The notes: generated by a model not told the origin, from the sequence alone. A stretch of DNA of 64,000 nucleotides from an uncultured Actinomycetes bacterium (GCA_903870905.1 CAIQEU010000039.1:124001-188000); one strand, 5' to 3'. Positions 1 through 64,000 are shown, numbered from the stretch's first letter. Made by a program: numbers and translations.

Positions 1-1485
<1,485 letters not shown>

Positions 1486-1486
1486 G

Positions 1487-1792
1487 TCAGCCGCCCATCT
1501 CGGAGAGCTCGTCAGCAACAGCACTGTGGCGACGTCGGAAGATCGCCACGACGATGCCGAGTCCGACCACAACTTCTGCAGCAGCCACGACGAGGACGAA
1601 GAACACCGTCGTCTCGCCGCCAACGTCGTTGAGCGATCGAGCGAACGCCACGAGCGCCAAGTTTGCGGCGTTGAGCATCAGCTCAACACACATGAACATC
1701 ACGAGCACATTGCGACGAACGAGGACCCCGAAGGCCCCAATGCCGAACAGCAGCGTCGCCAAGATGATGAACCACGACAGCGGGATACTCAT
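1487..1792 (-). CDS. nuoK: NADH-quinone oxidoreductase subunit K
   Basis: Small membrane subunit of complex I, 101 residues, the usual family length. Three hydrophobic segments lie at about residues 3-22, 28-48 and 58-82. The second carries the conserved Glu in [14 protein letters not shown], part of the central hydrophilic proton path. The start overlaps the nuoJ stop by ATGA, implying coupled translation; nuoL follows one base after its stop. Confidence 0.97.
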
Positions 1793-2373
1793 GCCAACTC
1801 CTCCACCTGGGACTCGGCGACGTGGTCGTCAGGGTTGTTGCGTCGAGCGAGCACCACGGCACCAACCACGGCGATGATGAGGAGCCCGGCAGTCGCTTCG
1901 AAAGCGAAGAGGTAGGTCGTGAAGACCGATCGTCCGAGATCAGCCACGTTGCCTGCTCCGCCGTGGAGCATGCCGGTTTGGGTTGCCGGACCAACTTCGA
2001 AGTGGCCAACGAGACCGAGGGCCACGATGGAGGCCATCAAGGCGGTGATCAGCACCGCTGCGAGGGGGCGTTGCCCAACAATGGGTTCGACAGCGAGGTC
2101 CTCCTCGCGGTCCACACCGAGGAACATGATGACGAAGAGGAACAGCACGACAATGGCGCCGGCGTAGACGATGATCTGCACCGCGGCCAAGAAGTCAGCC
2201 TGGAGCTCGATGAAGAGCACCGCGATCCCGAACAAGGTCATCACCAGGCTGAGGGCGGCGTGAACAGGGTTCTTCACCGTCAGAATCGAGACGGCGCCAA
2301 CGAGGCACAACAGCGCGCCGAGGAGGAAGACCAAGAGGTCGGGAATCGCCACGGTGGCGAGGAGCGACGTCAT
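1789..2373 (-). CDS. nuoJ: NADH-quinone oxidoreductase subunit J
   Basis: Membrane subunit of complex I, 194 residues with five predicted membrane helices. The third helix holds the family-typical [19 protein letters not shown], including the Tyr/Gly pi-bulge region that couples quinone chemistry to proton pumping. The start overlaps the nuoI stop and the stop overlaps the nuoK start, both as ATGA. Identification rests on the motif, length and operon position. Confidence 0.97.
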
Positions 2374-3194
2374 GACTTCGCTGCCTTTCGCGCCGCCTTC
2401 TTCGCTGCGAACCGGTTCTTCGTGTCGAGCAACCGCTGCTTGTTGAACTGGGTCTGCTTCTTGGCTCGAGCGATACGACCGTTCATCCCTCGGTGCTCGA
2501 TGTCGATGTCTTCAGGCAGGAGGTGGCCAGGGAGGAGGTCTCGCAGCAACTTCGATCCTGTGGCGGCATCGTCACGGTTCTCGCTCTGTCCACCCTCGCC
2601 GACGCGCACGCCGTAGCCGAGCTCGCCAGACCACTGGGGAATGCCTTCGTAGGCAGCGCTGCCTGCCGGAGCCGTAGCCCGCATCCACCCGGAGGTCATC
2701 TCGTCGTCGCCAGGGCGCCAGTCTTCCCACGGCATCTTCTGTGGACGGCCTTCGTCGTCGACGACGAGTTCGGTCTTCGTGTAGATCGCGTCGGATCGGT
2801 TCGTGAAGGAGAACTCGAACATCTTCGAATCGGTGATGGCCTCCGTCGGGCAGGCTTCGACGCACATCATGCAGTTGATGCAGCGCAGGTAGTTGATCTC
2901 GTAGACGAAGCCGTATCGCTCACCAGGAGAGACCGGGTGGTCTGGTGGATTGTCGAGTCCACGGACGTAGATGCACTTCGCCGGGCACACACCAGCACAG
3001 AGCTCACAGCCAATGCACTTCTCCATGCCGTCCTCGTACCGGTTGAGGACGTGGCGGCCGTGTTGGCGGGGCTGCTTCGGCTTCTTCTCGTCGGGGTACT
3101 GGAACGTCACTCGTGGTCGAGTGAGGTGTCGGATCGTTAGGTTGAAGCCCCCGAAGAACGAGAGGTCTTCACGCAGGTCAGCGAGGAATCCCAC
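2370..3194 (-). CDS. nuoI: NADH-quinone oxidoreductase subunit I, 2x[4Fe-4S], long basic C-terminus
   Basis: Peripheral arm subunit carrying clusters N6a and N6b near the quinone site. Two classic ferredoxin motifs are present: Cys60/63/66/70 (CIGCELCAGVCP) and Cys105/108/111/115 (CINCMMCVEACP). The protein has 274 residues, whereas typical NuoI has about 160-210. The extra sequence is a C-terminal tail of about 90 residues ending in a strongly basic Lys/Arg/Ala helix-like segment. The start is GTG, sharing its first G with the nuoH TAG stop. The tail may pair with the acidic tail of NuoH (see findings). Confidence 0.95.
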   Translation of the reverse strand: MGFLADLREDLSFFGGFNLTIRHLTRPRVTFQYPDEKKPKQPRQHGRHVLNRYEDGMEKCIGCELCAGVCPAKCIYVRGLDNPPDHPVSPGERYGFVYEINYLRCINCMMCVEACPTEAITDSKMFEFSFTNRSDAIYTKTELVVDDEGRPQKMPWEDWRPGDDEMTSGWMRATAPAGSAAYEGIPQWSGELGYGVRVGEGGQSENRDDAATGSKLLRDLLPGHLLPEDIDIEHRGMNGRIARAKKQTQFNKQRLLDTKNRFAAKKAARKAAKS

Positions 3195-4474
3195 TACGCC
3201 TCCACCTCCTCATCACTGTCTGCATCCTCATCGGATTCGTCCATTTCCCAGTCCTCATCACCATCGGTGATGTGGCGAAGTTCCCATCCCGGAAGCGGTC
3301 GCTGCCCAATGGTGGGCAGGACGGCGTCGTCGGCCAACTCGCGCTCAGCACCGAGCTCGAAGGCCCAGGTGAGGCCCGACCACCCGAGCACGACTGCCGC
3401 CAAGGCAACGAGGGCCCAGCGCCACGAAATGATGGCAGCGGCGACGAGGAGCATCCAGGCGAGCGATAGCGGAATCAACTTCTTCCATCCAAGGTCCATC
3501 AACTGGTCGTAGCGCATGCGGGGCAGCGCCGCTCGGAACCAGATGTACATGAAGCAGAAGGCCACGACCTTGGCCGTGAACCACAGAATCGGGAACACCC
3601 ACCGCAGGTGCGGAATGTTCGGAATGGGTCCAGCAGGACCGCCGAAGAACAACGTCACCATCACCGCAGACATCGTGATGGTGTTCATGAACTCGGCCAA
3701 GTAGAACAAGGCGAAGCGAATCGACGAGTACTCGGTGTTGAAACCACCGACGAGCTCAGAGTCCGCTTCGACGACGTCGAAGGGGGGACGGTTGAGCTCT
3801 GCAGTCGCAGCAATCAAGAACAGCACGAAGGGCACGATGCCCGTTCGAATCAGGTTCCAGTGCCAGAAGGCGCCACCTTGTGCGTTGACGATGTCCCGAG
3901 TCGACAGGCTGTTGCAGAGCAGCAGCACGGTCACCACATTCATGCCGAGCGCAGCTTCGTAGGACACCATCTGGGCAGAGGCACGCACCGAACTCATGAG
4001 CGGGTACTTCGAACCCGACGCCCAACCGGCCAACATCACGCCGTACACCGCGATCCCCGAACAGGCGAGAACCAGGAGGATGCCCATGGGCGGGTCGGCA
4101 ACTTGGAGTTGGAAGGTGTGGTGGGCAATCGTCACCATCCCACCAACGGGGATCACGGCGAAGATCAAGAACGCCGGCACCACCACGAGGTACGGGGCCA
4201 ACTTGAAGACGAACCGATCCGATTCCGCTGGGATCAGGTCTTCCTTGAAGAACAACTTGATACCGTCAGCGAGGGTTTGGAGCAAGCCCCATGGGCCAAC
4301 GCGGTTCGGCCCAATGCGACTCTGCATGTCAGAGATCGCCTTGCGTTCAAACCAAATCATCATTGTGACCGCGCCCATGAGGACGGCGAACGCAACGACG
4401 ACTTTGATCAGGACAATGAGGAACACCGCGAGGGTGAGCCCACTGCCGGAGAAGAGCGGGTCTGCAGCGGTCAC
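3194..4474 (-). CDS. nuoH: NADH-quinone oxidoreductase subunit H, acidic C-terminal tail
   Basis: Membrane subunit forming the quinone chamber of complex I. Family hallmarks visible: FERKAISDMQSRIGPNRVGP near residue 45, the AELNRPPFDVVEADSELVGG loop, and a conserved FRAALPRMRYDQLMDLGWK segment near the end of the core. About eight to nine hydrophobic segments. Length is 426 residues against about 325-400 normally. The last 60 residues form a soluble tail ending in a run rich in Asp and Glu. GTG start overlapping the nuoG stop as GTGA. Confidence 0.96.
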   Translation of the reverse strand: MTAADPLFSGSGLTLAVFLIVLIKVVVAFAVLMGAVTMMIWFERKAISDMQSRIGPNRVGPWGLLQTLADGIKLFFKEDLIPAESDRFVFKLAPYLVVVPAFLIFAVIPVGGMVTIAHHTFQLQVADPPMGILLVLACSGIAVYGVMLAGWASGSKYPLMSSVRASAQMVSYEAALGMNVVTVLLLCNSLSTRDIVNAQGGAFWHWNLIRTGIVPFVLFLIAATAELNRPPFDVVEADSELVGGFNTEYSSIRFALFYLAEFMNTITMSAVMVTLFFGGPAGPIPNIPHLRWVFPILWFTAKVVAFCFMYIWFRAALPRMRYDQLMDLGWKKLIPLSLAWMLLVAAAIISWRWALVALAAVVLGWSGLTWAFELGAERELADDAVLPTIGQRPLPGWELRHITDGDEDWEMDESDEDADSDEEVEA

Positions 4475-7128
4475 CTGGTCTCCATCCTCACGTCGGTCAC
4501 CACGGCCGAAGCGTCGATGAGTGACGCTGCAGCATTGCCGGCATGGTCAGCAGTTGCGTGGTTGAAGCTGAGCACTGCGGTCCCCTTGATGACGGTCTTG
4601 TCCGAAATGGCAGGGAGGTCGAGGTGCGCCGCCGCCGATCGGAGCCGAACCACGGTCCCACTGGCAACGCCGAGGCGATCGAGCGCTGAGGGGTGGACTT
4701 TGACCGTGGCACCGTCAACGAGCGGAGCGAGCGACGGTGAGTTGGTGACCGTTGCGCCGCCGTCGTAGAGGCGACGCTGCACCGTGAGGCGAAGGGCGTA
4801 CCCATCGGGACCCGGCACGCTCACAGCCTCAGGGATCGCCGCCAGCAGCGCGGCGCCACCAGATGCGGGCGCTCCCTCGGGCAGCGACGCCTGTTCCGTT
4901 CCGAGCGGACGGGCGGGAACCGCCTTCACGCCAGGGAATGCCGTCGGGTCGAGCGGCTGGGCGCCGTGAATTGGCGAGGAGCCGACCGGGATGATGATTC
5001 CGTCACCACTCGCACCTGCGAGGAGCTGCGCCGAAAGTCCGCGGTGGCTCGGGGCCAGAGCGGCGATCTCTGCGGCGAAGGCGTCGACGGTCTCGAGACC
5101 GAGGTCGGCTCCGAGTGCATCGGCGAGCGCAGTGGCAATGGTCCAGTCCGACCACGCCTGACCAGGAGCGGCCACTGCGGGGGCGAGGACAGAAACCCGA
5201 CCCTCGACGTTCGTCGTCGTGCCGGTTCGCTCATTGGCAACCGTGACGGGGAGGACGATGTCGGCCTGCGCCGTCGTTGCGGTGTGGTGGCCGCTCACGA
5301 CGATGGTGGTCGTCGCCTTCGCAAGTCCAGCAGCCGCCAACGCGCCGTCAGGCAGATCGGTCAACGGGTCCGAACCGAGGAGCACGAGCACCGACGGGGC
5401 ACCTGCTGCTCCGGTCGCTAGGGCCCGCAGTTGCTCGACGGTGCTCAGTCCAGTGGCCGACGGGGTGGTCGCCCAGGTCCCGGCGTAGCGAGACTGCCCC
5501 TCAGCGAGCGTGACCCGCCCAGGGAGGAAGCCCGGCGTCAGTCCGAGGTCCAGCGCTCCACGCACGTTGGCCCGGCGGAGTCCGACGAGGAAGGTGGCTT
5601 CAGGGAAGGCGCCGGCGATCCGCTTGGCCGCAGCAGCGGTCAACGTTCCGTCTTCTGCGAGGTTCTCGCGTCCAACGATGACCACGAGACCCTTGCCACC
5701 GTGCGGCAAGGCTGCCTTCGCTGCCTCGAGGGCAGCAGGGTCGAACGAGAGCCCCTCAGGGTGATTGCGCAGCTGCGCAGCTTGGACATCGTCGCCGCAC
5801 AGCATGCGCACGACAGCGTCGGTGTCGCCAGAGCGAACGGCGAGTGCAGAATGCGCAATCGACGTCACGCTGTCGGGGTGCTGGTGGATTTGGACAATTG
5901 GAGTACCCCGGTGGGCTGCTTCACGCAGCCGAAGGAACAGCACCGGCAACTCTTCACTCAGATCACCGGTGATCGTCAGAACCGCATTCGCGGTGTCGAG
6001 ATCGAGGATGGTCGCAGCGGGAAGACCGAAGACCAGTGATGCGGGCAGACCGTCGTCGAGTTGCGCGTCGACCGAGTCGGTGCCGATGATCCCCTTGGCC
6101 AACTTGACCCAGGCGTAGGCACCCTCGTTGGTGAACTGTGCTCCACCGATCACGCCAACCGCCGATCCAGCGGTCGAGAGGGCAGCAGCCGCTGCACTGA
6201 GCGCTTCGCTCCAGGTCACCGGGACGAGCTCGCCGTTCTTCTTGAGCATGGGGGTGGTGACCCGACCTGGCTCAGAGTCGGCGTCGTGCGCACCAGTCAC
6301 GGCCTCAAAGCCGAAACGTCCCTTGTCGCACAGCCAACCATGCGAGACCTCTCCATCCACGCCGAGGACTCGGGTCAGGCGGTCTTGCGAGGATTGGACG
6401 GCAACCCGGCAACCAACGCTGCAACCCGTGCACGTTGACTCCGCTTGGTCCAAGTCCCAGGGTCGAGCAGCGAAACGGTAGGGCTTAGCCGTGAGCGCAC
6501 CCACTGGGCAGATTTGCACGGTGTTGCCCGAGAAGTGCGACGTGAACGGCTCAGTCGGGAAGGGAGCAACTTCCACCAAGTCACCACGTCCGGAGAAGGC
6601 GATTTGGGCCTCACCGGCTACTTCAGCGGCGAAGCGCGTGCACCGGGAACACTGGATGCAGCGCTCACGGTCGAGGAGCACGAGGTCAGAAATTGGCACC
6701 GGCTTCTCGAAGTGGCGCTTCTCTTCAATGAAGCGACTCTCGCCGGGACCGTAGGCCAAGGTCTGGTCTTGGAGGGGGCACTCGCCGCCCTTGTCACAGA
6801 CCGGGCAGTCGAGGGGGTGGTTGGCGAGGAGGAACTCTAAGACGCCGTCTTGGGCCTTCTTCACCTTCTCCGAATCGGTGCGTACGACCATGCCATCGGA
6901 TGGCGCGATGTAGCACGACGGCATGAGCGTGGTCCCTCGTGGGCCTTCGACTTCAACGAGGCACATCCGGCAGACGCCGACGGGCTCCATGCGCGGGTGG
7001 TAGCAAAAGCGCGGGATGTAGGTCCCCGAACGCTCTGCTGCAGCGATGAGCATCTCGCCCTTGTTCGCTTCGACCTCGCGGCCGTCGAGGGTGAACCGGA
7101 TGGTGACCGGCGTCGCGTCATCGGCCAT
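4471..7128 (-). CDS. nuoG: NADH-quinone oxidoreductase subunit G
   Basis: Large iron-sulfur subunit of the NADH module, 885 residues from the ATG at 7128. The frame stays open upstream, but that part lies inside nuoF and looks non-native. N-terminal [2Fe-2S] ligands Cys42/53/56/72; the His/Cys N5 motif HPLDCPVCDKGGECPLQ near residues 104-117; then CIQCSRC and CPVGALT for the next [4Fe-4S] cluster. A further CTGCSVGC plus GWLCDKGRF would bind the optional N7 cluster found in some bacteria. The rest is a molybdopterin-oxidoreductase-like domain. It overlaps the nuoF stop by 11 bases. Confidence 0.95.
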   Translation of the reverse strand: MADDATPVTIRFTLDGREVEANKGEMLIAAAERSGTYIPRFCYHPRMEPVGVCRMCLVEVEGPRGTTLMPSCYIAPSDGMVVRTDSEKVKKAQDGVLEFLLANHPLDCPVCDKGGECPLQDQTLAYGPGESRFIEEKRHFEKPVPISDLVLLDRERCIQCSRCTRFAAEVAGEAQIAFSGRGDLVEVAPFPTEPFTSHFSGNTVQICPVGALTAKPYRFAARPWDLDQAESTCTGCSVGCRVAVQSSQDRLTRVLGVDGEVSHGWLCDKGRFGFEAVTGAHDADSEPGRVTTPMLKKNGELVPVTWSEALSAAAAALSTAGSAVGVIGGAQFTNEGAYAWVKLAKGIIGTDSVDAQLDDGLPASLVFGLPAATILDLDTANAVLTITGDLSEELPVLFLRLREAAHRGTPIVQIHQHPDSVTSIAHSALAVRSGDTDAVVRMLCGDDVQAAQLRNHPEGLSFDPAALEAAKAALPHGGKGLVVIVGRENLAEDGTLTAAAAKRIAGAFPEATFLVGLRRANVRGALDLGLTPGFLPGRVTLAEGQSRYAGTWATTPSATGLSTVEQLRALATGAAGAPSVLVLLGSDPLTDLPDGALAAAGLAKATTTIVVSGHHTATTAQADIVLPVTVANERTGTTTNVEGRVSVLAPAVAAPGQAWSDWTIATALADALGADLGLETVDAFAAEIAALAPSHRGLSAQLLAGASGDGIIIPVGSSPIHGAQPLDPTAFPGVKAVPARPLGTEQASLPEGAPASGGAALLAAIPEAVSVPGPDGYALRLTVQRRLYDGGATVTNSPSLAPLVDGATVKVHPSALDRLGVASGTVVRLRSAAAHLDLPAISDKTVIKGTAVLSFNHATADHAGNAAASLIDASAVVTDVRMETR

Positions 7129-8413
7129 GGCGGCAGCCTCCGTCGTGGACGTGGGCGATGAACTCCTCGCGGAAGCGGGAGATCGCTGAGTGGATAGAAC
7201 TCGGAATCGACGGACCGAGCACGCAGATCGTGGTCTGCTGCGGGGGCCAGGTGAGACCAGGAGCGATGTTGTCACAGAGGTCGAGGAGCAGATCAACGTC
7301 CTCCATGCGACCGCCACCGTGCTCCAAGCGGTAGAGCACCCGCTCGAGCCATCCCGAACCTTCACGGCAGGGGGTGCACTGGCCGCAGGACTCACGAGAG
7401 AAGAACTTGGTAATCCGCCACGCAGCACGAACCATGCAGCGCGTCTCGTCCATGACGACGATGGAGCCCGATCCGAGCATGGAGTTCTTGGCGGCAACCT
7501 CGTCTTGGCCGAGCGGGGTGTCCAAGTCCTCAGGGAAGAACCACGGAGCACTCACCCCACCGGGGATGATGGCCTTGACGGCCTTGCCACCACGAACTCC
7601 GCCGCCGAGCTCTGGACGCTCGATGAGGTCACGGAACGTCGACTTCACCATCTCGACTTCGAACACGCCCGGGCGCTCCACGTCGCCGGAGAGCGCGAAC
7701 AGGCGCGTGCCCGTTGAGCGGCCCTCACCGAGGGCGGCGAACGCTGCGCCACCGTTGGACACGATCCACGGCAGGTTCGACACGGTCTCCACGTTGTTCA
7801 CCACCGTTGGCTCGCCGTAGAGACCAATCGCCGCTGGGAAGAAGGGTGGCTTGATGCGCGGGAAGCCGCGCTTGCCTTCGAGGGACTCGAGGAGGGCCGT
7901 CTCTTCGCCACAGATGTAGGCACCAGCACCAGGGTGCACCACGAGGTCGAGGGAGAATCCGGATCCAAAGATGTTGCGCCCGAGCGCACCGTGGGCGTAG
8001 GCCTCGTTGATGGCCTGGGTCACCCGCTCGAGTCCGAGGGCGAATTCTCCCCGGATGAAGATGAACGCCTGGGTGACTTGGAGCGCGTAGGCAGCGATGA
8101 TCACGCCCTCGACGAGTTGGTGCGGGTCGCGCTCGATCAGGTAGTGATCCTTGAACGTCGCCGGCTCCGATTCGTCACCGTTGATGACGAGGTAGGTGGT
8201 GGGGTTCTTGCGGAGCATCGACCACTTGCGGCCGGCGGGGAATCCGGCGCCACCTCGACCGAGGAGTGAGGCGGCGTCGACTTCAGCGCAAACAGCTTCC
8301 GGCGTCATCGAGAGCGCCTTCTTCAAGCCCTCGTAGGCACCAGTGGCGAGTGCTCGCTCAATAGTGAAACTGTCGTCGAATGCACGACGTGCGGTGACGA
8401 TGGTGGTGCTCAC
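7118..8413 (-). CDS. nuoF: NADH-quinone oxidoreductase subunit F, NADH/FMN-binding
   Basis: Binds NADH and FMN and is the electron entry point of complex I; 431 residues, normal length. The FMN/NADH glycine-rich motif GRGGAGFPAGRKW lies near residue 52, the GAGAYICGEETALLESLEG segment near residue 165, and the [4Fe-4S] N3 ligands in ESCGQCTPCREGSGW plus a later Cys in TTICVLGPS. The start is GTG, overlapping the nuoE stop as GTGA. Confidence 0.97.
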   Translation of the reverse strand: MSTTIVTARRAFDDSFTIERALATGAYEGLKKALSMTPEAVCAEVDAASLLGRGGAGFPAGRKWSMLRKNPTTYLVINGDESEPATFKDHYLIERDPHQLVEGVIIAAYALQVTQAFIFIRGEFALGLERVTQAINEAYAHGALGRNIFGSGFSLDLVVHPGAGAYICGEETALLESLEGKRGFPRIKPPFFPAAIGLYGEPTVVNNVETVSNLPWIVSNGGAAFAALGEGRSTGTRLFALSGDVERPGVFEVEMVKSTFRDLIERPELGGGVRGGKAVKAIIPGGVSAPWFFPEDLDTPLGQDEVAAKNSMLGSGSIVVMDETRCMVRAAWRITKFFSRESCGQCTPCREGSGWLERVLYRLEHGGGRMEDVDLLLDLCDNIAPGLTWPPQQTTICVLGPSIPSSIHSAISRFREEFIAHVHDGGCRHGR

Positions 8414-9027
8414 TTGGACCCTTCCATCCGTGCAGCTTGGGCCGCGCCCGCAGCAGCACGCTCCTCAGCAATGACGTCCTTCGGCACCTGCAGGCCAACG
8501 GTGCGCTCGACGCGAATGAGGGTTCCATGGCTCGGAATCTCATCGACTCGCCCACCTGCCGCGAGCTCATCAAGCAAGGCATCGAGGGCTTCAGGGGTCG
8601 TCGTGCGAACGAATCGATGGTTGACCTGCACGCAGGGAGCGATGTCGCAGTCGGCGAGGCATTCGGTCTCTTCCAAGGTGAAGAGTCCGTCGGTGGTGGT
8701 CCCGCCAACGGCGCAGCCGAGGCGCTGCTCAGCATGCTCGAGGAGGTCATCGCCACCGGCCAGCATGCAGGCGATGTTGGTGCAGATGCCAACGACGTAC
8801 TTGCCAACGGGATCGGTGTGGAGCATGTCGTAGAACGTGGCCGTCCCGCGGACTTCTGCTGCGGTCACCTCGCAGAGCTCGCCGATCTCGACCATGGCCG
8901 CTTCGGTCAAGTAGCCGTCCTGGCCTTGTGCGAGGTGGCACAAGGGGATCAACGCAGAACGCTTCTTCGGGTAGAGCGCAACGGTGGCTTCGGCCTTCGC
9001 CCGCAGCGCAGGACTGAAGTGACTCAT
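8410..9027 (-). CDS. nuoE: NADH-quinone oxidoreductase subunit E, thioredoxin-like [2Fe-2S]
   Basis: Small iron-sulfur subunit of the NADH module, holding cluster N1a. The thioredoxin-like ferredoxin ligands follow the C-x4-C (CTNIAC) and C-x3-C (CLADC) pattern. The protein has 205 residues; about 35 residues after the conserved domain are alanine-rich and variable. Overlaps nuoD by ATGA and nuoF by GTGA. Confidence 0.96.
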   Translation of the reverse strand: MSHFSPALRAKAEATVALYPKKRSALIPLCHLAQGQDGYLTEAAMVEIGELCEVTAAEVRGTATFYDMLHTDPVGKYVVGICTNIACMLAGGDDLLEHAEQRLGCAVGGTTTDGLFTLEETECLADCDIAPCVQVNHRFVRTTTPEALDALLDELAAGGRVDEIPSHGTLIRVERTVGLQVPKDVIAEERAAAGAAQAARMEGSK

Positions 9028-10382
9028 CGGTCAACCTCTCCCATAACCGGGTCCACCGAAGAAATCACGGCGACCGCGTCGGACAAGAGCCCGCCACGCA
9101 TGAGGAGCGGCAGGGCTTGGAGATTCACGAAACTCGGACCACGCATGTGGAGTCGGTAGGGCTTGGAACCGCCATCGGAGGCGATGTAGCAGCCCAGTTC
9201 ACCACGTGGGGACTCAATGGCCACGTACACCTCGCCTTCGGGCACGGTGAAGCCTTCGGTGAAGACCTTGAAGTGGTGGATGAGTGCTTCCATTGACTGG
9301 TCGATGCGACCACGCGGCGGCGGGGTGACCTTGGCGTTCTGCACCCGGTAGTCACCACGCGGCATCGCTGCGAGGAGTTGGCGGACGATCTTCACCGACT
9401 CGCGAATCTCGTTGAGACGGATGGAGTAGCGGTCGAAGTTGTCGCCGTAGGTGCCGACGATGACGTCGAAGTCGACGGCGTCGTACGCGCAGTACGGCAT
9501 GGTGCGACGAAGGTCCCACGGCACACCGGTCGAACGGAGGAGCGGTCCCGTCACCGAGAGAGCGAGCGCCTCTTCGGCGGTCAGATTGCCGATGCCTTCC
9601 ATACGCTGGCGGAAGATCGTCTGACCAGTGAGGAGCTGGTCGTACTCGTAGCTCCTCGTCTCGACGGTGTTGCAGATGACCTCAACGTCGTCTTCCCAGC
9701 CGTCGGGGAGATCGGCCGCCACACCACCAGGGCGAATGTAGTTGTGGTTCATCCGAACGCCGGTGGTCTTCTCGAAGAACGACAGGATCATCTCGCGCTC
9801 ACGGAAGCCGTAGATCATCATCGAGGTCGAACCCATGTCCATACCGTTCGTCGCCATCCACATGAGGTGCGAGGAAATCCGGTTGAGCTCGGTCATGAGC
9901 ATGCGGATGTAGGTGGCTCGGGCGGGAATCTCCACGCCGAGGAGGGCTTCGGTTGCCAAGGAGAACGCCAGCTCTTGGTAGAGCGGGGCCAGGTAGTCCA
10001 TGCGGGTGACGTTGGTGGAACCTTGGATGAACGCCAGGTCTTCAGCCTGTTTCTCCATGCCGGTGTGGAGGTAGCCAATGATCGGCTTGGTGCGGAGCAC
10101 GACTTCACCGTCGAGCTCGAGCATGAGGCGCAGCACACCATGGGTCGATGGGTGCTGCGGGCCCATGTTGATGATCATCGTCTCGTCGTCGGAGCGCTCA
10201 ATGTCGATCTGCGTCGGGTCAATGATTGGACCCTCGGGGAGGCGCAGGACGGCACCGACCTCGCGGCCGAGTTCTTCGGGGGACGTCTTCGATCGCTCGA
10301 AGAGTTCCTGGGAACCTTCTGAGGTCTCCTCGGTTGGCCACAGGGGGCGCTCAACCGCTGTCACGTTCTTGGTTTCGTCCAT
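9024..10382 (-). CDS. nuoD: NADH-quinone oxidoreductase subunit D, 49-kDa type
   Basis: Quinone-site subunit related to the large subunit of [NiFe] hydrogenases but without metal. Conserved stretches include MGPQHPSTHGVLRLMLELDGE near residue 72 (holding the quinone-headgroup His), GYLHTGMEKQAE and the C-terminal SVDPVMGEVDR. Length is 452 residues; about 60 N-terminal residues precede the conserved core and are charged and poorly conserved. It starts three bases after the nuoC stop. Confidence 0.97.
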   Translation of the reverse strand: MDETKNVTAVERPLWPTEETSEGSQELFERSKTSPEELGREVGAVLRLPEGPIIDPTQIDIERSDDETMIINMGPQHPSTHGVLRLMLELDGEVVLRTKPIIGYLHTGMEKQAEDLAFIQGSTNVTRMDYLAPLYQELAFSLATEALLGVEIPARATYIRMLMTELNRISSHLMWMATNGMDMGSTSMMIYGFREREMILSFFEKTTGVRMNHNYIRPGGVAADLPDGWEDDVEVICNTVETRSYEYDQLLTGQTIFRQRMEGIGNLTAEEALALSVTGPLLRSTGVPWDLRRTMPYCAYDAVDFDVIVGTYGDNFDRYSIRLNEIRESVKIVRQLLAAMPRGDYRVQNAKVTPPPRGRIDQSMEALIHHFKVFTEGFTVPEGEVYVAIESPRGELGCYIASDGGSKPYRLHMRGPSFVNLQALPLLMRGGLLSDAVAVISSVDPVMGEVDR

Positions 10383-10385
10383 GAC

Positions 10386-10886
10386 CTACCTCGGACCCGG
10401 CGTCGACTTGAACTGCACGGGGACCCGGCCGATGCCGTAGTCCTTGCGCAGGGGGTGCCCTTCCCACTCCTCGGGGAGCAAGATGCGGCTGAGATCGGGG
10501 TGGCCGGCGAAGCGCACGCCGAGGAGGTCGAACGCCTCACGTTCCATGGCTTCGGTGCCGGGGTAGAGGTCGTAGAGCGAGTCGACGACAGGGTCGGCTG
10601 CAGGAACCTGCACCCGGAGGCGAACCCGCTGCCGCTTCGACATCGACAGCAAGTTGAGGACCACTTCGAACCGCTCGCCGACGACGCCAACGGGCAGCGA
10701 CCGCGTCGGGAAGGTGAGGTAGTCAACAGCACACAGGTCGGCGGCCATCTCAAAGCCATCAGCCTTGAGTGCAGCAACGACGGCGCGGAAATCGCTCCGG
10801 GGAACGAAGGCAATCGTCGCGACGCCCACCCCATCGGTGGATGGGTACGGCTCGAGCGCTGCTGGAGGGGTGATGACGCTCGTCAT
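10386..10886 (-). CDS. nuoC: NADH-quinone oxidoreductase subunit C, 30-kDa type
   Basis: Structural subunit of the complex I connecting module, 166 residues. The signature lies near the C-terminus: [20 protein letters not shown] followed by [11 protein letters not shown]. Nothing indicates a NuoCD fusion: nuoD is separate. The start overlaps the nuoB stop as ATGA. Confidence 0.96.
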
Positions 10887-11440
10887 GACGGACGCGACAC
10901 CCGAACAGCCCCAGGAACTTCAGGGACCCACGGGGCGGAGTCAAGTACCGGGATTGGCTCAGCTCCACGACGTCGGGTGATCTCTCCGCTGCGAACCTTC
11001 TCGTGCAACGTGAGGATTGCGTGCATGAGCGTCTCGGGGGTAGGGGGGCACCCGGGGGCGTAGACGTCGACCGGCACGATCTGGTCGACACCCTGCACCA
11101 CGGCGTAGTTGTTGAACATACCGCCCGAGGATGCGCATACGCCCATAGCGATGACCCACTTGGGCTCCATCATCTGGTCGTAGACCTGGCGGAGCACCGG
11201 TGCCATCTTCTGACTCACTCGACCGGCCACGATCATGAGGTCGGCCTGGCGAGGCGAGTTCCGGAACACCTCCATGCCGAAGCGGGCGAGGTCGAAGTCC
11301 GCTGCCCCAGAGGACATCATCTCAATGGCGCAGCAGGCGAGGCCGAAGGTCGCTGGCCACATCGACGAGCGACGAGCCCACTTGACGAGATCCTCAAGCT
11401 GGCCCGTGAGGAAGTTGTGGGGAAGGTCTTCAAGTCCCAT
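10883..11440 (-). CDS. nuoB: NADH-quinone oxidoreductase subunit B, N2 cluster
   Basis: Carries cluster N2, the last iron-sulfur centre before quinone. Ligands Cys36/Cys37 (ACCAIEMM), Cys102 (GVCASSG) and Cys131 (PGCPPTPE) are all present. I chose the ATG at 11440 (185 residues, [10 protein letters not shown]), which matches the usual family start and lies 5 bases after the nuoA stop. An in-frame ATG at 11551 would overlap nuoA by over 100 bases and is rejected. Confidence 0.95.
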
Positions 11441-11445
11441 CTGCC

Positions 11446-11898
11446 CTATGCCGCCTGTCCGTCGGTTGACTTCGTCGCTGAAATACGGGTGATCGTCGAT
11501 TCGCTGGTGCGAGATGGCATACCTCGGGTCAGAATCACCGCGGGCCCCCACGACAGCGCGCCGTTGGAAACGAGGTACAGCAGTGCAGCGAAGAGCACCA
11601 CCGAGAATGCGGCAACTTCTAAGAAACCGAACAGCGCCAACTGACGGAACACCACCGCGAAGGGGTACATGAACACGATCTCAATGTCGAAGACAATGAA
11701 GATCATGGCCACTAGGTAGAAGCGAACAGGGAAGCGCTGCGGGGGTTCGCGCTCAGGCACAATGCCGCATTCGTAGGGGGCGAGTTTGGCAGCAGTTGGC
11801 TTCTTCCTCGGCGCGAGCAGACCAGATGCCACGAAGGACAGTCCAGCGAACAAGATCCCGACGATCATGAGGATGAAAACCGGCAAGTAGGCGTTCAC
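11446..11898 (-). CDS. nuoA: NADH-quinone oxidoreductase subunit A
   Basis: Membrane subunit of complex I and first gene of the operon. From the GTG at 11898 it encodes 150 residues with three hydrophobic segments. It carries the family signature [20 protein letters not shown] around residue 50, followed by [21 protein letters not shown]. The Cys in YECG is the one exposed in the deactive state of other complexes I. The 35-residue hydrophilic C-terminal tail is variable. The open frame upstream of the GTG is rejected because it lacks family similarity. The next gene to the right is divergent. Confidence 0.94.
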
Positions 11899-12073
11899 AA
11901 GCCTTATTTCTACCACCCCCGCCGGGGTACTTCGGCTACCTCTTCGGCGACGTCGGTGCCTGAATGAAGGCTGAAGACTCTCAGGAAACTCTCCGCTTGA
12001 GGGTGAACTTGTCCTCCGAAGCGCCCTACGGTCGAGACGTCGCCCTCCAGGTGACCCGAGAGAAGGAGACCCC
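11899..12073. promoter_or_regulatory. divergent promoter region nuoA / Ig-repeat protein
   Basis: 175-base intergenic region between two divergent starts. A TACGGT (12027-12032) on the plus strand is a plausible -10 box about 35 bases before the He_PIG gene. On the minus strand a TAGAAA (11907-11912) lies 8 bases before the nuoA GTG. I see no convincing -35 boxes and no full Rex palindrome. Confidence 0.35.
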
Positions 12074-13279
12074 ATGCGAACAACTCAGCGGCTCTACAAA
12101 GCAGCAGTCGCAGTTGGCATCTGCACGATGGCACTCGGCGCCACGGTGCCCGCCGTCGGCGCCGCTACCATGCGTGCCCACGGGCACCACACCCCGCCAG
12201 CGGGACCAACCCTGACCATTGGGACGACGCCCTTGTCGGCCGCCACGGTTGGCACGCCCTACAGCGCAACCCTGACGGTGACCGGCGCCACGGGAACAGT
12301 GACCTGGTCCCCCGCTGATCACAGCAACCTCCCGCGAGGACTCCAGCTCAACCCCGCCACCGGCGTGCTCGCCGGCACGCCTCGGGTGGCTGGCACCGCC
12401 CAGTTCTCGGTCAGCGTCCGCCAGAACGGCACCACATCGTCGGCGAGTGCCACGCTCGCTCTGGTCGTCAACGCAGCGCCGCAAGTCTCGGTGACGTCGG
12501 CGACGTTGCCCACAGCCACGGTTGGCACGTCCTACAGCACCGCGCTGCAAATCACGGGAGGCACGCCCCCGTACCACTTCACCGTCACGAGTGGCGAGCT
12601 CCCTGAGGGCCTCCGGGTCGGCACCGACGGCACCATTGCTGGCACGCCGCGCCACGCTGGCACCTACACCTTCTCGATCGGAATTGGCGACCGTTGGCAG
12701 ACCGCCTCGATTGCGACGTTCTCGATCGTGGTCGTTGGTGGCGCTGCCCCCGCGATCACTCGAGATGTTCTGACGAGCGGCACCGTTGGCGCTGCGTACA
12801 GCGCGACGTTGAGCGCTGCTGGGGGAACCGCCCCCTACACCTGGGCCATCGCTCGAGGCACATTGCCTGCCGGCCTCGCCCTCAACGGCGCAACCGGCGT
12901 CATCAGCGGGACCCCGACGGCAAAGGGGGACTTCCACCTCCTCGTGACGGTGACCGATGCGAAGTCGGTGAGCGCTCGACTCCTCGTTGCCCTGCGCATC
13001 ACGCCGGCGAACACCGTGGTCATCGCCACCCAGTCGCTGCCGAGCGGTACGGTCGGCGTCGCCTACACCGCAGTACTTGCAGCCGGTGGCTACCGCGGCG
13101 ACGCCTCGTGGGCCATCACCAATGGGGCACTTCCTGCTGGGCTGCACCTGAACGTCCACACCGGCGTGATCAGCGGAACGCCGACGACGGCGGTGGTGAC
13201 CTCGTTCACCGTGGTCCTCCTCGCTGGGCACACCCAAGTGAGTCAAGCGCTGTCGCTCACGGTGCTCGCCGCCAGCTGA
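12074..13279 (+). CDS. secreted protein with four He_PIG Ig-like repeats
   Basis: 401 residues. An N-terminal signal peptide (basic start, hydrophobic stretch to about residue 30, Ala-x-Ala) is followed by four tandem domains of about 85-90 residues. Each opens with a TVGxxYSAxL-like motif, then TGGTPPYxFT-like and GLxLNxxTGVIxGTP-like strands, the hallmark of putative-Ig (He_PIG) domains. There is no catalytic domain or visible anchor, so it is probably an extracellular adhesion or structural protein. A strong Shine-Dalgarno (GAAGGAGA) precedes the ATG. Function unknown. Confidence 0.85.
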   Translation: MRTTQRLYKAAVAVGICTMALGATVPAVGAATMRAHGHHTPPAGPTLTIGTTPLSAATVGTPYSATLTVTGATGTVTWSPADHSNLPRGLQLNPATGVLAGTPRVAGTAQFSVSVRQNGTTSSASATLALVVNAAPQVSVTSATLPTATVGTSYSTALQITGGTPPYHFTVTSGELPEGLRVGTDGTIAGTPRHAGTYTFSIGIGDRWQTASIATFSIVVVGGAAPAITRDVLTSGTVGAAYSATLSAAGGTAPYTWAIARGTLPAGLALNGATGVISGTPTAKGDFHLLVTVTDAKSVSARLLVALRITPANTVVIATQSLPSGTVGVAYTAVLAAGGYRGDASWAITNGALPAGLHLNVHTGVISGTPTTAVVTSFTVVLLAGHTQVSQALSLTVLAAS

Positions 13280-13298
13280 ACACCTCGGGTGGTGCACC

Positions 13299-13343
13299 CC
13301 TCGGCCGCCGGCCTGCGCAGGAGCGTGGGTTCGGCGGCCGAGG
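13299..13343 (+). terminator. hairpin after Ig-repeat gene
   Basis: A perfect 12-bp inverted repeat (CCTCGGCCGCCG at 13299-13310 and its complement at 13332-13343) with a 21-base loop sits 20 bases after the He_PIG stop and before the next gene. It has no T-tract, so termination is plausible but unproven. Confidence 0.5.
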
Positions 13344-13360
13344 CGCGTCTTGGCCACCCC

Positions 13361-13366
13361 TAACCT
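13361..13366 (+). promoter_or_regulatory. -10 box of leaderless gene (TAACCT)
   Basis: TAACCT lies exactly 6 bases before the ATG at 13373, and no Shine-Dalgarno is present. The arrangement recurs at several genes in the window. Confidence 0.5.
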
Positions 13367-13372
13367 TGAGCC

Positions 13373-14701
13373 ATGGAATTCAGCGCGCTCACCGATCTGA
13401 CCCAGCGAACCTTCGACGTGGCCATCGTGGGCGGTGGACCCTCGGGTTCGTCGTGCGCCTACTGGCTGGCGGCGGCAGGGTGGGATGTCATCGTGCTCGA
13501 GAAGAAGCACCTCCCCCGCGAGAAGACCTGCGGCGACGGCCTCACTCCTCGCTCGGTCCGGCAACTCGCCGACATGGGGCTCGAGGACGCACTCGCAGCC
13601 ACCGGCCATCGCTACGTTGGCCTTCGGGCCAACGGATTCGGCCAGACGCTCGAGATGGAGTGGCCAACGACCGGCGACTTCCCGAACTACGGCTACTGCA
13701 TCACCCGCTTCGACCTCGACGCCCTCGTGGCGCAGAACGCCGCCCGACACGGTGCGACGGTCTGCACTGGCGCTGAGGTGATTGGGTTAAGCGACCTCGG
13801 ACCGGTTGCCGATGGCCATGGGCTCCGCAGCGTGGGCTCACTCAGCGTCAAGGACAAGGCCAGTGGGATCGTCACCACGGTGAACGCCCGCTACGTGGTC
13901 ATCGCCGACGGCGCGAACTCCCGCATGGGCCGAGCCATCGGCACCGAGCGCAACCGAACCTGGCCGTCGGGACTCGCGCTCCGTGGGTACTTCACCTCAC
14001 CGCGTCACGACGACCCCTTCATCGAGTCCTACCTCGACATCCGCGACGCCGAAGGCAACATCGTTCCTGGATACGGGTGGATCTTCCCGCTCGGCGATGG
14101 TCGCATCAACGTCGGTGTTGGTCTGCTCTCCACCGACAAGCGGTGGAAGGGCGTGAACACCACCAAGCTCATGGAGACCTTCTGCGCCTACGCCGATCCG
14201 TCGTGGGGCATCACCGAGGAGTCTTCGTGTGGACCGGCCACCGGCGGCAAGTTGCCAATGGGCCTCGCGGTTGGTCCACGGACTGGGGCCAACGTCGTCG
14301 TCACCGGTGACGCCGCAGGCACGGTCAACCCCTTCAACGGTGAGGGCATCTCCTACGGCTACGAGACCGGCCGACTCGCGGCCGCTGCACTCGCTCAAGC
14401 CCTCATTGGTGGCGGTGGCGACGCACTCCGTGACTACGACGCTGAACTCGACGCCGCCTACGGCGACTACTACCGGGTCGCTCGAGTCTTCGTTCGGGTC
14501 ATCTCCGACCCCCGCGTCATGGCGCTGTGCGTTGGCGCCGGCATGCGCTCACAGTGGCTGATGGAGGAGATCCTCCGCTTGATGTCGAACCTCTTCCGCC
14601 CCGAGCACCGTGGCGCTGCTGAGGTTGGTTACGACGCGCTCGAGGGGCTCACCCGAGTGCTCCCGGCTGGTCTCGCCGAGAAGCTCCTCATCTCTGCCTG
14701 A
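13373..14701 (+). CDS. geranylgeranyl reductase family flavoprotein, MenJ-like
   Basis: FAD-dependent reductase of polyprenyl chains, 442 residues. The dinucleotide-binding motif VAIVGGGPSGSSCAYWLAAAG lies near residues 15-35, with an acidic Glu ending the second strand (VLEKK). Family signatures follow: the CGDGLTPRSV segment near residue 60, and GDAAGTVNPFNGEGISYGYETG near residue 310. In actinobacteria, relatives such as mycobacterial MenJ saturate the menaquinone side chain. Its position beside complex I fits that role, but archaeal-type lipid reductases share the fold, so the substrate is inferred. Confidence 0.85.
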   Translation: MEFSALTDLTQRTFDVAIVGGGPSGSSCAYWLAAAGWDVIVLEKKHLPREKTCGDGLTPRSVRQLADMGLEDALAATGHRYVGLRANGFGQTLEMEWPTTGDFPNYGYCITRFDLDALVAQNAARHGATVCTGAEVIGLSDLGPVADGHGLRSVGSLSVKDKASGIVTTVNARYVVIADGANSRMGRAIGTERNRTWPSGLALRGYFTSPRHDDPFIESYLDIRDAEGNIVPGYGWIFPLGDGRINVGVGLLSTDKRWKGVNTTKLMETFCAYADPSWGITEESSCGPATGGKLPMGLAVGPRTGANVVVTGDAAGTVNPFNGEGISYGYETGRLAAAALAQALIGGGGDALRDYDAELDAAYGDYYRVARVFVRVISDPRVMALCVGAGMRSQWLMEEILRLMSNLFRPEHRGAAEVGYDALEGLTRVLPAGLAEKLLISA

Positions 14702-14708
14702 ACCACCC

Positions 14709-14822
14709 TCAGTGGTGGTGGACGAGCACTGAGACGATGAGCGCAACGATCATGGCGGCGAGCGCGTAGCGCACGACGAGCCGGTTCTTCTTGAGCGGGC
14801 TGTTCTGCTTCGAGGCATCCAT
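14709..14822 (-). CDS. 37-residue single-helix membrane protein
   Basis: Small gene whose ATG shares a base with the upstream stop (TGATG), implying coupled translation. The product has a basic N-terminus (KKNR) followed by one hydrophobic segment of about 19 residues (ALAAMIVALIVSVLV) and ends in three His. No family recognised. It is the last gene of the rex-hem-hemL run, so it may serve heme synthesis or its membrane context, but nothing shows how. The stop lies 8 bases from the convergent flavoprotein gene. Confidence 0.65.
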   Translation of the reverse strand: MDASKQNSPLKKNRLVVRYALAAMIVALIVSVLVHHH

Positions 14823-15124
14823 CAGCGGCTCACTCCATCGGGGTCGGTCCAGCAGTCGAGGTGGGCGTCAACGCCAGCAGCAGGGACGATCCACCGACGA
14901 TAGATGCCGTGCACGATGCCGTCGAGTGCCACCGCTCCGGGGCGACCCTTCACGGTGCGATGCATCCGGCGGCGTCCAATGCGGCGCAAGGGCAGCACCG
15001 TCACCACCCCACCGTCGCTCGACCACTCGGCGAGCTGCCCATCACCGAGGATGATGGCGCCGGGCTGCGTCGTGGCACCGCTCACGATGGTCACGCCCTC
15101 GTAGCGCACCGCAGTTGCGGTCAC
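14822..15124 (-). CDS. 100-residue protein after hemL, unknown
   Basis: Starts with ATGA overlap on the hemL stop and is itself coupled to the 37-residue gene below. The product is mostly beta-strand-like, with no signal peptide or membrane segment. A central basic patch (RRIGRRRMHR) and Trp residues near the C-terminus stand out. I do not recognise a family. Tight overlaps on both sides support it as a real member of the heme cluster. Confidence 0.7.
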   Translation of the reverse strand: MTATAVRYEGVTIVSGATTQPGAIILGDGQLAEWSSDGGVVTVLPLRRIGRRRMHRTVKGRPGAVALDGIVHGIYRRWIVPAAGVDAHLDCWTDPDGVSR

Positions 15125-16395
15125 GAGGTCGCCACCGCCCGACTCGCAGCAGCTGCTGCTGTCACCGTGGCAGCGAAATCGTCGTCGCTGTGGGCGAGGG
15201 AGGGGAAGATGACCTCGTAGGCACCGGGGGCGAGGTTGATCTTGCGCTCGAGCATTTCGTGGAAGAACCGGGGGTAGTAACCGTTGGAGCAGATGACTCG
15301 AGCTTCGGCGTAGGTGGTCGGGGCGACGGGATTCTCAGCGGCGAGGTAGAGACCGAGGAGGGGGCCAGCGGCAACCACCGTCGCTCCGAGGCCACCGCTG
15401 CGGATGGCCGACTCGAGCTCTCGACCGAACTCCTGCGCCCGAGTGCCGAGTCGCCGAAGATCCTCAGGCGTGACCGCCTCGAGGACCGTCCGCCCTGCTG
15501 CCGTCGCCAGCGGATTCCCCGACAACGTGCCCGCTTGGTACACCGGTCCGAGCGGGGCCAGACAGCTGAGCACCTCGCGTCGGCCGCCGAAGGCACCAAT
15601 GGGCAGGCCGCCGCCGATGACCTTGCCGAAGGTCCACAGGTCGGGCTGAACCCCGAACACCTCAGCCGCACCACCGAGGCTCAGGCGGAATCCGGTGATG
15701 ACCTCGTCGAAGATGAGGAGGGCGCCGACGCGGTCGCACTCTGCGCGCAGTCCCTCGAGGAACCCTGGAGCAGGGAGCACGAGGTTCATGTTGGCCGCCA
15801 CCGCTTCGACGATGACCGCTGCCACCTGGTCGTCGAGGATAGGGACGGTGTTGTAGGGAGCGACCACCGTGTCGGCGACCGCGCCGTTCGGAACCCCCGC
15901 TGATCCCGGAAGTCCGAGTTGGGCGACACCCGAGCCACCAGCGACGAGGACCGAGTCGGCGTGGCCGTGGTAGCAGCCGTCGAACTTCACGATGCGATCG
16001 CGACCGGTGAACCCTCTGGCGACGCGGAGGGCGCTCATGACCGCTTCAGTCCCAGAGGATACGAACCGAACCTGCTCGAGACCGGGGACGAGGCGGCACA
16101 TGGTCTCGGCCAAGAGGACTTCACCAGGGGTCGGGGCGCCGAAGGTCGAGCCGAGTGCTGCCGCGTCGGCGACGGCACGAACGACGGCGGGGTTGGCGTG
16201 ACCGAGGAGACTGGCGCCGTAGCTCTGGACGTAGTCGAGGTAGACCGTCCCCTCGACATCAGTCAGCGTTGCCCCTGTACCCGATGCAATCGTCACCGGC
16301 TGGCCACCGACGGAGGCGAAGGAGCGAACGGGTGAGTCCACGCCTCCAGGAATGACCTCGAGCGCTCGAGCGAACCACGATGCGTTCCCGGTCAT
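15121..16395 (-). CDS. hemL: glutamate-1-semialdehyde 2,1-aminomutase
   Basis: PLP enzyme converting glutamate-1-semialdehyde to 5-aminolevulinate in the C5 heme pathway; 424 residues, normal length. The PLP-binding Lys is in FGKVIGGGLPIGAFGG near residue 260, preceded by LLIFDEVITGFRLSLGGA, the Asp that contacts the pyridine nitrogen. The N-terminus has GGVDSPVRSF. Overlaps hemB by ATGA, completing the hemA-C-D-B-L set. Confidence 0.97.
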   Translation of the reverse strand: MTGNASWFARALEVIPGGVDSPVRSFASVGGQPVTIASGTGATLTDVEGTVYLDYVQSYGASLLGHANPAVVRAVADAAALGSTFGAPTPGEVLLAETMCRLVPGLEQVRFVSSGTEAVMSALRVARGFTGRDRIVKFDGCYHGHADSVLVAGGSGVAQLGLPGSAGVPNGAVADTVVAPYNTVPILDDQVAAVIVEAVAANMNLVLPAPGFLEGLRAECDRVGALLIFDEVITGFRLSLGGAAEVFGVQPDLWTFGKVIGGGLPIGAFGGRREVLSCLAPLGPVYQAGTLSGNPLATAAGRTVLEAVTPEDLRRLGTRAQEFGRELESAIRSGGLGATVVAAGPLLGLYLAAENPVAPTTYAEARVICSNGYYPRFFHEMLERKINLAPGAYEVIFPSLAHSDDDFAATVTAAAAASRAVATS

Positions 16396-17372
16396 GCCAA
16401 CACTTCCGCGAGTTGGGCGGCGAAGTAAGTGCAGATGAGGTCAGCACCGGCTCGCTTGATCGCCAGCATCTGCTCCATGGCGACGGCCTCTTCATCGAGG
16501 TATCCGAGTGCGGCGGCAGCTCTCACCATGGAGTACTCGCCCGACACGTGGTAGGCCACGATGGGGACGGTCGTCCTCGCTCGTGCTGCAGCGATGATGT
16601 CGAGGTAGCTCATCGCAGGCTTGACCATGATGCAGTCAGCGCCCTCGTCGAGATCGAGGTCGATCTCAGCCATGGCCTCTCGAGCATTCGCGGGATCCTG
16701 CTGGTAGGCACGTCGATCGCCACCACCGGCGATCGTGACGTCGACCGCATCGCGGAACGGTCCGTACAGCGCTGAGGCGTACTTCGCCGAGTAGGCCAAG
16801 ATCGGCACCTCTCCGAACCCCGCGGCGTCGAGCGCACCGCGAATGGCGCCGACCTGACCGTCCATCATCCCCGAGGGGGCCACGACGTCGGCACCGGCAC
16901 GAGCTTGGGCAACCGCGACCTCGCCGTAGCGCACGAGCGTCTGATCGTTGTCGACCGTCCCATCACCGCGCACGATGCCGCAGTGCCCGTGGTCGGTGTA
17001 CTCATCGAGGCAGAGATCGGCCATGACGACGAGGCGGTCACCGAAGGTTGCTTTGAGCGTGGCGATTGCTCGCTGGACGATGCCGGATGGATCCGACGCC
17101 TGGCTGCCAACTGCGTCCTTTGTCGTCGGCAGACCGAAGAGCAAGACGGCACGAATCCCGAGCCCCACCAATCGGTGGCATTCGTCGAGCAACGACGCCT
17201 CGCTGTGTTGGAACTGACCAGGCATGGTCGAGATCTCCACCGGATGCGTTGCGCCTTCCTTCACGAACAGCGGTGCGATCAGATCCTCACGGCGGAGGTG
17301 GTGTTCGGCCACGAGCGCCCGAAGCGCGGGTGTTCGCCGAAGGCGGCGGAGTCGTTGTTGGGGGAAGCTCAC
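16392..17372 (-). CDS. hemB: delta-aminolevulinic acid dehydratase (porphobilinogen synthase)
   Basis: Condenses two 5-aminolevulinates to porphobilinogen. 326 residues, normal length. Schiff-base lysines are in AYSAKYASALYGPFRDA and MVKPAMSYLDI. The metal site reads LCLDEYTDHGHCG, that is Cys-x-Asp rather than the Cys-x-Cys of fully zinc-dependent enzymes, which suggests an altered metal requirement. It lies 9 bases after the hemD stop and overlaps hemL. Confidence 0.96.
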   Translation of the reverse strand: MSFPQQRLRRLRRTPALRALVAEHHLRREDLIAPLFVKEGATHPVEISTMPGQFQHSEASLLDECHRLVGLGIRAVLLFGLPTTKDAVGSQASDPSGIVQRAIATLKATFGDRLVVMADLCLDEYTDHGHCGIVRGDGTVDNDQTLVRYGEVAVAQARAGADVVAPSGMMDGQVGAIRGALDAAGFGEVPILAYSAKYASALYGPFRDAVDVTIAGGGDRRAYQQDPANAREAMAEIDLDLDEGADCIMVKPAMSYLDIIAAARARTTVPIVAYHVSGEYSMVRAAAALGYLDEEAVAMEQMLAIKRAGADLICTYFAAQLAEVLA

Positions 17373-17381
17373 CCCCCCAGC

Positions 17382-18122
17382 CTACGCCCGGTCGCTCACC
17401 GGCCCTCCTCCAGAGCATGCCCACTGACAGGCCGCGACCATCCCGGCTGGACTCGGCGTCTCCGCCACTGCTGCCACCGAAAATCCCTCGTCGAGTGCAG
17501 CCCGTGCGGTCGTTGGACCAATGGCGACGAGGTTGGCGGTGATCGCATTCTCCCGCAGCGACCGAACGGCACTCGGCGAGGCGACACAGATGAGATCAGC
17601 GTCGGCGAAGGCGTCTCTCGTCGCAGGGTCGAGGTGGAGTCGCTCGGTCGAATAGAGCGCAACCGAGGCGTAGTCGATCTGGGCCGCCAACAAGGTATCG
17701 GCGAGGTCCGGTAACGGTTCGAGCGCCACCGCACCAATGACACCGGTGACTCCCGCTGCTGCGAGCGCTGCTCCGAGGGCACGGGCGGTCGACAGGGTTG
17801 GGACGACGGTGGCAGTGACCCCGTGGCTTGCCAACGCTCGTGCGCTCGCGGGTCCGACCGCTGCAACCACCCGACCAATGAGCCGGTGTAGCAGTGGTTC
17901 GGCCACGGCCACGGCAGTTGCCGACGTGAAGGCCACGGCCCAATCGGGTCGCTCCTCGAGGGCTCGGTCGAGGGCATGAACGCCACCGTCGATTGGCGAG
18001 GTCGCGAGCACCGGCAGGGCATCAGCGAGAGCACCCGCAGCGCGGAGGAGGGCGACGAGTTCCGCATCGGCCCCAGCAGGTCTGGTACAGAGGATGCGCC
18101 GTCCTCTGAGCACCGTGGTCAC
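17382..18122 (-). CDS. hemD: uroporphyrinogen-III synthase
   Basis: Cyclises hydroxymethylbilane to uroporphyrinogen III. 246 residues with the usual weakly conserved two-domain pattern: an N-terminal RRILCTRP strand, the WAVAFTSATAV segment near residue 82, and C-terminal DLICVASPSAVRSL followed by NLVAIGPTTARAA. Its call is helped by its place between hemC (4-base overlap) and hemB. Here the gene is separate, not fused to a methyltransferase. Confidence 0.9.
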   Translation of the reverse strand: MTTVLRGRRILCTRPAGADAELVALLRAAGALADALPVLATSPIDGGVHALDRALEERPDWAVAFTSATAVAVAEPLLHRLIGRVVAAVGPASARALASHGVTATVVPTLSTARALGAALAAAGVTGVIGAVALEPLPDLADTLLAAQIDYASVALYSTERLHLDPATRDAFADADLICVASPSAVRSLRENAITANLVAIGPTTARAALDEGFSVAAVAETPSPAGMVAACQWACSGGGPVSDRA

Positions 18123-19042
18123 ACCCCCGTTGCCGGTCGAGTTCCCCAGCGGTCCATCAGTACTGCCCCTCCGGCGTCGTCACGGAGTTCGCGAGCCACT
18201 TCGACGCCGAGGTCGCCTGCCCCAGCGCCGGATCGAGAGGTGCGCAGCACGGTCGTTCCATCTGGGGCAGCGAGGAGTGCGTCGAGGCGCAGCTCGTCGC
18301 TTTCTCGACGGGCCCAGGCGCCCACCGGGACGGAGCATCCACCACCGAGGGTCGACAGGTAGGTCCGCTCCGCGGTCAGCGCTTCCCTCGTCGGTGCGTG
18401 GTCGATGCGAGCGAGGAGTTCCACGGTGTCGAGATCGTCGGCTCTGCACTCAACCGCGAAGGCACCCTGGCCCACCTGGGGAACCATGACGAGGGGATCG
18501 AGGATCTCGGCAACCTTGCCCATGAGGCCGAGGCGTTCCAAGGCGACGACCGCCACCACCACGGCATCGACGCCGCGCTCATCGGCCCGGGCGATGCGGG
18601 TGGCGATGTTGCCGCGGAGTTCAACCAGGTGGAGGTCCGGTCGCAACTGCGCCAGCACGGCGCGTCGACGGGGCGCGCCACAGGCCACCGTTGCACCGGG
18701 ACCGAGTCCAGCCAAACTCCGACCGACGAGGCAATCGCGCACATCGCCGCGCTCGGTGAAGGCCGCGATGGTGAGCCCTGGGGTCGGCAGCGATGGCAGG
18801 TCCTTCGCCGAGTGCACCGCGAGGTCCGCTACGCCCGACAGCACCAGTTGCTGGACCTCTTTGATGAAGACCCCTTGGCCACCGAGCGCTGCAATGGTGA
18901 CGTCGGTGCGTTGATCGCCGGAGGTCTCGGTCGGGACGAGGGCAACCGTGAGGCCGGGCACGCTGGCCATGAGCGCGTCGGCCACGGCGTCGGCCTGGAA
19001 CAGGGCGAGGGCTGAAGCTCGGGTGGCGAGGCGGAGGTGCAT
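18119..19042 (-). CDS. hemC: porphobilinogen deaminase (hydroxymethylbilane synthase)
   Basis: Polymerises four porphobilinogens. The ATG at 19042 gives 307 residues (MHLRLATRASALALFQAD), matching the family; upstream in-frame codons would run into hemA and are rejected. The dipyrromethane cofactor Cys is in LGGGCSVPVGAWA near residue 237. ALVPTETSGDQRTD and VHSAKDLP are further signatures. It starts 5 bases after the hemA stop. Confidence 0.96.
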   Translation of the reverse strand: MHLRLATRASALALFQADAVADALMASVPGLTVALVPTETSGDQRTDVTIAALGGQGVFIKEVQQLVLSGVADLAVHSAKDLPSLPTPGLTIAAFTERGDVRDCLVGRSLAGLGPGATVACGAPRRRAVLAQLRPDLHLVELRGNIATRIARADERGVDAVVVAVVALERLGLMGKVAEILDPLVMVPQVGQGAFAVECRADDLDTVELLARIDHAPTREALTAERTYLSTLGGGCSVPVGAWARRESDELRLDALLAAPDGTTVLRTSRSGAGAGDLGVEVARELRDDAGGAVLMDRWGTRPATGV

Positions 19043-19047
19043 TGGGT

Positions 19048-20331
19048 TCAGAGGGCGAACAACGCTCGGACAACCTCGACGATGCGCTCGCCGCGCGGCG
19101 TGCCCGCTGCGTCCTTCACCAGGGTCGTCGGATCGTGGAGCACTTTGGCCGTGATCGAGCGGGTGAGCGCCTCGACCTTCTCCCACGTCGCTTCATCGAG
19201 GTCATCGAAGTCGCCGCGTCGGCGGTCGAGCTCGTTGCGACGGATGTCCTCCACGCGTTGGCGCAACGCAGCGACAACCGGTGCCGCGCTGCGGGCCCGA
19301 GCCGTCTGCTGGTAGCGAAGCACCTCGTCGACCACGATGCGAGCCCCAGCGTCGAGTTCTGCCCGTCGAGAGTCGAGGGTCTTCTTGACGACGCGGCCGA
19401 GATCGGCGACGTCGACGATCGTCACCTGCGGGAACTCTCTGGCGTCTGGGTCGACGTTTCGCGGAACGCCGAGGTCGACGACGAGCACCGGGCGGGTGCG
19501 GTGCTCGAGGTGCTCGGCATCGATCACGAAGTGCTCGGCGTCGATGGCGCAGACGACGACGTCGGCATCGTGGACTGCAGCAGCGAGGGCAGAGGCGTCG
19601 TCGAGACCGAGTGCTCGGGTGGCAATCGCCTCCGTCGCCATCTGGGCGAGGACCTCTTCGGCGCGGCGAATCGTTCGATTGGCGACGGCGACAGCGGTCG
19701 GGGGTTGCTCCTCGTCGAAGGAGACGATGGACTCGACAATTCCAGCACCGAGGTCACCGGCACCGATGAGCAGGATCGACCGACCTGCGAAGGATCCTCC
19801 GAGTTCACTGGCTGCCATCGACACCGCCGCGCTGGCGAACGACGTTGCTCCACGAGCGATGGGGGTCTCGGTGCGGACCCGCTTACCGGCGTGGATGGCG
19901 GCTCGGAAGAGCTCATTGAGGACCGGGCCTGCGACGTGGTCCTCCATGGCCCGCTCATGGGCTCGGCGGACTTGACCGAGGACTTCGGATTCGCCGGGAA
20001 CGCTCGATTCCAGTCCCGCAGCGACGGAGAAGAGGTGGCTCGCCACGTCGTAGTCGTGGGCGATGGTGAGCGAAGAGCCGAACGCACTCGGGGCGAGACC
20101 AGCACGCTGGGCCAAGACCTCGGTGATCTCTGCCACCGCATCGTGGAAGCGCTCAACGACGGCGTAGACCTCGGTTCGCAGGCAGGTAGAGACGACCACC
20201 ACTTCACCAATGTTGGCGTAGCCCCGGAGGTCGGCGATGACCTTGTCGAGGTCGTGGTCGGTGACCGCCACCTTCTCGAGCATCTCGAGCGGAGCGTTGC
20301 GGTGGTCGAGTCCTACGACGACGACAGACAC
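19048..20331 (-). CDS. hemA: glutamyl-tRNA reductase
   Basis: First committed enzyme of C5 heme synthesis: reduces Glu-tRNA to glutamate-1-semialdehyde with NADPH. 427 residues. N-terminal GLDHRNAPLEMLEK; catalytic Cys50 in VVSTCLRTEVYA; Rossmann motif LLIGAGDLGAGIV; LVVDLGVPRNVDP further on. The usual motif is STCNRTE; here Asn is replaced by Leu51. GTG start preceded by a strong Shine-Dalgarno (AGGAGG), plus a TAGCGT -10-like box upstream, so hemA may also be transcribed separately from rex. Confidence 0.96.
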   Translation of the reverse strand: MSVVVVGLDHRNAPLEMLEKVAVTDHDLDKVIADLRGYANIGEVVVVSTCLRTEVYAVVERFHDAVAEITEVLAQRAGLAPSAFGSSLTIAHDYDVASHLFSVAAGLESSVPGESEVLGQVRRAHERAMEDHVAGPVLNELFRAAIHAGKRVRTETPIARGATSFASAAVSMAASELGGSFAGRSILLIGAGDLGAGIVESIVSFDEEQPPTAVAVANRTIRRAEEVLAQMATEAIATRALGLDDASALAAAVHDADVVVCAIDAEHFVIDAEHLEHRTRPVLVVDLGVPRNVDPDAREFPQVTIVDVADLGRVVKKTLDSRRAELDAGARIVVDEVLRYQQTARARSAAPVVAALRQRVEDIRRNELDRRRGDFDDLDEATWEKVEALTRSITAKVLHDPTTLVKDAAGTPRGERIVEVVRALFAL

Positions 20332-20401
20332 CTTTTCCTCCTCGCCCGGCTGCTCGAGGACGCCTCGAGCACCCCCGTACGCTACCGTGCTGCTTCGACG
20401 C

Positions 20402-21139
20402 TCAACGCTTCGTCCGTCGACCCATCGTCGTCTGCGAGGTCAAGATGCCGGCACTGCCAACCGACATTCCACCCCTTCGACGCTCCTCAACGGTTTGGTA
20501 GAAGCCGAGTGCTTGGAGCTCAATGGAGAGATCCACGTAGCGAATGGTGACGTGGCTCGGCACGTGGAGCGTGATGGAGGCGAAGTTGAGGAGGTAGGTC
20601 ACCCCGGCAGCGACGAGGCGCTCGACGACCCCCTGCGCCTGAGGTGCAGAAAGGGTGAGGACGGCGATCTTGACCTGATGCTCAGCAATGACGGCTTCGA
20701 GTGCGTCTTGGGACTGCACGACGAACCCACCCTCGGTGGTCCCGATGACCTCCGGGTCGGCGTCGAAGATCCCAACCGGCGTCGGTCCGTTGTGGAAGAA
20801 CCCCTTGGAGTGAATGAGCGCCCGCCCCAGATTCCCGACACCAATGAGGACGACCGGCTTCGGTGAGGTTGAGGCGAAGGCCCGATCGATCTGGTCGACG
20901 ACCGTCGCCACGTCGTAGCCAGTCCCCCGGGTCCCAAGCGATCCCAAGCGGGAGAGGTCACGGCGCACGCTCGCTGGATTCTCTCCGGCGAGACGCCCCA
21001 AATCTGCCGAGGAGATGGTCTGGATGCCTTGGCGTTGAAAGGTCTGCAGGATCCGTTGGTAGACCGGTAACCGCAGGACGGTGGCCTCAGGGATGCGTTC
21101 TAGGTGAAATCCCGAAGCACCGTCGATCATGGGGGTCAT
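20402..21139 (-). CDS. rex: redox-sensing transcriptional repressor Rex
   Basis: DNA-binding repressor that senses the NADH/NAD+ ratio. The N-terminal winged helix (IPEATVLRLPVYQRILQTF, then ISSADLGRLAGENPASVRRDLSRLG) is followed by a Rossmann domain with VLIGVGNLGRALIHSKGF near residue 98 and a C-terminal dimer-swap helix. The ATG at 21139 gives 245 residues; the ATG at 21130 is equally likely because a TAGCAT box lies 7 bases before it. In Streptomyces, Rex heads a rex-hemACD operon and controls nuo, the same gene set as here. Confidence 0.95.
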   Translation of the reverse strand: MTPMIDGASGFHLERIPEATVLRLPVYQRILQTFQRQGIQTISSADLGRLAGENPASVRRDLSRLGSLGTRGTGYDVATVVDQIDRAFASTSPKPVVLIGVGNLGRALIHSKGFFHNGPTPVGIFDADPEVIGTTEGGFVVQSQDALEAVIAEHQVKIAVLTLSAPQAQGVVERLVAAGVTYLLNFASITLHVPSHVTIRYVDLSIELQALGFYQTVEERRRGGMSVGSAGILTSQTTMGRRTKR

Positions 21140-21143
21140 GCTA
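21138..21143 (-). promoter_or_regulatory. -10 box before rex (TAGCAT)
   Basis: TAGCAT on the minus strand lies 7 bases before the ATG at 21130. It supports a leaderless rex transcript starting at the fourth codon of the longer reading. Confidence 0.4.
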
Positions 21144-21169
21144 GCCAGTGCTCGGTTCCCAGTTTGGGC

Positions 21170-21979
21170 TCACGCTCGAAAGAACACCGTTACACCCAGG
21201 GCAACGCCGAGTGCAGCTGCGGCGTTCCCACAGTTGACGACGATGGCCAGGTGGTCGCTCGAATCGACGAGCAATCCAGGCGCGCCGTTGGGGAGGTCAC
21301 CGAACGCGTGGACGACCTGGAGTTCGTGGTCGAGATCTCCAGCGTGCACGGTCACGCGCGATCCATACTCGGGCGAGTGGCTCCCTGGACGGTTGAGGGC
21401 CACGTTGCCGTAGCCGTCGATGCCGACCACCACCGCAGTGGCTACTGCCGGCCCACCAATGACGGTCGTATCGGCGATGACGGGGTCAAGGCGCACGAGT
21501 GTGGCGGGGTCGAGCGAGGGGAACCGCGTCGCCGGATCGCCACCGCTCACGAGGAACGCCGCCGCCGGAGCGAAGCGATCGCGCCCATCGAAGGTCACCG
21601 CTCCCGTCGAGATCGTGGAGGTGAGCTCGTAGGCCGCGGTGATGCTCCCCCGGCGCTCCGCAGCACCGATGAGGAGCCCGTTGTCAGGACCGACGAAGAA
21701 GGTCGGTCCATGCTCGGTCGCGATCTGCACCGCAATCGGTCGGCGGCTGGTGCCAACTCCAGGATCGACGACCGCGAGCACGACACCAGGACCGAGGGCA
21801 TCGACGCTTCGCTCGAGGCACGCTGCACCTTCGGCGATGCCGAACGGGGAGATGGCGTGGGTGAGATCGATCACCGGCGTGCCCGGTGCGAAGCGCTGCA
21901 ACACGGCGTGGACGACTCCCACGAATTCATCGGTGAGTCCGAAATCTGACAGGAAGAAGACTGCCGCGCCGCGGTTCAT
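21170..21979 (-). CDS. SAM hydroxide adenosyltransferase-like protein (DUF62)
   Basis: Family that cleaves S-adenosylmethionine to adenosine and methionine using activated water; fluorinases and chlorinases are relatives. 269 residues. Visible: FLSDFGLTDEFVGVVHAV at the N-terminus, DLTHAISPFGIAEGA, VVDPGVGTSRRPI (Asp72, Arg79/80) and FVGPDNGLL. The usual FHGRD motif reads FDGRD here, so the His of the Asp-Arg-His set is Asp131. Activity may therefore differ or be lost. Its start overlaps the proC stop by ATGA and it lies 30 bases before rex. Confidence 0.85.
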   Translation of the reverse strand: MNRGAAVFFLSDFGLTDEFVGVVHAVLQRFAPGTPVIDLTHAISPFGIAEGAACLERSVDALGPGVVLAVVDPGVGTSRRPIAVQIATEHGPTFFVGPDNGLLIGAAERRGSITAAYELTSTISTGAVTFDGRDRFAPAAAFLVSGGDPATRFPSLDPATLVRLDPVIADTTVIGGPAVATAVVVGIDGYGNVALNRPGSHSPEYGSRVTVHAGDLDHELQVVHAFGDLPNGAPGLLVDSSDHLAIVVNCGNAAAALGVALGVTVFFRA

Positions 21980-22785
21980 GCCCGGCCGAGTTGGAAAGAG
22001 CGCTCCGCCGCGGTCTGAATTGCTTCAATGAACGCCGAGCGAACACCCTTCATCTCCAAAATGCGCAGTCCCGCCGCGGTCACCCCTGCTGGCGAGGTCA
22101 CTTCAGCTCGGAGATCAACCGCGGAGCGACCGGTCTCTGCGAGCAGCGTCGCCGCCCCAACGAAGGTTTCGGTCACGAGGGTCGTCGCCTGATCGCGCGT
22201 GAGTCCGACCGAGACAGCGGCGTCGATCATGGCTTCGGCCACGAGGAAGAGGTACGCAGGTCCCGAACCCGAAACTGCCGTCAGGCCGTCCATCTGTCGT
22301 TCGGGAATCCGAACGACGGTCCCAACCGCGCCCAAGATGCGCTCTGCCCAGTCGAGGTCTGCAGCGGTCGCCGCATCGCTCCCCGAAATCGCCGCCATCC
22401 CCTTGCCGACGAGCGCGGCGGTATTCGGCATGGCACGAACGACGCGACAGGACGGACCGGCTTTGGACTGGAGCCGTTGCGTCGAGATCCCCGCAGCGAT
22501 GCTCAAGATCCGCTCGACGCCGAGCCCACCGAGGAGGAGCGCAACGGACTCCGCTTGGTCGGGCTTCACGGCCACGATCGCCCCGCCACCGGGGGCGACG
22601 ACATCACCGCTCAACTGCGCGTGCACCGCCAGCTCCGGGAACATCGCCGCCAGTTCATCTCGACGATTCGGAGAGGTCTCGACGACGGCGAGTGCATCTG
22701 CGGCGTGGGCACCGCTGTTGAGCAGCCCTCCAATTAGGGCTGCGCCCATCTTTCCGCCACCAACAAGAACGAGAGTCGCTGCCAT
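21976..22785 (-). CDS. proC: pyrroline-5-carboxylate reductase
   Basis: Last step of proline synthesis, reducing pyrroline-5-carboxylate with NAD(P)H. 269 residues, normal length. Rossmann motif LVGGGKMGAALIGGLL at the N-terminus, VKPDQAESVALLL, RAMPNTAALVGKGMAAI, and the family signature MDGLTAVSGSGPAYLFLVAEAMIDAAVSVGL. A TAGCCT box 6 bases before the ATG and no Shine-Dalgarno suggest a leaderless transcript that continues into the SAM hydrolase-like gene and perhaps rex. Confidence 0.96.
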   Translation of the reverse strand: MAATLVLVGGGKMGAALIGGLLNSGAHAADALAVVETSPNRRDELAAMFPELAVHAQLSGDVVAPGGGAIVAVKPDQAESVALLLGGLGVERILSIAAGISTQRLQSKAGPSCRVVRAMPNTAALVGKGMAAISGSDAATAADLDWAERILGAVGTVVRIPERQMDGLTAVSGSGPAYLFLVAEAMIDAAVSVGLTRDQATTLVTETFVGAATLLAETGRSAVDLRAEVTSPAGVTAAGLRILEMKGVRSAFIEAIQTAAERSFQLGRA

Positions 22786-22791
22786 GGCTCA

Positions 22792-22797
22792 AGGCTA
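22792..22797 (-). promoter_or_regulatory. -10 box of leaderless proC (TAGCCT)
   Basis: TAGCCT on the minus strand, 6 bases before the proC ATG; the context CTAGCCTTGAGCCATGG is nearly identical to that of the flavoprotein gene at 13373. Confidence 0.55.
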
Positions 22798-23310
22798 GCC
22801 CTGCGGTTCAGCCGTCCTCGCTCGACGCGTGCGTCGCCGGTACTGCCCGGGGAAGGCGAGCGTCATCGCAGAGGGGAAGACACTGTCGACCGCGACCACT
22901 GCGGTCCCGAAGATTCGGTCGAGCACCGCGTCGGTGATCTGCCCAGCAGCGGTCCGACCAACCAAGTAGATCGCCCCTTCGGGTCCGATGCAGTAGGCCA
23001 TGCCGTAGAGCTGGGCGTTCTCAGTCATGAGGTAGGCGAGCACCGCCTCGGCGTTCTCCTCAGGAGCAGGCATGACCTGGACCTCGGTGTGGAGGGTGCG
23101 CTGATTGAGCGTCGCCCAGACCGTGATCGCGTCTTTCTCCTCACCGGCGAACCGGAGGTACCACTGCCACGTCGCTGTCCCATCGGTCACCGGTTGGCGC
23201 TCGGCGTGCACGAGGAACGAGCCTTCATCGCTCCACGCCGTAATCCACCCATCGATGGCGGTCACCACTTCGGCGACTTGAGCGTCGCTCAGAATCGGGG
23301 TATCGCTCAC
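22795..23310 (-). CDS. YbjN-domain protein
   Basis: 171 residues from a GTG at 23310 that overlaps the upstream glycosyltransferase stop as GTGA. It has the compact alpha/beta YbjN or secretion-chaperone-like fold pattern: an amphipathic helix, WQWYLRFAGEEKDAITVWATL, EVQVMPAPEENAEAVLAYLM, and a final IYLVGR strand. Mycobacterial mshA is also followed by a YbjN-domain gene, so the pair is conserved, though the molecular role is unknown. The C-terminus is basic. The longer in-frame start (23427) would lie inside mshA and is rejected. Confidence 0.8.
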   Translation of the reverse strand: MSDTPILSDAQVAEVVTAIDGWITAWSDEGSFLVHAERQPVTDGTATWQWYLRFAGEEKDAITVWATLNQRTLHTEVQVMPAPEENAEAVLAYLMTENAQLYGMAYCIGPEGAIYLVGRTAAGQITDAVLDRIFGTAVVAVDSVFPSAMTLAFPGQYRRRTRRARTAEPQG

Positions 23311-24581
23311 GTCGCGATGGTCGCTCGCTGCCGGAGGCCTTCGAGGGCGAGGGAGAGCTCCGTTGCCGCGCTGGACCAGGTGTAGGGCGCTGCGAGCGCG
23401 GTGGCGGCCCGTGAGAACGATGCCCACGTGGCGTCATCGCGAACAATGGCCGAAATGGCGTCGGTGTAGGCCAGGGGGTCAGGGGTTTCGATCAACTCGC
23501 CGGTCACCCCAGAGGTCACCAACGTCGTGAGACCGCCGACCTTCGATGCCACCACGGGGATTCCGCACGTCGCTGCTTCGAGGGCGACGAGGCCGAACGA
23601 TTCCGAACGAGAGGGGACCACCACGACATCTGACGCTCGGTACCAGGTCGACAGGAGGTGGTGCGGCTGCGGAGGCACGAAGCGCACTCGATCCTCGAGA
23701 TTCGCTTCGGCGACGATGGCGCGGAGGCGATCCACCGTGGCTCCACCCTCAGGACCACTCGGTCCCCCGATAATCGACAGGTGGGCGTTCATCCCTCGGG
23801 CGACGAGCTCGGCCAGGGTGAGGACGACGATATCTGGCCGCTTGAGGGGTTGGAGCCGGCCAACGAAGAGCAGCTCCACGGTGTCGTGTGCGAGGTGGAG
23901 GGCGTCGCGGGCCATCGTTGCGTCCCCCGGGGCGAAGAACGCGTGGTCAATGGCCGGTGGGACGATCACGATGCGCTGAGGGTCAGCGTCGTAGAGCGCC
24001 ACGAGTTGGTCAGCTTCGACAGCGCAGGAGGCGAGCACCGCATCCGCACAGCCGATGACCGTTGCCTCAATCCGAGCCCGGAGGCTGTTGAGCGATGCTG
24101 CAGCATCGCCGGGGTCAGCCTCGGCCTTGACCCGATCGAGCGTGTGGAAGGTGACGGCCAGTGGCAGACCGAGTTCGTGCTTCAAGGTGTGCCCAGCGAC
24201 TGCACTCAACCAGTAGTTCGCGTGAATGGCGTCGTAGCGACCTCCGGCATCCTCGCTGGGCGGCATGCCGTGGTCATCGGTCATGGCGGTCAGGACCCGA
24301 CTCGTGAACTCACCGACGTGACCCTCGAGTTCGGCCAAAGGGAGTTCTGACGCCGGCCCGGCGCTCACATGGTGCACGACGAGGTTGGGTTCAACTGCGA
24401 CGGAATCACCTTGGGAGCCGTCGGTGCGTCGCGTGAAGATGTCGACGCGCACCCCTTGGCGAGCGAGGGCGGTCGCCATCTCTCGGACGTACACGTTCAT
24501 TCCCCCGGAATCGCCGATTCCGGGCTGGAGGAGAGGTGAGGTATGGAAGGACAGCACGGCGAGCCGACGCACGCCGTTCAC
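23307..24581 (-). CDS. mshA: D-inositol-3-phosphate glycosyltransferase (MshA-like)
   Basis: GT4 enzyme. MshA transfers GlcNAc to inositol-3-phosphate, the first step to mycothiol. 424 residues. The N-terminal loop SFHTSPLLQPGIGDSGGMNVYVRE is characteristic of MshA, and the donor-site motif ESFGLVALEAATCGIPVV carries the E-x7-E pair. Genomic pairing with a YbjN gene as in mycobacteria supports the call. The start is GTG 24581 (overlapping the XRE stop) or GTG 24572, which has a TAGGGT box 7 bases ahead. Other sucrose-synthase-like GT4 enzymes remain possible. Confidence 0.82.
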   Translation of the reverse strand: MNGVRRLAVLSFHTSPLLQPGIGDSGGMNVYVREMATALARQGVRVDIFTRRTDGSQGDSVAVEPNLVVHHVSAGPASELPLAELEGHVGEFTSRVLTAMTDDHGMPPSEDAGGRYDAIHANYWLSAVAGHTLKHELGLPLAVTFHTLDRVKAEADPGDAAASLNSLRARIEATVIGCADAVLASCAVEADQLVALYDADPQRIVIVPPAIDHAFFAPGDATMARDALHLAHDTVELLFVGRLQPLKRPDIVVLTLAELVARGMNAHLSIIGGPSGPEGGATVDRLRAIVAEANLEDRVRFVPPQPHHLLSTWYRASDVVVVPSRSESFGLVALEAATCGIPVVASKVGGLTTLVTSGVTGELIETPDPLAYTDAISAIVRDDATWASFSRAATALAAPYTWSSAATELSLALEGLRQRATIAT

Positions 24582-24958
24582 CCTAGTGGTGGACCTTCTC
24601 CATCTGACTCCTCGACTCCACGTTCAGCGACGAAGGATCGGTAGATCTGCACCAGAGCTGCCCGCTGGGCCACGGTCAAGTGTGGGTCTGCCTCAATGGC
24701 GGCAACGGTGGAGCCTGCTTCTTGTGGGTCGAGAAACCCGGCACGGACGTAGATCGTCTCTGCCGAGATCGCCAACGCCTTGGCCAGCTGCTGGAGGATC
24801 TCCGCCGACGGTCGTCGAAGGCCCCGCTCGATCTGGGAGAGGTAGGGGTTCGAGATCCCCGCCACTTCGGATAACCGCCGCAGCGACATGCGGGCCGCAC
24901 TGCGCTGCTCACGAATGAAGCGGCCGAGATCGACGAGGTGATCGGAAGGGTCGTTCAC
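24578..24958 (-). CDS. XRE-family transcriptional regulator
   Basis: 126 residues from GTG 24958, 19 bases after the DksA-like stop. The helix-turn-helix spans residues about 10-65 (LGRFIREQRSAARMSLRRLS, then GISNPYLSQIERGLRRPSAEILQQLAKAL), a textbook Cro/CI-type domain. The C-terminal 60 residues are helical (LTVAQRAALVQIYRSFV) and may dimerise or sense a ligand. Targets unknown; its overlap with mshA suggests co-transcription with mycothiol genes. Confidence 0.85.
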   Translation of the reverse strand: MNDPSDHLVDLGRFIREQRSAARMSLRRLSEVAGISNPYLSQIERGLRRPSAEILQQLAKALAISAETIYVRAGFLDPQEAGSTVAAIEADPHLTVAQRAALVQIYRSFVAERGVEESDGEGPPLG

Positions 24959-24977
24959 GGACAACGAACCCAATGGC

Positions 24978-25184
24978 TCACGAACTGAGGCCGAGTGCGA
25001 GGTGGCGCTCGCACGAATCGACGAGGGGGTCACTGGCCAGGCGCTCAGCGTCAATGGGTTCACCGCAGCTGCGACACTGGCCGAAGGTCCCCGCGTCGAT
25101 GGTGTCGAGCACGTGGTCGACGGCGTTCAAGAGCTGTTCGGCGTCGCGCACGTGGTCGAGGAACTCGTCTTCCATACTCACCAT
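24978..25184 (-). CDS. small TraR/DksA-like zinc-finger protein
   Basis: 65-68 residues, depending on start (ATG 25184, or ATG 25175 with TACCAT 7 bases before it). An N-terminal helical part (DHVRDAEQLLNAVDHVLDTI) precedes a zinc-finger-like CRSCGEPI with a distal Cys-x2-His (SCERH) where many relatives have Cys-x2-Cys. Such proteins bind the RNA polymerase secondary channel in proteobacteria; the role of short actinobacterial forms is less clear. Confidence 0.8.
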   Translation of the reverse strand: MVSMEDEFLDHVRDAEQLLNAVDHVLDTIDAGTFGQCRSCGEPIDAERLASDPLVDSCERHLALGLSS

Positions 25185-25188
25185 GGTA
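25183..25188 (-). promoter_or_regulatory. -10 box before DksA-like gene (TACCAT)
   Basis: TACCAT on the minus strand ends 7 bases before the ATG at 25175. It matches the leaderless arrangement seen at other genes. Confidence 0.4.
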
Positions 25189-25278
25189 GGCCTCGATGGC
25201 CGTCGATCATTGCTGAGGAATCTCTGAGGGAGACGCGGCGTCGAGAAATGGACACACCGAGGGGCCGATGGGCTCAGG

Positions 25279-25293
25279 TAATATCGCTAGGGT
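25279..25293 (+). promoter_or_regulatory. candidate promoter of polysaccharide operon
   Basis: Two -10-like boxes, TAATAT (25279-25284) and TAGGGT (25288-25293), lie 55-70 bases before the first gene. They are the only A/T-rich hexamers in a GC-rich leader. No clear -35 box. Confidence 0.35.
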
Positions 25294-25347
25294 GCAGAGG
25301 CGCTGCGCGAGGACGGGCCGATCGACACGGCGAGAGGTGCCAAAGGG

Positions 25348-26211
25348 TTGTCCATGGAACGAATCATCGTGGTTGGGGCCGGGGTGGTCGGCTCCGCAAC
25401 CGGCCGCGCCCTCGCAACAGTCGGCCACGACGTCTCCTTCGTCGACATCTCCTCCGAGCGCGTCGAGCGCCTGATCGCCGATCACTTCACCGCCTCGACC
25501 ACCGTGCAACTTCGCGGTGGAGAGGTTGTCCTCATCTCGGTGCCAACACCATCGACGGGGGCCGGCTTCGATCTGTCGATCATGGAGGGGGCGATCGCCA
25601 CGATCGGGGAGGCAATCGCCACCGCTTCGACGCTCGTCACCGTGGTCATCCGATCCACCGTGCCACCCGGATTCTCCCAGTCCATCGCCATTCCCCTCCT
25701 CGCCTCGAGGAGTGGGAAGTCCCTCGGCGAGGGCTTCTCCGTGGTCTCGGCGCCAGAATTCCTCCGCGAGGCAACGGCGCTCAATGACGCCCTGCACCCC
25801 TGGGTGCTGGTCGTCGGGAGCGATGATCGGGATGGCGCGGAGCGCGTTGCGGCAGCGTTCTCCCCCCTCGGCGGCGAGGTGCACCTCTTCCCGAACGCCA
25901 CCGCAGCCGAGATGGTCAAGATCGTCCACAACTCCTACAACGCTGCGAAGATCAGCTTCTGGAACGAAATCGGGATGGTGTGCAGCGCGATTGACGTTGA
26001 TACCAATGCCGTTGCCGCGGTGGTCTCGAAATCCGCTGAAGCCTCGTTCAACCCGAACTACGGCATTCGCAGCGGATTCGCGTTCGGTGGCGCATGTCTA
26101 CCGAAGGACCTCGACGGACTCATCGGTTTCGCCCATGGCGCCAGCGTGCCCGTCCCCCTCCTCGAGGCCGTCCGCCTCGTGAACCACACCATGGAACATC
26201 TGCCCTCATGA
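25348..26211 (+). CDS. compact UDP-glucose/GDP-mannose dehydrogenase-like protein lacking the C-terminal domain
   Basis: Family members oxidise a nucleotide hexose to the uronic acid with two NAD+. Here: Rossmann motif IIVVGAGVVGSATGRALA, VLISVPTPSTGAGFD, STVPPGF, SAPEFLREATALND, the catalytic Lys region EMVKIVHNSYNAAKISFWNE and the catalytic Cys near residue 250 in FGGACLPKDLDG. The protein stops at 287 residues, whereas the family has about 430: the whole nucleotide-binding C-terminal domain is absent and the loop before VLISVPTP is shortened. Shine-Dalgarno-like AAAGGG precedes the ATG. Overlaps the glycosyltransferase by ATGA. Substrate unknown. Confidence 0.82.
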   Translation: MSMERIIVVGAGVVGSATGRALATVGHDVSFVDISSERVERLIADHFTASTTVQLRGGEVVLISVPTPSTGAGFDLSIMEGAIATIGEAIATASTLVTVVIRSTVPPGFSQSIAIPLLASRSGKSLGEGFSVVSAPEFLREATALNDALHPWVLVVGSDDRDGAERVAAAFSPLGGEVHLFPNATAAEMVKIVHNSYNAAKISFWNEIGMVCSAIDVDTNAVAAVVSKSAEASFNPNYGIRSGFAFGGACLPKDLDGLIGFAHGASVPVPLLEAVRLVNHTMEHLPS

Positions 26212-27389
26212 GTAACCTCATCATCTTCTGCTGGCTCTTTGGGCTCTTCGAAGCACTCTTGATGGGAGTTGGGCTGCTGTGGAATCGCCTGACCCGCCAC
26301 AACCACGTCGACGGTGGCGCAACCGAGGCGATCATCCAGATCACCACGATTGGGAACCACGAAATCGTCAACTGGATCGTGGAGAGCCTGCGTGCCTACG
26401 AACTCCCCTTCCCTCATCAAATTTGGATCGTGACTGAGCCCTTCGTCGAGGAGGGTTTCGTCGGGATGGATGAACTCGTCATCGTTCCCGAAGCGTTCAC
26501 GACCAAGGCGCACTACAAGGCCCGAGCGCAGGAGTACTCGCGCACCGTCCGAGCCGAGCGAGGCCTCGGTCGCCGAGACGTCAAGATCGTCATGCTCGAC
26601 GACGACACGCTCCCCACTCGGAAGTACTTCATCGACGCGTTCAACGCCGACTTCGACGTGTGCGAAGGCATCACGACACCGCGACTCCACTACGGACGCT
26701 TCTTGTCCCACCTCGACGACATGCGGACCCTCAGTTGCCTCGCGCTCTGCTCCAACTTCCAGGGCCACGGGCACCCGGTGTGGGTCCACGGAGAAGGCCT
26801 CTCGATGCGAGGTTCAGCGGAGCAGGCAGTTACCTGGGACTACCCCATTGTCGCGAGTGAGGACTTGGTCTTCGGTCAGAACGCCGTCGAGCGTGGGATG
26901 ACCTGGGGGTTCTTGTGGGAGTACATCCAGCTCACGTCACCGTGGACCTGGAAGGACTTCTTGACGCAGCGTCGTCGATGGGTCTGGGGTAACATCCGCG
27001 CCGTCACCCGGGGGTACATCCCTCCCCTCGGTGCTGCGATGCTGGTGCTGCGCCTCCTCCTCGGCTTCGGCATCGGCGTGCTGTCGGCCCTTGGTGTCGT
27101 GCTCGTACTGTGCAACGTGGTCGCCATCCCCTCGAGCTACTTCACCGTGCTCGTCGTTGCCCTCGTGCTCTGGCTCATTGAGTTCGGGTACGCCGTCTAC
27201 GTCGGGGCGAGCCACGAGGACACGAAGTGGCCGAAGCGCATCAAGGACACCGTGATCGGCATCGTCCTCGCTCCAGTGTCTTCGGCGGCAACGATGCTCG
27301 TGTTCTTCATCGTGCTCTTCAAGGGCGACCCGAAGAAATTCGAGGTCATCGCCAAGGTGCAGCCAAAGGCCGCGACCGCCACATCATGA
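26208..27389 (+). CDS. egghead-like family 2 membrane glycosyltransferase
   Basis: 393 residues from the ATG overlapping the dehydrogenase stop. An N-terminal membrane helix (residues 1-26) is followed by a GT-A domain with the metal-binding DDDT (131-134), HGEGLSMRG, the catalytic-base ED (ASEDLVFG, about 218) and QRRRWVWGN (254-262). Two to three C-terminal membrane helices follow. The motif spacing fits the egghead type (animal beta-1,4-mannosyltransferase) and is also related to bacterial polymer synthases. It likely builds or extends the glycan on the cytoplasmic face. Donor inferred to be the product of the dehydrogenase or a related sugar. Confidence 0.82.
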   Translation: MSNLIIFCWLFGLFEALLMGVGLLWNRLTRHNHVDGGATEAIIQITTIGNHEIVNWIVESLRAYELPFPHQIWIVTEPFVEEGFVGMDELVIVPEAFTTKAHYKARAQEYSRTVRAERGLGRRDVKIVMLDDDTLPTRKYFIDAFNADFDVCEGITTPRLHYGRFLSHLDDMRTLSCLALCSNFQGHGHPVWVHGEGLSMRGSAEQAVTWDYPIVASEDLVFGQNAVERGMTWGFLWEYIQLTSPWTWKDFLTQRRRWVWGNIRAVTRGYIPPLGAAMLVLRLLLGFGIGVLSALGVVLVLCNVVAIPSSYFTVLVVALVLWLIEFGYAVYVGASHEDTKWPKRIKDTVIGIVLAPVSSAATMLVFFIVLFKGDPKKFEVIAKVQPKAATATS

Positions 27390-28771
27390 CCCAGCTCTGG
27401 CCCACCGACGTTCGTCGCAAGTCCACCCAGATCGTCGTGGCGGCCACCGTCGCCCTCCTCATCGCCGGCACCTTGCAGTTGCTCGTCGGCACCTCAAGCG
27501 TCAAGAGTCGGATGTACTCGGTACCAGTGGTGTACCGACCGCCCTTCGTGGATGCCGTCGATCCGATTTTGGCGGCTGAAGAAGGCCTCGGGCCATCGAC
27601 CCTCACCGGGGCACAGAATCCTGATCCATCGATCAAGACCATCCTCGTCTACCAGAGCGGCATCACCGTCTACCGCGGCGGCGTGCTGGTCAAGTCCATC
27701 TCCCGCCAACAATCTCGTTACGGCTTCACCCTCCCCGAGATCGCCGCGTTGGTCGGGGACCCGTCCTTCATCGCCGCATCAGGGAGCGTGGTCACCTTGA
27801 ACGCTGGCCTCATCACCCTCGATGCAACCCGACTCTCACTCGCCGCCCCTGCGACCACCAAGGTGATCATGGAGAACCACCCTGGCGTCTTCATCGGCGC
27901 CACGGACGGGTCCTTCACCGTCAACGGCGCCATCGTGACGTCAACGGCCACGTCGGCTGGAACGTCCCACCATCCGAGCTACCGGCCTTTCGTCGTGGTG
28001 ATGACTGGCGTCATCGCCAACTTCGACCACGCAACGTTTCTGAACTTGGGTTGGGACTGGTTGAACTCCTACGGCGTCTCGCTCATCGGCACCGTACGTG
28101 GCGGAATCAGCCACTCCACGTTCGACCACAACTTCGTTGGGCTCTACACCCAGCGCTTGCAGAACTACACCGTCGCTGATTCGACCTTCGACCACAACGC
28201 CCTCTACGGCATCGACCCGCACACGGGGAGTTTCAACCTCACCATCACCGGCAACACCGCCGAGTACAACGCAGCCCACGGCATCATCTTGTCCAAGGAA
28301 GTCACGGGGAGCACCGTGACCCACAACTACTCGGCCCACAACGGCGAGAACGGCATCATGATCGACGACCAGTCGAACCACACGCTCGTCTCGAACAACA
28401 CCACCGTGGGCAACCGAGGTGACGGCGTCGTCGTGTCCAACTCCACCGGCGTCACCATCGTGGGCAACACCATCCGGATGAACCGCATTGGCGTCAACGT
28501 CTACAGCAACGGGTCGGCTCGCGTCGCCCACAACACCATCGCGAACAACATCTTGCCGGCAGTTGGCACCACCGTTGATCCCTCGAGCAACACCGTCGAT
28601 GGCCCCCACGACACCGAACGGGTGCCACCACCGGTGTGGCACTTGTACGCGGACGTCACCGCATGGTCCATTGCCCTCCTGCTCTACCTCTCGACCTACC
28701 TCATTCGCCGCAAGGAGCGGGCAGTGTTCGCGACCTACCGCCTCAACCCAGCGCAAGAACGGGTGGCATGA
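27386..28771 (+). CDS. membrane-anchored AlgG-like right-handed beta-helix protein (candidate polyuronate C5-epimerase)
   Basis: 461 residues, starting with ATGA overlap on the glycosyltransferase. N-terminal membrane helix at about 15-35; parallel beta-helix from about 165 to 400 with repeating xxxNxxxxNxxxGIxV coils; second membrane helix near 430-450 followed by RRKER. The stretch from LNLGWDWLNSYGV to YGIDPHTGSFNLTI, then HGIILSKEVTGS, resembles mannuronan C5-epimerases of the AlgG type. Those enzymes carry a catalytic DPHD or DPHE motif; here it is DPHT (277-280), with the Asp and His kept and the last acid replaced. Modification of the nascent glycan outside the membrane is the inferred role. 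Confidence 0.78.
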   Translation: MTQLWPTDVRRKSTQIVVAATVALLIAGTLQLLVGTSSVKSRMYSVPVVYRPPFVDAVDPILAAEEGLGPSTLTGAQNPDPSIKTILVYQSGITVYRGGVLVKSISRQQSRYGFTLPEIAALVGDPSFIAASGSVVTLNAGLITLDATRLSLAAPATTKVIMENHPGVFIGATDGSFTVNGAIVTSTATSAGTSHHPSYRPFVVVMTGVIANFDHATFLNLGWDWLNSYGVSLIGTVRGGISHSTFDHNFVGLYTQRLQNYTVADSTFDHNALYGIDPHTGSFNLTITGNTAEYNAAHGIILSKEVTGSTVTHNYSAHNGENGIMIDDQSNHTLVSNNTTVGNRGDGVVVSNSTGVTIVGNTIRMNRIGVNVYSNGSARVAHNTIANNILPAVGTTVDPSSNTVDGPHDTERVPPPVWHLYADVTAWSIALLLYLSTYLIRRKERAVFATYRLNPAQERVA

Positions 28772-28823
28772 GGAGGGGCTGAGGAGGGCGCGAACTCGCC
28801 CGAGATGAACACGATCGAACCAC

Positions 28824-28829
28824 TACAGT
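28824..28829 (+). promoter_or_regulatory. -10-like box TACAGT before glycosidase gene
   Basis: TACAGT lies about 65 bases before the ATG at 28897, inside a 125-base gap. The secreted glycosidase may therefore have its own promoter as well as read-through. Confidence 0.3.
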
Positions 28830-28896
28830 CGCTGCAGGAGAGCTCTTCGAGGACCCAGCTCTCGAGCGCGACGACCCACGCAAGGAGACACCGAGA

Positions 28897-29958
28897 ATGC
28901 ACTGGATCGCCAAGTACGCCAAGGCAGTCGCCACCTCAACCTTCGCCGCCGTCCTCCTCGCTACGTCTGCAGTTGGCGCGACTGCGCAGTCGAGCCACGT
29001 AGCCAAGGTGTACGCCTTGCCGCAGAAGGGCATCGATCTCTTCGTCCAAGACTTCACGTCCATGACCGATGCCCAGGTCAGTGCTGAGGGGACGACCACC
29101 ATGGCCTACGTGAAGAGCCTCGGTGCGAACATCGTCTCGATTGGCTTCCCCTTCTACCAAACGACCTTGACCTCGAGCACCGTGAGCGCAGGATTCGGAA
29201 CGCCAACACCTGCACGGTTGGCGCTGCTCGTTGCGGCAGCCAAGGCAAAGGGCCTCCAAGTGGAGATTCGCCCGCTCCTCGACGAAGCATCCCTCCGTCC
29301 GCGCTGGCGTGGTGTCATTGCTCCAACCTCACCAAGCGCATGGTTCGCGAGCTACCAAGAATTCCTTGCGCCGTACCTGACCATGGGACAGGCCAACAAG
29401 ATCACTGCGGTGCAAGTCTCCAATGAACTCCAGAGCATCAACCCGAGCCCACTGTGGAGGGGACTGCTCAATACATCGAGGGCGATCTACAAGGGCGAGT
29501 ACCAATTCACGAGCGACCAGTGGCCCGTTGGCATGGTGGCGCCCTATAACGCCACCTTCGGCATTGACCTCTACAAGAGCTACAACCTGCCCCCAACCGC
29601 AACAGTTGCCCAACTGCAGGCGGCAATGGCTGGATCCATGACGATCTACAAGACCCCGACGTCCTACTTCCGCACCACGCTCACCGAAGTCGGCATCATG
29701 GCCCAAGACGGTGCCTACACCTACCCAGCCAACGTGAAGCTGTTCGGTCCGCCCGCACCGCAGACCCTCGACCCTGCGATTCAGGTCAACTGGTTCAAGG
29801 CAGCGTGCGGACTGGTTCGGGCTGACCAGATGCGGGGAATTTTCTTCTGGAGCCTCCGACTGCCTGGAAATCCAGCGGCGCTGCCGAACCTTCCGTATCC
29901 GGCGCGCTTCACCAAGGCGGCTGTTGCCGAGATCAAGGCGTGCTTCGCTGGCAAGTAG
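28897..29958 (+). CDS. secreted TIM-barrel glycosidase-like protein (clan GH-A type)
   Basis: 353 residues with a signal peptide (hydrophobic 10-28, ending near ATAQS). Strong Shine-Dalgarno AAGGAGA. The mature part reads like a (beta/alpha)8 glycosidase: GIDLFVQDF strand 1, ANIVSIGFPFY, VEIRPLLDE, VSNELQS with the Asn-Glu acid/base pair at 176-177, and TEVGI with a candidate nucleophile Glu264. I cannot assign a GH family with certainty; GH113- or GH5-like is a guess. Position after the epimerase-like gene suggests trimming or turnover of the same extracellular polymer. Confidence 0.72.
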   Translation: MHWIAKYAKAVATSTFAAVLLATSAVGATAQSSHVAKVYALPQKGIDLFVQDFTSMTDAQVSAEGTTTMAYVKSLGANIVSIGFPFYQTTLTSSTVSAGFGTPTPARLALLVAAAKAKGLQVEIRPLLDEASLRPRWRGVIAPTSPSAWFASYQEFLAPYLTMGQANKITAVQVSNELQSINPSPLWRGLLNTSRAIYKGEYQFTSDQWPVGMVAPYNATFGIDLYKSYNLPPTATVAQLQAAMAGSMTIYKTPTSYFRTTLTEVGIMAQDGAYTYPANVKLFGPPAPQTLDPAIQVNWFKAACGLVRADQMRGIFFWSLRLPGNPAALPNLPYPARFTKAAVAEIKACFAGK

Positions 29959-29992
29959 GACCACAGGCGCCGAGGCCACAGGGTCCCTGCGC

Positions 29993-29998
29993 TACCGT
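29993..29998 (+). promoter_or_regulatory. -10 box of tRNA-Lys (TACCGT)
   Basis: TACCGT ends 10 bases before the mature tRNA 5' end, a normal distance for a short tRNA leader. Confidence 0.5.
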
Positions 29999-30008
29999 TG
30001 ATCCTCGC

Positions 30009-30084
30009 GGGCCGGTAACTCAGTTGGCAGAGTAACGGACTTTTAATCCGAGAGTCGTGGGTTCGAGCCCCACCCGGCCCACCA
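30009..30084 (+). tRNA. tRNA-Lys (TTT)
   Basis: Acceptor arms GGGCCGG (30009-30015) and CCGGCCC (30074-30080) pair perfectly. The anticodon loop is CTTTTAA, the T-arm contains GGTTCGAGCCC, and discriminator A is followed by an encoded CCA (30082-30084). The outermost anticodon-stem pair is an A-A mismatch. Decodes AAA/AAG lysine codons. Confidence 0.96.
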
Positions 30085-30157
30085 CACAACGGTGCCTCTT
30101 CTGGCGGTGGCAGAAGCGCAAGTTGACCCAACCTCCGTTCGGTGTTAGCCACTACCG

Positions 30158-30913
30158 ATGGCACCTGCGCGCAATCTCATCACGGAGTACTTCGACACCA
30201 CTGGGAATGGCTGCGGCCGACACGCCACTGCCGCAGCGTGCGCCACCGAGTTGCTCGCAACCTACGTCGCCACCTCAACCGGACCGCTCTTCGATCCACG
30301 TCGGGACGAGCCCTGGTGGGATCCGAACGTCATCTCCATTGCCGACCTCTTCAGCGTGGGAGCACTGGCGATGCCGGCGTTCACCACGAAGCGGTTCACC
30401 GACGCCGTCCTCCCGTTCTTCACGGCCGATGCGGCAGCGAGCGATCGCTGCGACGCACCCACCTGCACCGAGCACGTGCACTGTATGTTGCGACGAGTCC
30501 CGGCCGACGCGTCCATCTTCGACGAGGATGCCGCAGTGCACCACGACACGATGAACGATCTGTGGACGCTTCTTCGCGGATCAGGCCGAGGGGCGAACCG
30601 GGTTGGTGGCATCGACGCACTGCTCGAGACCAACCAATTCGGCCAAGCGGGACTCTCCAAGTTGTTGGCGAGGAAGCGTCCCAAACTCGTTCCGATCCTC
30701 GATGGGGTTGCCGTTGCCCGCGTCATTCGATCGGCTGGGCCCGATGCCTGCGAGTGGTGCACGATCCGCCGAGAGTGCCAGAGTTCCATCAACCTTCGCG
30801 ACCGAATCGCCACCGTGCGTCAGCACGCCCGTGCCCCGCACTGGATGAGCGACCTTCGGGTGATCGACGTTGTGGTGTGGGCAACCGACGTCGGCGGGTG
30901 CGCCTCGCGCTAG
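30158..30913 (+). CDS. DUF6308-like protein
   Basis: 251 residues. The conserved core is in the second half: GLSKLLARKRPKLVPILDGV near residue 170 and the final SDLRVIDVVVWAT, which resemble the uncharacterised actinobacterial DUF6308 family. Two Cys clusters (CDAPTCTEHVHC near 98 and CEWCTIRREC near 202) could bind metal; I am not aware of these as a general family feature. No signal or membrane segment. An overlapping frame is longer but lacks normal codon usage. Function unknown. Confidence 0.72.
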   Translation: MAPARNLITEYFDTTGNGCGRHATAAACATELLATYVATSTGPLFDPRRDEPWWDPNVISIADLFSVGALAMPAFTTKRFTDAVLPFFTADAAASDRCDAPTCTEHVHCMLRRVPADASIFDEDAAVHHDTMNDLWTLLRGSGRGANRVGGIDALLETNQFGQAGLSKLLARKRPKLVPILDGVAVARVIRSAGPDACEWCTIRRECQSSINLRDRIATVRQHARAPHWMSDLRVIDVVVWATDVGGCASR

Positions 30914-31716
30914 AGCGATGCCCCTGCGTCGATCGTCATTTCAAGCCCGGTGATATGCCGAGCAGTCGGCGACGCCAGGAAGGTCACCACTGCACTCACC
31001 TCATCGAGCGAGACGAGCGGCGTCGGCAACACGTTGTCGAAGTGCACTCGATGGGGAGGATGCTCCTCGAGGAGCGCCTCGAGATTGGCCAGTCCTCGCA
31101 CGAGTTCGGTCGCCACTCCCGTTGGGTGCACCGTGTTGACCCGGATGGCGTGGTGGCCGAGTTCGAGGGCCAAGGTCCGCATGATGCCGACCACTCCGTG
31201 CTTGGCGGCGGCGTAGGGGCCGAAGTAGGGCAAGCCCTTCAACCCTGCGGTTGAACTGATGAGGGTCATCGAACCACCCCCAGCGGCAACCAGGTGAGGA
31301 ATGGTCGCGACACAGGTGTTCCACACCCCGGTCAGATTCACCTCGATGATCGTGGCTGCGAGGTCGGGGTCGAACGATGCCGCAGCACCAACGGCGCAGA
31401 CTCCGGCATTAGCGACCACATGGTCGAGGCGACCGAAGTGCTCGACCCCAGCACGGATGGCAACCTCGAGATCGGCTGCACGGCGCACGTCGGCGACCAC
31501 CGGGTGACACCGTCCCCCGCCAGCTCGGACGAGGGACGCCGTCTCCTCGAGATCCTCAGGGCGAGCCATGGAGACTGGCAGTCCAGCGATTGGGGCGCAG
31601 ACGTCTAAGGCGATGACCGAGGCCCCCGCAGCTGCGAGGTGGAGGCAGTGGTTCCTCCCCTGCCCTCGTCCTGCACCGGTGACGACGGCCACCTGGCCCG
31701 CGAGCAGTTGATCCAT
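30910..31716 (-). CDS. mycofactocin-coupled SDR family oxidoreductase
   Basis: 268-residue short-chain dehydrogenase. The cofactor loop reads TGAGRGQGRNHCLHLAAAGA, and the second strand ALDVC is followed by an insertion (ARPEDLEETASLVRAGGG). Both features mark the subfamily that carries non-exchangeable NAD and works with mycofactocin. Catalytic Ser and Tyr-x3-Lys are in LISSTAGLKG and YFGPYAAAKHG. C-terminal GLEMTIDAG. Mycofactocin-coupled SDRs oxidise alcohols; substrate unknown. Convergent with the DUF6308-like gene (4-base overlap). Confidence 0.88.
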   Translation of the reverse strand: MDQLLAGQVAVVTGAGRGQGRNHCLHLAAAGASVIALDVCAPIAGLPVSMARPEDLEETASLVRAGGGRCHPVVADVRRAADLEVAIRAGVEHFGRLDHVVANAGVCAVGAAASFDPDLAATIIEVNLTGVWNTCVATIPHLVAAGGGSMTLISSTAGLKGLPYFGPYAAAKHGVVGIMRTLALELGHHAIRVNTVHPTGVATELVRGLANLEALLEEHPPHRVHFDNVLPTPLVSLDEVSAVVTFLASPTARHITGLEMTIDAGASL

Positions 31717-31812
31717 TCTTCCTGCGCCTCCCGTGCACTCGTCGACCCACCATCACAGTAGATGGCGACCACGGGGTCCTCACGGCGTTTAGGTAGCGCC
31801 TCGTCGACCTAC

Positions 31813-31818
31813 TACCGT
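31813..31818 (+). promoter_or_regulatory. -10 box of leaderless ABC-F gene (TACCGT)
   Basis: TACCGT lies 6 bases before a GTG at 31825, supporting that codon as the start with no untranslated leader. Confidence 0.5.
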
Positions 31819-31824
31819 TGCGCC

Positions 31825-33537
31825 GTGGCCATGCTCGTTGAACTCGACCACGCCACTGCCCTCGCCGCAGATCGAGCAGTGCTCAGTGGGATTTCTCTCA
31901 CCGTGAACAGCGGTGACCGGCTCGGCGTCGTCGGCATCAACGGCACGGGGAAGTCGACGCTCCTCAGCATCCTCGCCGGCACCCGAGTGGTCGATGACGG
32001 CGTCATCCGCCGTGGTCGAGGAGCGACGCTCCACGCCCTCGACCAGCATCCCGACCTCGGGCACGGCACGGTCCGTGACGTCGTTGGGTCAGGGTGGCGC
32101 GTCGACGCCGCCCTCGATCGCCTCGGCATTTCGCACCTCATCGATCAGTCCGTCACCACCTTGTCAGGAGGACAGACCAAGCGCGTCGCCTTGGCGACCG
32201 CCGCCGCAGAAGAGGTGGACCTGCTGATCTTGGACGAGCCCACCAACCACCTCGACCTCGCCGGAGTCCTCTGGCTCGAAGAGTGGCTCTCCTCCACCAC
32301 AGCCGCGGTTGTCCTCGTCTCCCACGATCGCTACCTCCTCGACCGACTCACGACGAAGATGGTCGAACTCGACCGGGGTGCTGCCTTCACCCACCACGGT
32401 GGCTACAGCTCCTACCTCGAAGCCGTCGCCACCCGAGACGAACACGCCGCCGCGGCTGAGTCCACGAGGAAGAACCTCGCCCGACGAGAACTGGCGTGGC
32501 TCCGCCGTGGCGCGAAGGCTCGAACTCGAAAGCCACAGGCTCGAATCACTGCGGCTCATGCCCTCCTCGACGGCGGACCGCAGGCCGCAGCGAGAAGCGG
32601 AGACCTCGCCCTCGAGACCCAGATGGCACGCCTCGGGAACCAGGTGTTCGAGCTCCAGAACGTCAGCGTCGCCTTCGACGGCGCAACGCCGATACTTCGC
32701 GACGTGAACCTCCTCATCGGACCGGGCGACCGCCTCGCCATCGTGGGGGCCAACGGTGCCGGCAAATCCACGTTGCTCGACCTCCTCGCCGGCGTGCGCG
32801 ACGCGACGAGTGGTCGCCTCGTCACCGGACCAACGGTGGTGGTTGGCTACTACGACCAGCACGCCAGCGACCTCGACCCGAACGCCACGGTGCGCGAGGT
32901 GGTGGCTGGCCCCTACCGGCCACCGGGCTCACCTGAGGACCTCGCCCTCATGCAACGGTTCTGGTTCACGGGATCCCTGCCGTTCACCGCCGTTCGAGAG
33001 CTCTCGGGTGGCGAACGGCGTCGCCTGCAGTTGCTCGCAGTGCTGGCCCAAGGGCCCAACGTCCTCCTCCTCGACGAGCCAACGAACGACCTCGATTTAG
33101 AGACCCTTCGAGTCCTCGAGGAGTTCCTCGACGACTGGGCGGGCACCCTCATCGTCGTCAGTCACGACCGAGCATTCCTCGAGCAGATGACCGACACCGT
33201 GCTCCACATCACCCCATCGGGCTCCATTGCTGAGGTCCCTGGGGGACTCGACGCGTGGGTGCAGGGGTTGCGCACGACACCGAGCCGTCGTCAACAACCG
33301 CAGCGAGCCGTGGACCACCCGCCGACCTCAGGGCCGGCGATCCCGCTCGGCCGACAACTCCGTGACGCAGAGAAGGAGATGACTCGACTCCAGCGCCAAT
33401 GCGACAAGTTGAGCGAGCTCCTCCTCACGGTCACCGATCACCAAGAGGCGGCGACCCTCGGCGCAGAGCTCCGTGCGCTGCGCGAGGACCTCCACGCTGC
33501 CGAAGAGGCCTGGCTCCTACTCGCCGCTTCTGACTGA
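31825..33537 (+). CDS. ABC-F family ATPase
   Basis: 570 residues with two ATP-binding cassettes and no membrane domain. Walker A GINGTGKST (about 38) and GANGAGKST (about 345); signatures LSGGQTKRVAL and LSGGERRRLQ; Walker B LLILDEPTNHLDL and VLLLDEPTNDLDLE. The linker is charged and helical, and a 60-residue C-terminal coiled coil is present. ABC-F proteins act on the ribosome, in translation elongation or antibiotic protection; the subfamily (Uup/EttA/ARE) is not decided. Start GTG 31825 chosen from the promoter spacing; ATG 31831 is the alternative. The 3' end overlaps the convergent hydrolase gene by 21 bases. Confidence 0.92.
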   Translation: MAMLVELDHATALAADRAVLSGISLTVNSGDRLGVVGINGTGKSTLLSILAGTRVVDDGVIRRGRGATLHALDQHPDLGHGTVRDVVGSGWRVDAALDRLGISHLIDQSVTTLSGGQTKRVALATAAAEEVDLLILDEPTNHLDLAGVLWLEEWLSSTTAAVVLVSHDRYLLDRLTTKMVELDRGAAFTHHGGYSSYLEAVATRDEHAAAAESTRKNLARRELAWLRRGAKARTRKPQARITAAHALLDGGPQAAARSGDLALETQMARLGNQVFELQNVSVAFDGATPILRDVNLLIGPGDRLAIVGANGAGKSTLLDLLAGVRDATSGRLVTGPTVVVGYYDQHASDLDPNATVREVVAGPYRPPGSPEDLALMQRFWFTGSLPFTAVRELSGGERRRLQLLAVLAQGPNVLLLDEPTNDLDLETLRVLEEFLDDWAGTLIVVSHDRAFLEQMTDTVLHITPSGSIAEVPGGLDAWVQGLRTTPSRRQQPQRAVDHPPTSGPAIPLGRQLRDAEKEMTRLQRQCDKLSELLLTVTDHQEAATLGAELRALREDLHAAEEAWLLLAASD

Positions 33538-34419
33538 CGGCGCTGCAGCCAGCGCAGCGATGAACGCATCCGCCTCGCGTTGGAACTTGGCCGTCTCCTC
33601 GTGGAAGACGAGACCAGATGACTCGTCGAACACCACGACTCGGGCATTCGGGAGGGCGTCGACCATGGCCTCGGTCACCGGCAGCGCCACGCTGTCGTAG
33701 CGCCCCGTGAAGACCACCACGGGTGCGGTCACGAGGGGGAGCTGGTCGGTGAGGTCGAGGTCGGCGAGGTTCCCGTCGACGCACATCTCCGACGGCCCCC
33801 ACATCGTGGCGTAGGCGGGCGGGTTCGGGGTATTCGGCGTCTCCTGGTCCGTCCAGCTGATGCTGATCGGCGTGCGACAGGTGAAGCGCCGGTCGTACTC
33901 GATAACGGCGGTCTGGTACTCGGCACTGTTCGTCGTCCCGGCTCGCTCGTGCCGATCGGCGAGTGCAGCCACGAAGGCCGGGAGCTCTGCTCGGCGAGCA
34001 GCGATCGAGGCACGCCAGGCCGGCATCGACGCAGTCCCACCGCACAGGATGAGTCCAGCGACGAGGCCATCGACCTCACGCGCAGCGACGTCGAGGGCGA
34101 CGAGTGAACCGTAGGAGTGGGCGAGGAGGACGACGGGCTCACCAATGGCGTCGATCACACACTCGAGTTCGTCGACGAACACCTCGTGGTTCCAGTCCAC
34201 GACCGTGCAGTCCTCGGCCGAGAACCCCGTCCCCACCGGGTCGTAGACGTAGACCGTCCTGCCGACCATCGCCAACGCTTCGGCGGCGATGGAGCAGTAG
34301 TTGTGCGGCGAACCTGGCCCGCCGGGGACGATGAGCACTGGTGGTCCACCGACACCGGAACCATCGAGGCCACCAATCCACGTGGCGCCGTGCTGGCTGA
34401 TTGCGTACTGCTCGTCCAT
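33517..34419 (-). CDS. alpha/beta hydrolase, proline iminopeptidase-like
   Basis: 300 residues from the ATG at 34419, which has a good Shine-Dalgarno (GGAAGGA). Oxyanion-type loop VPGGPGSPHNY near residue 33, YDPVGTGFS near 60, nucleophile Ser102 in LLAHSYGS, candidate Asp in VFTGRYDSVALP and His in LVFHEE near the C-terminus. The GGPG motif is typical of prolyl aminopeptidases and related esterases (S33), but the substrate cannot be read from sequence. The longer upstream reading lacks family character. Confidence 0.83.
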   Translation of the reverse strand: MDEQYAISQHGATWIGGLDGSGVGGPPVLIVPGGPGSPHNYCSIAAEALAMVGRTVYVYDPVGTGFSAEDCTVVDWNHEVFVDELECVIDAIGEPVVLLAHSYGSLVALDVAAREVDGLVAGLILCGGTASMPAWRASIAARRAELPAFVAALADRHERAGTTNSAEYQTAVIEYDRRFTCRTPISISWTDQETPNTPNPPAYATMWGPSEMCVDGNLADLDLTDQLPLVTAPVVVFTGRYDSVALPVTEAMVDALPNARVVVFDESSGLVFHEETAKFQREADAFIAALAAAPSVRSGE

Positions 34420-34503
34420 GGGAGACGTCCTTCCTCCGACGCACCGTGCCTCGGCCTCGAATGCTCGCACGCGGGTGTGACATCGAGACGGTGGGGCTTC
34501 GCC

Positions 34504-34509
34504 TAGCCT
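34504..34509 (+). promoter_or_regulatory. -10 box of leaderless GT4 gene (TAGCCT)
   Basis: TAGCCT lies exactly 6 bases before the GTG at 34516, in a 96-base divergent region; no Shine-Dalgarno. Confidence 0.5.
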
Positions 34510-34515
34510 CGGTCC

Positions 34516-35574
34516 GTGTCGCAGCACTCACGCCGCTCGCCGTTGACGATTGCCATCGTCGGAACCGAATTAGCGTCCGTCCTCAATCCGACCGGCGGCT
34601 TGGAGCGCGTCGTGCAGTTGTGGTCGATTGGCCTCGCCGAGCGTGGCTACCGGGTCCTCCTCGTCGATCGCCGACCGAGTGAGCAACCACCGAGGTCAGC
34701 CACCGATGGCGGGGCAACCGTCCTCTCAGCAGACGACGATGACCTCGGCCCGCTCCTCGATGCGCACGGCGTCGACGTCGTGGTCTGCAACAACCGACCC
34801 TTCACGAGCGTCGGTCGTCGAGTGCGGGTGGACTGCTTCCACAACTACCCCCACGGGTGGGATGCTTCCGGGATCGTGGACGAGACCGCACTGGCCGCGC
34901 AACTCACCCGCACGACGCCAACGGCAGTCTCGACGGCGCTCGCTGACCACATCGTGCATCGCTTCGGGCTCCGTGAAGGAGCGGTGGCGACCACGCCACC
35001 ACCCATCGATCCGATCTTCGCCGCCACGTCGCATCGTGGTGGCGGAGGAATCCTGTTCCCGAATCGACTCATGGAGAAGAAGGGGGTGCGCTCCACCCTG
35101 GCCGCGCTCGAGCGTGCTGGCCTCACCGAGCGAGCAACCTTCCTCGACTATACGACACCGTTCCTGCGGACCTCGGCCGAGTTCGTCGAGCTGCGCCAGT
35201 TGATCGTCGACGCCGGGGCGACGCTCGCTCCCCCGTGCACTCCTCCCCAACTCGCAGAGCGCTACGCCGCTGCCGATCTCGTCATCGCCGTTGCCACCGA
35301 GCCCGAGGGTCTCGGTCTCGTCCCCCTCGAGGCCCAGGTGGTCGGCGCTCCACTCGTGACCGCTGGACCAGGTGGCCTCGCAGAAGCCACGTTTCCTCCG
35401 AACCTCCACTGCGAAACCGCCGAGGTGGCCGAGCTCGCCGTCGCCATCACCGCCCGCCTCGCCAGCCCCGACGTGCCAGAACGATCGGCCGTCCTCGATC
35501 GCTACGGCGTTGAGGGAGCAACCGCCCACCTCGTCGCCGCGATCAACCGGGCCCGAGCCACCCAAGGAGTCTGA
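34516..35574 (+). CDS. family 4 glycosyltransferase
   Basis: 352 residues, GTG start. N-terminal IAIVGTELASVLNPTGGLERVVQLWSIGL acceptor-side Rossmann loop; GGGGILFPNRLMEKKGV mid-protein (the usual RL-x2-KG hinge); C-terminal donor motif TEPEGLGLVPLEAQVVGAPLV with the E-x7-E pair. GT-B fold, retaining. The downstream gene is a GH63-like hydrolase 4 bases away, so synthesis and breakdown of one glucoside or mannoside (for example glucosylglycerate) is possible but inferred. Confidence 0.82.
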   Translation: MSQHSRRSPLTIAIVGTELASVLNPTGGLERVVQLWSIGLAERGYRVLLVDRRPSEQPPRSATDGGATVLSADDDDLGPLLDAHGVDVVVCNNRPFTSVGRRVRVDCFHNYPHGWDASGIVDETALAAQLTRTTPTAVSTALADHIVHRFGLREGAVATTPPPIDPIFAATSHRGGGGILFPNRLMEKKGVRSTLAALERAGLTERATFLDYTTPFLRTSAEFVELRQLIVDAGATLAPPCTPPQLAERYAAADLVIAVATEPEGLGLVPLEAQVVGAPLVTAGPGGLAEATFPPNLHCETAEVAELAVAITARLASPDVPERSAVLDRYGVEGATAHLVAAINRARATQGV

Positions 35575-35578
35575 CTGC

Positions 35579-36757
35579 ATGTCGATGGACCACCCAGCAC
35601 TGCTCACCGCGGCCCGGACCCTCGCCACCGACGTCCTCAACGCCAACTGGCGAGAGGACGGGGGCTACACGAGCCCCAACCTCGACACCTACCCATGGCA
35701 GTGGCTCTGGGACTCCTGCTTCCACGCCATCATCTGGGCTGCCCTCGGCGACGAGCGCGCCGTTCGTGAACTCGAAGCGGTCTTCACCCACCAAGACGCC
35801 GTGGGATTCGTCCCCCACATGGGGTACCAACTCGACCCCGAGGTGGCCACACCCCTCTGGGGCCGGAGTGGGTGCTCATCGATCTCCCAGCCCCCCATGT
35901 TCGGCCACGCGCTCTGCGAGCTGCACCGCGCTGGTCTCCCCGTTGGTCACTTGGTGGAACGAGCGGTGGCGGGAATTGCGTTCTTCGGCGAACACCGCCG
36001 GACGAACACTGGCCTGCTCCGGATCGTGCACCCTTGGGAGAGTGGCGCCGACAACACCCCGCGGTGGGACCGCTTCTGCCCCGGTGGATTCGACAAAGCG
36101 CGGTGGATGACCGCGAAGATTGCCATGCTCGACACGATTTCGTTCGGGCCAACGGGCGCCCCGCTGCACAACCCCGCCTTCGACGTCGCTCCGGTGAGCT
36201 TCGCCGCACTGGTGGCGATGAACGCCGCGGACATGGGGGCCACCTTCAACGTGCCCGAGCTCTCAAACCTCGCTGTCGAGCTCGGCGACGCCGTCGCATC
36301 GACCTTCGACCCCAGTCGAGGCACCTGGGTCGATCAGCTCGGCGACGGCGCGCCCGCTGGCGATGACGACGTCATCGACGCGCTCTTCGGACTCTTCGTC
36401 GACCGTCGCCCCGAGGCGCGTGCCACCGTCGCCGATGCACTCACGAACGAGGAACGGCTCGCTGCCCCCTTTGGACCCTGTGCGGTCAGTCGATCACACC
36501 CAGGCTTTGATCCGACCGGCTACTGGCGCGGGCCGCAGTGGCCGCACCTCACCTACCTCCTCGCGCTGGCCTGTCGAGCAGCCGGGCTCGATCACGAGGC
36601 GGCGCTCGCCGAAGATGGGTTGCTGCGCGGTGCCGTGCACTCCACCTTCGGTGAGTACATCAACCCGTTCACCGGAGGACCACTCGGCGCGCATCCACAG
36701 AGCTGGACCGGCCTCTCCATCGTCCATGCAGCCCATCGAGACCGCAGCGCACGGTGA
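35579..36757 (+). CDS. GH63-like (alpha/alpha)6 glycosidase, glucosyl/mannosylglycerate hydrolase-like
   Basis: 392 residues; Shine-Dalgarno AAGGAG 9 bases before the ATG. Visible: the YPWQWLWDSCFHAIIWAALGD segment with a candidate Asp, GFVPHMGYQ, HPWESGADNTPRWD, GYWRGPQWP and FGEYINPFTGGPLG with a candidate Glu. These fit the clan of trehalase-like barrels that includes mannosylglycerate and glucosylglycerate hydrolases. No signal peptide, so cytoplasmic. Pairing with the GT4 gene suggests turnover of a compatible solute or storage glycoside. Slightly shorter than characterised relatives (about 440). Confidence 0.78.
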   Translation: MSMDHPALLTAARTLATDVLNANWREDGGYTSPNLDTYPWQWLWDSCFHAIIWAALGDERAVRELEAVFTHQDAVGFVPHMGYQLDPEVATPLWGRSGCSSISQPPMFGHALCELHRAGLPVGHLVERAVAGIAFFGEHRRTNTGLLRIVHPWESGADNTPRWDRFCPGGFDKARWMTAKIAMLDTISFGPTGAPLHNPAFDVAPVSFAALVAMNAADMGATFNVPELSNLAVELGDAVASTFDPSRGTWVDQLGDGAPAGDDDVIDALFGLFVDRRPEARATVADALTNEERLAAPFGPCAVSRSHPGFDPTGYWRGPQWPHLTYLLALACRAAGLDHEAALAEDGLLRGAVHSTFGEYINPFTGGPLGAHPQSWTGLSIVHAAHRDRSAR

Positions 36758-36827
36758 CGCGCCGCCGGCCGGATCTCGTGGCCCGTCGCTAGAGTGGAAT
36801 TGCCGTTCGGCCCTCGAAGGAGAACCC

Positions 36828-37724
36828 ATGCACCGTCGTTCCATTCGCTCCATCGTCGCTGCTGCGGCCCTCGCCCTCAGCGTGACGGGAATCGCTGCGG
36901 TGAGCCCTTCGGGTGCCTCTGCGAAGACGACGATGTACCACGTCGCCCTCGGTGACTCCTACGCCGAGGGGTACCAACCCGGCTACCCCGCCAGTCAGCT
37001 CGAGACGCTGCACGGCTACAACAACCAGGTCGATGCGCTGCTCAAGCCCAAGCACCCAATGACGCTCGAGAACTTTGGATGTGGTGGAGCGACGACAACC
37101 TCCATTCTCCACTCCATCGACTGCCCGGCCTACGCCGCTCATGGTGTCCACTACCCAACGACGACTCAAGCAGCCGCTGCACTGGCCTTCATTTCCGCCC
37201 ACCCCGGCCAGATCGGACTCATCACGATCTCCATTGGCGGCAACGACTTCGACAACTGCATTGGCCAGACCGACGCCGTCACCTGCGTGAGCAACGCCAT
37301 GGCGCCCATGAAGGCCAACGTCGAGACCCTCGTCAGCGAACTGCGGGCCGCAGCAGGACCGACCGTGGCGATGATCGCGACGACCTACCCTGACGTGGTC
37401 CTCGGTGCCTGGGTGGCCACCCCGCCGAACATCGACTTCGCCAAGTTGTCGATCACGGCCTTCGGCCTCCTCATCAACCCGAACCTCGCGGCTGCCTACG
37501 CTGCCTCCAACGTGACCTTCGTCAACGTGACGTCGGCCACCGGGGCGTTCACCCCGCTGACGACGACCACCAAGCTCGCCCCCTACGGCACGATCCCCGT
37601 CGCGGTTGCCAAGGTCTGCACGCTGACCTGGTTCTGCGCCAAGGGTGACATCCACCCGAAGCCAGCTGGCTACACGCTGATTGCGAAGCTCGTGGCCACC
37701 GCGTACGCCAAGTTGGTCAAGTAG
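36828..37724 (+). CDS. secreted SGNH/GDSL hydrolase
   Basis: 298 residues. Shine-Dalgarno GAAGGAGA and a TAGAGT box upstream. Signal peptide to about residue 32 (ASA). Block I LGDSYAEGYQ (Ser44), block II GCGGATT, block III SIGGNDFDNC, block V DIHPKPAGY with the catalytic Asp-His. Cys pairs near 93, 103, 147 and 154 could form disulfides. Probably an extracellular lipase or esterase; substrate unknown. Convergent with the MftD-like gene, 3 bases apart. Confidence 0.88.
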   Translation: MHRRSIRSIVAAAALALSVTGIAAVSPSGASAKTTMYHVALGDSYAEGYQPGYPASQLETLHGYNNQVDALLKPKHPMTLENFGCGGATTTSILHSIDCPAYAAHGVHYPTTTQAAAALAFISAHPGQIGLITISIGGNDFDNCIGQTDAVTCVSNAMAPMKANVETLVSELRAAAGPTVAMIATTYPDVVLGAWVATPPNIDFAKLSITAFGLLINPNLAAAYAASNVTFVNVTSATGAFTPLTTTTKLAPYGTIPVAVAKVCTLTWFCAKGDIHPKPAGYTLIAKLVATAYAKLVK

Positions 37725-37727
37725 GGC

Positions 37728-38900
37728 TCAGGCCCCGAGGGTCCGGAAGAACCCATCAGGAGCGACCACGTCGTCTCGGGAGAGGTCGGCAATGGACGCC
37801 TTGCCGAGACCGAGCAACGTGGCATCGATGCCGTTGCGGAGCACGTCGAGGACGTTCTCGACGCCCGCTTGACCGTTGGCTGCCAGTCCCCAGAGGTAGG
37901 CGCGACCGATCATCACCGCATCGGCACCGAGCACCAGGGCCTTGACCACGTCGCTGCCACGTCGGACACCACCATCGAGCAGGATCTCAATGTCCGCGCC
38001 GACCGCATCGGCGATCGCCGGGAGGGCTCGGAGTGGGCTTGGGGTTCCATCCAAGTTGTTGCCGCCGTGGTTGGAGACTGAGAGCGCCGTGGCACCACAG
38101 TCGACGACCCGCTTGGCGTCATCGACTCGGCACACACCTTTGACCATGAACGGTCCATCCCACTGGGCCCGGAGCCAAGCGAGGTCCTCCCAGGTCGGCA
38201 GCGCCGACTGCATCCACTCGTAGTAGGCCCCGAAGAAGGTCGGCGCCTTGGCGCCGGGGGCAGCCATGTTGGGGGTGCTGAGATCGGGCAGATGACCACT
38301 CTTCACGAAGTCCCAGAACCACCGAGGACGAGACAGCGCCTGCGGCGCGAGTTTGACCATGGTCTTCAGATCGAGTTTCTCCGGGATCCACGGACTTCCC
38401 CAGTCCCGACCGTTGGAGAAGGACCAGTCGAGGGTCACGATGATGCCGGTTGCACCGGCGGCCTTCGCCCGCTCCATACGGTGGACGAGGGTGTCCTTGT
38501 CGCCAGCCCAGTACATCTGGAAGAGCACCTTGTCGTTGACCGAAGCGACCTCTTCGATGGACTTCGATGCGAAGGAGGAGAGGCCCATCGCCAGACCTCG
38601 ATTGGCTGCAGCACGAGCGACGGCGACCTCTCCATCGGGATGCACTGCTTGGACACCGGTCGGTGAGATCACGACCGGCATCGACACCTCATGGCCGAGG
38701 ATGGAGGTCGCCATGTGGCGCTCACGGGGGAGGTTCGCCATGTGCGGCGCGAAGCCCAACTGATCGAAGGCAGCGAGGTTGTCTGCAGAGGACAACCCCT
38801 TCTCTGCGCCGGCGATGAGGGCGCCGTACACCGATGCTGGCAGGCGCTTCTCTGCTCGTCGCTGTGCAACGGCAACCGTTTCGAACCAGGCGTTCCCCAC
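37728..38900 (-). CDS. mftD: MftD-like FMN-dependent alpha-hydroxy-acid dehydrogenase family protein
   Basis: 390 residues from GTG 38900, preceded by AGAGGAG. FMN-dependent lactate-dehydrogenase fold with SPTGVQAVHPDGEVAVARAA, TLDWSFSNGRDWGSP, VSNHGGNNLDGTPSPLRALP and LLDGGVRRGSDVVKALVLGADAVMIGRAYLWGLAANGQAGVENVLD. The RDWGSP and GGNNLDGTP segments are characteristic of MftD, which oxidatively deaminates the mycofactocin precursor (AHDP) to give pre-mycofactocin. No mftA, B, C, E or F lies in the window, so this copy is away from the rest or is a paralogue. A TAGCAT box (38927-38932) precedes it. Confidence 0.85.
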   Translation of the reverse strand: MGNAWFETVAVAQRRAEKRLPASVYGALIAGAEKGLSSADNLAAFDQLGFAPHMANLPRERHMATSILGHEVSMPVVISPTGVQAVHPDGEVAVARAAANRGLAMGLSSFASKSIEEVASVNDKVLFQMYWAGDKDTLVHRMERAKAAGATGIIVTLDWSFSNGRDWGSPWIPEKLDLKTMVKLAPQALSRPRWFWDFVKSGHLPDLSTPNMAAPGAKAPTFFGAYYEWMQSALPTWEDLAWLRAQWDGPFMVKGVCRVDDAKRVVDCGATALSVSNHGGNNLDGTPSPLRALPAIADAVGADIEILLDGGVRRGSDVVKALVLGADAVMIGRAYLWGLAANGQAGVENVLDVLRNGIDATLLGLGKASIADLSRDDVVAPDGFFRTLGA

Positions 38901-38967
38901 CAGCACTCCTCTCGTAGCCTTCGCAGATGCTACCGGGCGGTTCGACTCCGCCTCACGAGTGGCTCCG

Positions 38968-41900
38968 TCAGTGGATCGTGGTCTTGATCGACGTCTGCGC
39001 AGGTGCAATGTGGGGTGACCCACTGAACCGAGCGGTGAAGGTCGTGGTGCCCTTCGTGGTGAGGACCGTCCGACACTGTGCGAAACCAGCGGTCGTCATC
39101 GCCACTGCAGTGCAGCCCTTGAGCGAGGTCGACCCCTTGAGGAACGCCACGGTGCCGCTCCCCTCACTCGGTTGCACTCGTGCGATGAGGGTCACAGCGC
39201 TGGTCGCGCCCACCTTGAGCGTCGTCACCGACAGCTGCACCGTGGCCACGTCGCGCTGAATGGTGATGACGACATGCGGTGCGACCGATCCGGCCACGGC
39301 CCCTCCACCTGAGAACGTCGCGCCAACACTGAAGGTGCCGAGTGCGGACCACGTCACCGTGCAGGTCGCCACCTTGGTGGTTGAGACCCCCGCAGTGCAC
39401 AGCGGAGACCCGCCAGCGGTGAACGTCACCGTTCCTGGTGCGTTCTGATCGACGACACTCACCGTCGCCGTCAGCGTTGCCGAAGCGCCGTAGGTGATGG
39501 TGGTCGACGACACGGTGATCGTGGTGGTACTCGGGAGCCGGGTGACGGTGAGGACGTGGCTCCCCTGTGACCGCAGGTGGTCGACATCACCGTTGTAGGC
39601 CGCAGCAATCGTGTGCGCGCCAATACCGAGATCGGAGGTCGTGCAGGTGGCGATGCCACCCACCACGGCGACAGCGCTGCAACCGCCAAGTGGTGTTGCG
39701 CCGTCGTTGAAGGACACCGTGCCGGTGGATCCTGCGGGTTGCACGGTTGCTGTGATCGCAACTGGTACCCCGACGGCGACGGAGGACTTCGAGACCGTCA
39801 CCACCGTGGTCGTGGCCACCGCTGGAGGATGCACCGTGACCGTGAGGGTGGTCGACGACGCCAAGTGACCGCTGTCGCCGCTGTAGGTCGCCGTCAGCAC
39901 ATTGGCACCGAGCCCGAGCGCACTCGTCGCGCAGGTGGCCGACGCTGCCGTGATGGGAACTGCGGTGCAACCAGGAATCGTGCCCGCTCCGTCAGTGAAG
40001 GCAACGGTCCCCGTCGCCTCGCTCGGCGTGATGGTTGCGGTCACCGTGGCTTGTTGACCAATGATCACGATGGTCGGGAGGGCGACGAGCGCCGTCGTCG
40101 TGGCAACCGGCGCCGGTGTCATAACCACCGTCGTCGAGCTGAGGGAGTTGCCGTAGGTCCCATCACCGGAGTACGTGGCGGTGATGGCGTCCGTGCCGAC
40201 GGTGAGGCCACTCGTCGCACAGGTCGCGACGGACGCAACGAGTGCCACGGCACCACATCCTGAGATTGCAGCACCATCCACGGAGAACGCCACCGTCCCC
40301 GTTGCTGCCGGTGGGGTGACCGTCGCCGTGAGGGTGACGGTGGTCCCAGCAACCGCCGCAGTTGGTGCTGCGGTCACCGTCGTCGTGGTGCTGAGCGCTC
40401 GCACGAGCACCGTGGGAGAGGTGGCCACCTCCACCGGGGCGACGTTGCCCGGAGACTCTGTGGCAAGAAAACGCCACGACCCCGCCGTCGTCGGCACGGC
40501 AACCGGCTGCGCCGTCGTTCCGAAGCTCACCGTGACCGTTGCGTTCGGTGCGAGGTTGAGGTCGGTGACCGTAATCGTGTGGTCGAGCACCGAGAGGGTC
40601 CCAGCCGAGGTCGTGACCATCCCTGGTGCAGCCCCGGTCGTCGGTGCGGTCCACCCTGATGGCACGACCAAGGAGATGGTGCCATCGGTGACTCCGGTGG
40701 TGGGTGCGGTGTAGGTGAAGGTGAGATTTGTCTGCGATCCCGCGGTGACCGATGCCGGTGATGCCGTGACCGATCCGGCTCCAGCAGCGCTGACGGGAGC
40801 GGCACACAGCGCGGTGACCACCTTGTCAGCATTGGGCGAACCAACACCGGTCACCCGATCCCACCCAACACCTGCGGAGTAGGTGCCGTTCGACCCAGCG
40901 GTCACGTCGTTCGTCATCCCGGCCGTGCGCTGGGCGTAGAGGGTTGGATTGATGAAACCCACGGCACCACAGCGCTGGACCGCAGCGAGCACGATGGATG
41001 CCCACAGCGGTGTCGAGAGCGATGTGCCACCAATGCCGGTCGTCGTCCCGCACCACCCGAGACAGTGCGGCGTGTCGTAGATCGTGAACCCCGGTGATCC
41101 CGCCAGCGCCGACACGTCGGGGGTTGCTCGCCGGTATCCACTCTCCCCGAGGTACGTCGACGACGTACTCGAGGTGTTGACCGGCGCACACGCTGCCGAC
41201 GCCCCGAGCGCTCCGGCTTGGTAGCACGGCGCGATCCAGAGCTTGGAGTTGCCTCCTCCAGAGCCGCTCCACGCCGTCTCGTTCGGGGGCGAGACGTAGG
41301 CCGTGAGCGTCGTGCCGCCAACAGCGGTCACGAAAGGCTGCGACGATGGATCGGAGATGATGTTGACCCCACCGCTCGTTCCACCGCAGGTGGAACCGAA
41401 GTCACCGCTAGCTGCCAACACGGTTTGCCCCTGGAGGGCTGCAGCTTCGAACACCGTGTTCTCGGACTGCGTGAACGATGGATTGCTCGTCAACGCGTTC
41501 TCGCAGAAGCTCCACGAGGTGGAGATCACCGATGCGGTGTCATCGGCCACGAACTGGTTGAAGCTCGACAAGACGCCCGCGGTCGAGTTGGGGCTGGCGT
41601 AGTCGATGAGGGTGGCGCCGGGGACGAGTTCTTGCACCACTTCGATGTCAGAGGTGGCCTCAGTCTGCGCACTCCCTCCGAGAGCAGCAGCGCCGCCAAG
41701 AGGGGCGTTCTCCACCTGGAGCGTCGGGGAGATGGCGTAGCAGGTGTCGAAGGTGGCGACGTCTGACGACGAGTACTGGGCCACTTCTTGCACGGCGATG
41801 GTTTTCCCAGCGCCGAGTGACCCGCTCGTGGCAAGGGCGCTCAGGTTGTAGGTCGTGGCCAAGTCGATGGCATTGGCCGATCCGTTCACCGCCGAGGCGC

Positions 41901-42546
41901 ATGCCTTTGGAATCGTCGGTCGGACGGTGGTCCGAGGGGCGTGGTTCGTGGTGGCGATGGCCGGGACTGCACGATTCGCGCTGTCGTCAATGGTGACGCC
42001 GGCGACGAGCGGCGTCAGTCCAGCGGGCACGAGCGGCGCAGTCTCGTTTGCGACACGGTTGCCACGGGAGGTCTCGACCGTGTGCAGCGAAAACGCGAAG
42101 GTCTGCTGCATGGTGCTCGCCGAGCCTGAGACCGGGAGGAGGAATCGATTCGCAGCAATCGGACCCACGGTCAGCCCCGCTCGACGCAGTGCAGAGGAAA
42201 CGGCAGCGACGGTCGCAGCGGTCGGCGCGAACCTCTTCAGGAACTCGCCTCGTGCCAGCAGCGGATGGCCGGGCCGCACGCCACCGAGTTCCACGCGACG
42301 AACGAGAGCGTCGAATTGCTCTTGATTCCGAAGGCGCAGGGCGACGAGTGCGCTGACCTGAGTTCGGGGCGCCACCGAGGTCACAGTGCCGGTCGAGGGC
42401 GTCGGCCTCCCTGCTGTCGTCATCGCCACCGCTGGTGTAGCCACGCCCATTTGGAGGACCGTCACCACGAGGGCAACCATGGCGAGACAACTCGCGGCGC
42501 GGCGCGAAGCCACCAAACCGCGACCCCGCTGAGCGACGGTTGCCAT
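38968..42546 (-). CDS. secreted S53 (sedolisin-type) peptidase with C-terminal Ig repeats
   Basis: 1192 residues. Signal peptide to about 41; pro-kumamolisin domain about 60-190; catalytic domain about 220-580 with Glu296 and Asp300 (EATSDIE), oxyanion Asp382 (ASGDFGS) and Ser509 (GIGGTSLSTP), then a calcium-site region (NDVTAGSNG, GVGWDRVTGVGSPN). A DUF11-like beta domain follows, then five Ig-like repeats (about 90 residues each, with YSGD/YNGD motifs and two Cys each) from about 700 to the end. Pro-domain-activated serine-carboxyl proteases act at acid pH. A TAGGGT box 6 bases before the ATG suggests a leaderless mRNA. Confidence 0.93.
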   Translation of the reverse strand: MATVAQRGRGLVASRRAASCLAMVALVVTVLQMGVATPAVAMTTAGRPTPSTGTVTSVAPRTQVSALVALRLRNQEQFDALVRRVELGGVRPGHPLLARGEFLKRFAPTAATVAAVSSALRRAGLTVGPIAANRFLLPVSGSASTMQQTFAFSLHTVETSRGNRVANETAPLVPAGLTPLVAGVTIDDSANRAVPAIATTNHAPRTTVRPTIPKACASAVNGSANAIDLATTYNLSALATSGSLGAGKTIAVQEVAQYSSSDVATFDTCYAISPTLQVENAPLGGAAALGGSAQTEATSDIEVVQELVPGATLIDYASPNSTAGVLSSFNQFVADDTASVISTSWSFCENALTSNPSFTQSENTVFEAAALQGQTVLAASGDFGSTCGGTSGGVNIISDPSSQPFVTAVGGTTLTAYVSPPNETAWSGSGGGNSKLWIAPCYQAGALGASAACAPVNTSSTSSTYLGESGYRRATPDVSALAGSPGFTIYDTPHCLGWCGTTTGIGGTSLSTPLWASIVLAAVQRCGAVGFINPTLYAQRTAGMTNDVTAGSNGTYSAGVGWDRVTGVGSPNADKVVTALCAAPVSAAGAGSVTASPASVTAGSQTNLTFTYTAPTTGVTDGTISLVVPSGWTAPTTGAAPGMVTTSAGTLSVLDHTITVTDLNLAPNATVTVSFGTTAQPVAVPTTAGSWRFLATESPGNVAPVEVATSPTVLVRALSTTTTVTAAPTAAVAGTTVTLTATVTPPAATGTVAFSVDGAAISGCGAVALVASVATCATSGLTVGTDAITATYSGDGTYGNSLSSTTVVMTPAPVATTTALVALPTIVIIGQQATVTATITPSEATGTVAFTDGAGTIPGCTAVPITAASATCATSALGLGANVLTATYSGDSGHLASSTTLTVTVHPPAVATTTVVTVSKSSVAVGVPVAITATVQPAGSTGTVSFNDGATPLGGCSAVAVVGGIATCTTSDLGIGAHTIAAAYNGDVDHLRSQGSHVLTVTRLPSTTTITVSSTTITYGASATLTATVSVVDQNAPGTVTFTAGGSPLCTAGVSTTKVATCTVTWSALGTFSVGATFSGGGAVAGSVAPHVVITIQRDVATVQLSVTTLKVGATSAVTLIARVQPSEGSGTVAFLKGSTSLKGCTAVAMTTAGFAQCRTVLTTKGTTTFTARFSGSPHIAPAQTSIKTTIH

Positions 42547-42552
42547 GAGCGA

Positions 42553-42558
42553 ACCCTA
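42553..42558 (-). promoter_or_regulatory. -10 box of leaderless S53 peptidase gene (TAGGGT)
   Basis: TAGGGT on the minus strand, 6 bases before the ATG at 42546; no Shine-Dalgarno. Confidence 0.5.
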
Positions 42559-42609
42559 GCCGGCCTCCCCCACCATCTTCCCGCTCACTCATGGAGTTCT
42601 CAGGTCAAC

Positions 42610-42615
42610 TAGGTT
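42610..42615 (+). promoter_or_regulatory. -10 box before pilD leader ORF (TAGGTT)
   Basis: TAGGTT lies 6 bases before a GTG at 42622 that opens a ten-codon frame ending at the prepilin peptidase start. Confidence 0.4.
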
Positions 42616-42621
42616 CGGCCC

Positions 42622-42654
42622 GTGCACATGAACGAACTGCGCGAGTTGCCATGA
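42622..42654 (+). CDS. possible 10-residue leader peptide coupled to prepilin peptidase
   Basis: GTG then nine codons (MHMNELRELP) and TGA overlapping the downstream ATG as ATGA. The GTG sits 6 bases after a TAGGTT box, the local leaderless arrangement. Because the peptidase ATG has no Shine-Dalgarno, ribosomes could load on the leader and reinitiate. It may be coincidence. Confidence 0.35.
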   Translation: MHMNELRELP

Positions 42655-43436
42655 CCCTCGCAACGGAGAACTGGGGCATTGGCATCACCTTGGCCGTGCT
42701 CGGCCTCGCGATTGGCTCGTTCTTGAACGTCGTGATCCACCGGGTTCCGCGCAACCTCTCGGTGATCCGACCGAGGTCATCGTGCCCGCAGTGTCGCAGA
42801 ACCCTCGCTCCGGTCGAGAACATTCCCGTCCTGTCCTGGATGCTGCTGCGAGGTCGGTGCCGTGGATGCGAGACACCCATCAGTTTCCGGTATCCACTGG
42901 TCGAGCTCGGCACGGCGATTTGCTTCGTCGCCACCTTCGCTCGCTTCGGTCGAGACTGGATCCTGCTCCCGTTCGAACTTGGCGTGGCGGGAATGATCGC
43001 GCTGGCCGTCATCGATGCCGAAAATCTCGTCCTTCCAAAGCGCATCGTGTGGCTCCACCTTGGCCTCGTTGCGAGCACCATGGCCACCGTCGCGATCACG
43101 ACGCATCGGCTCAGCGCACTCGGCACTGCGGCCGGCGTCGCCATCGTGTGGTGCGGCGCGTTCTTCGCCATCAACGCTGCAGCCCCCAGGCTGCTCGGAT
43201 TCGGCGACGTCCGCTACAGCCTGGTCCTCGGACTCCTGCTCGGCTGGATCAGCATCCCGACCGCCCTCGTTGGGTACTTCCTGGCCAACCTCGTTGGAGT
43301 CCTCGTGACCATGGTGTTGCTCGGCCTCAAGAAGACCACGAGGGACACTCCACTCCCCTACGGCACCTACTTGAGTGTGGGCACGATGCTCGGCATCTGG
43401 TTCGGTGCTGATCTCCTCCACGCCATCGGCCACTGA
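42651..43436 (+). CDS. pilD: type IV prepilin peptidase (A24)
   Basis: Cleaves and N-methylates prepilins at the membrane. 261 residues from ATG 42651. N-terminal GLAIGSFLNVVIHRVPRNLS, two Cys-x2-Cys pairs (CPQCRRTL, CRGCETPI) of the zinc-binding methyltransferase part, and the two catalytic Asp in VIDAENLVLPKRI and LGFGDVRYSL. Six to seven hydrophobic segments. Convergent with pilT, 6 bases apart; the prepilins at 44622-50824 are its likely substrates. Confidence 0.93.
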   Translation: MTLATENWGIGITLAVLGLAIGSFLNVVIHRVPRNLSVIRPRSSCPQCRRTLAPVENIPVLSWMLLRGRCRGCETPISFRYPLVELGTAICFVATFARFGRDWILLPFELGVAGMIALAVIDAENLVLPKRIVWLHLGLVASTMATVAITTHRLSALGTAAGVAIVWCGAFFAINAAAPRLLGFGDVRYSLVLGLLLGWISIPTALVGYFLANLVGVLVTMVLLGLKKTTRDTPLPYGTYLSVGTMLGIWFGADLLHAIGH

Positions 43437-43442
43437 CGCCCC

Positions 43443-44519
43443 TCAGGCGAGGTTCTGGAGTACCTCGTTAGGGTGGACCGAGACCGAGAGGGCCTCGTCG
43501 AGCGTGACGGTCTTCGCACGAACGAGATCAGCCAAACTCATCTCTAGCGTGCACATGCCGTCTCGTTGACCTGTCCGCATCAAGTTGGCAATCTGGTTCG
43601 ACCGACCATCGCGAATGAGGTTCTTGACCGGAGGGGTCCCCACCAGGACTTCAAATGCCGCCGTTCGACCACCGTTTTGACGCCGGACGAGGCGCTGACT
43701 GGCGATCAGCGAGATGGTCGATGCAATTTGGGAGCGAACGACATCGTGTCGCCCCTCAGGGAACGCATCGATGAGGCGATCGATGGCCTGAGGGGCATCG
43801 TTGGTATGCAAGGTCGCGAACACGAGGTGCCCAGTCTCAGCGAGGGTCAGTGCGATCGCCATCGACTCCATGTCGCGGAGTTCTCCGATGAGGAGGACGT
43901 CAGGGTCCTCACGCAGCGACGCCCGAAGGGCTCGCTCGAACGACGGGGTATCACGACCGACCTCTCGTTGGAGAATGGTGGCCCTTCGGTCGACGTGCAC
44001 GAATTCAATCGGATCCTCAATCGACAGCACTGCGACCGCTCGCGTCTCGTTGATCTTCTCGATGACCGCTGCCAAGGTTGTCGACTTGCCCACGCCAGTT
44101 GGACCAGTGACGAGCACCAGACCCTGAGGAAGCTCCGCAGCCTTGCGGAGGGCAAGTGGAATGCCGAGTTCGTCGAACGTCGGGATTTGCTGGGGGATGA
44201 ACCGGATGGCGAGGGCGGTTTCGCCGCGCTGGACGAAGGCGCTGCAGCGCAAGCGAGCAGTCTCGCGCCAGCTGAGTGCGAAATCGACATCTTTGTGAAG
44301 CGCAAAGGTCTCACGCTGCTCTGGCGTCAAGAGACCACGAACGAACGCCGTAATCTTCGGGCCCGAGAGAATCTTGGCCCCAGGGATGGGTTCGAGGTTG
44401 CCGTCGAGACGTCGACGAGGCGTCGCCCCTCCGACGAGCAAGAGGTCAGTGGAGCCCTCAGCGTTGAGCTGATCGAGATAGGGCTCGATGGCCGTCAAAT
44501 TCGGGGTGAATTTCTCCAT
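43443..44519 (-). CDS. pilT: type IV pilus retraction ATPase PilT
   Basis: 358 residues. Hexameric secretion-type ATPase with Walker A VTGPTGVGKSTTLAA, Asp box SIEDPIEFVH, Walker B LLIGELRDMESMAIALTLAETGHLV and His box FATLHTNDAPQAIDRLID. The usual PilT AIRFIP and EVL (here FEVLVGTPPVKNLIRDG) motifs are present. ATG 44519 (MEKFTPN) chosen; ATG 44549 is possible. Last gene of the pilus run, separated from the major pilin by a strong hairpin. Confidence 0.93.
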   Translation of the reverse strand: MEKFTPNLTAIEPYLDQLNAEGSTDLLLVGGATPRRRLDGNLEPIPGAKILSGPKITAFVRGLLTPEQRETFALHKDVDFALSWRETARLRCSAFVQRGETALAIRFIPQQIPTFDELGIPLALRKAAELPQGLVLVTGPTGVGKSTTLAAVIEKINETRAVAVLSIEDPIEFVHVDRRATILQREVGRDTPSFERALRASLREDPDVLLIGELRDMESMAIALTLAETGHLVFATLHTNDAPQAIDRLIDAFPEGRHDVVRSQIASTISLIASQRLVRRQNGGRTAAFEVLVGTPPVKNLIRDGRSNQIANLMRTGQRDGMCTLEMSLADLVRAKTVTLDEALSVSVHPNEVLQNLA

Positions 44520-44570
44520 GGCAGTCCACTTTGGCCTCAGGGCAGGCAACTCGTGCCGACGGCGTCTCGC

Positions 44571-44602
44571 GACAGGACCCGGCCACGCGGCCGGGTCCTG
44601 TC
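44571..44602 (-). terminator. 14-bp perfect hairpin between major pilin and pilT
   Basis: GACAGGACCCGGCC (44571-44584) pairs perfectly with 44589-44602 around a 4-base loop, 19 bases after the pilin stop. There is no T-tract on either strand. It probably terminates or stabilises the abundant pilin mRNA and lowers pilT expression. Confidence 0.6.
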
Positions 44603-44621
44603 AACATCATGCGCTCCTCGC

Positions 44622-45137
44622 TCAGCTGATGGTCGAGCAACCGCTCGGATCGACAGCGTTGCTGGACTGGTAGAGGTACGCCTTCTGCGTCTGTGCATTG
44701 ACGACGAGGACCGCTCCAGGCTGGACGGTCTGGGACGAGCTGTATCCGAAGTCGCTCGATCCGGTCGCAAGGCGAATGTAGTAGTGCCCCGGCGATGCAG
44801 GCCAGTTCTGCAACTGCCCGTAAGGGTGCGCGGTTCCTTGGACGATCAACTGTTGCGCCTGTGATCCGTCTGCGTAGTTGTTCCCAGCTGTCGCACCAGT
44901 GTCGAAAGCAATCGCTGTCGGAGATTGCGCGTTGTACGCAGTCACCGCCGTCTGCACTGACTTGGCGTCTGACTTGCATGCGCTGACGGCACTGTTCGAG
45001 GTCACGTTGCCAACGGCGAGCACGACAATCGTGGCCAAGATGCCGAGCACCACGATCACGATCAGCAACTCAATCAACGTGAATCCATGCTCACGGTTGT
45101 CACGACGGCGCTCAACGGCACCAGAAAACTTGGTCAT
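44622..45137 (-). CDS. pilA: major type IV pilin
   Basis: 171 residues from ATG 45137, with GGAGAA ahead. An 18-residue leader ends in Gly, then FTLIELLIVIVVLGILATIVVLAV: a canonical class III signal with Glu5. The globular part has two Cys pairs possible (Cys52 and the C-terminal SGCSTIS) and Ser/Thr/Asn-rich sequence. Small size, own 100-base upstream gap and the hairpin below suggest this is the main pilin subunit. Confidence 0.92.
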   Translation of the reverse strand: MTKFSGAVERRRDNREHGFTLIELLIVIVVLGILATIVVLAVGNVTSNSAVSACKSDAKSVQTAVTAYNAQSPTAIAFDTGATAGNNYADGSQAQQLIVQGTAHPYGQLQNWPASPGHYYIRLATGSSDFGYSSSQTVQPGAVLVVNAQTQKAYLYQSSNAVDPSGCSTIS

Positions 45138-45237
45138 TGTTTCTCCATCTTCCCCTGACGAACCGTCAGTATCACTGCTATCGCCGAGGACTGTACACCA
45201 ATCGACCCTCGATGTCTGGTCAGGAGAGCATCGGTCA

Positions 45238-45999
45238 TCAACTCGGCTCATCCCAACTCTCGATGGTCATGTTCTGACCACACGTAGTGATCGCCGTCGC
45301 TGAGCAGTTCCCGTTTCCGGAGCTATCGAAGTCGTTGTACGCGACCACGGCAGTCAGGTACGGGTTCGAGGTGCACGCTCCGTCGAAGGACAGTGCGACG
45401 GGACCCGTCGTCGTCACCGACTGCGACAACGTGATGGTGTTCGCTGTGGGATCGATGCTCACGATCAACGTGCCAGCAGAGAAGGGTCCTTGCCCCGTAG
45501 CCAGGATCATCCCCGCATTGAGCGACGCGAGGTCTGCGCTCGATACCGCAACGGTCGCACTCGGAGCGCTCGAGGTCCCATTCGTCGTGCCGTTGATGGT
45601 GGCGCTCGGCACCGCTGGACAGGCGTCGAAGGTGATCGTCCGTGAATTCGCCGAGGTCTCATCGGTATTGATCGAGCAGTAGACCGTGACCTGCTGGGAC
45701 GTACCCCCACTCACCGTTGGCGCTGGAGCAATGGAACTGGTGACGGGCCATCCGGGGCAGGTGGTGAAGGTCTGACTGGGCTGGTAGCGGTACCGCAGGT
45801 CCTGTATGCGAATCTGCACTGCGGTGTTGGCCGCGTAGCGGAAGTTGAGGGAATTCGAGGATTGCGTCGCCTGGAAGAGGCCATTGCCAGTCCATGACAA
45901 CAAGGCCATCACAATCAAACTGCCGACCAGCATGAAGCCGAGGGCGAGGAGCAGCGTCGCCCCCTGGCTATCTCTCTGTCTCATGTCTCGGCGCGTCAT
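45238..45999 (-). CDS. PilX-like minor pilus protein
   Basis: 253 residues, starting with ATGA overlap on the giant pseudopilin stop. The N-terminus RQRDSQGATLLLALGFMLVGSLIVMALL resembles PilX_N proteins: a Gly before a hydrophobic helix but no Glu5. The rest is beta-rich and Ser/Thr-rich, with Cys pairs. Residues about 150-200 contain an AGMILATGQGPFSAGTLI module also found inside the neighbouring pseudopilin (see findings). Confidence 0.78.
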   Translation of the reverse strand: MTRRDMRQRDSQGATLLLALGFMLVGSLIVMALLSWTGNGLFQATQSSNSLNFRYAANTAVQIRIQDLRYRYQPSQTFTTCPGWPVTSSIAPAPTVSGGTSQQVTVYCSINTDETSANSRTITFDACPAVPSATINGTTNGTSSAPSATVAVSSADLASLNAGMILATGQGPFSAGTLIVSIDPTANTITLSQSVTTTGPVALSFDGACTSNPYLTAVVAYNDFDSSGNGNCSATAITTCGQNMTIESWDEPS

Positions 46000-48623
46000 T
46001 TGGTCGGGGTGAAGGGCCAGGTATTCCCCGAATACTTGGCCTGAGTCGGCGAGGCCGTGAGGTTCGTCGAGTTGGCCGTGATCTGTCCGGTGATGCTCTG
46101 CCCCGAACTCGAGGTGTAGGTGACGGTGCAACTCACCGAACCAGCACTCGTCGGAGTGAGATTCGAACATCCGCTGAACACGGTGCTGTTGGACATGATG
46201 GAGATGCGCAGCGCCGAATCAAAGGTCGGGTTGAAGGGGCTCACGCTCTCGGTCAAGGTGTAGGAGTAGTTGGTTCCCGTGTTCTTCAGGTACGAGGCAG
46301 TCAGGGTCGGCTTCGCTTGCTGCACACTCACTGCGAGGGTACCCGGGCTCGGGGTTCCGGTCACAGTGTTGTCATCAGCCAACGTCACCGACAGCGATGT
46401 GGCCGAAACCGGGAGGAACGATGCCAACGTACAGGTGTAGGTGGTCTTCGCCAAAGGAACAGTGGGCACCGAGGACACCGTCGTCGTATTGCACGGCACG
46501 GTTGATCCCCCAGCCGTCCAGGTCGGCAAGCCCCCATCGGTCGTGCCGGTTGCCGTGGTCGTGAACGTGACCGGAGTCGTTCCATAGGTGTAGGGACCAG
46601 GACTCGATGCCGTGGGCTTCGTGAGCGTCACGGTCTGCTTGGAGATAGTGATGGCTCCAGTCGTTCCCGACTTGGCGTTGTAGTTCGCATCCCCGCTGTA
46701 GGCCACGGTGATCGTTCCGTAACTGGCGGCGCCGAAAATCGCGCAGGTCGCCTTCCCAGTTCCATCGAGGGCCACCGAAGTACTCCCGCCGGCTGCGCCG
46801 AGTGCCGGTTGCGTGAAGGATGGACTGAGCGAAGTTCCCGCCCCACTCGCCAACTGATTGAACGTCACGGAGTTCGTCGTGACGGCGACGATCTTGGTCC
46901 CCACGGCGAACCCGCCGCTGGTTCCGGCGAGGACCATTCCCGCGGCAACCTGGGTTGACGGGTCAACCCCAGTGAAGGTCATGGTGGCGCTGTTGGCACT
47001 CACGCTGCCCCCCGTCAACGACACCGAACCGCACCTGAGCAATCCACTCGATGATGAGGTGAAGGTCACGGTTCCCGTCGGCACTGCCCCTGAAGGAGCT
47101 GTGGCGATGGTCACAGCGACGGGCTGCGTGGTTGGGTAGGTCACACTCGTCGTGGCTGTTGGCGTGACGGTCATCGTTGCCGTGAACTTGGTGATGGTAA
47201 CCCCAGGTGCCGATGAACCCGATGCCGACGCCGACCCTGTGTAGTTCGTATCTCCGGAGTACGTTGCCACCACGGTTGAGTACGATGCGGGTGTCGAGAG
47301 TGTGCACGTTGCCGATCCAGTGGTGAGGGCGAGACCCGAGCAGCCCGTCACCACGGTGCCACCGCTGGAGATGGTCACCGTGCCGCCGTCAGGCGCGGGG
47401 CTGACCGTGATCCCCACGCTGACCTGGGTCGGGTAGATCACCGAGCCGTTGGCGACTGATTGACCTCCCGAAGTCACCGTGAGCCCAGTAACCGTCGGTG
47501 CAGGCGTTACGGTCACCGAAGTTGTGGCCGACGAACTCGGCGCGAGGAAGAGTCCAAGTCCAGCCGCGTCCGCGGTGTAGGTCGCGCTCACCGGCACCGT
47601 ACCGACGGGCAGGGTGGTGACCGTACACGTGACGCTCCCGTTCGTGACGGGAAGGTTGGCACAGGAATTTGGAATTCCTGATCCCGAGAGCGTCACCGTT
47701 CCAGCATTCACCTGCTGGCGCACTGCGAGAGCAGATGCGGGACTCACCTGTGCGGTGAGGAGCACCGGAGAGCTGTATGACGATGACGATGGCGAAGCAG
47801 CGACTGCAATCGTCGTCGCTTCATTGAGCACGTAGGTCACCGTTTGGGTTGCAGTGCCTGCACCGTTGCTCGCCGCAATGGTCAAGGTGTAGGTCCCGAG
47901 GTCCAAGTTGGCATTCGGCACGAGCGAAGCGACACCGTCGCCGTTGTCGGTGAAGGTGAACATCGACGTGCAACTCGCACCCAACTGATTCGTGCAATTG
48001 GCCAAGGTGAAGTTGGGAACCGGCCATGCCAGTGCTTGGAAATTGAGGAGCTGAGAGTTTGGTGATGCCACGATCGCTGAGGTGGCTGCCGGCAAACTCG
48101 GTGCGGTGACCCCGGTCAAGCCGTAGTTCGAGACTGGGAAGGACAGTGACTTCGAGAGGCACTTCGGCCCTGGTGTGGGGTAGGTCGCGCACGCGGGACC
48201 GGTCGCAGTGATGGTGATGAGTTGAGTGTGCACGATCCCGGACGGACAGGCATCGGTGAACGTCGACCCATTGAAGTACGAGATCGCAGCGATGCCAACG
48301 GTGTAGCCGGCCGGCGGGGCGGGCGCGGTCACGCTGTAGGTCTTCACCGTGGCGCAGGGAACGAACGCCGTATTGGCCTGCAACTGGATCTGCGTCGTGG
48401 CGATCTGCGCGTACTGATCCAGCGTGGTGTTGAGGGTGTTGAGCACCTTCACCTCTGCAGAATCGGTGAAGGAGGTGCCGAAGGCACTGAGGAGCGAGAC
48501 GGAGACGATCGCCATCAACACCATGGCCAGAAGCAGTTCAACGAGCGTGTCGCCTCGGTCCGACCGTCGATCGTCGCCGTCGACCACCACTACCGGGTGC
48601 TCATCAGGCGGAGGCTGCGTCAT
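45996..48623 (-). CDS. giant pseudopilin with Ig-like repeats
   Basis: 875 residues, starting with ATGA overlap on the upstream pseudopilin. A 24-residue hydrophilic leader ends in Gly, followed by DTLVELLLAMVLMAIVSVSLL: Asp replaces the usual Phe1, and Glu5 is kept. After a pilin-like head of about 250 residues come about five Ig-like repeats (ATYSGDTNY, VAYSGDANY motifs, Cys pairs). Minor pilins are usually 150-300 residues; this is a large modular one, likely at the pilus tip or surface. The much longer upstream open frame is rejected as it lies in the neighbouring gene. Confidence 0.82.
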   Translation of the reverse strand: MTQPPPDEHPVVVVDGDDRRSDRGDTLVELLLAMVLMAIVSVSLLSAFGTSFTDSAEVKVLNTLNTTLDQYAQIATTQIQLQANTAFVPCATVKTYSVTAPAPPAGYTVGIAAISYFNGSTFTDACPSGIVHTQLITITATGPACATYPTPGPKCLSKSLSFPVSNYGLTGVTAPSLPAATSAIVASPNSQLLNFQALAWPVPNFTLANCTNQLGASCTSMFTFTDNGDGVASLVPNANLDLGTYTLTIAASNGAGTATQTVTYVLNEATTIAVAASPSSSSYSSPVLLTAQVSPASALAVRQQVNAGTVTLSGSGIPNSCANLPVTNGSVTCTVTTLPVGTVPVSATYTADAAGLGLFLAPSSSATTSVTVTPAPTVTGLTVTSGGQSVANGSVIYPTQVSVGITVSPAPDGGTVTISSGGTVVTGCSGLALTTGSATCTLSTPASYSTVVATYSGDTNYTGSASASGSSAPGVTITKFTATMTVTPTATTSVTYPTTQPVAVTIATAPSGAVPTGTVTFTSSSSGLLRCGSVSLTGGSVSANSATMTFTGVDPSTQVAAGMVLAGTSGGFAVGTKIVAVTTNSVTFNQLASGAGTSLSPSFTQPALGAAGGSTSVALDGTGKATCAIFGAASYGTITVAYSGDANYNAKSGTTGAITISKQTVTLTKPTASSPGPYTYGTTPVTFTTTATGTTDGGLPTWTAGGSTVPCNTTTVSSVPTVPLAKTTYTCTLASFLPVSATSLSVTLADDNTVTGTPSPGTLAVSVQQAKPTLTASYLKNTGTNYSYTLTESVSPFNPTFDSALRISIMSNSTVFSGCSNLTPTSAGSVSCTVTYTSSSGQSITGQITANSTNLTASPTQAKYSGNTWPFTPTK

Positions 48624-50824
48624 CCGACGTCGAGCGTGCCGTTCCCGATGAAGGAGAGCGACTGAACGACCATGTACTTCGCAGTGAGCAGCCCTGCTTG
48701 GCCAATGACCACCTGCTGGTTCGGCACGTAGATACCACCGAGGTAAACGCCAGTTCCATTGCCAGTCGACGTCACTCGGCCGCCGGGGCCAATCTTTCCC
48801 GGACGGTGACCGCCGGGTCCCGCAGGTGCAGTCGTCGTCGAGATGAGGACCTGGCTCGTCGCTGAGGCATTGGGGTCCCAGATGGAGAGGCCTTGGTAGT
48901 TCGCACCATTCCACGAACCGAGCCCCTGGAGCGAGACCGCTCCAGAGGTCGCAATGTTGAATCCACCGTTGTTGGGCATCACGTAGAAGAGCGCTCCACC
49001 GGATGCTGACGTGGCCACGCTGGCGTTCCCGAACACCGAGAAGGAACCCTGGGCACCCTCTGTGGCCCCGCGATCGCAGGCCAATGGACCGTGGTGTCCG
49101 AGGGCATCGGGATCTGGACCGGGGTTGCACGGTGCTGCTTGACCGAGGAACCCAGGTCCTGCTGGACCTGCCGGTCCGATGCCCTTCCACCAGTGGCCCT
49201 CATCATCAGGCCTGGCCGCACATGCTCCGCGTGTCGGGTTTGAGATGTTGTTGAGGAGGTAGATGGTGCTCCCGAAGGTCACCGAAGCGTTCTGCCCCGC
49301 TTCGAAACCATCAGCGAAGTAGACCTCGCTCCCCGAGGTCGACGGCGTGTCGAAGACGACGGTGCTCGAACCGCCGACGTTGACCAACCCACCGGCAGCA
49401 CCCGAGGAAGCGCCGAATTGGTAGCTGCCGCCACCGGTGTAGGTGAAGTCGTAGGTCTGATTCGTTGCCGGCTTGCCCAGTCCAGCGCAGGCGCTACTCG
49501 AAGAGGTTGTGCCGAGTCCGTACACGCCATTCGCGAAGAGCCCCGGGGTCAAGAGGTAGCGACCATTGGCAGCATCCCATGTGCAGGTTCCAGACGCCGT
49601 CACCGTTGGCGCAGCGACCGAGGGGACCGCAGTCGTCGAACCAGGAGCCAGCGGGTCCGTTACTGGCGCGTCGAGGGTCGCCCCGTTGATTTGCGAGGTC
49701 GCCCCTGTCGTTGAATTCGGGACCTTCACGATTGGATGCGCGGGCGGTCCGAACGGCTGGCCGGGTCCTGGGCGTGCCCCAGGGCCATGGCCGGGCCCGC
49801 GAGCACCATGGATACGAGGGGCTGCCCCTGCATCGAGCACCACTGCACCATCGCACGCTGCATTCACTGCGATATCGCCCGCTCCGGAGGCCACGTTTAA
49901 GACCGAACCGACACCGAGGTGCAGCAGCACTGGATTGCAGGTCGTCCCGGCGGTGCCCTGCGCGGTCGGGTAGTTCGTACCGAGGAGGATCAGTGGCGAG
50001 ACCGTGGCCGTTGGAGGAGCTGGCGTGATGCCTCCAGGCTGAACCCCGCCGATACTCCCGGTTGCTCCGAGCGTCGTCGTCGTGGTGCTGGCCGTCGTTG
50101 AGGGCTGATTCACGCTCGTTGGGGTGTAGGTCGAGAGGGCGACCGTGATGGTGCTCGCGGCTGCAGCATGATTCGCCACGTCGCTCGGGCCATCGACCGG
50201 TGCAGTCACCGAGGTGACGTAGCCCGAAGCAATCCAGGCAATTGCCTTGCTACTGGCGCCGACGCTGACGCTCTCGTTCGCTGTGCAATTCGCCAACGTG
50301 TTATCCGGAGCGCAACCGATCGAGAACTGCGTCGCCGGCTCAGTACTCAGTCCTGTCAGGAGAATCGTGGATTGAGCAGGCGTCTCCGAGTTGTTCGCAG
50401 CGATGCAGTAGTTGCGCAGCAGTGTGTAGGGGCCCGTGCCATTCAGCCCAGAGCCGACCTCGACATATCCAACGACGTCGCCATTGCTCTGCGTGAGGCT
50501 GAGGAACTGCTTTCCATTGCTCCCACAGTACCCAGCGTCACCTCCGGATAGGTCGGTTGGCGAGATCTCCGAAGTGCCCTGGACGTCCGCGATCAACTGC
50601 TGTTCATCAATCGTCGAGTTCGACGTCCCATTCATCTGGGATGAGACTGCTGCTTGCGTCGTGAACGCTTGGAGGAGGCCGAGACTAATGGCGCCGACCA
50701 ACAGTGGGGTGATCAACATCGCGATCAAGAGCTCAAGAAGCGACATTCCCTGTTCGTCACGCTTCGGCACAGCGCCCATCCTAGGACAAACATTGTTACG
50801 GCTGCGGCTCAGCGGCAATCGCAC
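48620..50824 (-). CDS. large pseudopilin with Gly/Pro-rich inserts
   Basis: 734 residues, GTG start 9 bases after pilC, with GAGGAA ahead. A 26-residue leader ends in Gly, followed by MSLLELLIAMLITPLLVGAISLGLL with Glu5. The remainder is beta-rich with Ser/Thr/Gly-rich sequence. Three Gly/Pro/His-rich segments occur near DNA 49735-49815, 49065-49215 and 48780-48835. No known catalytic motif. Probably a minor pilin or tip adhesin working with the 875-residue neighbour. Confidence 0.8.
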   Translation of the reverse strand: MRLPLSRSRNNVCPRMGAVPKRDEQGMSLLELLIAMLITPLLVGAISLGLLQAFTTQAAVSSQMNGTSNSTIDEQQLIADVQGTSEISPTDLSGGDAGYCGSNGKQFLSLTQSNGDVVGYVEVGSGLNGTGPYTLLRNYCIAANNSETPAQSTILLTGLSTEPATQFSIGCAPDNTLANCTANESVSVGASSKAIAWIASGYVTSVTAPVDGPSDVANHAAAASTITVALSTYTPTSVNQPSTTASTTTTTLGATGSIGGVQPGGITPAPPTATVSPLILLGTNYPTAQGTAGTTCNPVLLHLGVGSVLNVASGAGDIAVNAACDGAVVLDAGAAPRIHGARGPGHGPGARPGPGQPFGPPAHPIVKVPNSTTGATSQINGATLDAPVTDPLAPGSTTAVPSVAAPTVTASGTCTWDAANGRYLLTPGLFANGVYGLGTTSSSSACAGLGKPATNQTYDFTYTGGGSYQFGASSGAAGGLVNVGGSSTVVFDTPSTSGSEVYFADGFEAGQNASVTFGSTIYLLNNISNPTRGACAARPDDEGHWWKGIGPAGPAGPGFLGQAAPCNPGPDPDALGHHGPLACDRGATEGAQGSFSVFGNASVATSASGGALFYVMPNNGGFNIATSGAVSLQGLGSWNGANYQGLSIWDPNASATSQVLISTTTAPAGPGGHRPGKIGPGGRVTSTGNGTGVYLGGIYVPNQQVVIGQAGLLTAKYMVVQSLSFIGNGTLDVG

Positions 50825-50833
50825 GGGTTTTCC

Positions 50834-52036
50834 TCAGTGCACTTGACTGTAGACGCCGTACATCGCCGACACGAGGGCGATGGCGACGAACCCCACCACG
50901 ACACCAACACCGACGATCACGAGTGGCTCAAAGAGCGACGTGAAGTGCTTGATGCGTTGGTCGAGTTCGCGCTTGAAGTAGTTCGCAGCCGTCTCCATCT
51001 GCTCGTTGAGCGTTCCCGTCTCCTCGCCAACCCGGAACATTTGCTGGGCTGCCGAGGGGAAGAGACCGGTTTCAGCGAGTGGTCCGGCGATTCCCTGGCC
51101 CTCCATCATCTGCGTCCGGATCTGCTCAATCCCCCTGCGGAAGACGATGTTGTTGGCACAATCGGCGGCGACCGTCAGTGCTTCAGGGAGCGGCACGCCA
51201 GTGTCGATCATCGACGCGAGGACTCGACTCACCCGCTCGACGATGGCGGTCCGCATGAGATCACCCACGATCGGCAACTTCAAGATGGTGGCATCGAGGT
51301 AGGTCTTGGCCCGATCCGAACGCTTGGTCCAGATGTAGAAACCGAAGGCAGCGAGCGCGACGAGGGCGATCACCCACCAGTACGTGCTGACGAGGGCGGA
51401 GAACCCGAGCATGATCCTCGTCGGCAGCGGCAGCTTGGCGTGGAGCTTCGTGAAGAACACTTCGAACTTCGGGAGGACGAACCCACAGAGCACGATCACC
51501 ACACCAACGGCCATGAACAGGACAATGGCCGGGTAGATCAGCGCAGCGGTGAACTGCTTCTTGGCATCGATGTCGCGCTGGATGTAATCGGCCAACTGGT
51601 TGAGGACCCGGTCGAGGTGGCCGGTGAGCTCGGCAGATTGCAAGATGCCGACGTAGTAGTTCGGGAAGACCTCTGGGTGCGATGCCGCTGCCGCTGAGAA
51701 CGTCTCTCCCTCGAAGAGATCATCGATCATCTTGAGGAGTACCTTGCGGAGCCGCTTGTCCTCGGTCTCGCTGGCGATCACGGCCAGGGCGTCCATGATG
51801 GGAATGCCGGCCTTCACGAACACGCCGAGCTGACGCGAGAAGTGCATGACCTCTTCAGGCTTCACACGATCTGGAGTGATTTCGTAGCTGAGGATCGAGG
51901 GCTTCTCAACAACACGGAGGGGTCGAAGTCCCTGGGCCTGGAGCTTCGCCATCGCGATGGCGTTGTCCTTCCCCGAGACGACCCCTTCGAGTCGGTTGCT
52001 ATCGGCGTCGAGTGCGGAGTAGGTGAATTTGGGCAT
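50834..52036 (-). CDS. pilC: type IV pilus inner-membrane platform protein PilC
   Basis: 400 residues, normal length. Two GspF domains, each ending in membrane helices. Signatures: FSRQLGVFVKAGIPIMDALAVI near residue 75; FPNYYVGILQSAELTGHLDRVLNQLADY; the second copy VLASMIDTGVPLPEALTVAAD and MFRVGEETGTLNEQMETAANYF; and a final FEPLVIVGVGVVVGFVAIALVSAMY. The start lies 2 bases after the pilB stop. Confidence 0.96.
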   Translation of the reverse strand: MPKFTYSALDADSNRLEGVVSGKDNAIAMAKLQAQGLRPLRVVEKPSILSYEITPDRVKPEEVMHFSRQLGVFVKAGIPIMDALAVIASETEDKRLRKVLLKMIDDLFEGETFSAAAASHPEVFPNYYVGILQSAELTGHLDRVLNQLADYIQRDIDAKKQFTAALIYPAIVLFMAVGVVIVLCGFVLPKFEVFFTKLHAKLPLPTRIMLGFSALVSTYWWVIALVALAAFGFYIWTKRSDRAKTYLDATILKLPIVGDLMRTAIVERVSRVLASMIDTGVPLPEALTVAADCANNIVFRRGIEQIRTQMMEGQGIAGPLAETGLFPSAAQQMFRVGEETGTLNEQMETAANYFKRELDQRIKHFTSLFEPLVIVGVGVVVGFVAIALVSAMYGVYSQVH

Positions 52037-52038
52037 CG

Positions 52039-55000
52039 CTAAATGGCGTAGATCGATCGGATGACTTCAGCAGCGGTGGTCGCATCGCGCGAGATGAGGG
52101 CGATGGCCTCGTCTCGCATCGAGCGGACACCTTGGGATCGTGCCAACGCTCGGAGTTCTTCCTCTTTCGCCCCAGCCACAATCTCTCGCTTGAGCTCTGG
52201 GGTCATGGGCACGAGTTCATAGATGCCAACTCGCCCCTTGAACCCGGTGTGACCACAACTGTTGCAGCCCGCACCGCGGTAGAACGTGGTCTTCTCTGGA
52301 CCACCAGCGCTGCGGTAGAACTCCAACTCCTCATCGGTTGGGTCGTACGGCTCCTTACACGACTCGCAAATTTGACGAACGAGTCGCTGGCCAACGAGGC
52401 CGATCACCGACGAGGCGATCAGGAACGACTCGATGCCCATGTCGATGAACCGAGTGAGCGCTCCAATGGCATCAGTCGCGTGGACCGACGACAGCACGAA
52501 GTGACCGGTCAGCGTCGACTGAATCGCGATCCGCGCCGTCTCGACATCTCGAATCTCACCAACGAGCACGACGTCGGAGTCTTGTCGGAGGATCGACTTC
52601 AGTCCCGTGGCGAAGGTGAGACCCGCTTGTTCGTTGGTCTGGATCTGATTGATGGACGGGAACACGTACTCCACCGGGTCTTCGATGGTCATGACGTTGC
52701 GGGCGGTATCGCTGATCTCAGTGAGGGACGCGTACAGCGTGGTCGTCTTGCCACTTCCAGTTGGTCCCACGCAGAGCACCATGCCGAAGGGAGCTCTGAT
52801 CAGCTTGGAGTACGTGGCGTGGGTGTCGGTCGCCATACCGAGCTCAGCAATGGAGAGCAGCGACTTGGACTTATCGAGGAGTCGAAGGACACAGGCTTCG
52901 CCCCAGATCGTGGCCACCGTTGCCACTCGAACATCGAGCGCTCGCCCGTCGACAGTGGCGGTGAACATGCCGTCTTGGGGACGACGACGCTCCACGATGT
53001 TCATCTCCGCCATGATCTTGATACGACTCACGAGCCCGAGCCCCATGGATGCTGGGAGCACCAGGACGACCTTCAGCACGCCGTCCACCCGGTTGCGCAC
53101 TCGAACGATGTCGTCCGCGGGCTCGATGTGGATGTCTGAGGCTCCCTCTCGCATCGCTTGGGAGAGGATGCGGTTCACCACGCGAACAATGGGCGCGTTC
53201 TCGGGGTCAGCCTCTTGGTTCGCGACTGCCGCCGTGCGTCTCCGTGGCACCTGATCTGCTTCGAATTCCTCCACGATCTCGGCGACGCCTGAGAGCGCGT
53301 GGTAGTTGCGGTCGATTGCCGAGCGAATATCGCTCGACCGGGCAACTGAGGCTTCGACCCGCAAGCCACTCGCCTGTGCGAGTAATCCCATGATGCGCTC
53401 GTTCGGTTCAGCGCAGGCGACCACGAGTGCATCGGGGAGGACGCGCATCGGGAAGACCATGTGTTCGCGCGCCACTTCTTCGGGAACGAGGTCGAGCGCA
53501 TCGGCGTCGAGCCGCTCATGTGAGAGATCGGTAACCGGCAAGTTCGAGAAGGCGGCAATGGCGTCGGTCAAGACGTCAGCGTTGACGACTTGGTTGGCGA
53601 CGAGCGACTCGAGGAGCGTGCCACCAACCTTGAGCATCCGTCGATGCGCCTCGTCGAGGTGCTCACCGGTGGCGATCCCCTGCGCTACCAAGTGGTCCTG
53701 GATCGGGGTCGCGACGCGCTGTGGCACGGACGACGAACTCGTCGGTGTCGAGATTGCCGCCGTTAGCGCTGGCGAGCGGTCGGCAGTGCTCTGCTCCGCC
53801 CCTGGCAGCTGCTGCACCGGTCGACCGGTGCGAGGATCAATGGCGATCAGCGGCCGAGGGGCGTCATCCTCGCCCTGCGACAACGCTGGGGATGGCACCG
53901 GCTGACGAAGAGCGCTCTTCGGCATCGACCCAGTCGCCTTGTCCTTTCGGTTCCGTCCAAATCGCGACTTCTTCGGTTGGGCGAATTGCGCAGCAAGTCG
54001 AACAGATGGCGACACCAGTCGCTCGTCGATGACCCGTTCGTCGGTAGGTGGTGGAGTACCTGGGTCAGCCAACGCCGTGCCATCAGTTTCAGATTCGGCG
54101 GCCGACGAATCCTCTGGTGCATCCCACCCTGGAGTTGTGCCGGTCACCGCCACTGGCACCATCGGCGAATCATCGCCTGCGAGTTCCGGCGGTGTCGACG
54201 ACGCCCTGGAAGCACCATCATCGATTCCTCGATTGAGCGGAGGATCACCTCGTCGGGCAGCGTGATCGTCGGGGAGTTCGGGATCGCCAGCGGACGGGGC
54301 AATGGTGGTGCTCGGGATTGCTTCGGGGCTTCCACCCGGGGCTGCAACCGACGATGCGTCAATGGCTCCGTTGCCAACCTCATCGCTCGCAGCGGCCTCA
54401 ACCAGGTGCAGATGATCGGCGTCGCCACCGTTGTCACCACGGTCGGCGAAGGAGCCCGAAGCGCCATCGCCTCCAACGTGGTCGCCGAGAACCGTCGAGC
54501 CATCCTCGCGCCCAGGAGCGAGTGCGCCCGGCACGACGTCGACGCCCTCGATGTGCTGGGCGGGCGCCTCGACGTCACGAGCGACGGGTGGTGCATCCGA
54601 AAGCGAAGATGTCGACTCGAGGTTGTCGTGTTCTGACCACCTGAACTCATCGTCTTCAAGGGAACTCGTCGTTGTCTCACGATCAACCACCTGCTCGTCG
54701 TCACCGTTGATGGACGACGGTGCTGCAGGATGCAATTCCGATGCCGAGGACTGCACGATGGCCTCGGCCGACGCCAGCAATGCAGCGAAGTCCGCGTCAT
54801 CACCATCGTCTTCAAGCGAGTCGATCGAGATCAGCGATTGGCGCTCATTCTCCACCGTGGGTTCTTCGTCCTCATGGGCGAGGGCCTGCTCTTGGCCGAA
54901 AATCCCATGCAGTGGTTGCAGCGCGTCATCGCTCATTGGCTGGTCATCCGAATCAGCGGCCGCGTGGTCGTCGGATGTGAGCGGATCGAGGCTCGTCGCT

Positions 55001-55776
55001 ATTTCCGTGGGGGGTTCAGGTGCTCCCACCACGACAGGCTCCACGTCGTTGAGCTCCGGAAGCGGTAGGGCCGTGGACGAGGTGATCTCGACCTCGTGGT
55101 CGTCGGAATCACCAGACGCGACGCTCGTTGGCAGCGACACCTCGGGTTCGAACCCCTCTGGCGCGATCTGCTCGACCTCGTCAACCACGAGCGGTGGAGC
55201 ATCGGCAGCGACGTCAACCTCATCGAGGTCGTCAATTGCGCCGAGCGCAACCGTTGCCATTGCGGCGCCGTCAGGCTCGAGTGTTCCCGATGCGGAGAGG
55301 GCAGCCTCGACGGCGTCGAGGAATGGCGGATCCGCAGTCGTCACGTCGGCTGGTGCAGCATCAGGTAACTCGGCGATCCCACCGTCTGTTGGGAGCGATG
55401 ATGCCAGCGTTACTCCGTCGACAGCTCCGAGCGCAACCACATCGGCAATGCCAGAACCCGCAGAACCAGCCCCATCCAACGTGACCTCGGCCGAATCATC
55501 GAGCGCGATTTCTGTACCTTCAGGGGCGTCGGCGAGCCGCATCTCGGCGTGGTGTTGCCCCGCGGGTTCAAGGACGAGTTCCCAGAGGTTCTTCTTCACC
55601 TTGCGCGCCGAGACCACGGTGAAACCCTGCGCTTGCGCATCTGCGATCGCCTTCGCGACTTGGGCGTCTTGACGCTGGCGCTTCACCTTATGAGCGCGTG
55701 CTGGAAGGACCACCTCGACCGGCTCAGGGTCGGCGAGGACGAGTGGTTCGTCGGTTCGCTCGTTCGCGATGGTCAT
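52039..55776 (-). CDS. pilB: type IV pilus assembly ATPase PilB with about 690-residue N-terminal extension
   Basis: 1245 residues; usual PilB is about 560. The C-terminal 555 residues are standard: MshEN-type domain (GTLLESLVANQVVNADVLTDA), ATPase with GASDIHIEP, Walker A GPTGSGKTTTLYA, Asp box TIEDPVEYVF, Walker B LVGEIRDVETARIA, His box SSVHATDAIGAL, and a tetra-Cys zinc site (CESC, CNSC). Ahead of them, residues about 100-690 are an acidic, Ala/Asp/Ser/Pro-rich, apparently disordered stretch. The first 100 residues hold a short ordered piece (AIADAQAQGFTVVSARKVKK). ATG 55776 chosen. Confidence 0.92.
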   Translation of the reverse strand: MTIANERTDEPLVLADPEPVEVVLPARAHKVKRQRQDAQVAKAIADAQAQGFTVVSARKVKKNLWELVLEPAGQHHAEMRLADAPEGTEIALDDSAEVTLDGAGSAGSGIADVVALGAVDGVTLASSLPTDGGIAELPDAAPADVTTADPPFLDAVEAALSASGTLEPDGAAMATVALGAIDDLDEVDVAADAPPLVVDEVEQIAPEGFEPEVSLPTSVASGDSDDHEVEITSSTALPLPELNDVEPVVVGAPEPPTEIATSLDPLTSDDHAAADSDDQPMSDDALQPLHGIFGQEQALAHEDEEPTVENERQSLISIDSLEDDGDDADFAALLASAEAIVQSSASELHPAAPSSINGDDEQVVDRETTTSSLEDDEFRWSEHDNLESTSSLSDAPPVARDVEAPAQHIEGVDVVPGALAPGREDGSTVLGDHVGGDGASGSFADRGDNGGDADHLHLVEAAASDEVGNGAIDASSVAAPGGSPEAIPSTTIAPSAGDPELPDDHAARRGDPPLNRGIDDGASRASSTPPELAGDDSPMVPVAVTGTTPGWDAPEDSSAAESETDGTALADPGTPPPTDERVIDERLVSPSVRLAAQFAQPKKSRFGRNRKDKATGSMPKSALRQPVPSPALSQGEDDAPRPLIAIDPRTGRPVQQLPGAEQSTADRSPALTAAISTPTSSSSVPQRVATPIQDHLVAQGIATGEHLDEAHRRMLKVGGTLLESLVANQVVNADVLTDAIAAFSNLPVTDLSHERLDADALDLVPEEVAREHMVFPMRVLPDALVVACAEPNERIMGLLAQASGLRVEASVARSSDIRSAIDRNYHALSGVAEIVEEFEADQVPRRRTAAVANQEADPENAPIVRVVNRILSQAMREGASDIHIEPADDIVRVRNRVDGVLKVVLVLPASMGLGLVSRIKIMAEMNIVERRRPQDGMFTATVDGRALDVRVATVATIWGEACVLRLLDKSKSLLSIAELGMATDTHATYSKLIRAPFGMVLCVGPTGSGKTTTLYASLTEISDTARNVMTIEDPVEYVFPSINQIQTNEQAGLTFATGLKSILRQDSDVVLVGEIRDVETARIAIQSTLTGHFVLSSVHATDAIGALTRFIDMGIESFLIASSVIGLVGQRLVRQICESCKEPYDPTDEELEFYRSAGGPEKTTFYRGAGCNSCGHTGFKGRVGIYELVPMTPELKREIVAGAKEEELRALARSQGVRSMRDEAIALISRDATTAAEVIRSIYAI

Positions 55777-55996
55777 CGTCCCGTGGTTCCTCAGTTCGCA
55801 CGCAGGCTCGGCCGATGGCCCACGGCCCGACACCGCCGCATCACCGACACGAGAGCGTCAGCAATTGAGCAGCCGCACCACAAGACAGCGGATGAGTAGC
55901 AATACTCCGATCCTACACCGAGGCCTCCTTTCATTCCCCGGCGGCAACCGGTCGATGCGCGACGTAGCATGGCCCGACTGCCCGAAGGAGGCCTCC
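55777..55996. promoter_or_regulatory. divergent promoter region pilB / SDR
   Basis: 220 bases without a gene. A plus-strand TAGCAT (55965-55970) would start the SDR mRNA just ahead of its GAAGGAGG ribosome site. A minus-strand TAGGAT (55910-55915) could drive pilB with a leader of about 125 bases. No clear -35 boxes; no other feature seen. Confidence 0.35.
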
Positions 55997-56755
55997 ATGG
56001 CGAAGACGGTGATGATTACTGGTGCCGGTTCAGGATTTGGTCGCGGTGCGGCCTTGGCGCTGGCCGAGCGTGGCCACACGGTCTACGCCACCACCGAAAC
56101 CGATGCCCAAGCAGCCGAACTCGCTGCAGCTGCCCCGCAGCTCATCGTTGAGCGCGTGGACATCACCACTGACGACGTGGCGAAGGCCGCGTCGTGGCCG
56201 ATCGACGTCCTCATCAACAACGCTGGCGCCGGCCAAACCGGCCCCCTCGCTGATGTGGACCTCGCGCGGGTCCGTCGCCTCTTCGACGTGAACGTCTTTG
56301 GGACCATGGCCATCACCCAAGCCGTCCTGCCCCAGATGGTGGCTCGTGGGAGCGGCCGGGTCATCGTGGTCTCGTCCATTGCTGGTGTGGTCGCCGGTCC
56401 GGCCTTCGGCCCCTACTCCATGACCAAGTTCGCCCTCGAATCCTTCGGCAAGACCCTGCGCGGCGAGTTGGCGGGCCAAGGCATCGACGTCACCTTGATC
56501 AACCCTGGCCCCTACCTCACCGGCTTCAACGACCGGATGGCCGACTCCATGTGGGAGTGGTTCTCCGAAGACTCCCTCAGCGCTCCGTCGACGCCGCTGT
56601 TCCAGATGATGCGGCAGTTCGTGACCGAGGGCCAGATGGATCCCCAAGAAGTCGTCGACAAGCTCGTCGAGCTCGTTGAAGCCGAGACCACCACCGAGAA
56701 CAACTTCGTGCCGGAGAACATCCTCGGCGGCCTCCCTGACGCGCCGATCATCTAG
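55997..56755 (+). CDS. short-chain dehydrogenase/reductase
   Basis: 252 residues; near-perfect Shine-Dalgarno GAAGGAGG. Classical SDR: cofactor motif ITGAGSGFGRGAALALAERG, VLINNAGAGQTGPL, catalytic Ser in VVSSIAGVVAG and YSMTKFALESFGKTLRGEL. C-terminal sequence is longer and acidic. NAD(P)-dependent oxidoreductase; substrate unknown. No link to the pilus genes beyond position. Confidence 0.9.
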   Translation: MAKTVMITGAGSGFGRGAALALAERGHTVYATTETDAQAAELAAAAPQLIVERVDITTDDVAKAASWPIDVLINNAGAGQTGPLADVDLARVRRLFDVNVFGTMAITQAVLPQMVARGSGRVIVVSSIAGVVAGPAFGPYSMTKFALESFGKTLRGELAGQGIDVTLINPGPYLTGFNDRMADSMWEWFSEDSLSAPSTPLFQMMRQFVTEGQMDPQEVVDKLVELVEAETTTENNFVPENILGGLPDAPII

Positions 56756-56795
56756 CACCCTTCACTTCAGGAGTTCGAGCGAGCACGCTGGAACC

Positions 56796-57410
56796 ATGAA
56801 GAAGCCTGCAGCAGTTCTCCTCATCGGTGCGACACTCCTTGGTGCCAGCGTGGTGCCCGCCGGAGCAATGCCAGCACGAACGGGGACGGTTCCCGCGATC
56901 TGGCCGAGTGCACCGGCTCCGTGGCGAACCGCTGCCCAGACCGCCCTCGCCTACGCCGGCCGTCTGGGGTTCGCCCACCCCGTGCTCATCCGCTACCTGG
57001 CCACATCGTCGACCGCCACCATGACGATCACGCCCCAGCGTGGCGGACCGACCACGGTCATCAGCGAACAGTTCCGGAGTGGACGCTGGTTCGTCACCGG
57101 CACCGCGGCCTCCACGATCCACGTGGCAGACCCCACACCTGGCCAGTGGCTCGGGAGCACGGTCACCGTGCGCGGCTGGGCGCAAGGGTTTGAGGGACAA
57201 CTCCGAGCATTCGCCATGAGCAGGGGCGTCATCGTGGCAGAGACCGTCGCCCACTGCGGGTCAACGAGCCTCGGGCCACTGACCGCCACCCTGCACGTCG
57301 GCAACCACCCCGGGTCTCCAGTCGTGCTCTCCGTCGAAGAGCGATCAGCTCGAGATGGCTCCACCATTGCCGCGTCGGTCATCGCAACCGTCGGGATTGC
57401 GCTCACCTAA
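56796..57410 (+). CDS. exported protein with Gmad2 Ig-like domain
   Basis: 204 residues. Signal peptide to about 24 (VVPAGAMPA). Residues about 30-105 form a GerM-like or unknown beta domain (RYLATSSTATMTITP). The last 95 residues match the Gmad2 Ig-like pattern: VADPTPGQWLGSTVTVRGWAQGFEGQL, then SVEERSARDGSTIAASVIATV. Gmad2 domains occur in spore-germination and other exported Gram-positive proteins. The 3' end overlaps the convergent siroheme gene by 66 bases. Function unknown. Confidence 0.75.
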   Translation: MKKPAAVLLIGATLLGASVVPAGAMPARTGTVPAIWPSAPAPWRTAAQTALAYAGRLGFAHPVLIRYLATSSTATMTITPQRGGPTTVISEQFRSGRWFVTGTAASTIHVADPTPGQWLGSTVTVRGWAQGFEGQLRAFAMSRGVIVAETVAHCGSTSLGPLTATLHVGNHPGSPVVLSVEERSARDGSTIAASVIATVGIALT

Positions 57411-57953
57411 GCCACCGAGCAGCTCGTTGATTCGGGGACGCCAGTCGATGCCTTCCGACGTGCCTCGCTCTGCCTGGGCGGCCCTGCGCTCCCCCTCGCA
57501 GATGGCGGCAACCTCTGCCAGATTGCCCGGGAGCATCAGAGCGATCCGGTCCCGGAGCACCTGCGCCAACGCGGGAGCAGTCCCACTGGTCGTGACCGCG
57601 ACCCGGACTGGACCTTGGGTGTGGAGTGCCGCGAAGTAGGTATCGCCTCGAGTCAGGTCGTCGACCACGTTGCACAAGATGGTGCGTTCCTGCGCTTCAG
57701 CCCAAATCTGGTCGTTCACCGGACCGTTGGCGGTGGCTGCCACCACGAAGAGGTAGCCCTCGAGGTCGCCGGGGGCGTAGGGCCGAGTGATGACGCGTGC
57801 GACCCCTTCAGGGATGGCTCCCAAGAACACGTCGGAGAGCATCGTGACCGCCGCTCCCTCCGCAACGAGTTGCGCGGCCTTGCGACAGCCGATGGTGCCA
57901 CCACCGATCACGAGGACCGGGCGGTTGGTGAGGTTGACGATGAGGGGGAACAT
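57345..57953 (-). CDS. precorrin-2 dehydrogenase / sirohydrochlorin ferrochelatase (siroheme synthase N-terminal part)
   Basis: 202 residues from ATG 57953, which shares a base with the upstream methyltransferase stop (TGATG). NAD-binding motif VLVIGGGTIGCRKAAQLV, then FVVAATANGPVNDQI, LCNVVDDLTRGDTYFAAL and VAVTTSGTAPALAQVLRDRI: the Met8/CysG-B pattern. Makes siroheme from precorrin-2 for the sulfite reductase encoded two genes upstream. The longer upstream frame lies inside cobA and is rejected. Confidence 0.9.
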   Translation of the reverse strand: MFPLIVNLTNRPVLVIGGGTIGCRKAAQLVAEGAAVTMLSDVFLGAIPEGVARVITRPYAPGDLEGYLFVVAATANGPVNDQIWAEAQERTILCNVVDDLTRGDTYFAALHTQGPVRVAVTTSGTAPALAQVLRDRIALMLPGNLAEVAAICEGERRAAQAERGTSEGIDWRPRINELLGGLGERNPDGCDDRRGNGGAISS

Positions 57954-58681
57954 CAGCGAAGCGCGTGGGCGAAGGTCGAGATCTCGGCCGCCGAGTAGCC
58001 AGCCACCGCACCGATGACGAGGACTGCGGGGCTGGAAATGACTGCGGTTGCGAGGTGGGCGAGGGTGGTGGCGACCACTCGCTGCCGATCGGTCCAGGCC
58101 CACTCGATCGCCGCCACCGGCGTGCCCTCATCGAGGCCACCATCGAGTAACTGCCGTGCCAGCTCGGCCCGACGTTCGACGCCCATGAGCAGCACGATCG
58201 TGAGGCCGGACTGCGCGAGCGCCGTGAGATCGACCGCGCTCCCGCCACTCCCGGTCCCCGTCACGATCACGACGCCACGCGAGAGGTCTCGGTGGGTCAC
58301 TGGAATGCCTGCCGCTGCTGGAGCTGCCAAGGCCGATGACACCCCAGGGACCACCTCAACGGGAATCGAAGCTCCTTGGAGGGCGAGCACCTCTTCGAAG
58401 CCACGACCGAAGACGAAGGGATCGCCACCCTTCAAGCGCACGATGGTGCCCCCGCTCAAGCCGAGGGTGACGAGGAGGTCGTTGATGAGGGCTTGGGTGC
58501 CCGACTGCCCCGGTTGTTTCCCGACCTCGATCACCTCTGCGTTCGCGTTGATGCACGCTCGCACGCTCTCGTCGACCAAGCGATCGATGACGACGACGTC
58601 TGCCTCGCCGAGGAGTCGTGCCGCTCTCAGGGTCAACAGATCGGCAGATCCTGGGCCCGCACCGACGAGGTAGACGGTCAC
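57953..58681 (-). CDS. cobA: uroporphyrinogen-III C-methyltransferase
   Basis: 242 residues; GTG start overlapping the sulfite reductase stop (GTGA). SAM-dependent double methylation of uroporphyrinogen III to precorrin-2. Motifs: VGAGPGSADLLTLRAARLL, VRLKGGDPFVFGRGFEE, VVPGVSSALAAPAAAGIPVTHR, LMGVERRAELARQLL. Its uroporphyrinogen III comes from the hem cluster of the same window. Context makes siroheme, not cobalamin, the likely product. Confidence 0.95.
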   Translation of the reverse strand: MTVYLVGAGPGSADLLTLRAARLLGEADVVVIDRLVDESVRACINANAEVIEVGKQPGQSGTQALINDLLVTLGLSGGTIVRLKGGDPFVFGRGFEEVLALQGASIPVEVVPGVSSALAAPAAAGIPVTHRDLSRGVVIVTGTGSGGSAVDLTALAQSGLTIVLLMGVERRAELARQLLDGGLDEGTPVAAIEWAWTDRQRVVATTLAHLATAVISSPAVLVIGAVAGYSAAEISTFAHALR

Positions 58682-60351
58682 GGCACGAGCACCCGAGCAG
58701 CGAAGTCACCGAACGTCTCGCCGTCGGTGCGCTCCTGTTCCCACCGAGCGAACAGCGGAGCCATGGTTGCCCCGAGGTCGTCGAACTTGACCTTCTCGGC
58801 GACGAGGGTGTTCAGGCGATCGCCACGAGGGCCCCCGCCGAGGTAGAGGTCGTAGGAGGACTTCGTTCGCCCAACGATGCCAATTTCAGCGACCGTTGGT
58901 CGGGCGCAGCCATTCGGGCACCCCGTGAGCCGCAGCTGCACCCGCTCGCCTCCTGGACCGCTCGAGAGGAGCGCCGCTTCGAGTTGGGTCACGAGGTCGG
59001 GGAGCTTGCGCTCTGCTTCGGCGAGGGCCTGACTGCAGGTTGGCAGGGCCACGCAGGCCAACGCGTTGCGCTCCACAGGTCCGAGCTCCTCTGCGCTTCG
59101 AACCCCATGGTCTGCGAGGACCTGGTCGATTGCTGCACGATCGCCTGCAGAAATCCCGGCAAGGACGAGATCTTGCTCCGCGGTTACCGCCATTTTGAGA
59201 CCTCGATACGTGGTGGCGAGGTGACGGAGCGCGCTGCGCAGTTGTGGTCCACCATCGATATCGGCGATCCGGCCCGCGCCGATGCGAATTCCAACCCGGA
59301 GATTCCCATCGGGCTGGGTCGCCCATCCGAGGTGGTCATCGCCGGGTGCGAAGGTGAACGCTTCGAGCGGTGGCCGGAGTTGTGCGCCGAGCCGTTCGGC
59401 TACTTCGGCAGCGAAGGCGTCGATCCCAAGTTCGGCGACAACGTACTTGAGGCGAGCGTGGCGCCGGTCGGTCCGGTCGCCGAGGTCACGGTAGGTCGCG
59501 AGCACCGCTTCGATGAGCGGGGTGAGTTCTGCATCGGTCGCAAACGTCAACGGATCAGCGAGGCGGGCGAAGGTCGCGTCGTTGGCGTAGCTGCGACCGA
59601 GTCCTCCACCGACGGTCACCTGATACCCAGCGCCCAGCTCCTCGTGCACCGCTGGCGTGATGCCGAGGTCTTGGGCCAAGACGTCGATGCAGTTCTCATC
59701 TGGATTGGCGATCCCAATCTTGAACTTCCGCGGCAGGTAGGTCTCGCCGTAGAAGGAGCGTTCGGGGCCAACTTCACGGCTGACCGCTGGCTTCCCCTCG
59801 ACGAAGAGCTCGTAGTAGGCCGTCGACGCCGGTCGGAAGGCGACGGCCAAGTGATCCGTCAACGTCGCGAGCTCGCCCACTGGGTCATCGAGGGTGCACA
59901 CCGGACAGGCCACGACGTTGCGCACCACATCGCCACACCCGGCGAAGGAGGTCAACAGGTTTCGCTCGAGCTCAGTCACGAGTGGACGGAGTCCGGCCTT
60001 TGCCACCCCATGGAACTGGACGGCCTGGCGGGTGGTGAGGCGGATCGTGCCGTCGGCGACGTCGTCAGCGAGGCGATCGAGGGCGAGGTACTGCTCCGTC
60101 GTGAGTCGCCCACCGGGAATCGCCACCCGCAACATGAAGATGAACTCGAGGGGGAGTCCGGCAACCGATCGCTCCCGACGCGAGTCGCGGTGGTCCTGGG
60201 CGTAGACGCCGTGGAACTTGAGGAGTTGTTCAGCGGACTCGCTCACGTTTGGAGCATCGCTCGCCAGTTCGCCAGCGAGGGGTCCGCGCAGGTGATCGCT
60301 CGAGCGCTTGATCGCCTCGACCGCCGTCTCTTCCCCACTCCAGAGGCCCAT
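58678..60351 (-). CDS. ferredoxin-type sulfite (or nitrite) reductase
   Basis: 557 residues. Siroheme/[4Fe-4S] reductase with two half-domains. KFHGVYAQDHRDSR at the N-terminus, TTRQAVQFHGV, and the cluster ligands CVALPTC plus CPNGC (C-x5-C and C-x3-C). The QDHRD motif resembles sulfite reductase (CysI/Sir) more than nitrite reductase, and no nitrate genes are nearby; still, NirA cannot be excluded. First gene of a sir-cobA-met8-like operon with overlapping starts, headed by a perfect inverted repeat. Confidence 0.9.
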   Translation of the reverse strand: MGLWSGEETAVEAIKRSSDHLRGPLAGELASDAPNVSESAEQLLKFHGVYAQDHRDSRRERSVAGLPLEFIFMLRVAIPGGRLTTEQYLALDRLADDVADGTIRLTTRQAVQFHGVAKAGLRPLVTELERNLLTSFAGCGDVVRNVVACPVCTLDDPVGELATLTDHLAVAFRPASTAYYELFVEGKPAVSREVGPERSFYGETYLPRKFKIGIANPDENCIDVLAQDLGITPAVHEELGAGYQVTVGGGLGRSYANDATFARLADPLTFATDAELTPLIEAVLATYRDLGDRTDRRHARLKYVVAELGIDAFAAEVAERLGAQLRPPLEAFTFAPGDDHLGWATQPDGNLRVGIRIGAGRIADIDGGPQLRSALRHLATTYRGLKMAVTAEQDLVLAGISAGDRAAIDQVLADHGVRSAEELGPVERNALACVALPTCSQALAEAERKLPDLVTQLEAALLSSGPGGERVQLRLTGCPNGCARPTVAEIGIVGRTKSSYDLYLGGGPRGDRLNTLVAEKVKFDDLGATMAPLFARWEQERTDGETFGDFAARVLVP

Positions 60352-60369
60352 GGATCCTGCCTTTCTCTA

Positions 60370-60403
60370 ATTGTTGATAAATCTAATCAGATTTATCAAC
60401 AAT
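60370..60403 (-). promoter_or_regulatory. 15-bp perfect inverted repeat, likely operator of sulfite reductase operon
   Basis: ATTGTTGATAAATCT (60370-60384), spacer AATC, then its exact complement (60389-60403), 19 bases before the sulfite reductase start. It is A/T-rich in a GC-rich genome and contains a TANNNT box (TAGATT) on the minus strand, so a bound dimeric repressor would block the promoter. The GAGAAAGG ribosome site follows. Regulator unknown. Confidence 0.7.
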
Positions 60404-60432
60404 CGACGAATCGACCATGGTGGGTGATGGAG

Positions 60433-61689
60433 TTAGCCGATCACGCCCTTGTCCCGGAGGGCAGCAATCGCGTCGGGAGTGAGACCGAGTTCTCCGCTCA
60501 AGACGGCGTCAGTGTGCTCACCGAGCCAGGGCACCCGGGTCTCAGGGCCTTCGGGCACGCCCTCCATCTTGATGGGGTTCCCCGGAGTGAGCACGGGTTC
60601 CGCGATGCCGTCGGTTCGCTCCATGGCCACGAGCATGTGGCGCGCCTCGACGTGGGGGTCGGCCATCACCTCATCGGCGTCGAACACGGGACCAGACGTG
60701 AGTCCTGCGCTCGTGAACGCCGTGCAGCACTCGAGCTTGGTCCGTGACGCCGCCCAGGCCTCAATCGCCGGCCGAATGTCACTCTCGAGCCGGACGTTCC
60801 AGTCGGCCCGAGTGGCGAAGCGTGGGTCATCGGCCCACTCCGGGCGCTCGATGATGGCGCAGACCTGGGCCCATTGGTGCTCGCGGATCACCTGGAGGAC
60901 GAAGTAGCCGTCGCTGGCCTTGAACCCCGTCATGATCCCCGACGCCCCAAGGCCACCACGAAGGCCTAAGGAGGCGAAGTTGGTCACGATGTCGGTCATG
61001 GCCACCATGACGTCGAACATCGCCACGTCGACTCGCTGCGGGCCTCCGGTGGCATCTCTGAGCCGCAGTGCGGCCAAGGTTCCAATCGCTGCGAAGAGCG
61101 CGCTTGAGATGTCGCCCACGGCGCCCATGGGGGCGACCGCTGGAGGCTTCCCCTCCTCACGCTTCAACTCGTACATCCCGCTCATCGCTTCGACGATGGC
61201 GGCGAGGGCCGGCCACGATCCATAGGGCGACGACGCCGAGCCGTTCACCGAGTACCCGAACCCCGACAGCGAACAGAACACCACGCTTGGGTGGGCAGCG
61301 ACGATGTCGTCGTAGCCGAGCCGCAACCGGTTGATCGCTCCGGCTCGGAAGTTCTCCATGACGACGTCGAACTTCGGGGCCAAGTCGAGAATGAGTTGGC
61401 GACCTTCTTCAGATTTCAAGTCCACCGCAATGGAACGTTTGCCGAGGTTGTTGCGGAGGAATGTGGCCCCGACGGTGCGACCCTCAGGATCGGTCATGGC
61501 CGGCAGCGATCCCCGACCGAGATCCCCAGAACCTGGTGACTCCACCTTGACGACGTCTGCTCCCAGTCGAGCGAGGAGTTGCGTGGCGAACGGGAGCGCC
61601 TGCATCTGCTCCAGCGCCAAGATGCGAATGCCCTCGAGGGGCTTCCTCCCCGCCGGACCGAAGACCTCACCGACGGAGAAGTAGCTCAC
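60433..61689 (-). CDS. class III CoA-transferase (CaiB/BaiF)
   Basis: 418 residues. Transfers CoA between carboxylic acids through an aspartyl-CoA intermediate. Visible: PLEGIRILALEQMQALPFATQLLARLGADVVKVESPGSGD at the N-terminus, GKRSIAVDLKSEEGR, VVMENFRAGAINRLRLGYDD (candidate catalytic Asp region), and GNPIKMEGVPEGP with a final WLGEHTDAVL. Starts with ATGA overlap on the amidohydrolase stop, so the two likely act on one degradation pathway. Substrate unknown. Confidence 0.92.
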   Translation of the reverse strand: MSYFSVGEVFGPAGRKPLEGIRILALEQMQALPFATQLLARLGADVVKVESPGSGDLGRGSLPAMTDPEGRTVGATFLRNNLGKRSIAVDLKSEEGRQLILDLAPKFDVVMENFRAGAINRLRLGYDDIVAAHPSVVFCSLSGFGYSVNGSASSPYGSWPALAAIVEAMSGMYELKREEGKPPAVAPMGAVGDISSALFAAIGTLAALRLRDATGGPQRVDVAMFDVMVAMTDIVTNFASLGLRGGLGASGIMTGFKASDGYFVLQVIREHQWAQVCAIIERPEWADDPRFATRADWNVRLESDIRPAIEAWAASRTKLECCTAFTSAGLTSGPVFDADEVMADPHVEARHMLVAMERTDGIAEPVLTPGNPIKMEGVPEGPETRVPWLGEHTDAVLSGELGLTPDAIAALRDKGVIG

Positions 61690-62894
61690 TTGGCGAAGGA
61701 GAGTTGGTAGAGGTCGATGGCGTTGCCGCGAATGACCTTGTTGACCTGGGCTTGTGTGAGGCCTTGGACCATGTCGAGCGCGATCTGCTTGGTATCCGGC
61801 CAGGTCGAGTCGGTGTGGGGGTAGTCGGTCTCAAAGGTCACGCGGTCTTCACCAATGACGTCGAGGCTGCGCAGGCCATGGAAGTCCTTGAAGAAGCAGC
61901 CCCACACCTGACGGTGGAAGTAGGTCGAGGGTGCCTCAGGAATGAGGTCCTTGACCCCACCCCAAGCCCGGTGGTCGACCCACACAGCATCGGCGCGCTC
62001 CAAGATGTAGGGAAGCCAGCCGATTTGTCCTTCGGAGTAGGCGAGGCGGAGTGCGGGGAAGCGCACGAGCACACCAGAGAACAAGAAGTCAGCGAGCGAG
62101 CTCATGGCGTTGCCGAAGGAGAGGGTGGCCGCCACGGCAGATGGGGCATCAGCCGAGGTCGCCGGCATCTTCGACGACGAGCCAATGTGCATGTTGATGA
62201 CGGTTCCGGTCTCCTCGCAGGCACGGAAGAAGGGGTCCCAGAATCCACTGTGGATACTCGGGAGGCCGAGGTGGACGGGGATCTCTGAGAAGCACACGGC
62301 ACGGACGCCACGGGCTGCGTTGCGACGGACCTCTTCGGCTGCGAGTTCGGCGTCCCAGAGGGGAACGATGATGAGCGGGACGAGGCGACCGTCAGAGTCA
62401 CCACACCACTCCTCCACCATCCAGTCGTTGTAGGCCTTCACGCAGGCGAGACCGAGGTCATGGTCCTTCGCTTCGGTGAAGGTTTGGCCGCAAAAGCGCG
62501 GGAAGGTCGGGAAGCAGAGCGATGCCTCCACCCAGTTGAGGTCCATGTCTTGGAGGCGAGCCTTCGGGTCGTAGCAACCAGGACGCATCTCGTCGTAGGT
62601 GATGGGTGACATCGACATGTCGTCACGATCAAAGCCAACGGCTGCGACGTGGCGCTTGTTGATGTAGACGAGGTCTTCGAAGATCCAGCAATCTGCCTTC
62701 GGTCCCGACTCGTCGAAGGACTGCTCGTAGACGCCGCCGCCGATGTGCTTCATCGACCCAATGCCTCGACGCTCCGAGCGAGGTCCTGCCGCCTTGTACT
62801 TCTCGGGCAACCAGGTTTGCCACAGGTGGGCCGGCTCAACGACGTGGTCGTCAACCGAGATGATCTTCGGAATCTCGAGTGCTTGGTCTGGCAT
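61686..62894 (-). CDS. amidohydrolase family 2 protein
   Basis: 402 residues. Actinobacterial PF04909-type metal hydrolase or decarboxylase. N-terminal ISVDDHVVEPAHLW (metal Asp/His), VINMHIGSSS mid-protein and FETDYPHTDSTWP near the end (metal Asp). Relatives include ACMSD-type decarboxylases and steroid-ring hydrolases. Coupled to the CoA-transferase, suggesting catabolism of an aromatic or alicyclic acid; inferred. No promoter identified in the 115 bases upstream. Confidence 0.88.
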   Translation of the reverse strand: MPDQALEIPKIISVDDHVVEPAHLWQTWLPEKYKAAGPRSERRGIGSMKHIGGGVYEQSFDESGPKADCWIFEDLVYINKRHVAAVGFDRDDMSMSPITYDEMRPGCYDPKARLQDMDLNWVEASLCFPTFPRFCGQTFTEAKDHDLGLACVKAYNDWMVEEWCGDSDGRLVPLIIVPLWDAELAAEEVRRNAARGVRAVCFSEIPVHLGLPSIHSGFWDPFFRACEETGTVINMHIGSSSKMPATSADAPSAVAATLSFGNAMSSLADFLFSGVLVRFPALRLAYSEGQIGWLPYILERADAVWVDHRAWGGVKDLIPEAPSTYFHRQVWGCFFKDFHGLRSLDVIGEDRVTFETDYPHTDSTWPDTKQIALDMVQGLTQAQVNKVIRGNAIDLYQLSFAK

Positions 62895-63009
62895 GGTTGC
62901 TCCTCGCTCGTACTGCTCGCATCGTACCCCCGTGGCCCAGAGGGGTCCGATTGAGGTTTCCGCCGCTCCGTCGTGGTGGCTGAAGCGTCACCACCTGTGG
63001 CTCACGGTC

Positions 63010-63255
63010 TCAGCGACGGGTCTTGTGCACCGCCCTCGCAACCGATGCCGTCAAGCTGAGGATCACGAGAAGCGGCAAGAGCACCACTGCAACGCCATTG
63101 GCATGTGCCGCGAGGCTCACGAGCGCAGCTACTCCGAGGGTGATGAGGGTGGCCACGAAGAGTTCAGGGGTGTCGCCAACGAGGAAGTCCCACCAGAACA
63201 TGGCGAAGCCTCGCAGGAGCCGGACCGGCAGCGACGTCGATGGTTGAGTGCTCAT
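63010..63255 (-). CDS. 81-residue two-helix membrane protein
   Basis: From ATG 63255, overlapping the upstream stop as ATGA. A short basic N-terminus (PVRLLRGFAMFWWDFLVGD) leads to two hydrophobic helices (about 32-50 and 54-72), ending in HKTRR. No family assigned. Tight coupling to the larger membrane protein suggests they form a complex. The longer frame upstream runs inside the neighbour and is rejected. Confidence 0.72.
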   Translation of the reverse strand: MSTQPSTSLPVRLLRGFAMFWWDFLVGDTPELFVATLITLGVAALVSLAAHANGVAVVLLPLLVILSLTASVARAVHKTRR

Positions 63256-64000
63256 GTGACCACCTCGAGTGGGCGAACCGAGCGCCGGGTCACCGCAATC
63301 GCTGCCCAGGTCACCGCTAGGAAGATCCCGACGAGTACGAGCAGCATCACGTCGCTCGAACCTCCCGGCCAGCGAACCTTCAGTCCTTCGCCCGTCCAAA
63401 AGGTTCCGTAGGCAACGAGCATCACACCAACCGCCATCTTCATGGCGTTCTCGGGAACCGAAGAGAGCTGCTTGGCAACCACCACCCCAACAATGCCCAC
63501 GAGGAGGAGAGCGATGGCTGCAGTTGCTGACGCTACGCCGAGATGGTGCGCAGACGTGCCGAGGGTAACAACGGTGATGACGACTTCAAGGCCTTCTAAG
63601 AACACGCCCTTGAAGGCCATGATGCAGGCGAGGCGATCGCGGTCGGGGCGAGCTGCTGCTGCTTCGAGCTCAGCCACGGTCTCTGCGTAGATCGCATCTT
63701 CATCGTGCATGGCTTTCAGCCCCGCAGAACGCAGGATTGCCTTGCGCAACCACTGCATTCCAAAGATGAGGAGGATGCCGCCCACGATGAGGCGCAGGGT
63801 GTCGATCGGCACCCTCACGAGAGAGGGTCCGAAAATCGCCACGAGGACAGTGAGCACCACAACGGCTGCACCCGTGCCCTCCATGGCCGATTTCCATCCA
63901 CGGGTCTTGCCAACCGCGATCACGATGGTGAGTGCTTCGACCATCTCGACCGCACAGGCCAAGAACACCGCGCTGACGAGCACGGCGAGACCAGTGGGGC
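63252..64000 (-). CDS. multipass membrane protein (COG4280-like), 5' end probably beyond window
   Basis: At least 243 residues with about six membrane helices in two half-repeats, each opening with an acidic motif: EMVEALTIVIAVGKTRGW and FLEGLEVVITVVTLG. These recall cation transporters of the GDT1 or FTR1 type and uncharacterised COG4280 proteins. A short soluble loop (residues about 85-115, acidic) lies between the halves. A GTG at 63983 could start it, but the frame stays open with fitting sequence to 64000, so the true start may be outside. Metal transport is a guess. Confidence 0.75.
   Translation of the reverse strand, partial: PTGLAVLVSAVFLACAVEMVEALTIVIAVGKTRGWKSAMEGTGAAVVVLTVLVAIFGPSLVRVPIDTLRLIVGGILLIFGMQWLRKAILRSAGLKAMHDEDAIYAETVAELEAAAARPDRDRLACIMAFKGVFLEGLEVVITVVTLGTSAHHLGVASATAAIALLLVGIVGVVVAKQLSSVPENAMKMAVGVMLVAYGTFWTGEGLKVRWPGGSSDVMLLVLVGIFLAVTWAAIAVTRRSVRPLEVVT

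Follow-up and report, generated by a model that had tools for sequence, protein, structure and literature searches.

The window analyzed here, a stretch of 64,000 nucleotides from the 2.1 Mb draft genome of an uncultured Actinomycetes bacterium, contains four co-directional open reading frames on the + strand, all of them pointed out in an earlier note on this DNA. The first (25354..26211) encodes a short nucleotide-sugar 6-dehydrogenase of 285 aa, with ATG 25354 as the likelier start and TTG 25348 as another possible one. It is followed by genes for a membrane GT2 protein of 393 aa (26208..27389), an AlgG-related beta-helix protein of 461 aa (27386..28771) and a predicted secreted GH113 hydrolase (28897..29958), behind which lies a tRNA-Lys (30009-30084). 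Both ATGA overlaps that the note had placed among the first three genes were found, at 26208-26211 for dehydrogenase and GT2 and at 27386-27389 for GT2 and the AlgG-like gene. Since a 125-bp gap (28772-28896) precedes the GH113 gene, the latter stands outside this overlap chain. Alg44, AlgK/E, AlgX, acetylases and AlgL were not recognized among the genes around the module.

The dehydrogenase matches the Pfam domains PF03721 (NAD-binding) and PF00984 (central), which upholds its earlier assignment as a nucleotide-sugar 6-dehydrogenase, here in a short form for which Pfam gave no match to the third, C-terminal nucleotide-binding domain. The catalytic Cys, Lys and Asp are kept (GFAFGGACLPKD), and the motif reads GGACLPKD. 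AlgD, the Pseudomonas GDP-mannose 6-dehydrogenase (1mfz), was the top PDB match of the protein (4.7e-38; next, 2.3e-28) and again came first when the family profile was compared with PDB chains (5.8e-64; next, 5.1e-60); UDP-glucose 6-dehydrogenase families matched the window enzyme too, under their cut-offs. At -2 from the GG motif stands Ala, as in AlgD, whereas UDP-glucose dehydrogenases have Gly. The pair Tyr/Arg that precedes the catalytic Cys at -12/-9 was dropped as a GDP-mannose marker, being partly common to some UDP-glucose-type enzymes. The short dehydrogenases (9 homologues of 285-338 aa, none with the third domain) form a single clade (100/100) outside the AlgD-type and UDP-glucose-type enzymes, which are full-length at 428 aa or more. 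Judging from its sequence, the window enzyme is probably a GDP-mannose 6-dehydrogenase. A role as housekeeping UDP-glucose dehydrogenase was rejected, since a full-length enzyme of that kind is encoded elsewhere in the genome, on contig 62. Elsewhere, full-length AlgD-type dehydrogenases (GFAFGGSCLPKD) were seen on Nonomuraea and Streptomyces replicons (L072 and L073); actinobacteria therefore have two kinds of probable GDP-mannose dehydrogenase.

Short enzymes are also known from brown algae. Saccharina GMD1 (320 aa) and GMD2 (315 aa) carry GGxCLPKDV close to the C-terminus and produce GDP-mannuronate, as shown by HPLC and MS, and algal GMD is reported to be unlike bacterial GMD at V17, A146, V147 and P257 (PMC4782291). 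We took about 315-320 aa, the motif at 259-267 and V17/A146/P257 as the reference for the brown-algal type. At matching offsets, a comparison of reported positions only and not of directly aligned sequences, the actinobacterial short forms have V (V17) in 9/9, A (A146) in six and P (P257) in seven. The window enzyme itself has V, E and A there, with E and A as in AlgD, and carries Glu after FLR, where the algal enzymes carry Ala. In size and reported residues, the short dehydrogenase appears to resemble brown-algal GDP-mannose dehydrogenases, more clearly so in the relatives than in the window.

The GT2 protein (PF13632, 87 bits) has a hydrophobic N-terminus, LDDD, SED and QRRRW motifs and then about three hydrophobic stretches, from which its membrane helices were judged by eye. 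A QRRRW motif with C-terminal membrane helices is typical of processive GT2 enzymes, and the processive type proposed previously agrees with the DxD, ED and QxxRW motifs and the by-eye helices found here. Its sole close relative in the sample, in G478 (locus L011), lies directly behind a short dehydrogenase and shares 49-50% identity and all three motifs. No relative of solved structure was found, and structure prediction gave a pLDDT of 44. Phmmer at E 0.01 returned no match between the window GT2 and the Alg8-like protein from an alginate-type operon of Rhizobium (L071), and hhalign against the NodC/HAS-like GT2 of related loci found nothing, a weak test given the few sequences. The GT2 at most related loci is NodC/Alg8-like, and the type present at the other module loci matches the L071 Alg8-like protein at 3.9e-18 (phmmer); the window's GT2 is therefore of another type, at the same place in the module. 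We regard it as a candidate polyuronate synthase. The L071 run (5787-13933) lies on a plasmid of Rhizobium sp. BG6, in a record without gene annotation there, and encodes a full-length AlgD-like protein, an Alg8-like one, a further one that by eye alone may resemble Alg44, and one of 1246 aa of which part is AlgG-like.

Pfam detects Beta_helix/NosD repeats in the third protein, whose best named family is NCBIfam AlgG and whose first match by sequence is P. syringae AlgG (4ozz, E 6.4e-17). Its model, with pLDDT >90 over most of the helix, retrieved AlgG structures at Foldseek ranks 1-4 and aligned with AlgG 4nk6/4nk8 at Z 39.6 (rmsd 2.6, 321 aligned), compared with 30.0 for AlgE4 and 27.1 for NosD. 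These Z values and the family scores (25 bits to the NosD model TIGR04247, cut-off 300) rule out NosD as its identity. The membrane-anchored, AlgG-like protein described before is thus borne out by sequence and by structure search, AlgG being closest and well ahead of NosD, and by a hydrophobic helix at each terminus; the two helices would hold the beta-helix domain outside the membrane. The catalytic Y274, D277, P278 and H279 are kept, with YGIDPH at 274-279 aligning with P. syringae AlgG (residue roles in AlgG from PMC8824271 and PMC11468063). The D320 position of AlgG, after the His, is T280 in the window protein and D, T or S in relatives. At the R345 position, where the Arg presumably has a role in the AlgG active site, the window protein has K304 and relatives have K, R or others. 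Because of these two substitutions and a score far under the cut-off of the AlgG equivalog NF038177 (77 bits versus 700), we consider the protein probably an AlgG-related epimerase homologue and not AlgG itself. The DPH motif is missing from the AlgG homologue that adjoins a GT2 at L026 (10084-11775), although the dehydrogenase there is intact. A second AlgG-homologue locus in G310 (L028, 1518-7394) encodes a GT2, an AlgG-like protein with DAH for DPH and a full-length UDP-glucose-type dehydrogenase, possibly a variant of the module for glucuronate.

The fourth protein scores 56 bits against GH113 (PF22612; cut-off, 27) and its start resembles a signal peptide, so that the secreted GH-A-type glycosidase of the earlier note can be given a family. 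E177 and E264 are invariant across seven GH113 homologues, and the protein also aligns to a GH113 mannanase. Characterized GH113 enzymes cleave neutral mannans (beta-1,4-mannan), and some Bacteroidetes GH113 genes adjoin mannosyltransferase-like GT2 genes (PMC9032380). Paralogues occur in 10 of 100 related genomes, some of them close to glycosyltransferase genes, and the short dehydrogenase in only 2 of the 100 searched; since GH113 paralogues are also present in relatives without a short dehydrogenase, the link between GH113 and the pathway may be incidental. G684 carries rex, proC, ybjN, mshA and the short dehydrogenase in synteny with the window and then two GH113 genes, its contig ending 208 bases after them. 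GH113 is therefore tied to the dehydrogenase in two genera, and because of this shared order the window is unlikely to be misassembled or contaminated. Searches with the four window proteins found no GH113 relative at the other module loci examined; the exception is G684, with GH113 beside its dehydrogenase. A second GH113 gene in the window's own genome (contig 68; L062, 4361-7085) lies immediately before a GT2 gene.

Parts of this gene set recur in other genomes. Among 298 genomes of the order, an AlgG homologue occurs in 4, a short dehydrogenase in 4 and both in 3 (P 3.7e-6), and among 396 genomes of the phylum, an AlgG homologue occurs in 4 and a short dehydrogenase in 5, all 4 AlgG-bearing genomes included (P 5e-9), the P values counting in the window's own genome, from which the question arose, and assuming independence of genomes, which is only partly true. 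In the AlgG-bearing genomes of the phylum, dehydrogenase and AlgG homologue lie within about 3 kb of each other. Dehydrogenase, GT2 and AlgG genes are neighbors at L017 and L018, and at L026 GT2 adjoins AlgG with the dehydrogenase <3 kb away. Fusions of GT2 and AlgG are found in two genomes in opposite orders, the dehydrogenase being followed by GT2::AlgG at L016 (one and the same contig as G178) and by AlgG::GT2 at L027. L025 has the order dehydrogenase-GT2-AlgG with a broken GT2 frame; a fusion there was discounted, the GT2 motifs falling in different frames. Dehydrogenase and GT2 also stand together at a contig end (L040) and, without AlgG, in G478, a pair that links their two steps directly. 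A scan of genome contigs with a three-row alignment found only three loci. The gene set is more than a chance grouping, the dehydrogenase-GT2-AlgG association having turned up again in independent genomes across the phylum. With regard to the gene order noted earlier, the first three families occur together in other Acidimicrobiales, the order to which both the window's genome and MAG SJ307 belong, and in distant Actinomycetota; the exact four-gene order, and indeed the full set with GH113, was found in the window only.

The reading that we favor, with moderate confidence, is a minimal pathway for an alginate-like polyuronate that works at a single membrane and has no Alg8, Alg44, exporter or acetylases encoded at the locus. 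The short dehydrogenase would oxidize GDP-mannose to GDP-mannuronate, with supply from a gene resembling mannose-1-phosphate guanylyltransferase (299 bits to NF052502, under the cut-off of 440) and two phosphomannomutase-type genes of the same genome. The GT2 would then polymerize GDP-mannuronate at the cytoplasmic face and extrude the chain by way of its own membrane helices, in the manner of the streptococcal class I hyaluronan synthase. At the outer face, the AlgG-like enzyme, by virtue of its homology, would carry out C5-epimerization of the emerging chain. Finally, and least firmly, the secreted GH113 protein might trim or recycle the beta-1,4-linked chain or a less oxidized mannan form. 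From the homology and gene association found, we infer a mannuronate-based polymer, the GT2 specificity, the GH113 role and this order of action.

In favor of the pathway we count the best match of the dehydrogenase to AlgD and its Ala at -2 from GG, the agreement of its relatives with the algal enzymes in length and reported residues, the AlgG fold, the catalytic Tyr/Asp/His, the co-occurrence in 4/4 AlgG-bearing genomes, the fusions and the G478 pair. The GDP-mannose supply genes, the separate UDP-glucose dehydrogenase and the GH113 genes beside the G684 dehydrogenase argue for the pathway as well. An epimerized polyuronate made by a minimal exporter-less set in a monoderm, as the earlier note had it, thus gains support from the AlgG fold match and the recurring module. 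Against the pathway we count, for the dehydrogenase, Glu after FLR and the missing third domain; for the epimerase homologue, T/K at D320/R345, 77 bits versus 700 and the DPH loss at L026; for the GT2, a pLDDT of 44 and the lack of a solved or Alg8 match; and for GH113, its presence in relatives without the dehydrogenase and the neutral mannans cut by characterized members (PMC9032380).

Were the polymer based on a different uronic acid, such as glucuronate that derives from UDP-glucose and is epimerized to iduronate, the dehydrogenase would be a divergent UDP-sugar enzyme and the beta-helix enzyme would have shifted its substrate. The separate clade of the short dehydrogenases outside both the AlgD and UDP-glucose types, the matches of UDP-glucose 6-dehydrogenase families under their cut-offs and the two substituted AlgG positions are all compatible with this alternative, yet AlgD ranks first in the PDB whether the single protein or the family profile is compared, and the relatives agree in size and signature residues with algal GDP-mannose dehydrogenases of proven function. 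Moreover, the AlgG/AlgE-fold C5-epimerases known so far act on mannuronan. GH113, too, is a mannan family (PMC9032380), and we judge the use of another uronic acid improbable.

Less probable still is that the GT2 makes a beta-mannan, neutral or mixed, with the dehydrogenase and AlgG-like protein modifying just some of its residues or another glycan and GH113 degrading the backbone. The action of GH113 enzymes on beta-1,4-mannan, the mannosyltransferase-like GT2 genes next to some of them in Bacteroidetes (PMC9032380) and a window GT2 that is not Alg8-like would suit such a product; however, dehydrogenase and GT2 form a constant pair even without AlgG at L011, the fusions of AlgG with GT2 suggest that the chain leaving the synthase is uronic, and G684 is the exception among the other module loci examined in having GH113 relatives. 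That dehydrogenase and GT2 instead add single or few uronic acids to a heteropolymer, lipid or wall glycan, with the beta-helix protein as a structural or lyase-type relative, would fit a GT2 without close solved relatives and a fold common to lyases and hydrolases, but we hold it to be the least probable of these alternatives given the processive-type QRRRW motif and C-terminal helices and the kept epimerase Tyr, Asp and His.

The proposed polyuronate pathway can be set beside known systems. With the Pseudomonas/Azotobacter alginate operon (algD-alg8-44-K-E-G-X-L-I-J-F-A), it shares the core of a GDP-mannose dehydrogenase family member, a GT2 and an AlgG-family epimerase; in contrast, the window has a short two-domain dehydrogenase, a GT2 without detectable Alg8 similarity and a membrane-anchored epimerase homologue that is fused to GT2 in two relatives, and no Alg44, AlgK/E, AlgX, acetylases or lyase were seen at its locus. 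The streptococcal hasA-hasB pair, hyaluronan synthase and UDP-glucose dehydrogenase, is likewise a minimal exporter-less machine for a uronate polymer in a monoderm, whereas for the window another sugar nucleotide would be expected, with an additional C5-epimerase outside the cell and without a UDP-GlcNAc step. Like GH113 beta-mannanases, the window hydrolase exceeds the Pfam cut-off and has both catalytic glutamates, but it adjoins a predicted polyuronate pathway and its probable role would be in synthesis or turnover and not in feeding. Like the window, the brown-algal pathway (short GMD, ManC5-E) has a dehydrogenase of about 285-325 aa whose GGxCLPKD motif lies close to the C-terminus, and this form is proven active in Saccharina (PMC4782291). 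The algal epimerase carries DPHD where the window has DPHT; among bacteria, Actinobacteria are reported to hold the closest relatives of ManC5-E (PMC11468063).

Descriptions of alginate synthesis have so far come from brown algae and Gram-negative bacteria. Alginate operons were found mostly in Pseudomonas in a 2020 census of synthase-dependent polysaccharide operons (PMC7112194), a 2024 study stated that Streptomyces with alginate lyase are not known to possess an alginate synthesis pathway (PMC11468063), and our search of the open-access literature found no report of a cluster of such kind in Actinomycetota. If the proposed pathway is real, the recurring dehydrogenase-GT2-AlgG module would bring alginate-like synthesis, with far less machinery, into cells that have one membrane. 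The modules also bear on the source of brown-algal alginate and on the identity of the algal mannuronan synthase GT2. An actinobacterial origin of the algal genes was proposed (PMC8307928) and later doubted, with weak support for GMD and Actinobacteria closest for ManC5-E (PMC11468063). Bacterial relatives of GMD and ManC5-E in one place make this question testable, and with small gene sets the question of the synthase becomes so too. It is conceivable, though we think it doubtful, that the donor of the algal pathway has living relatives in these actinobacterial modules, in which case the short dehydrogenase would be the bacterial counterpart of algal GMD, the AlgG homologue would be kin of ManC5-E and the adjoining GT2 would show the type of the mannuronan synthase. 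Farther along the window (34516-36757), a GT4 gene is followed by an MGH1-like glycoside hydrolase gene (PF22422, 187 bits), a pair with a possible function in the synthesis and hydrolysis of mannosyl- or glucosylglycerate.
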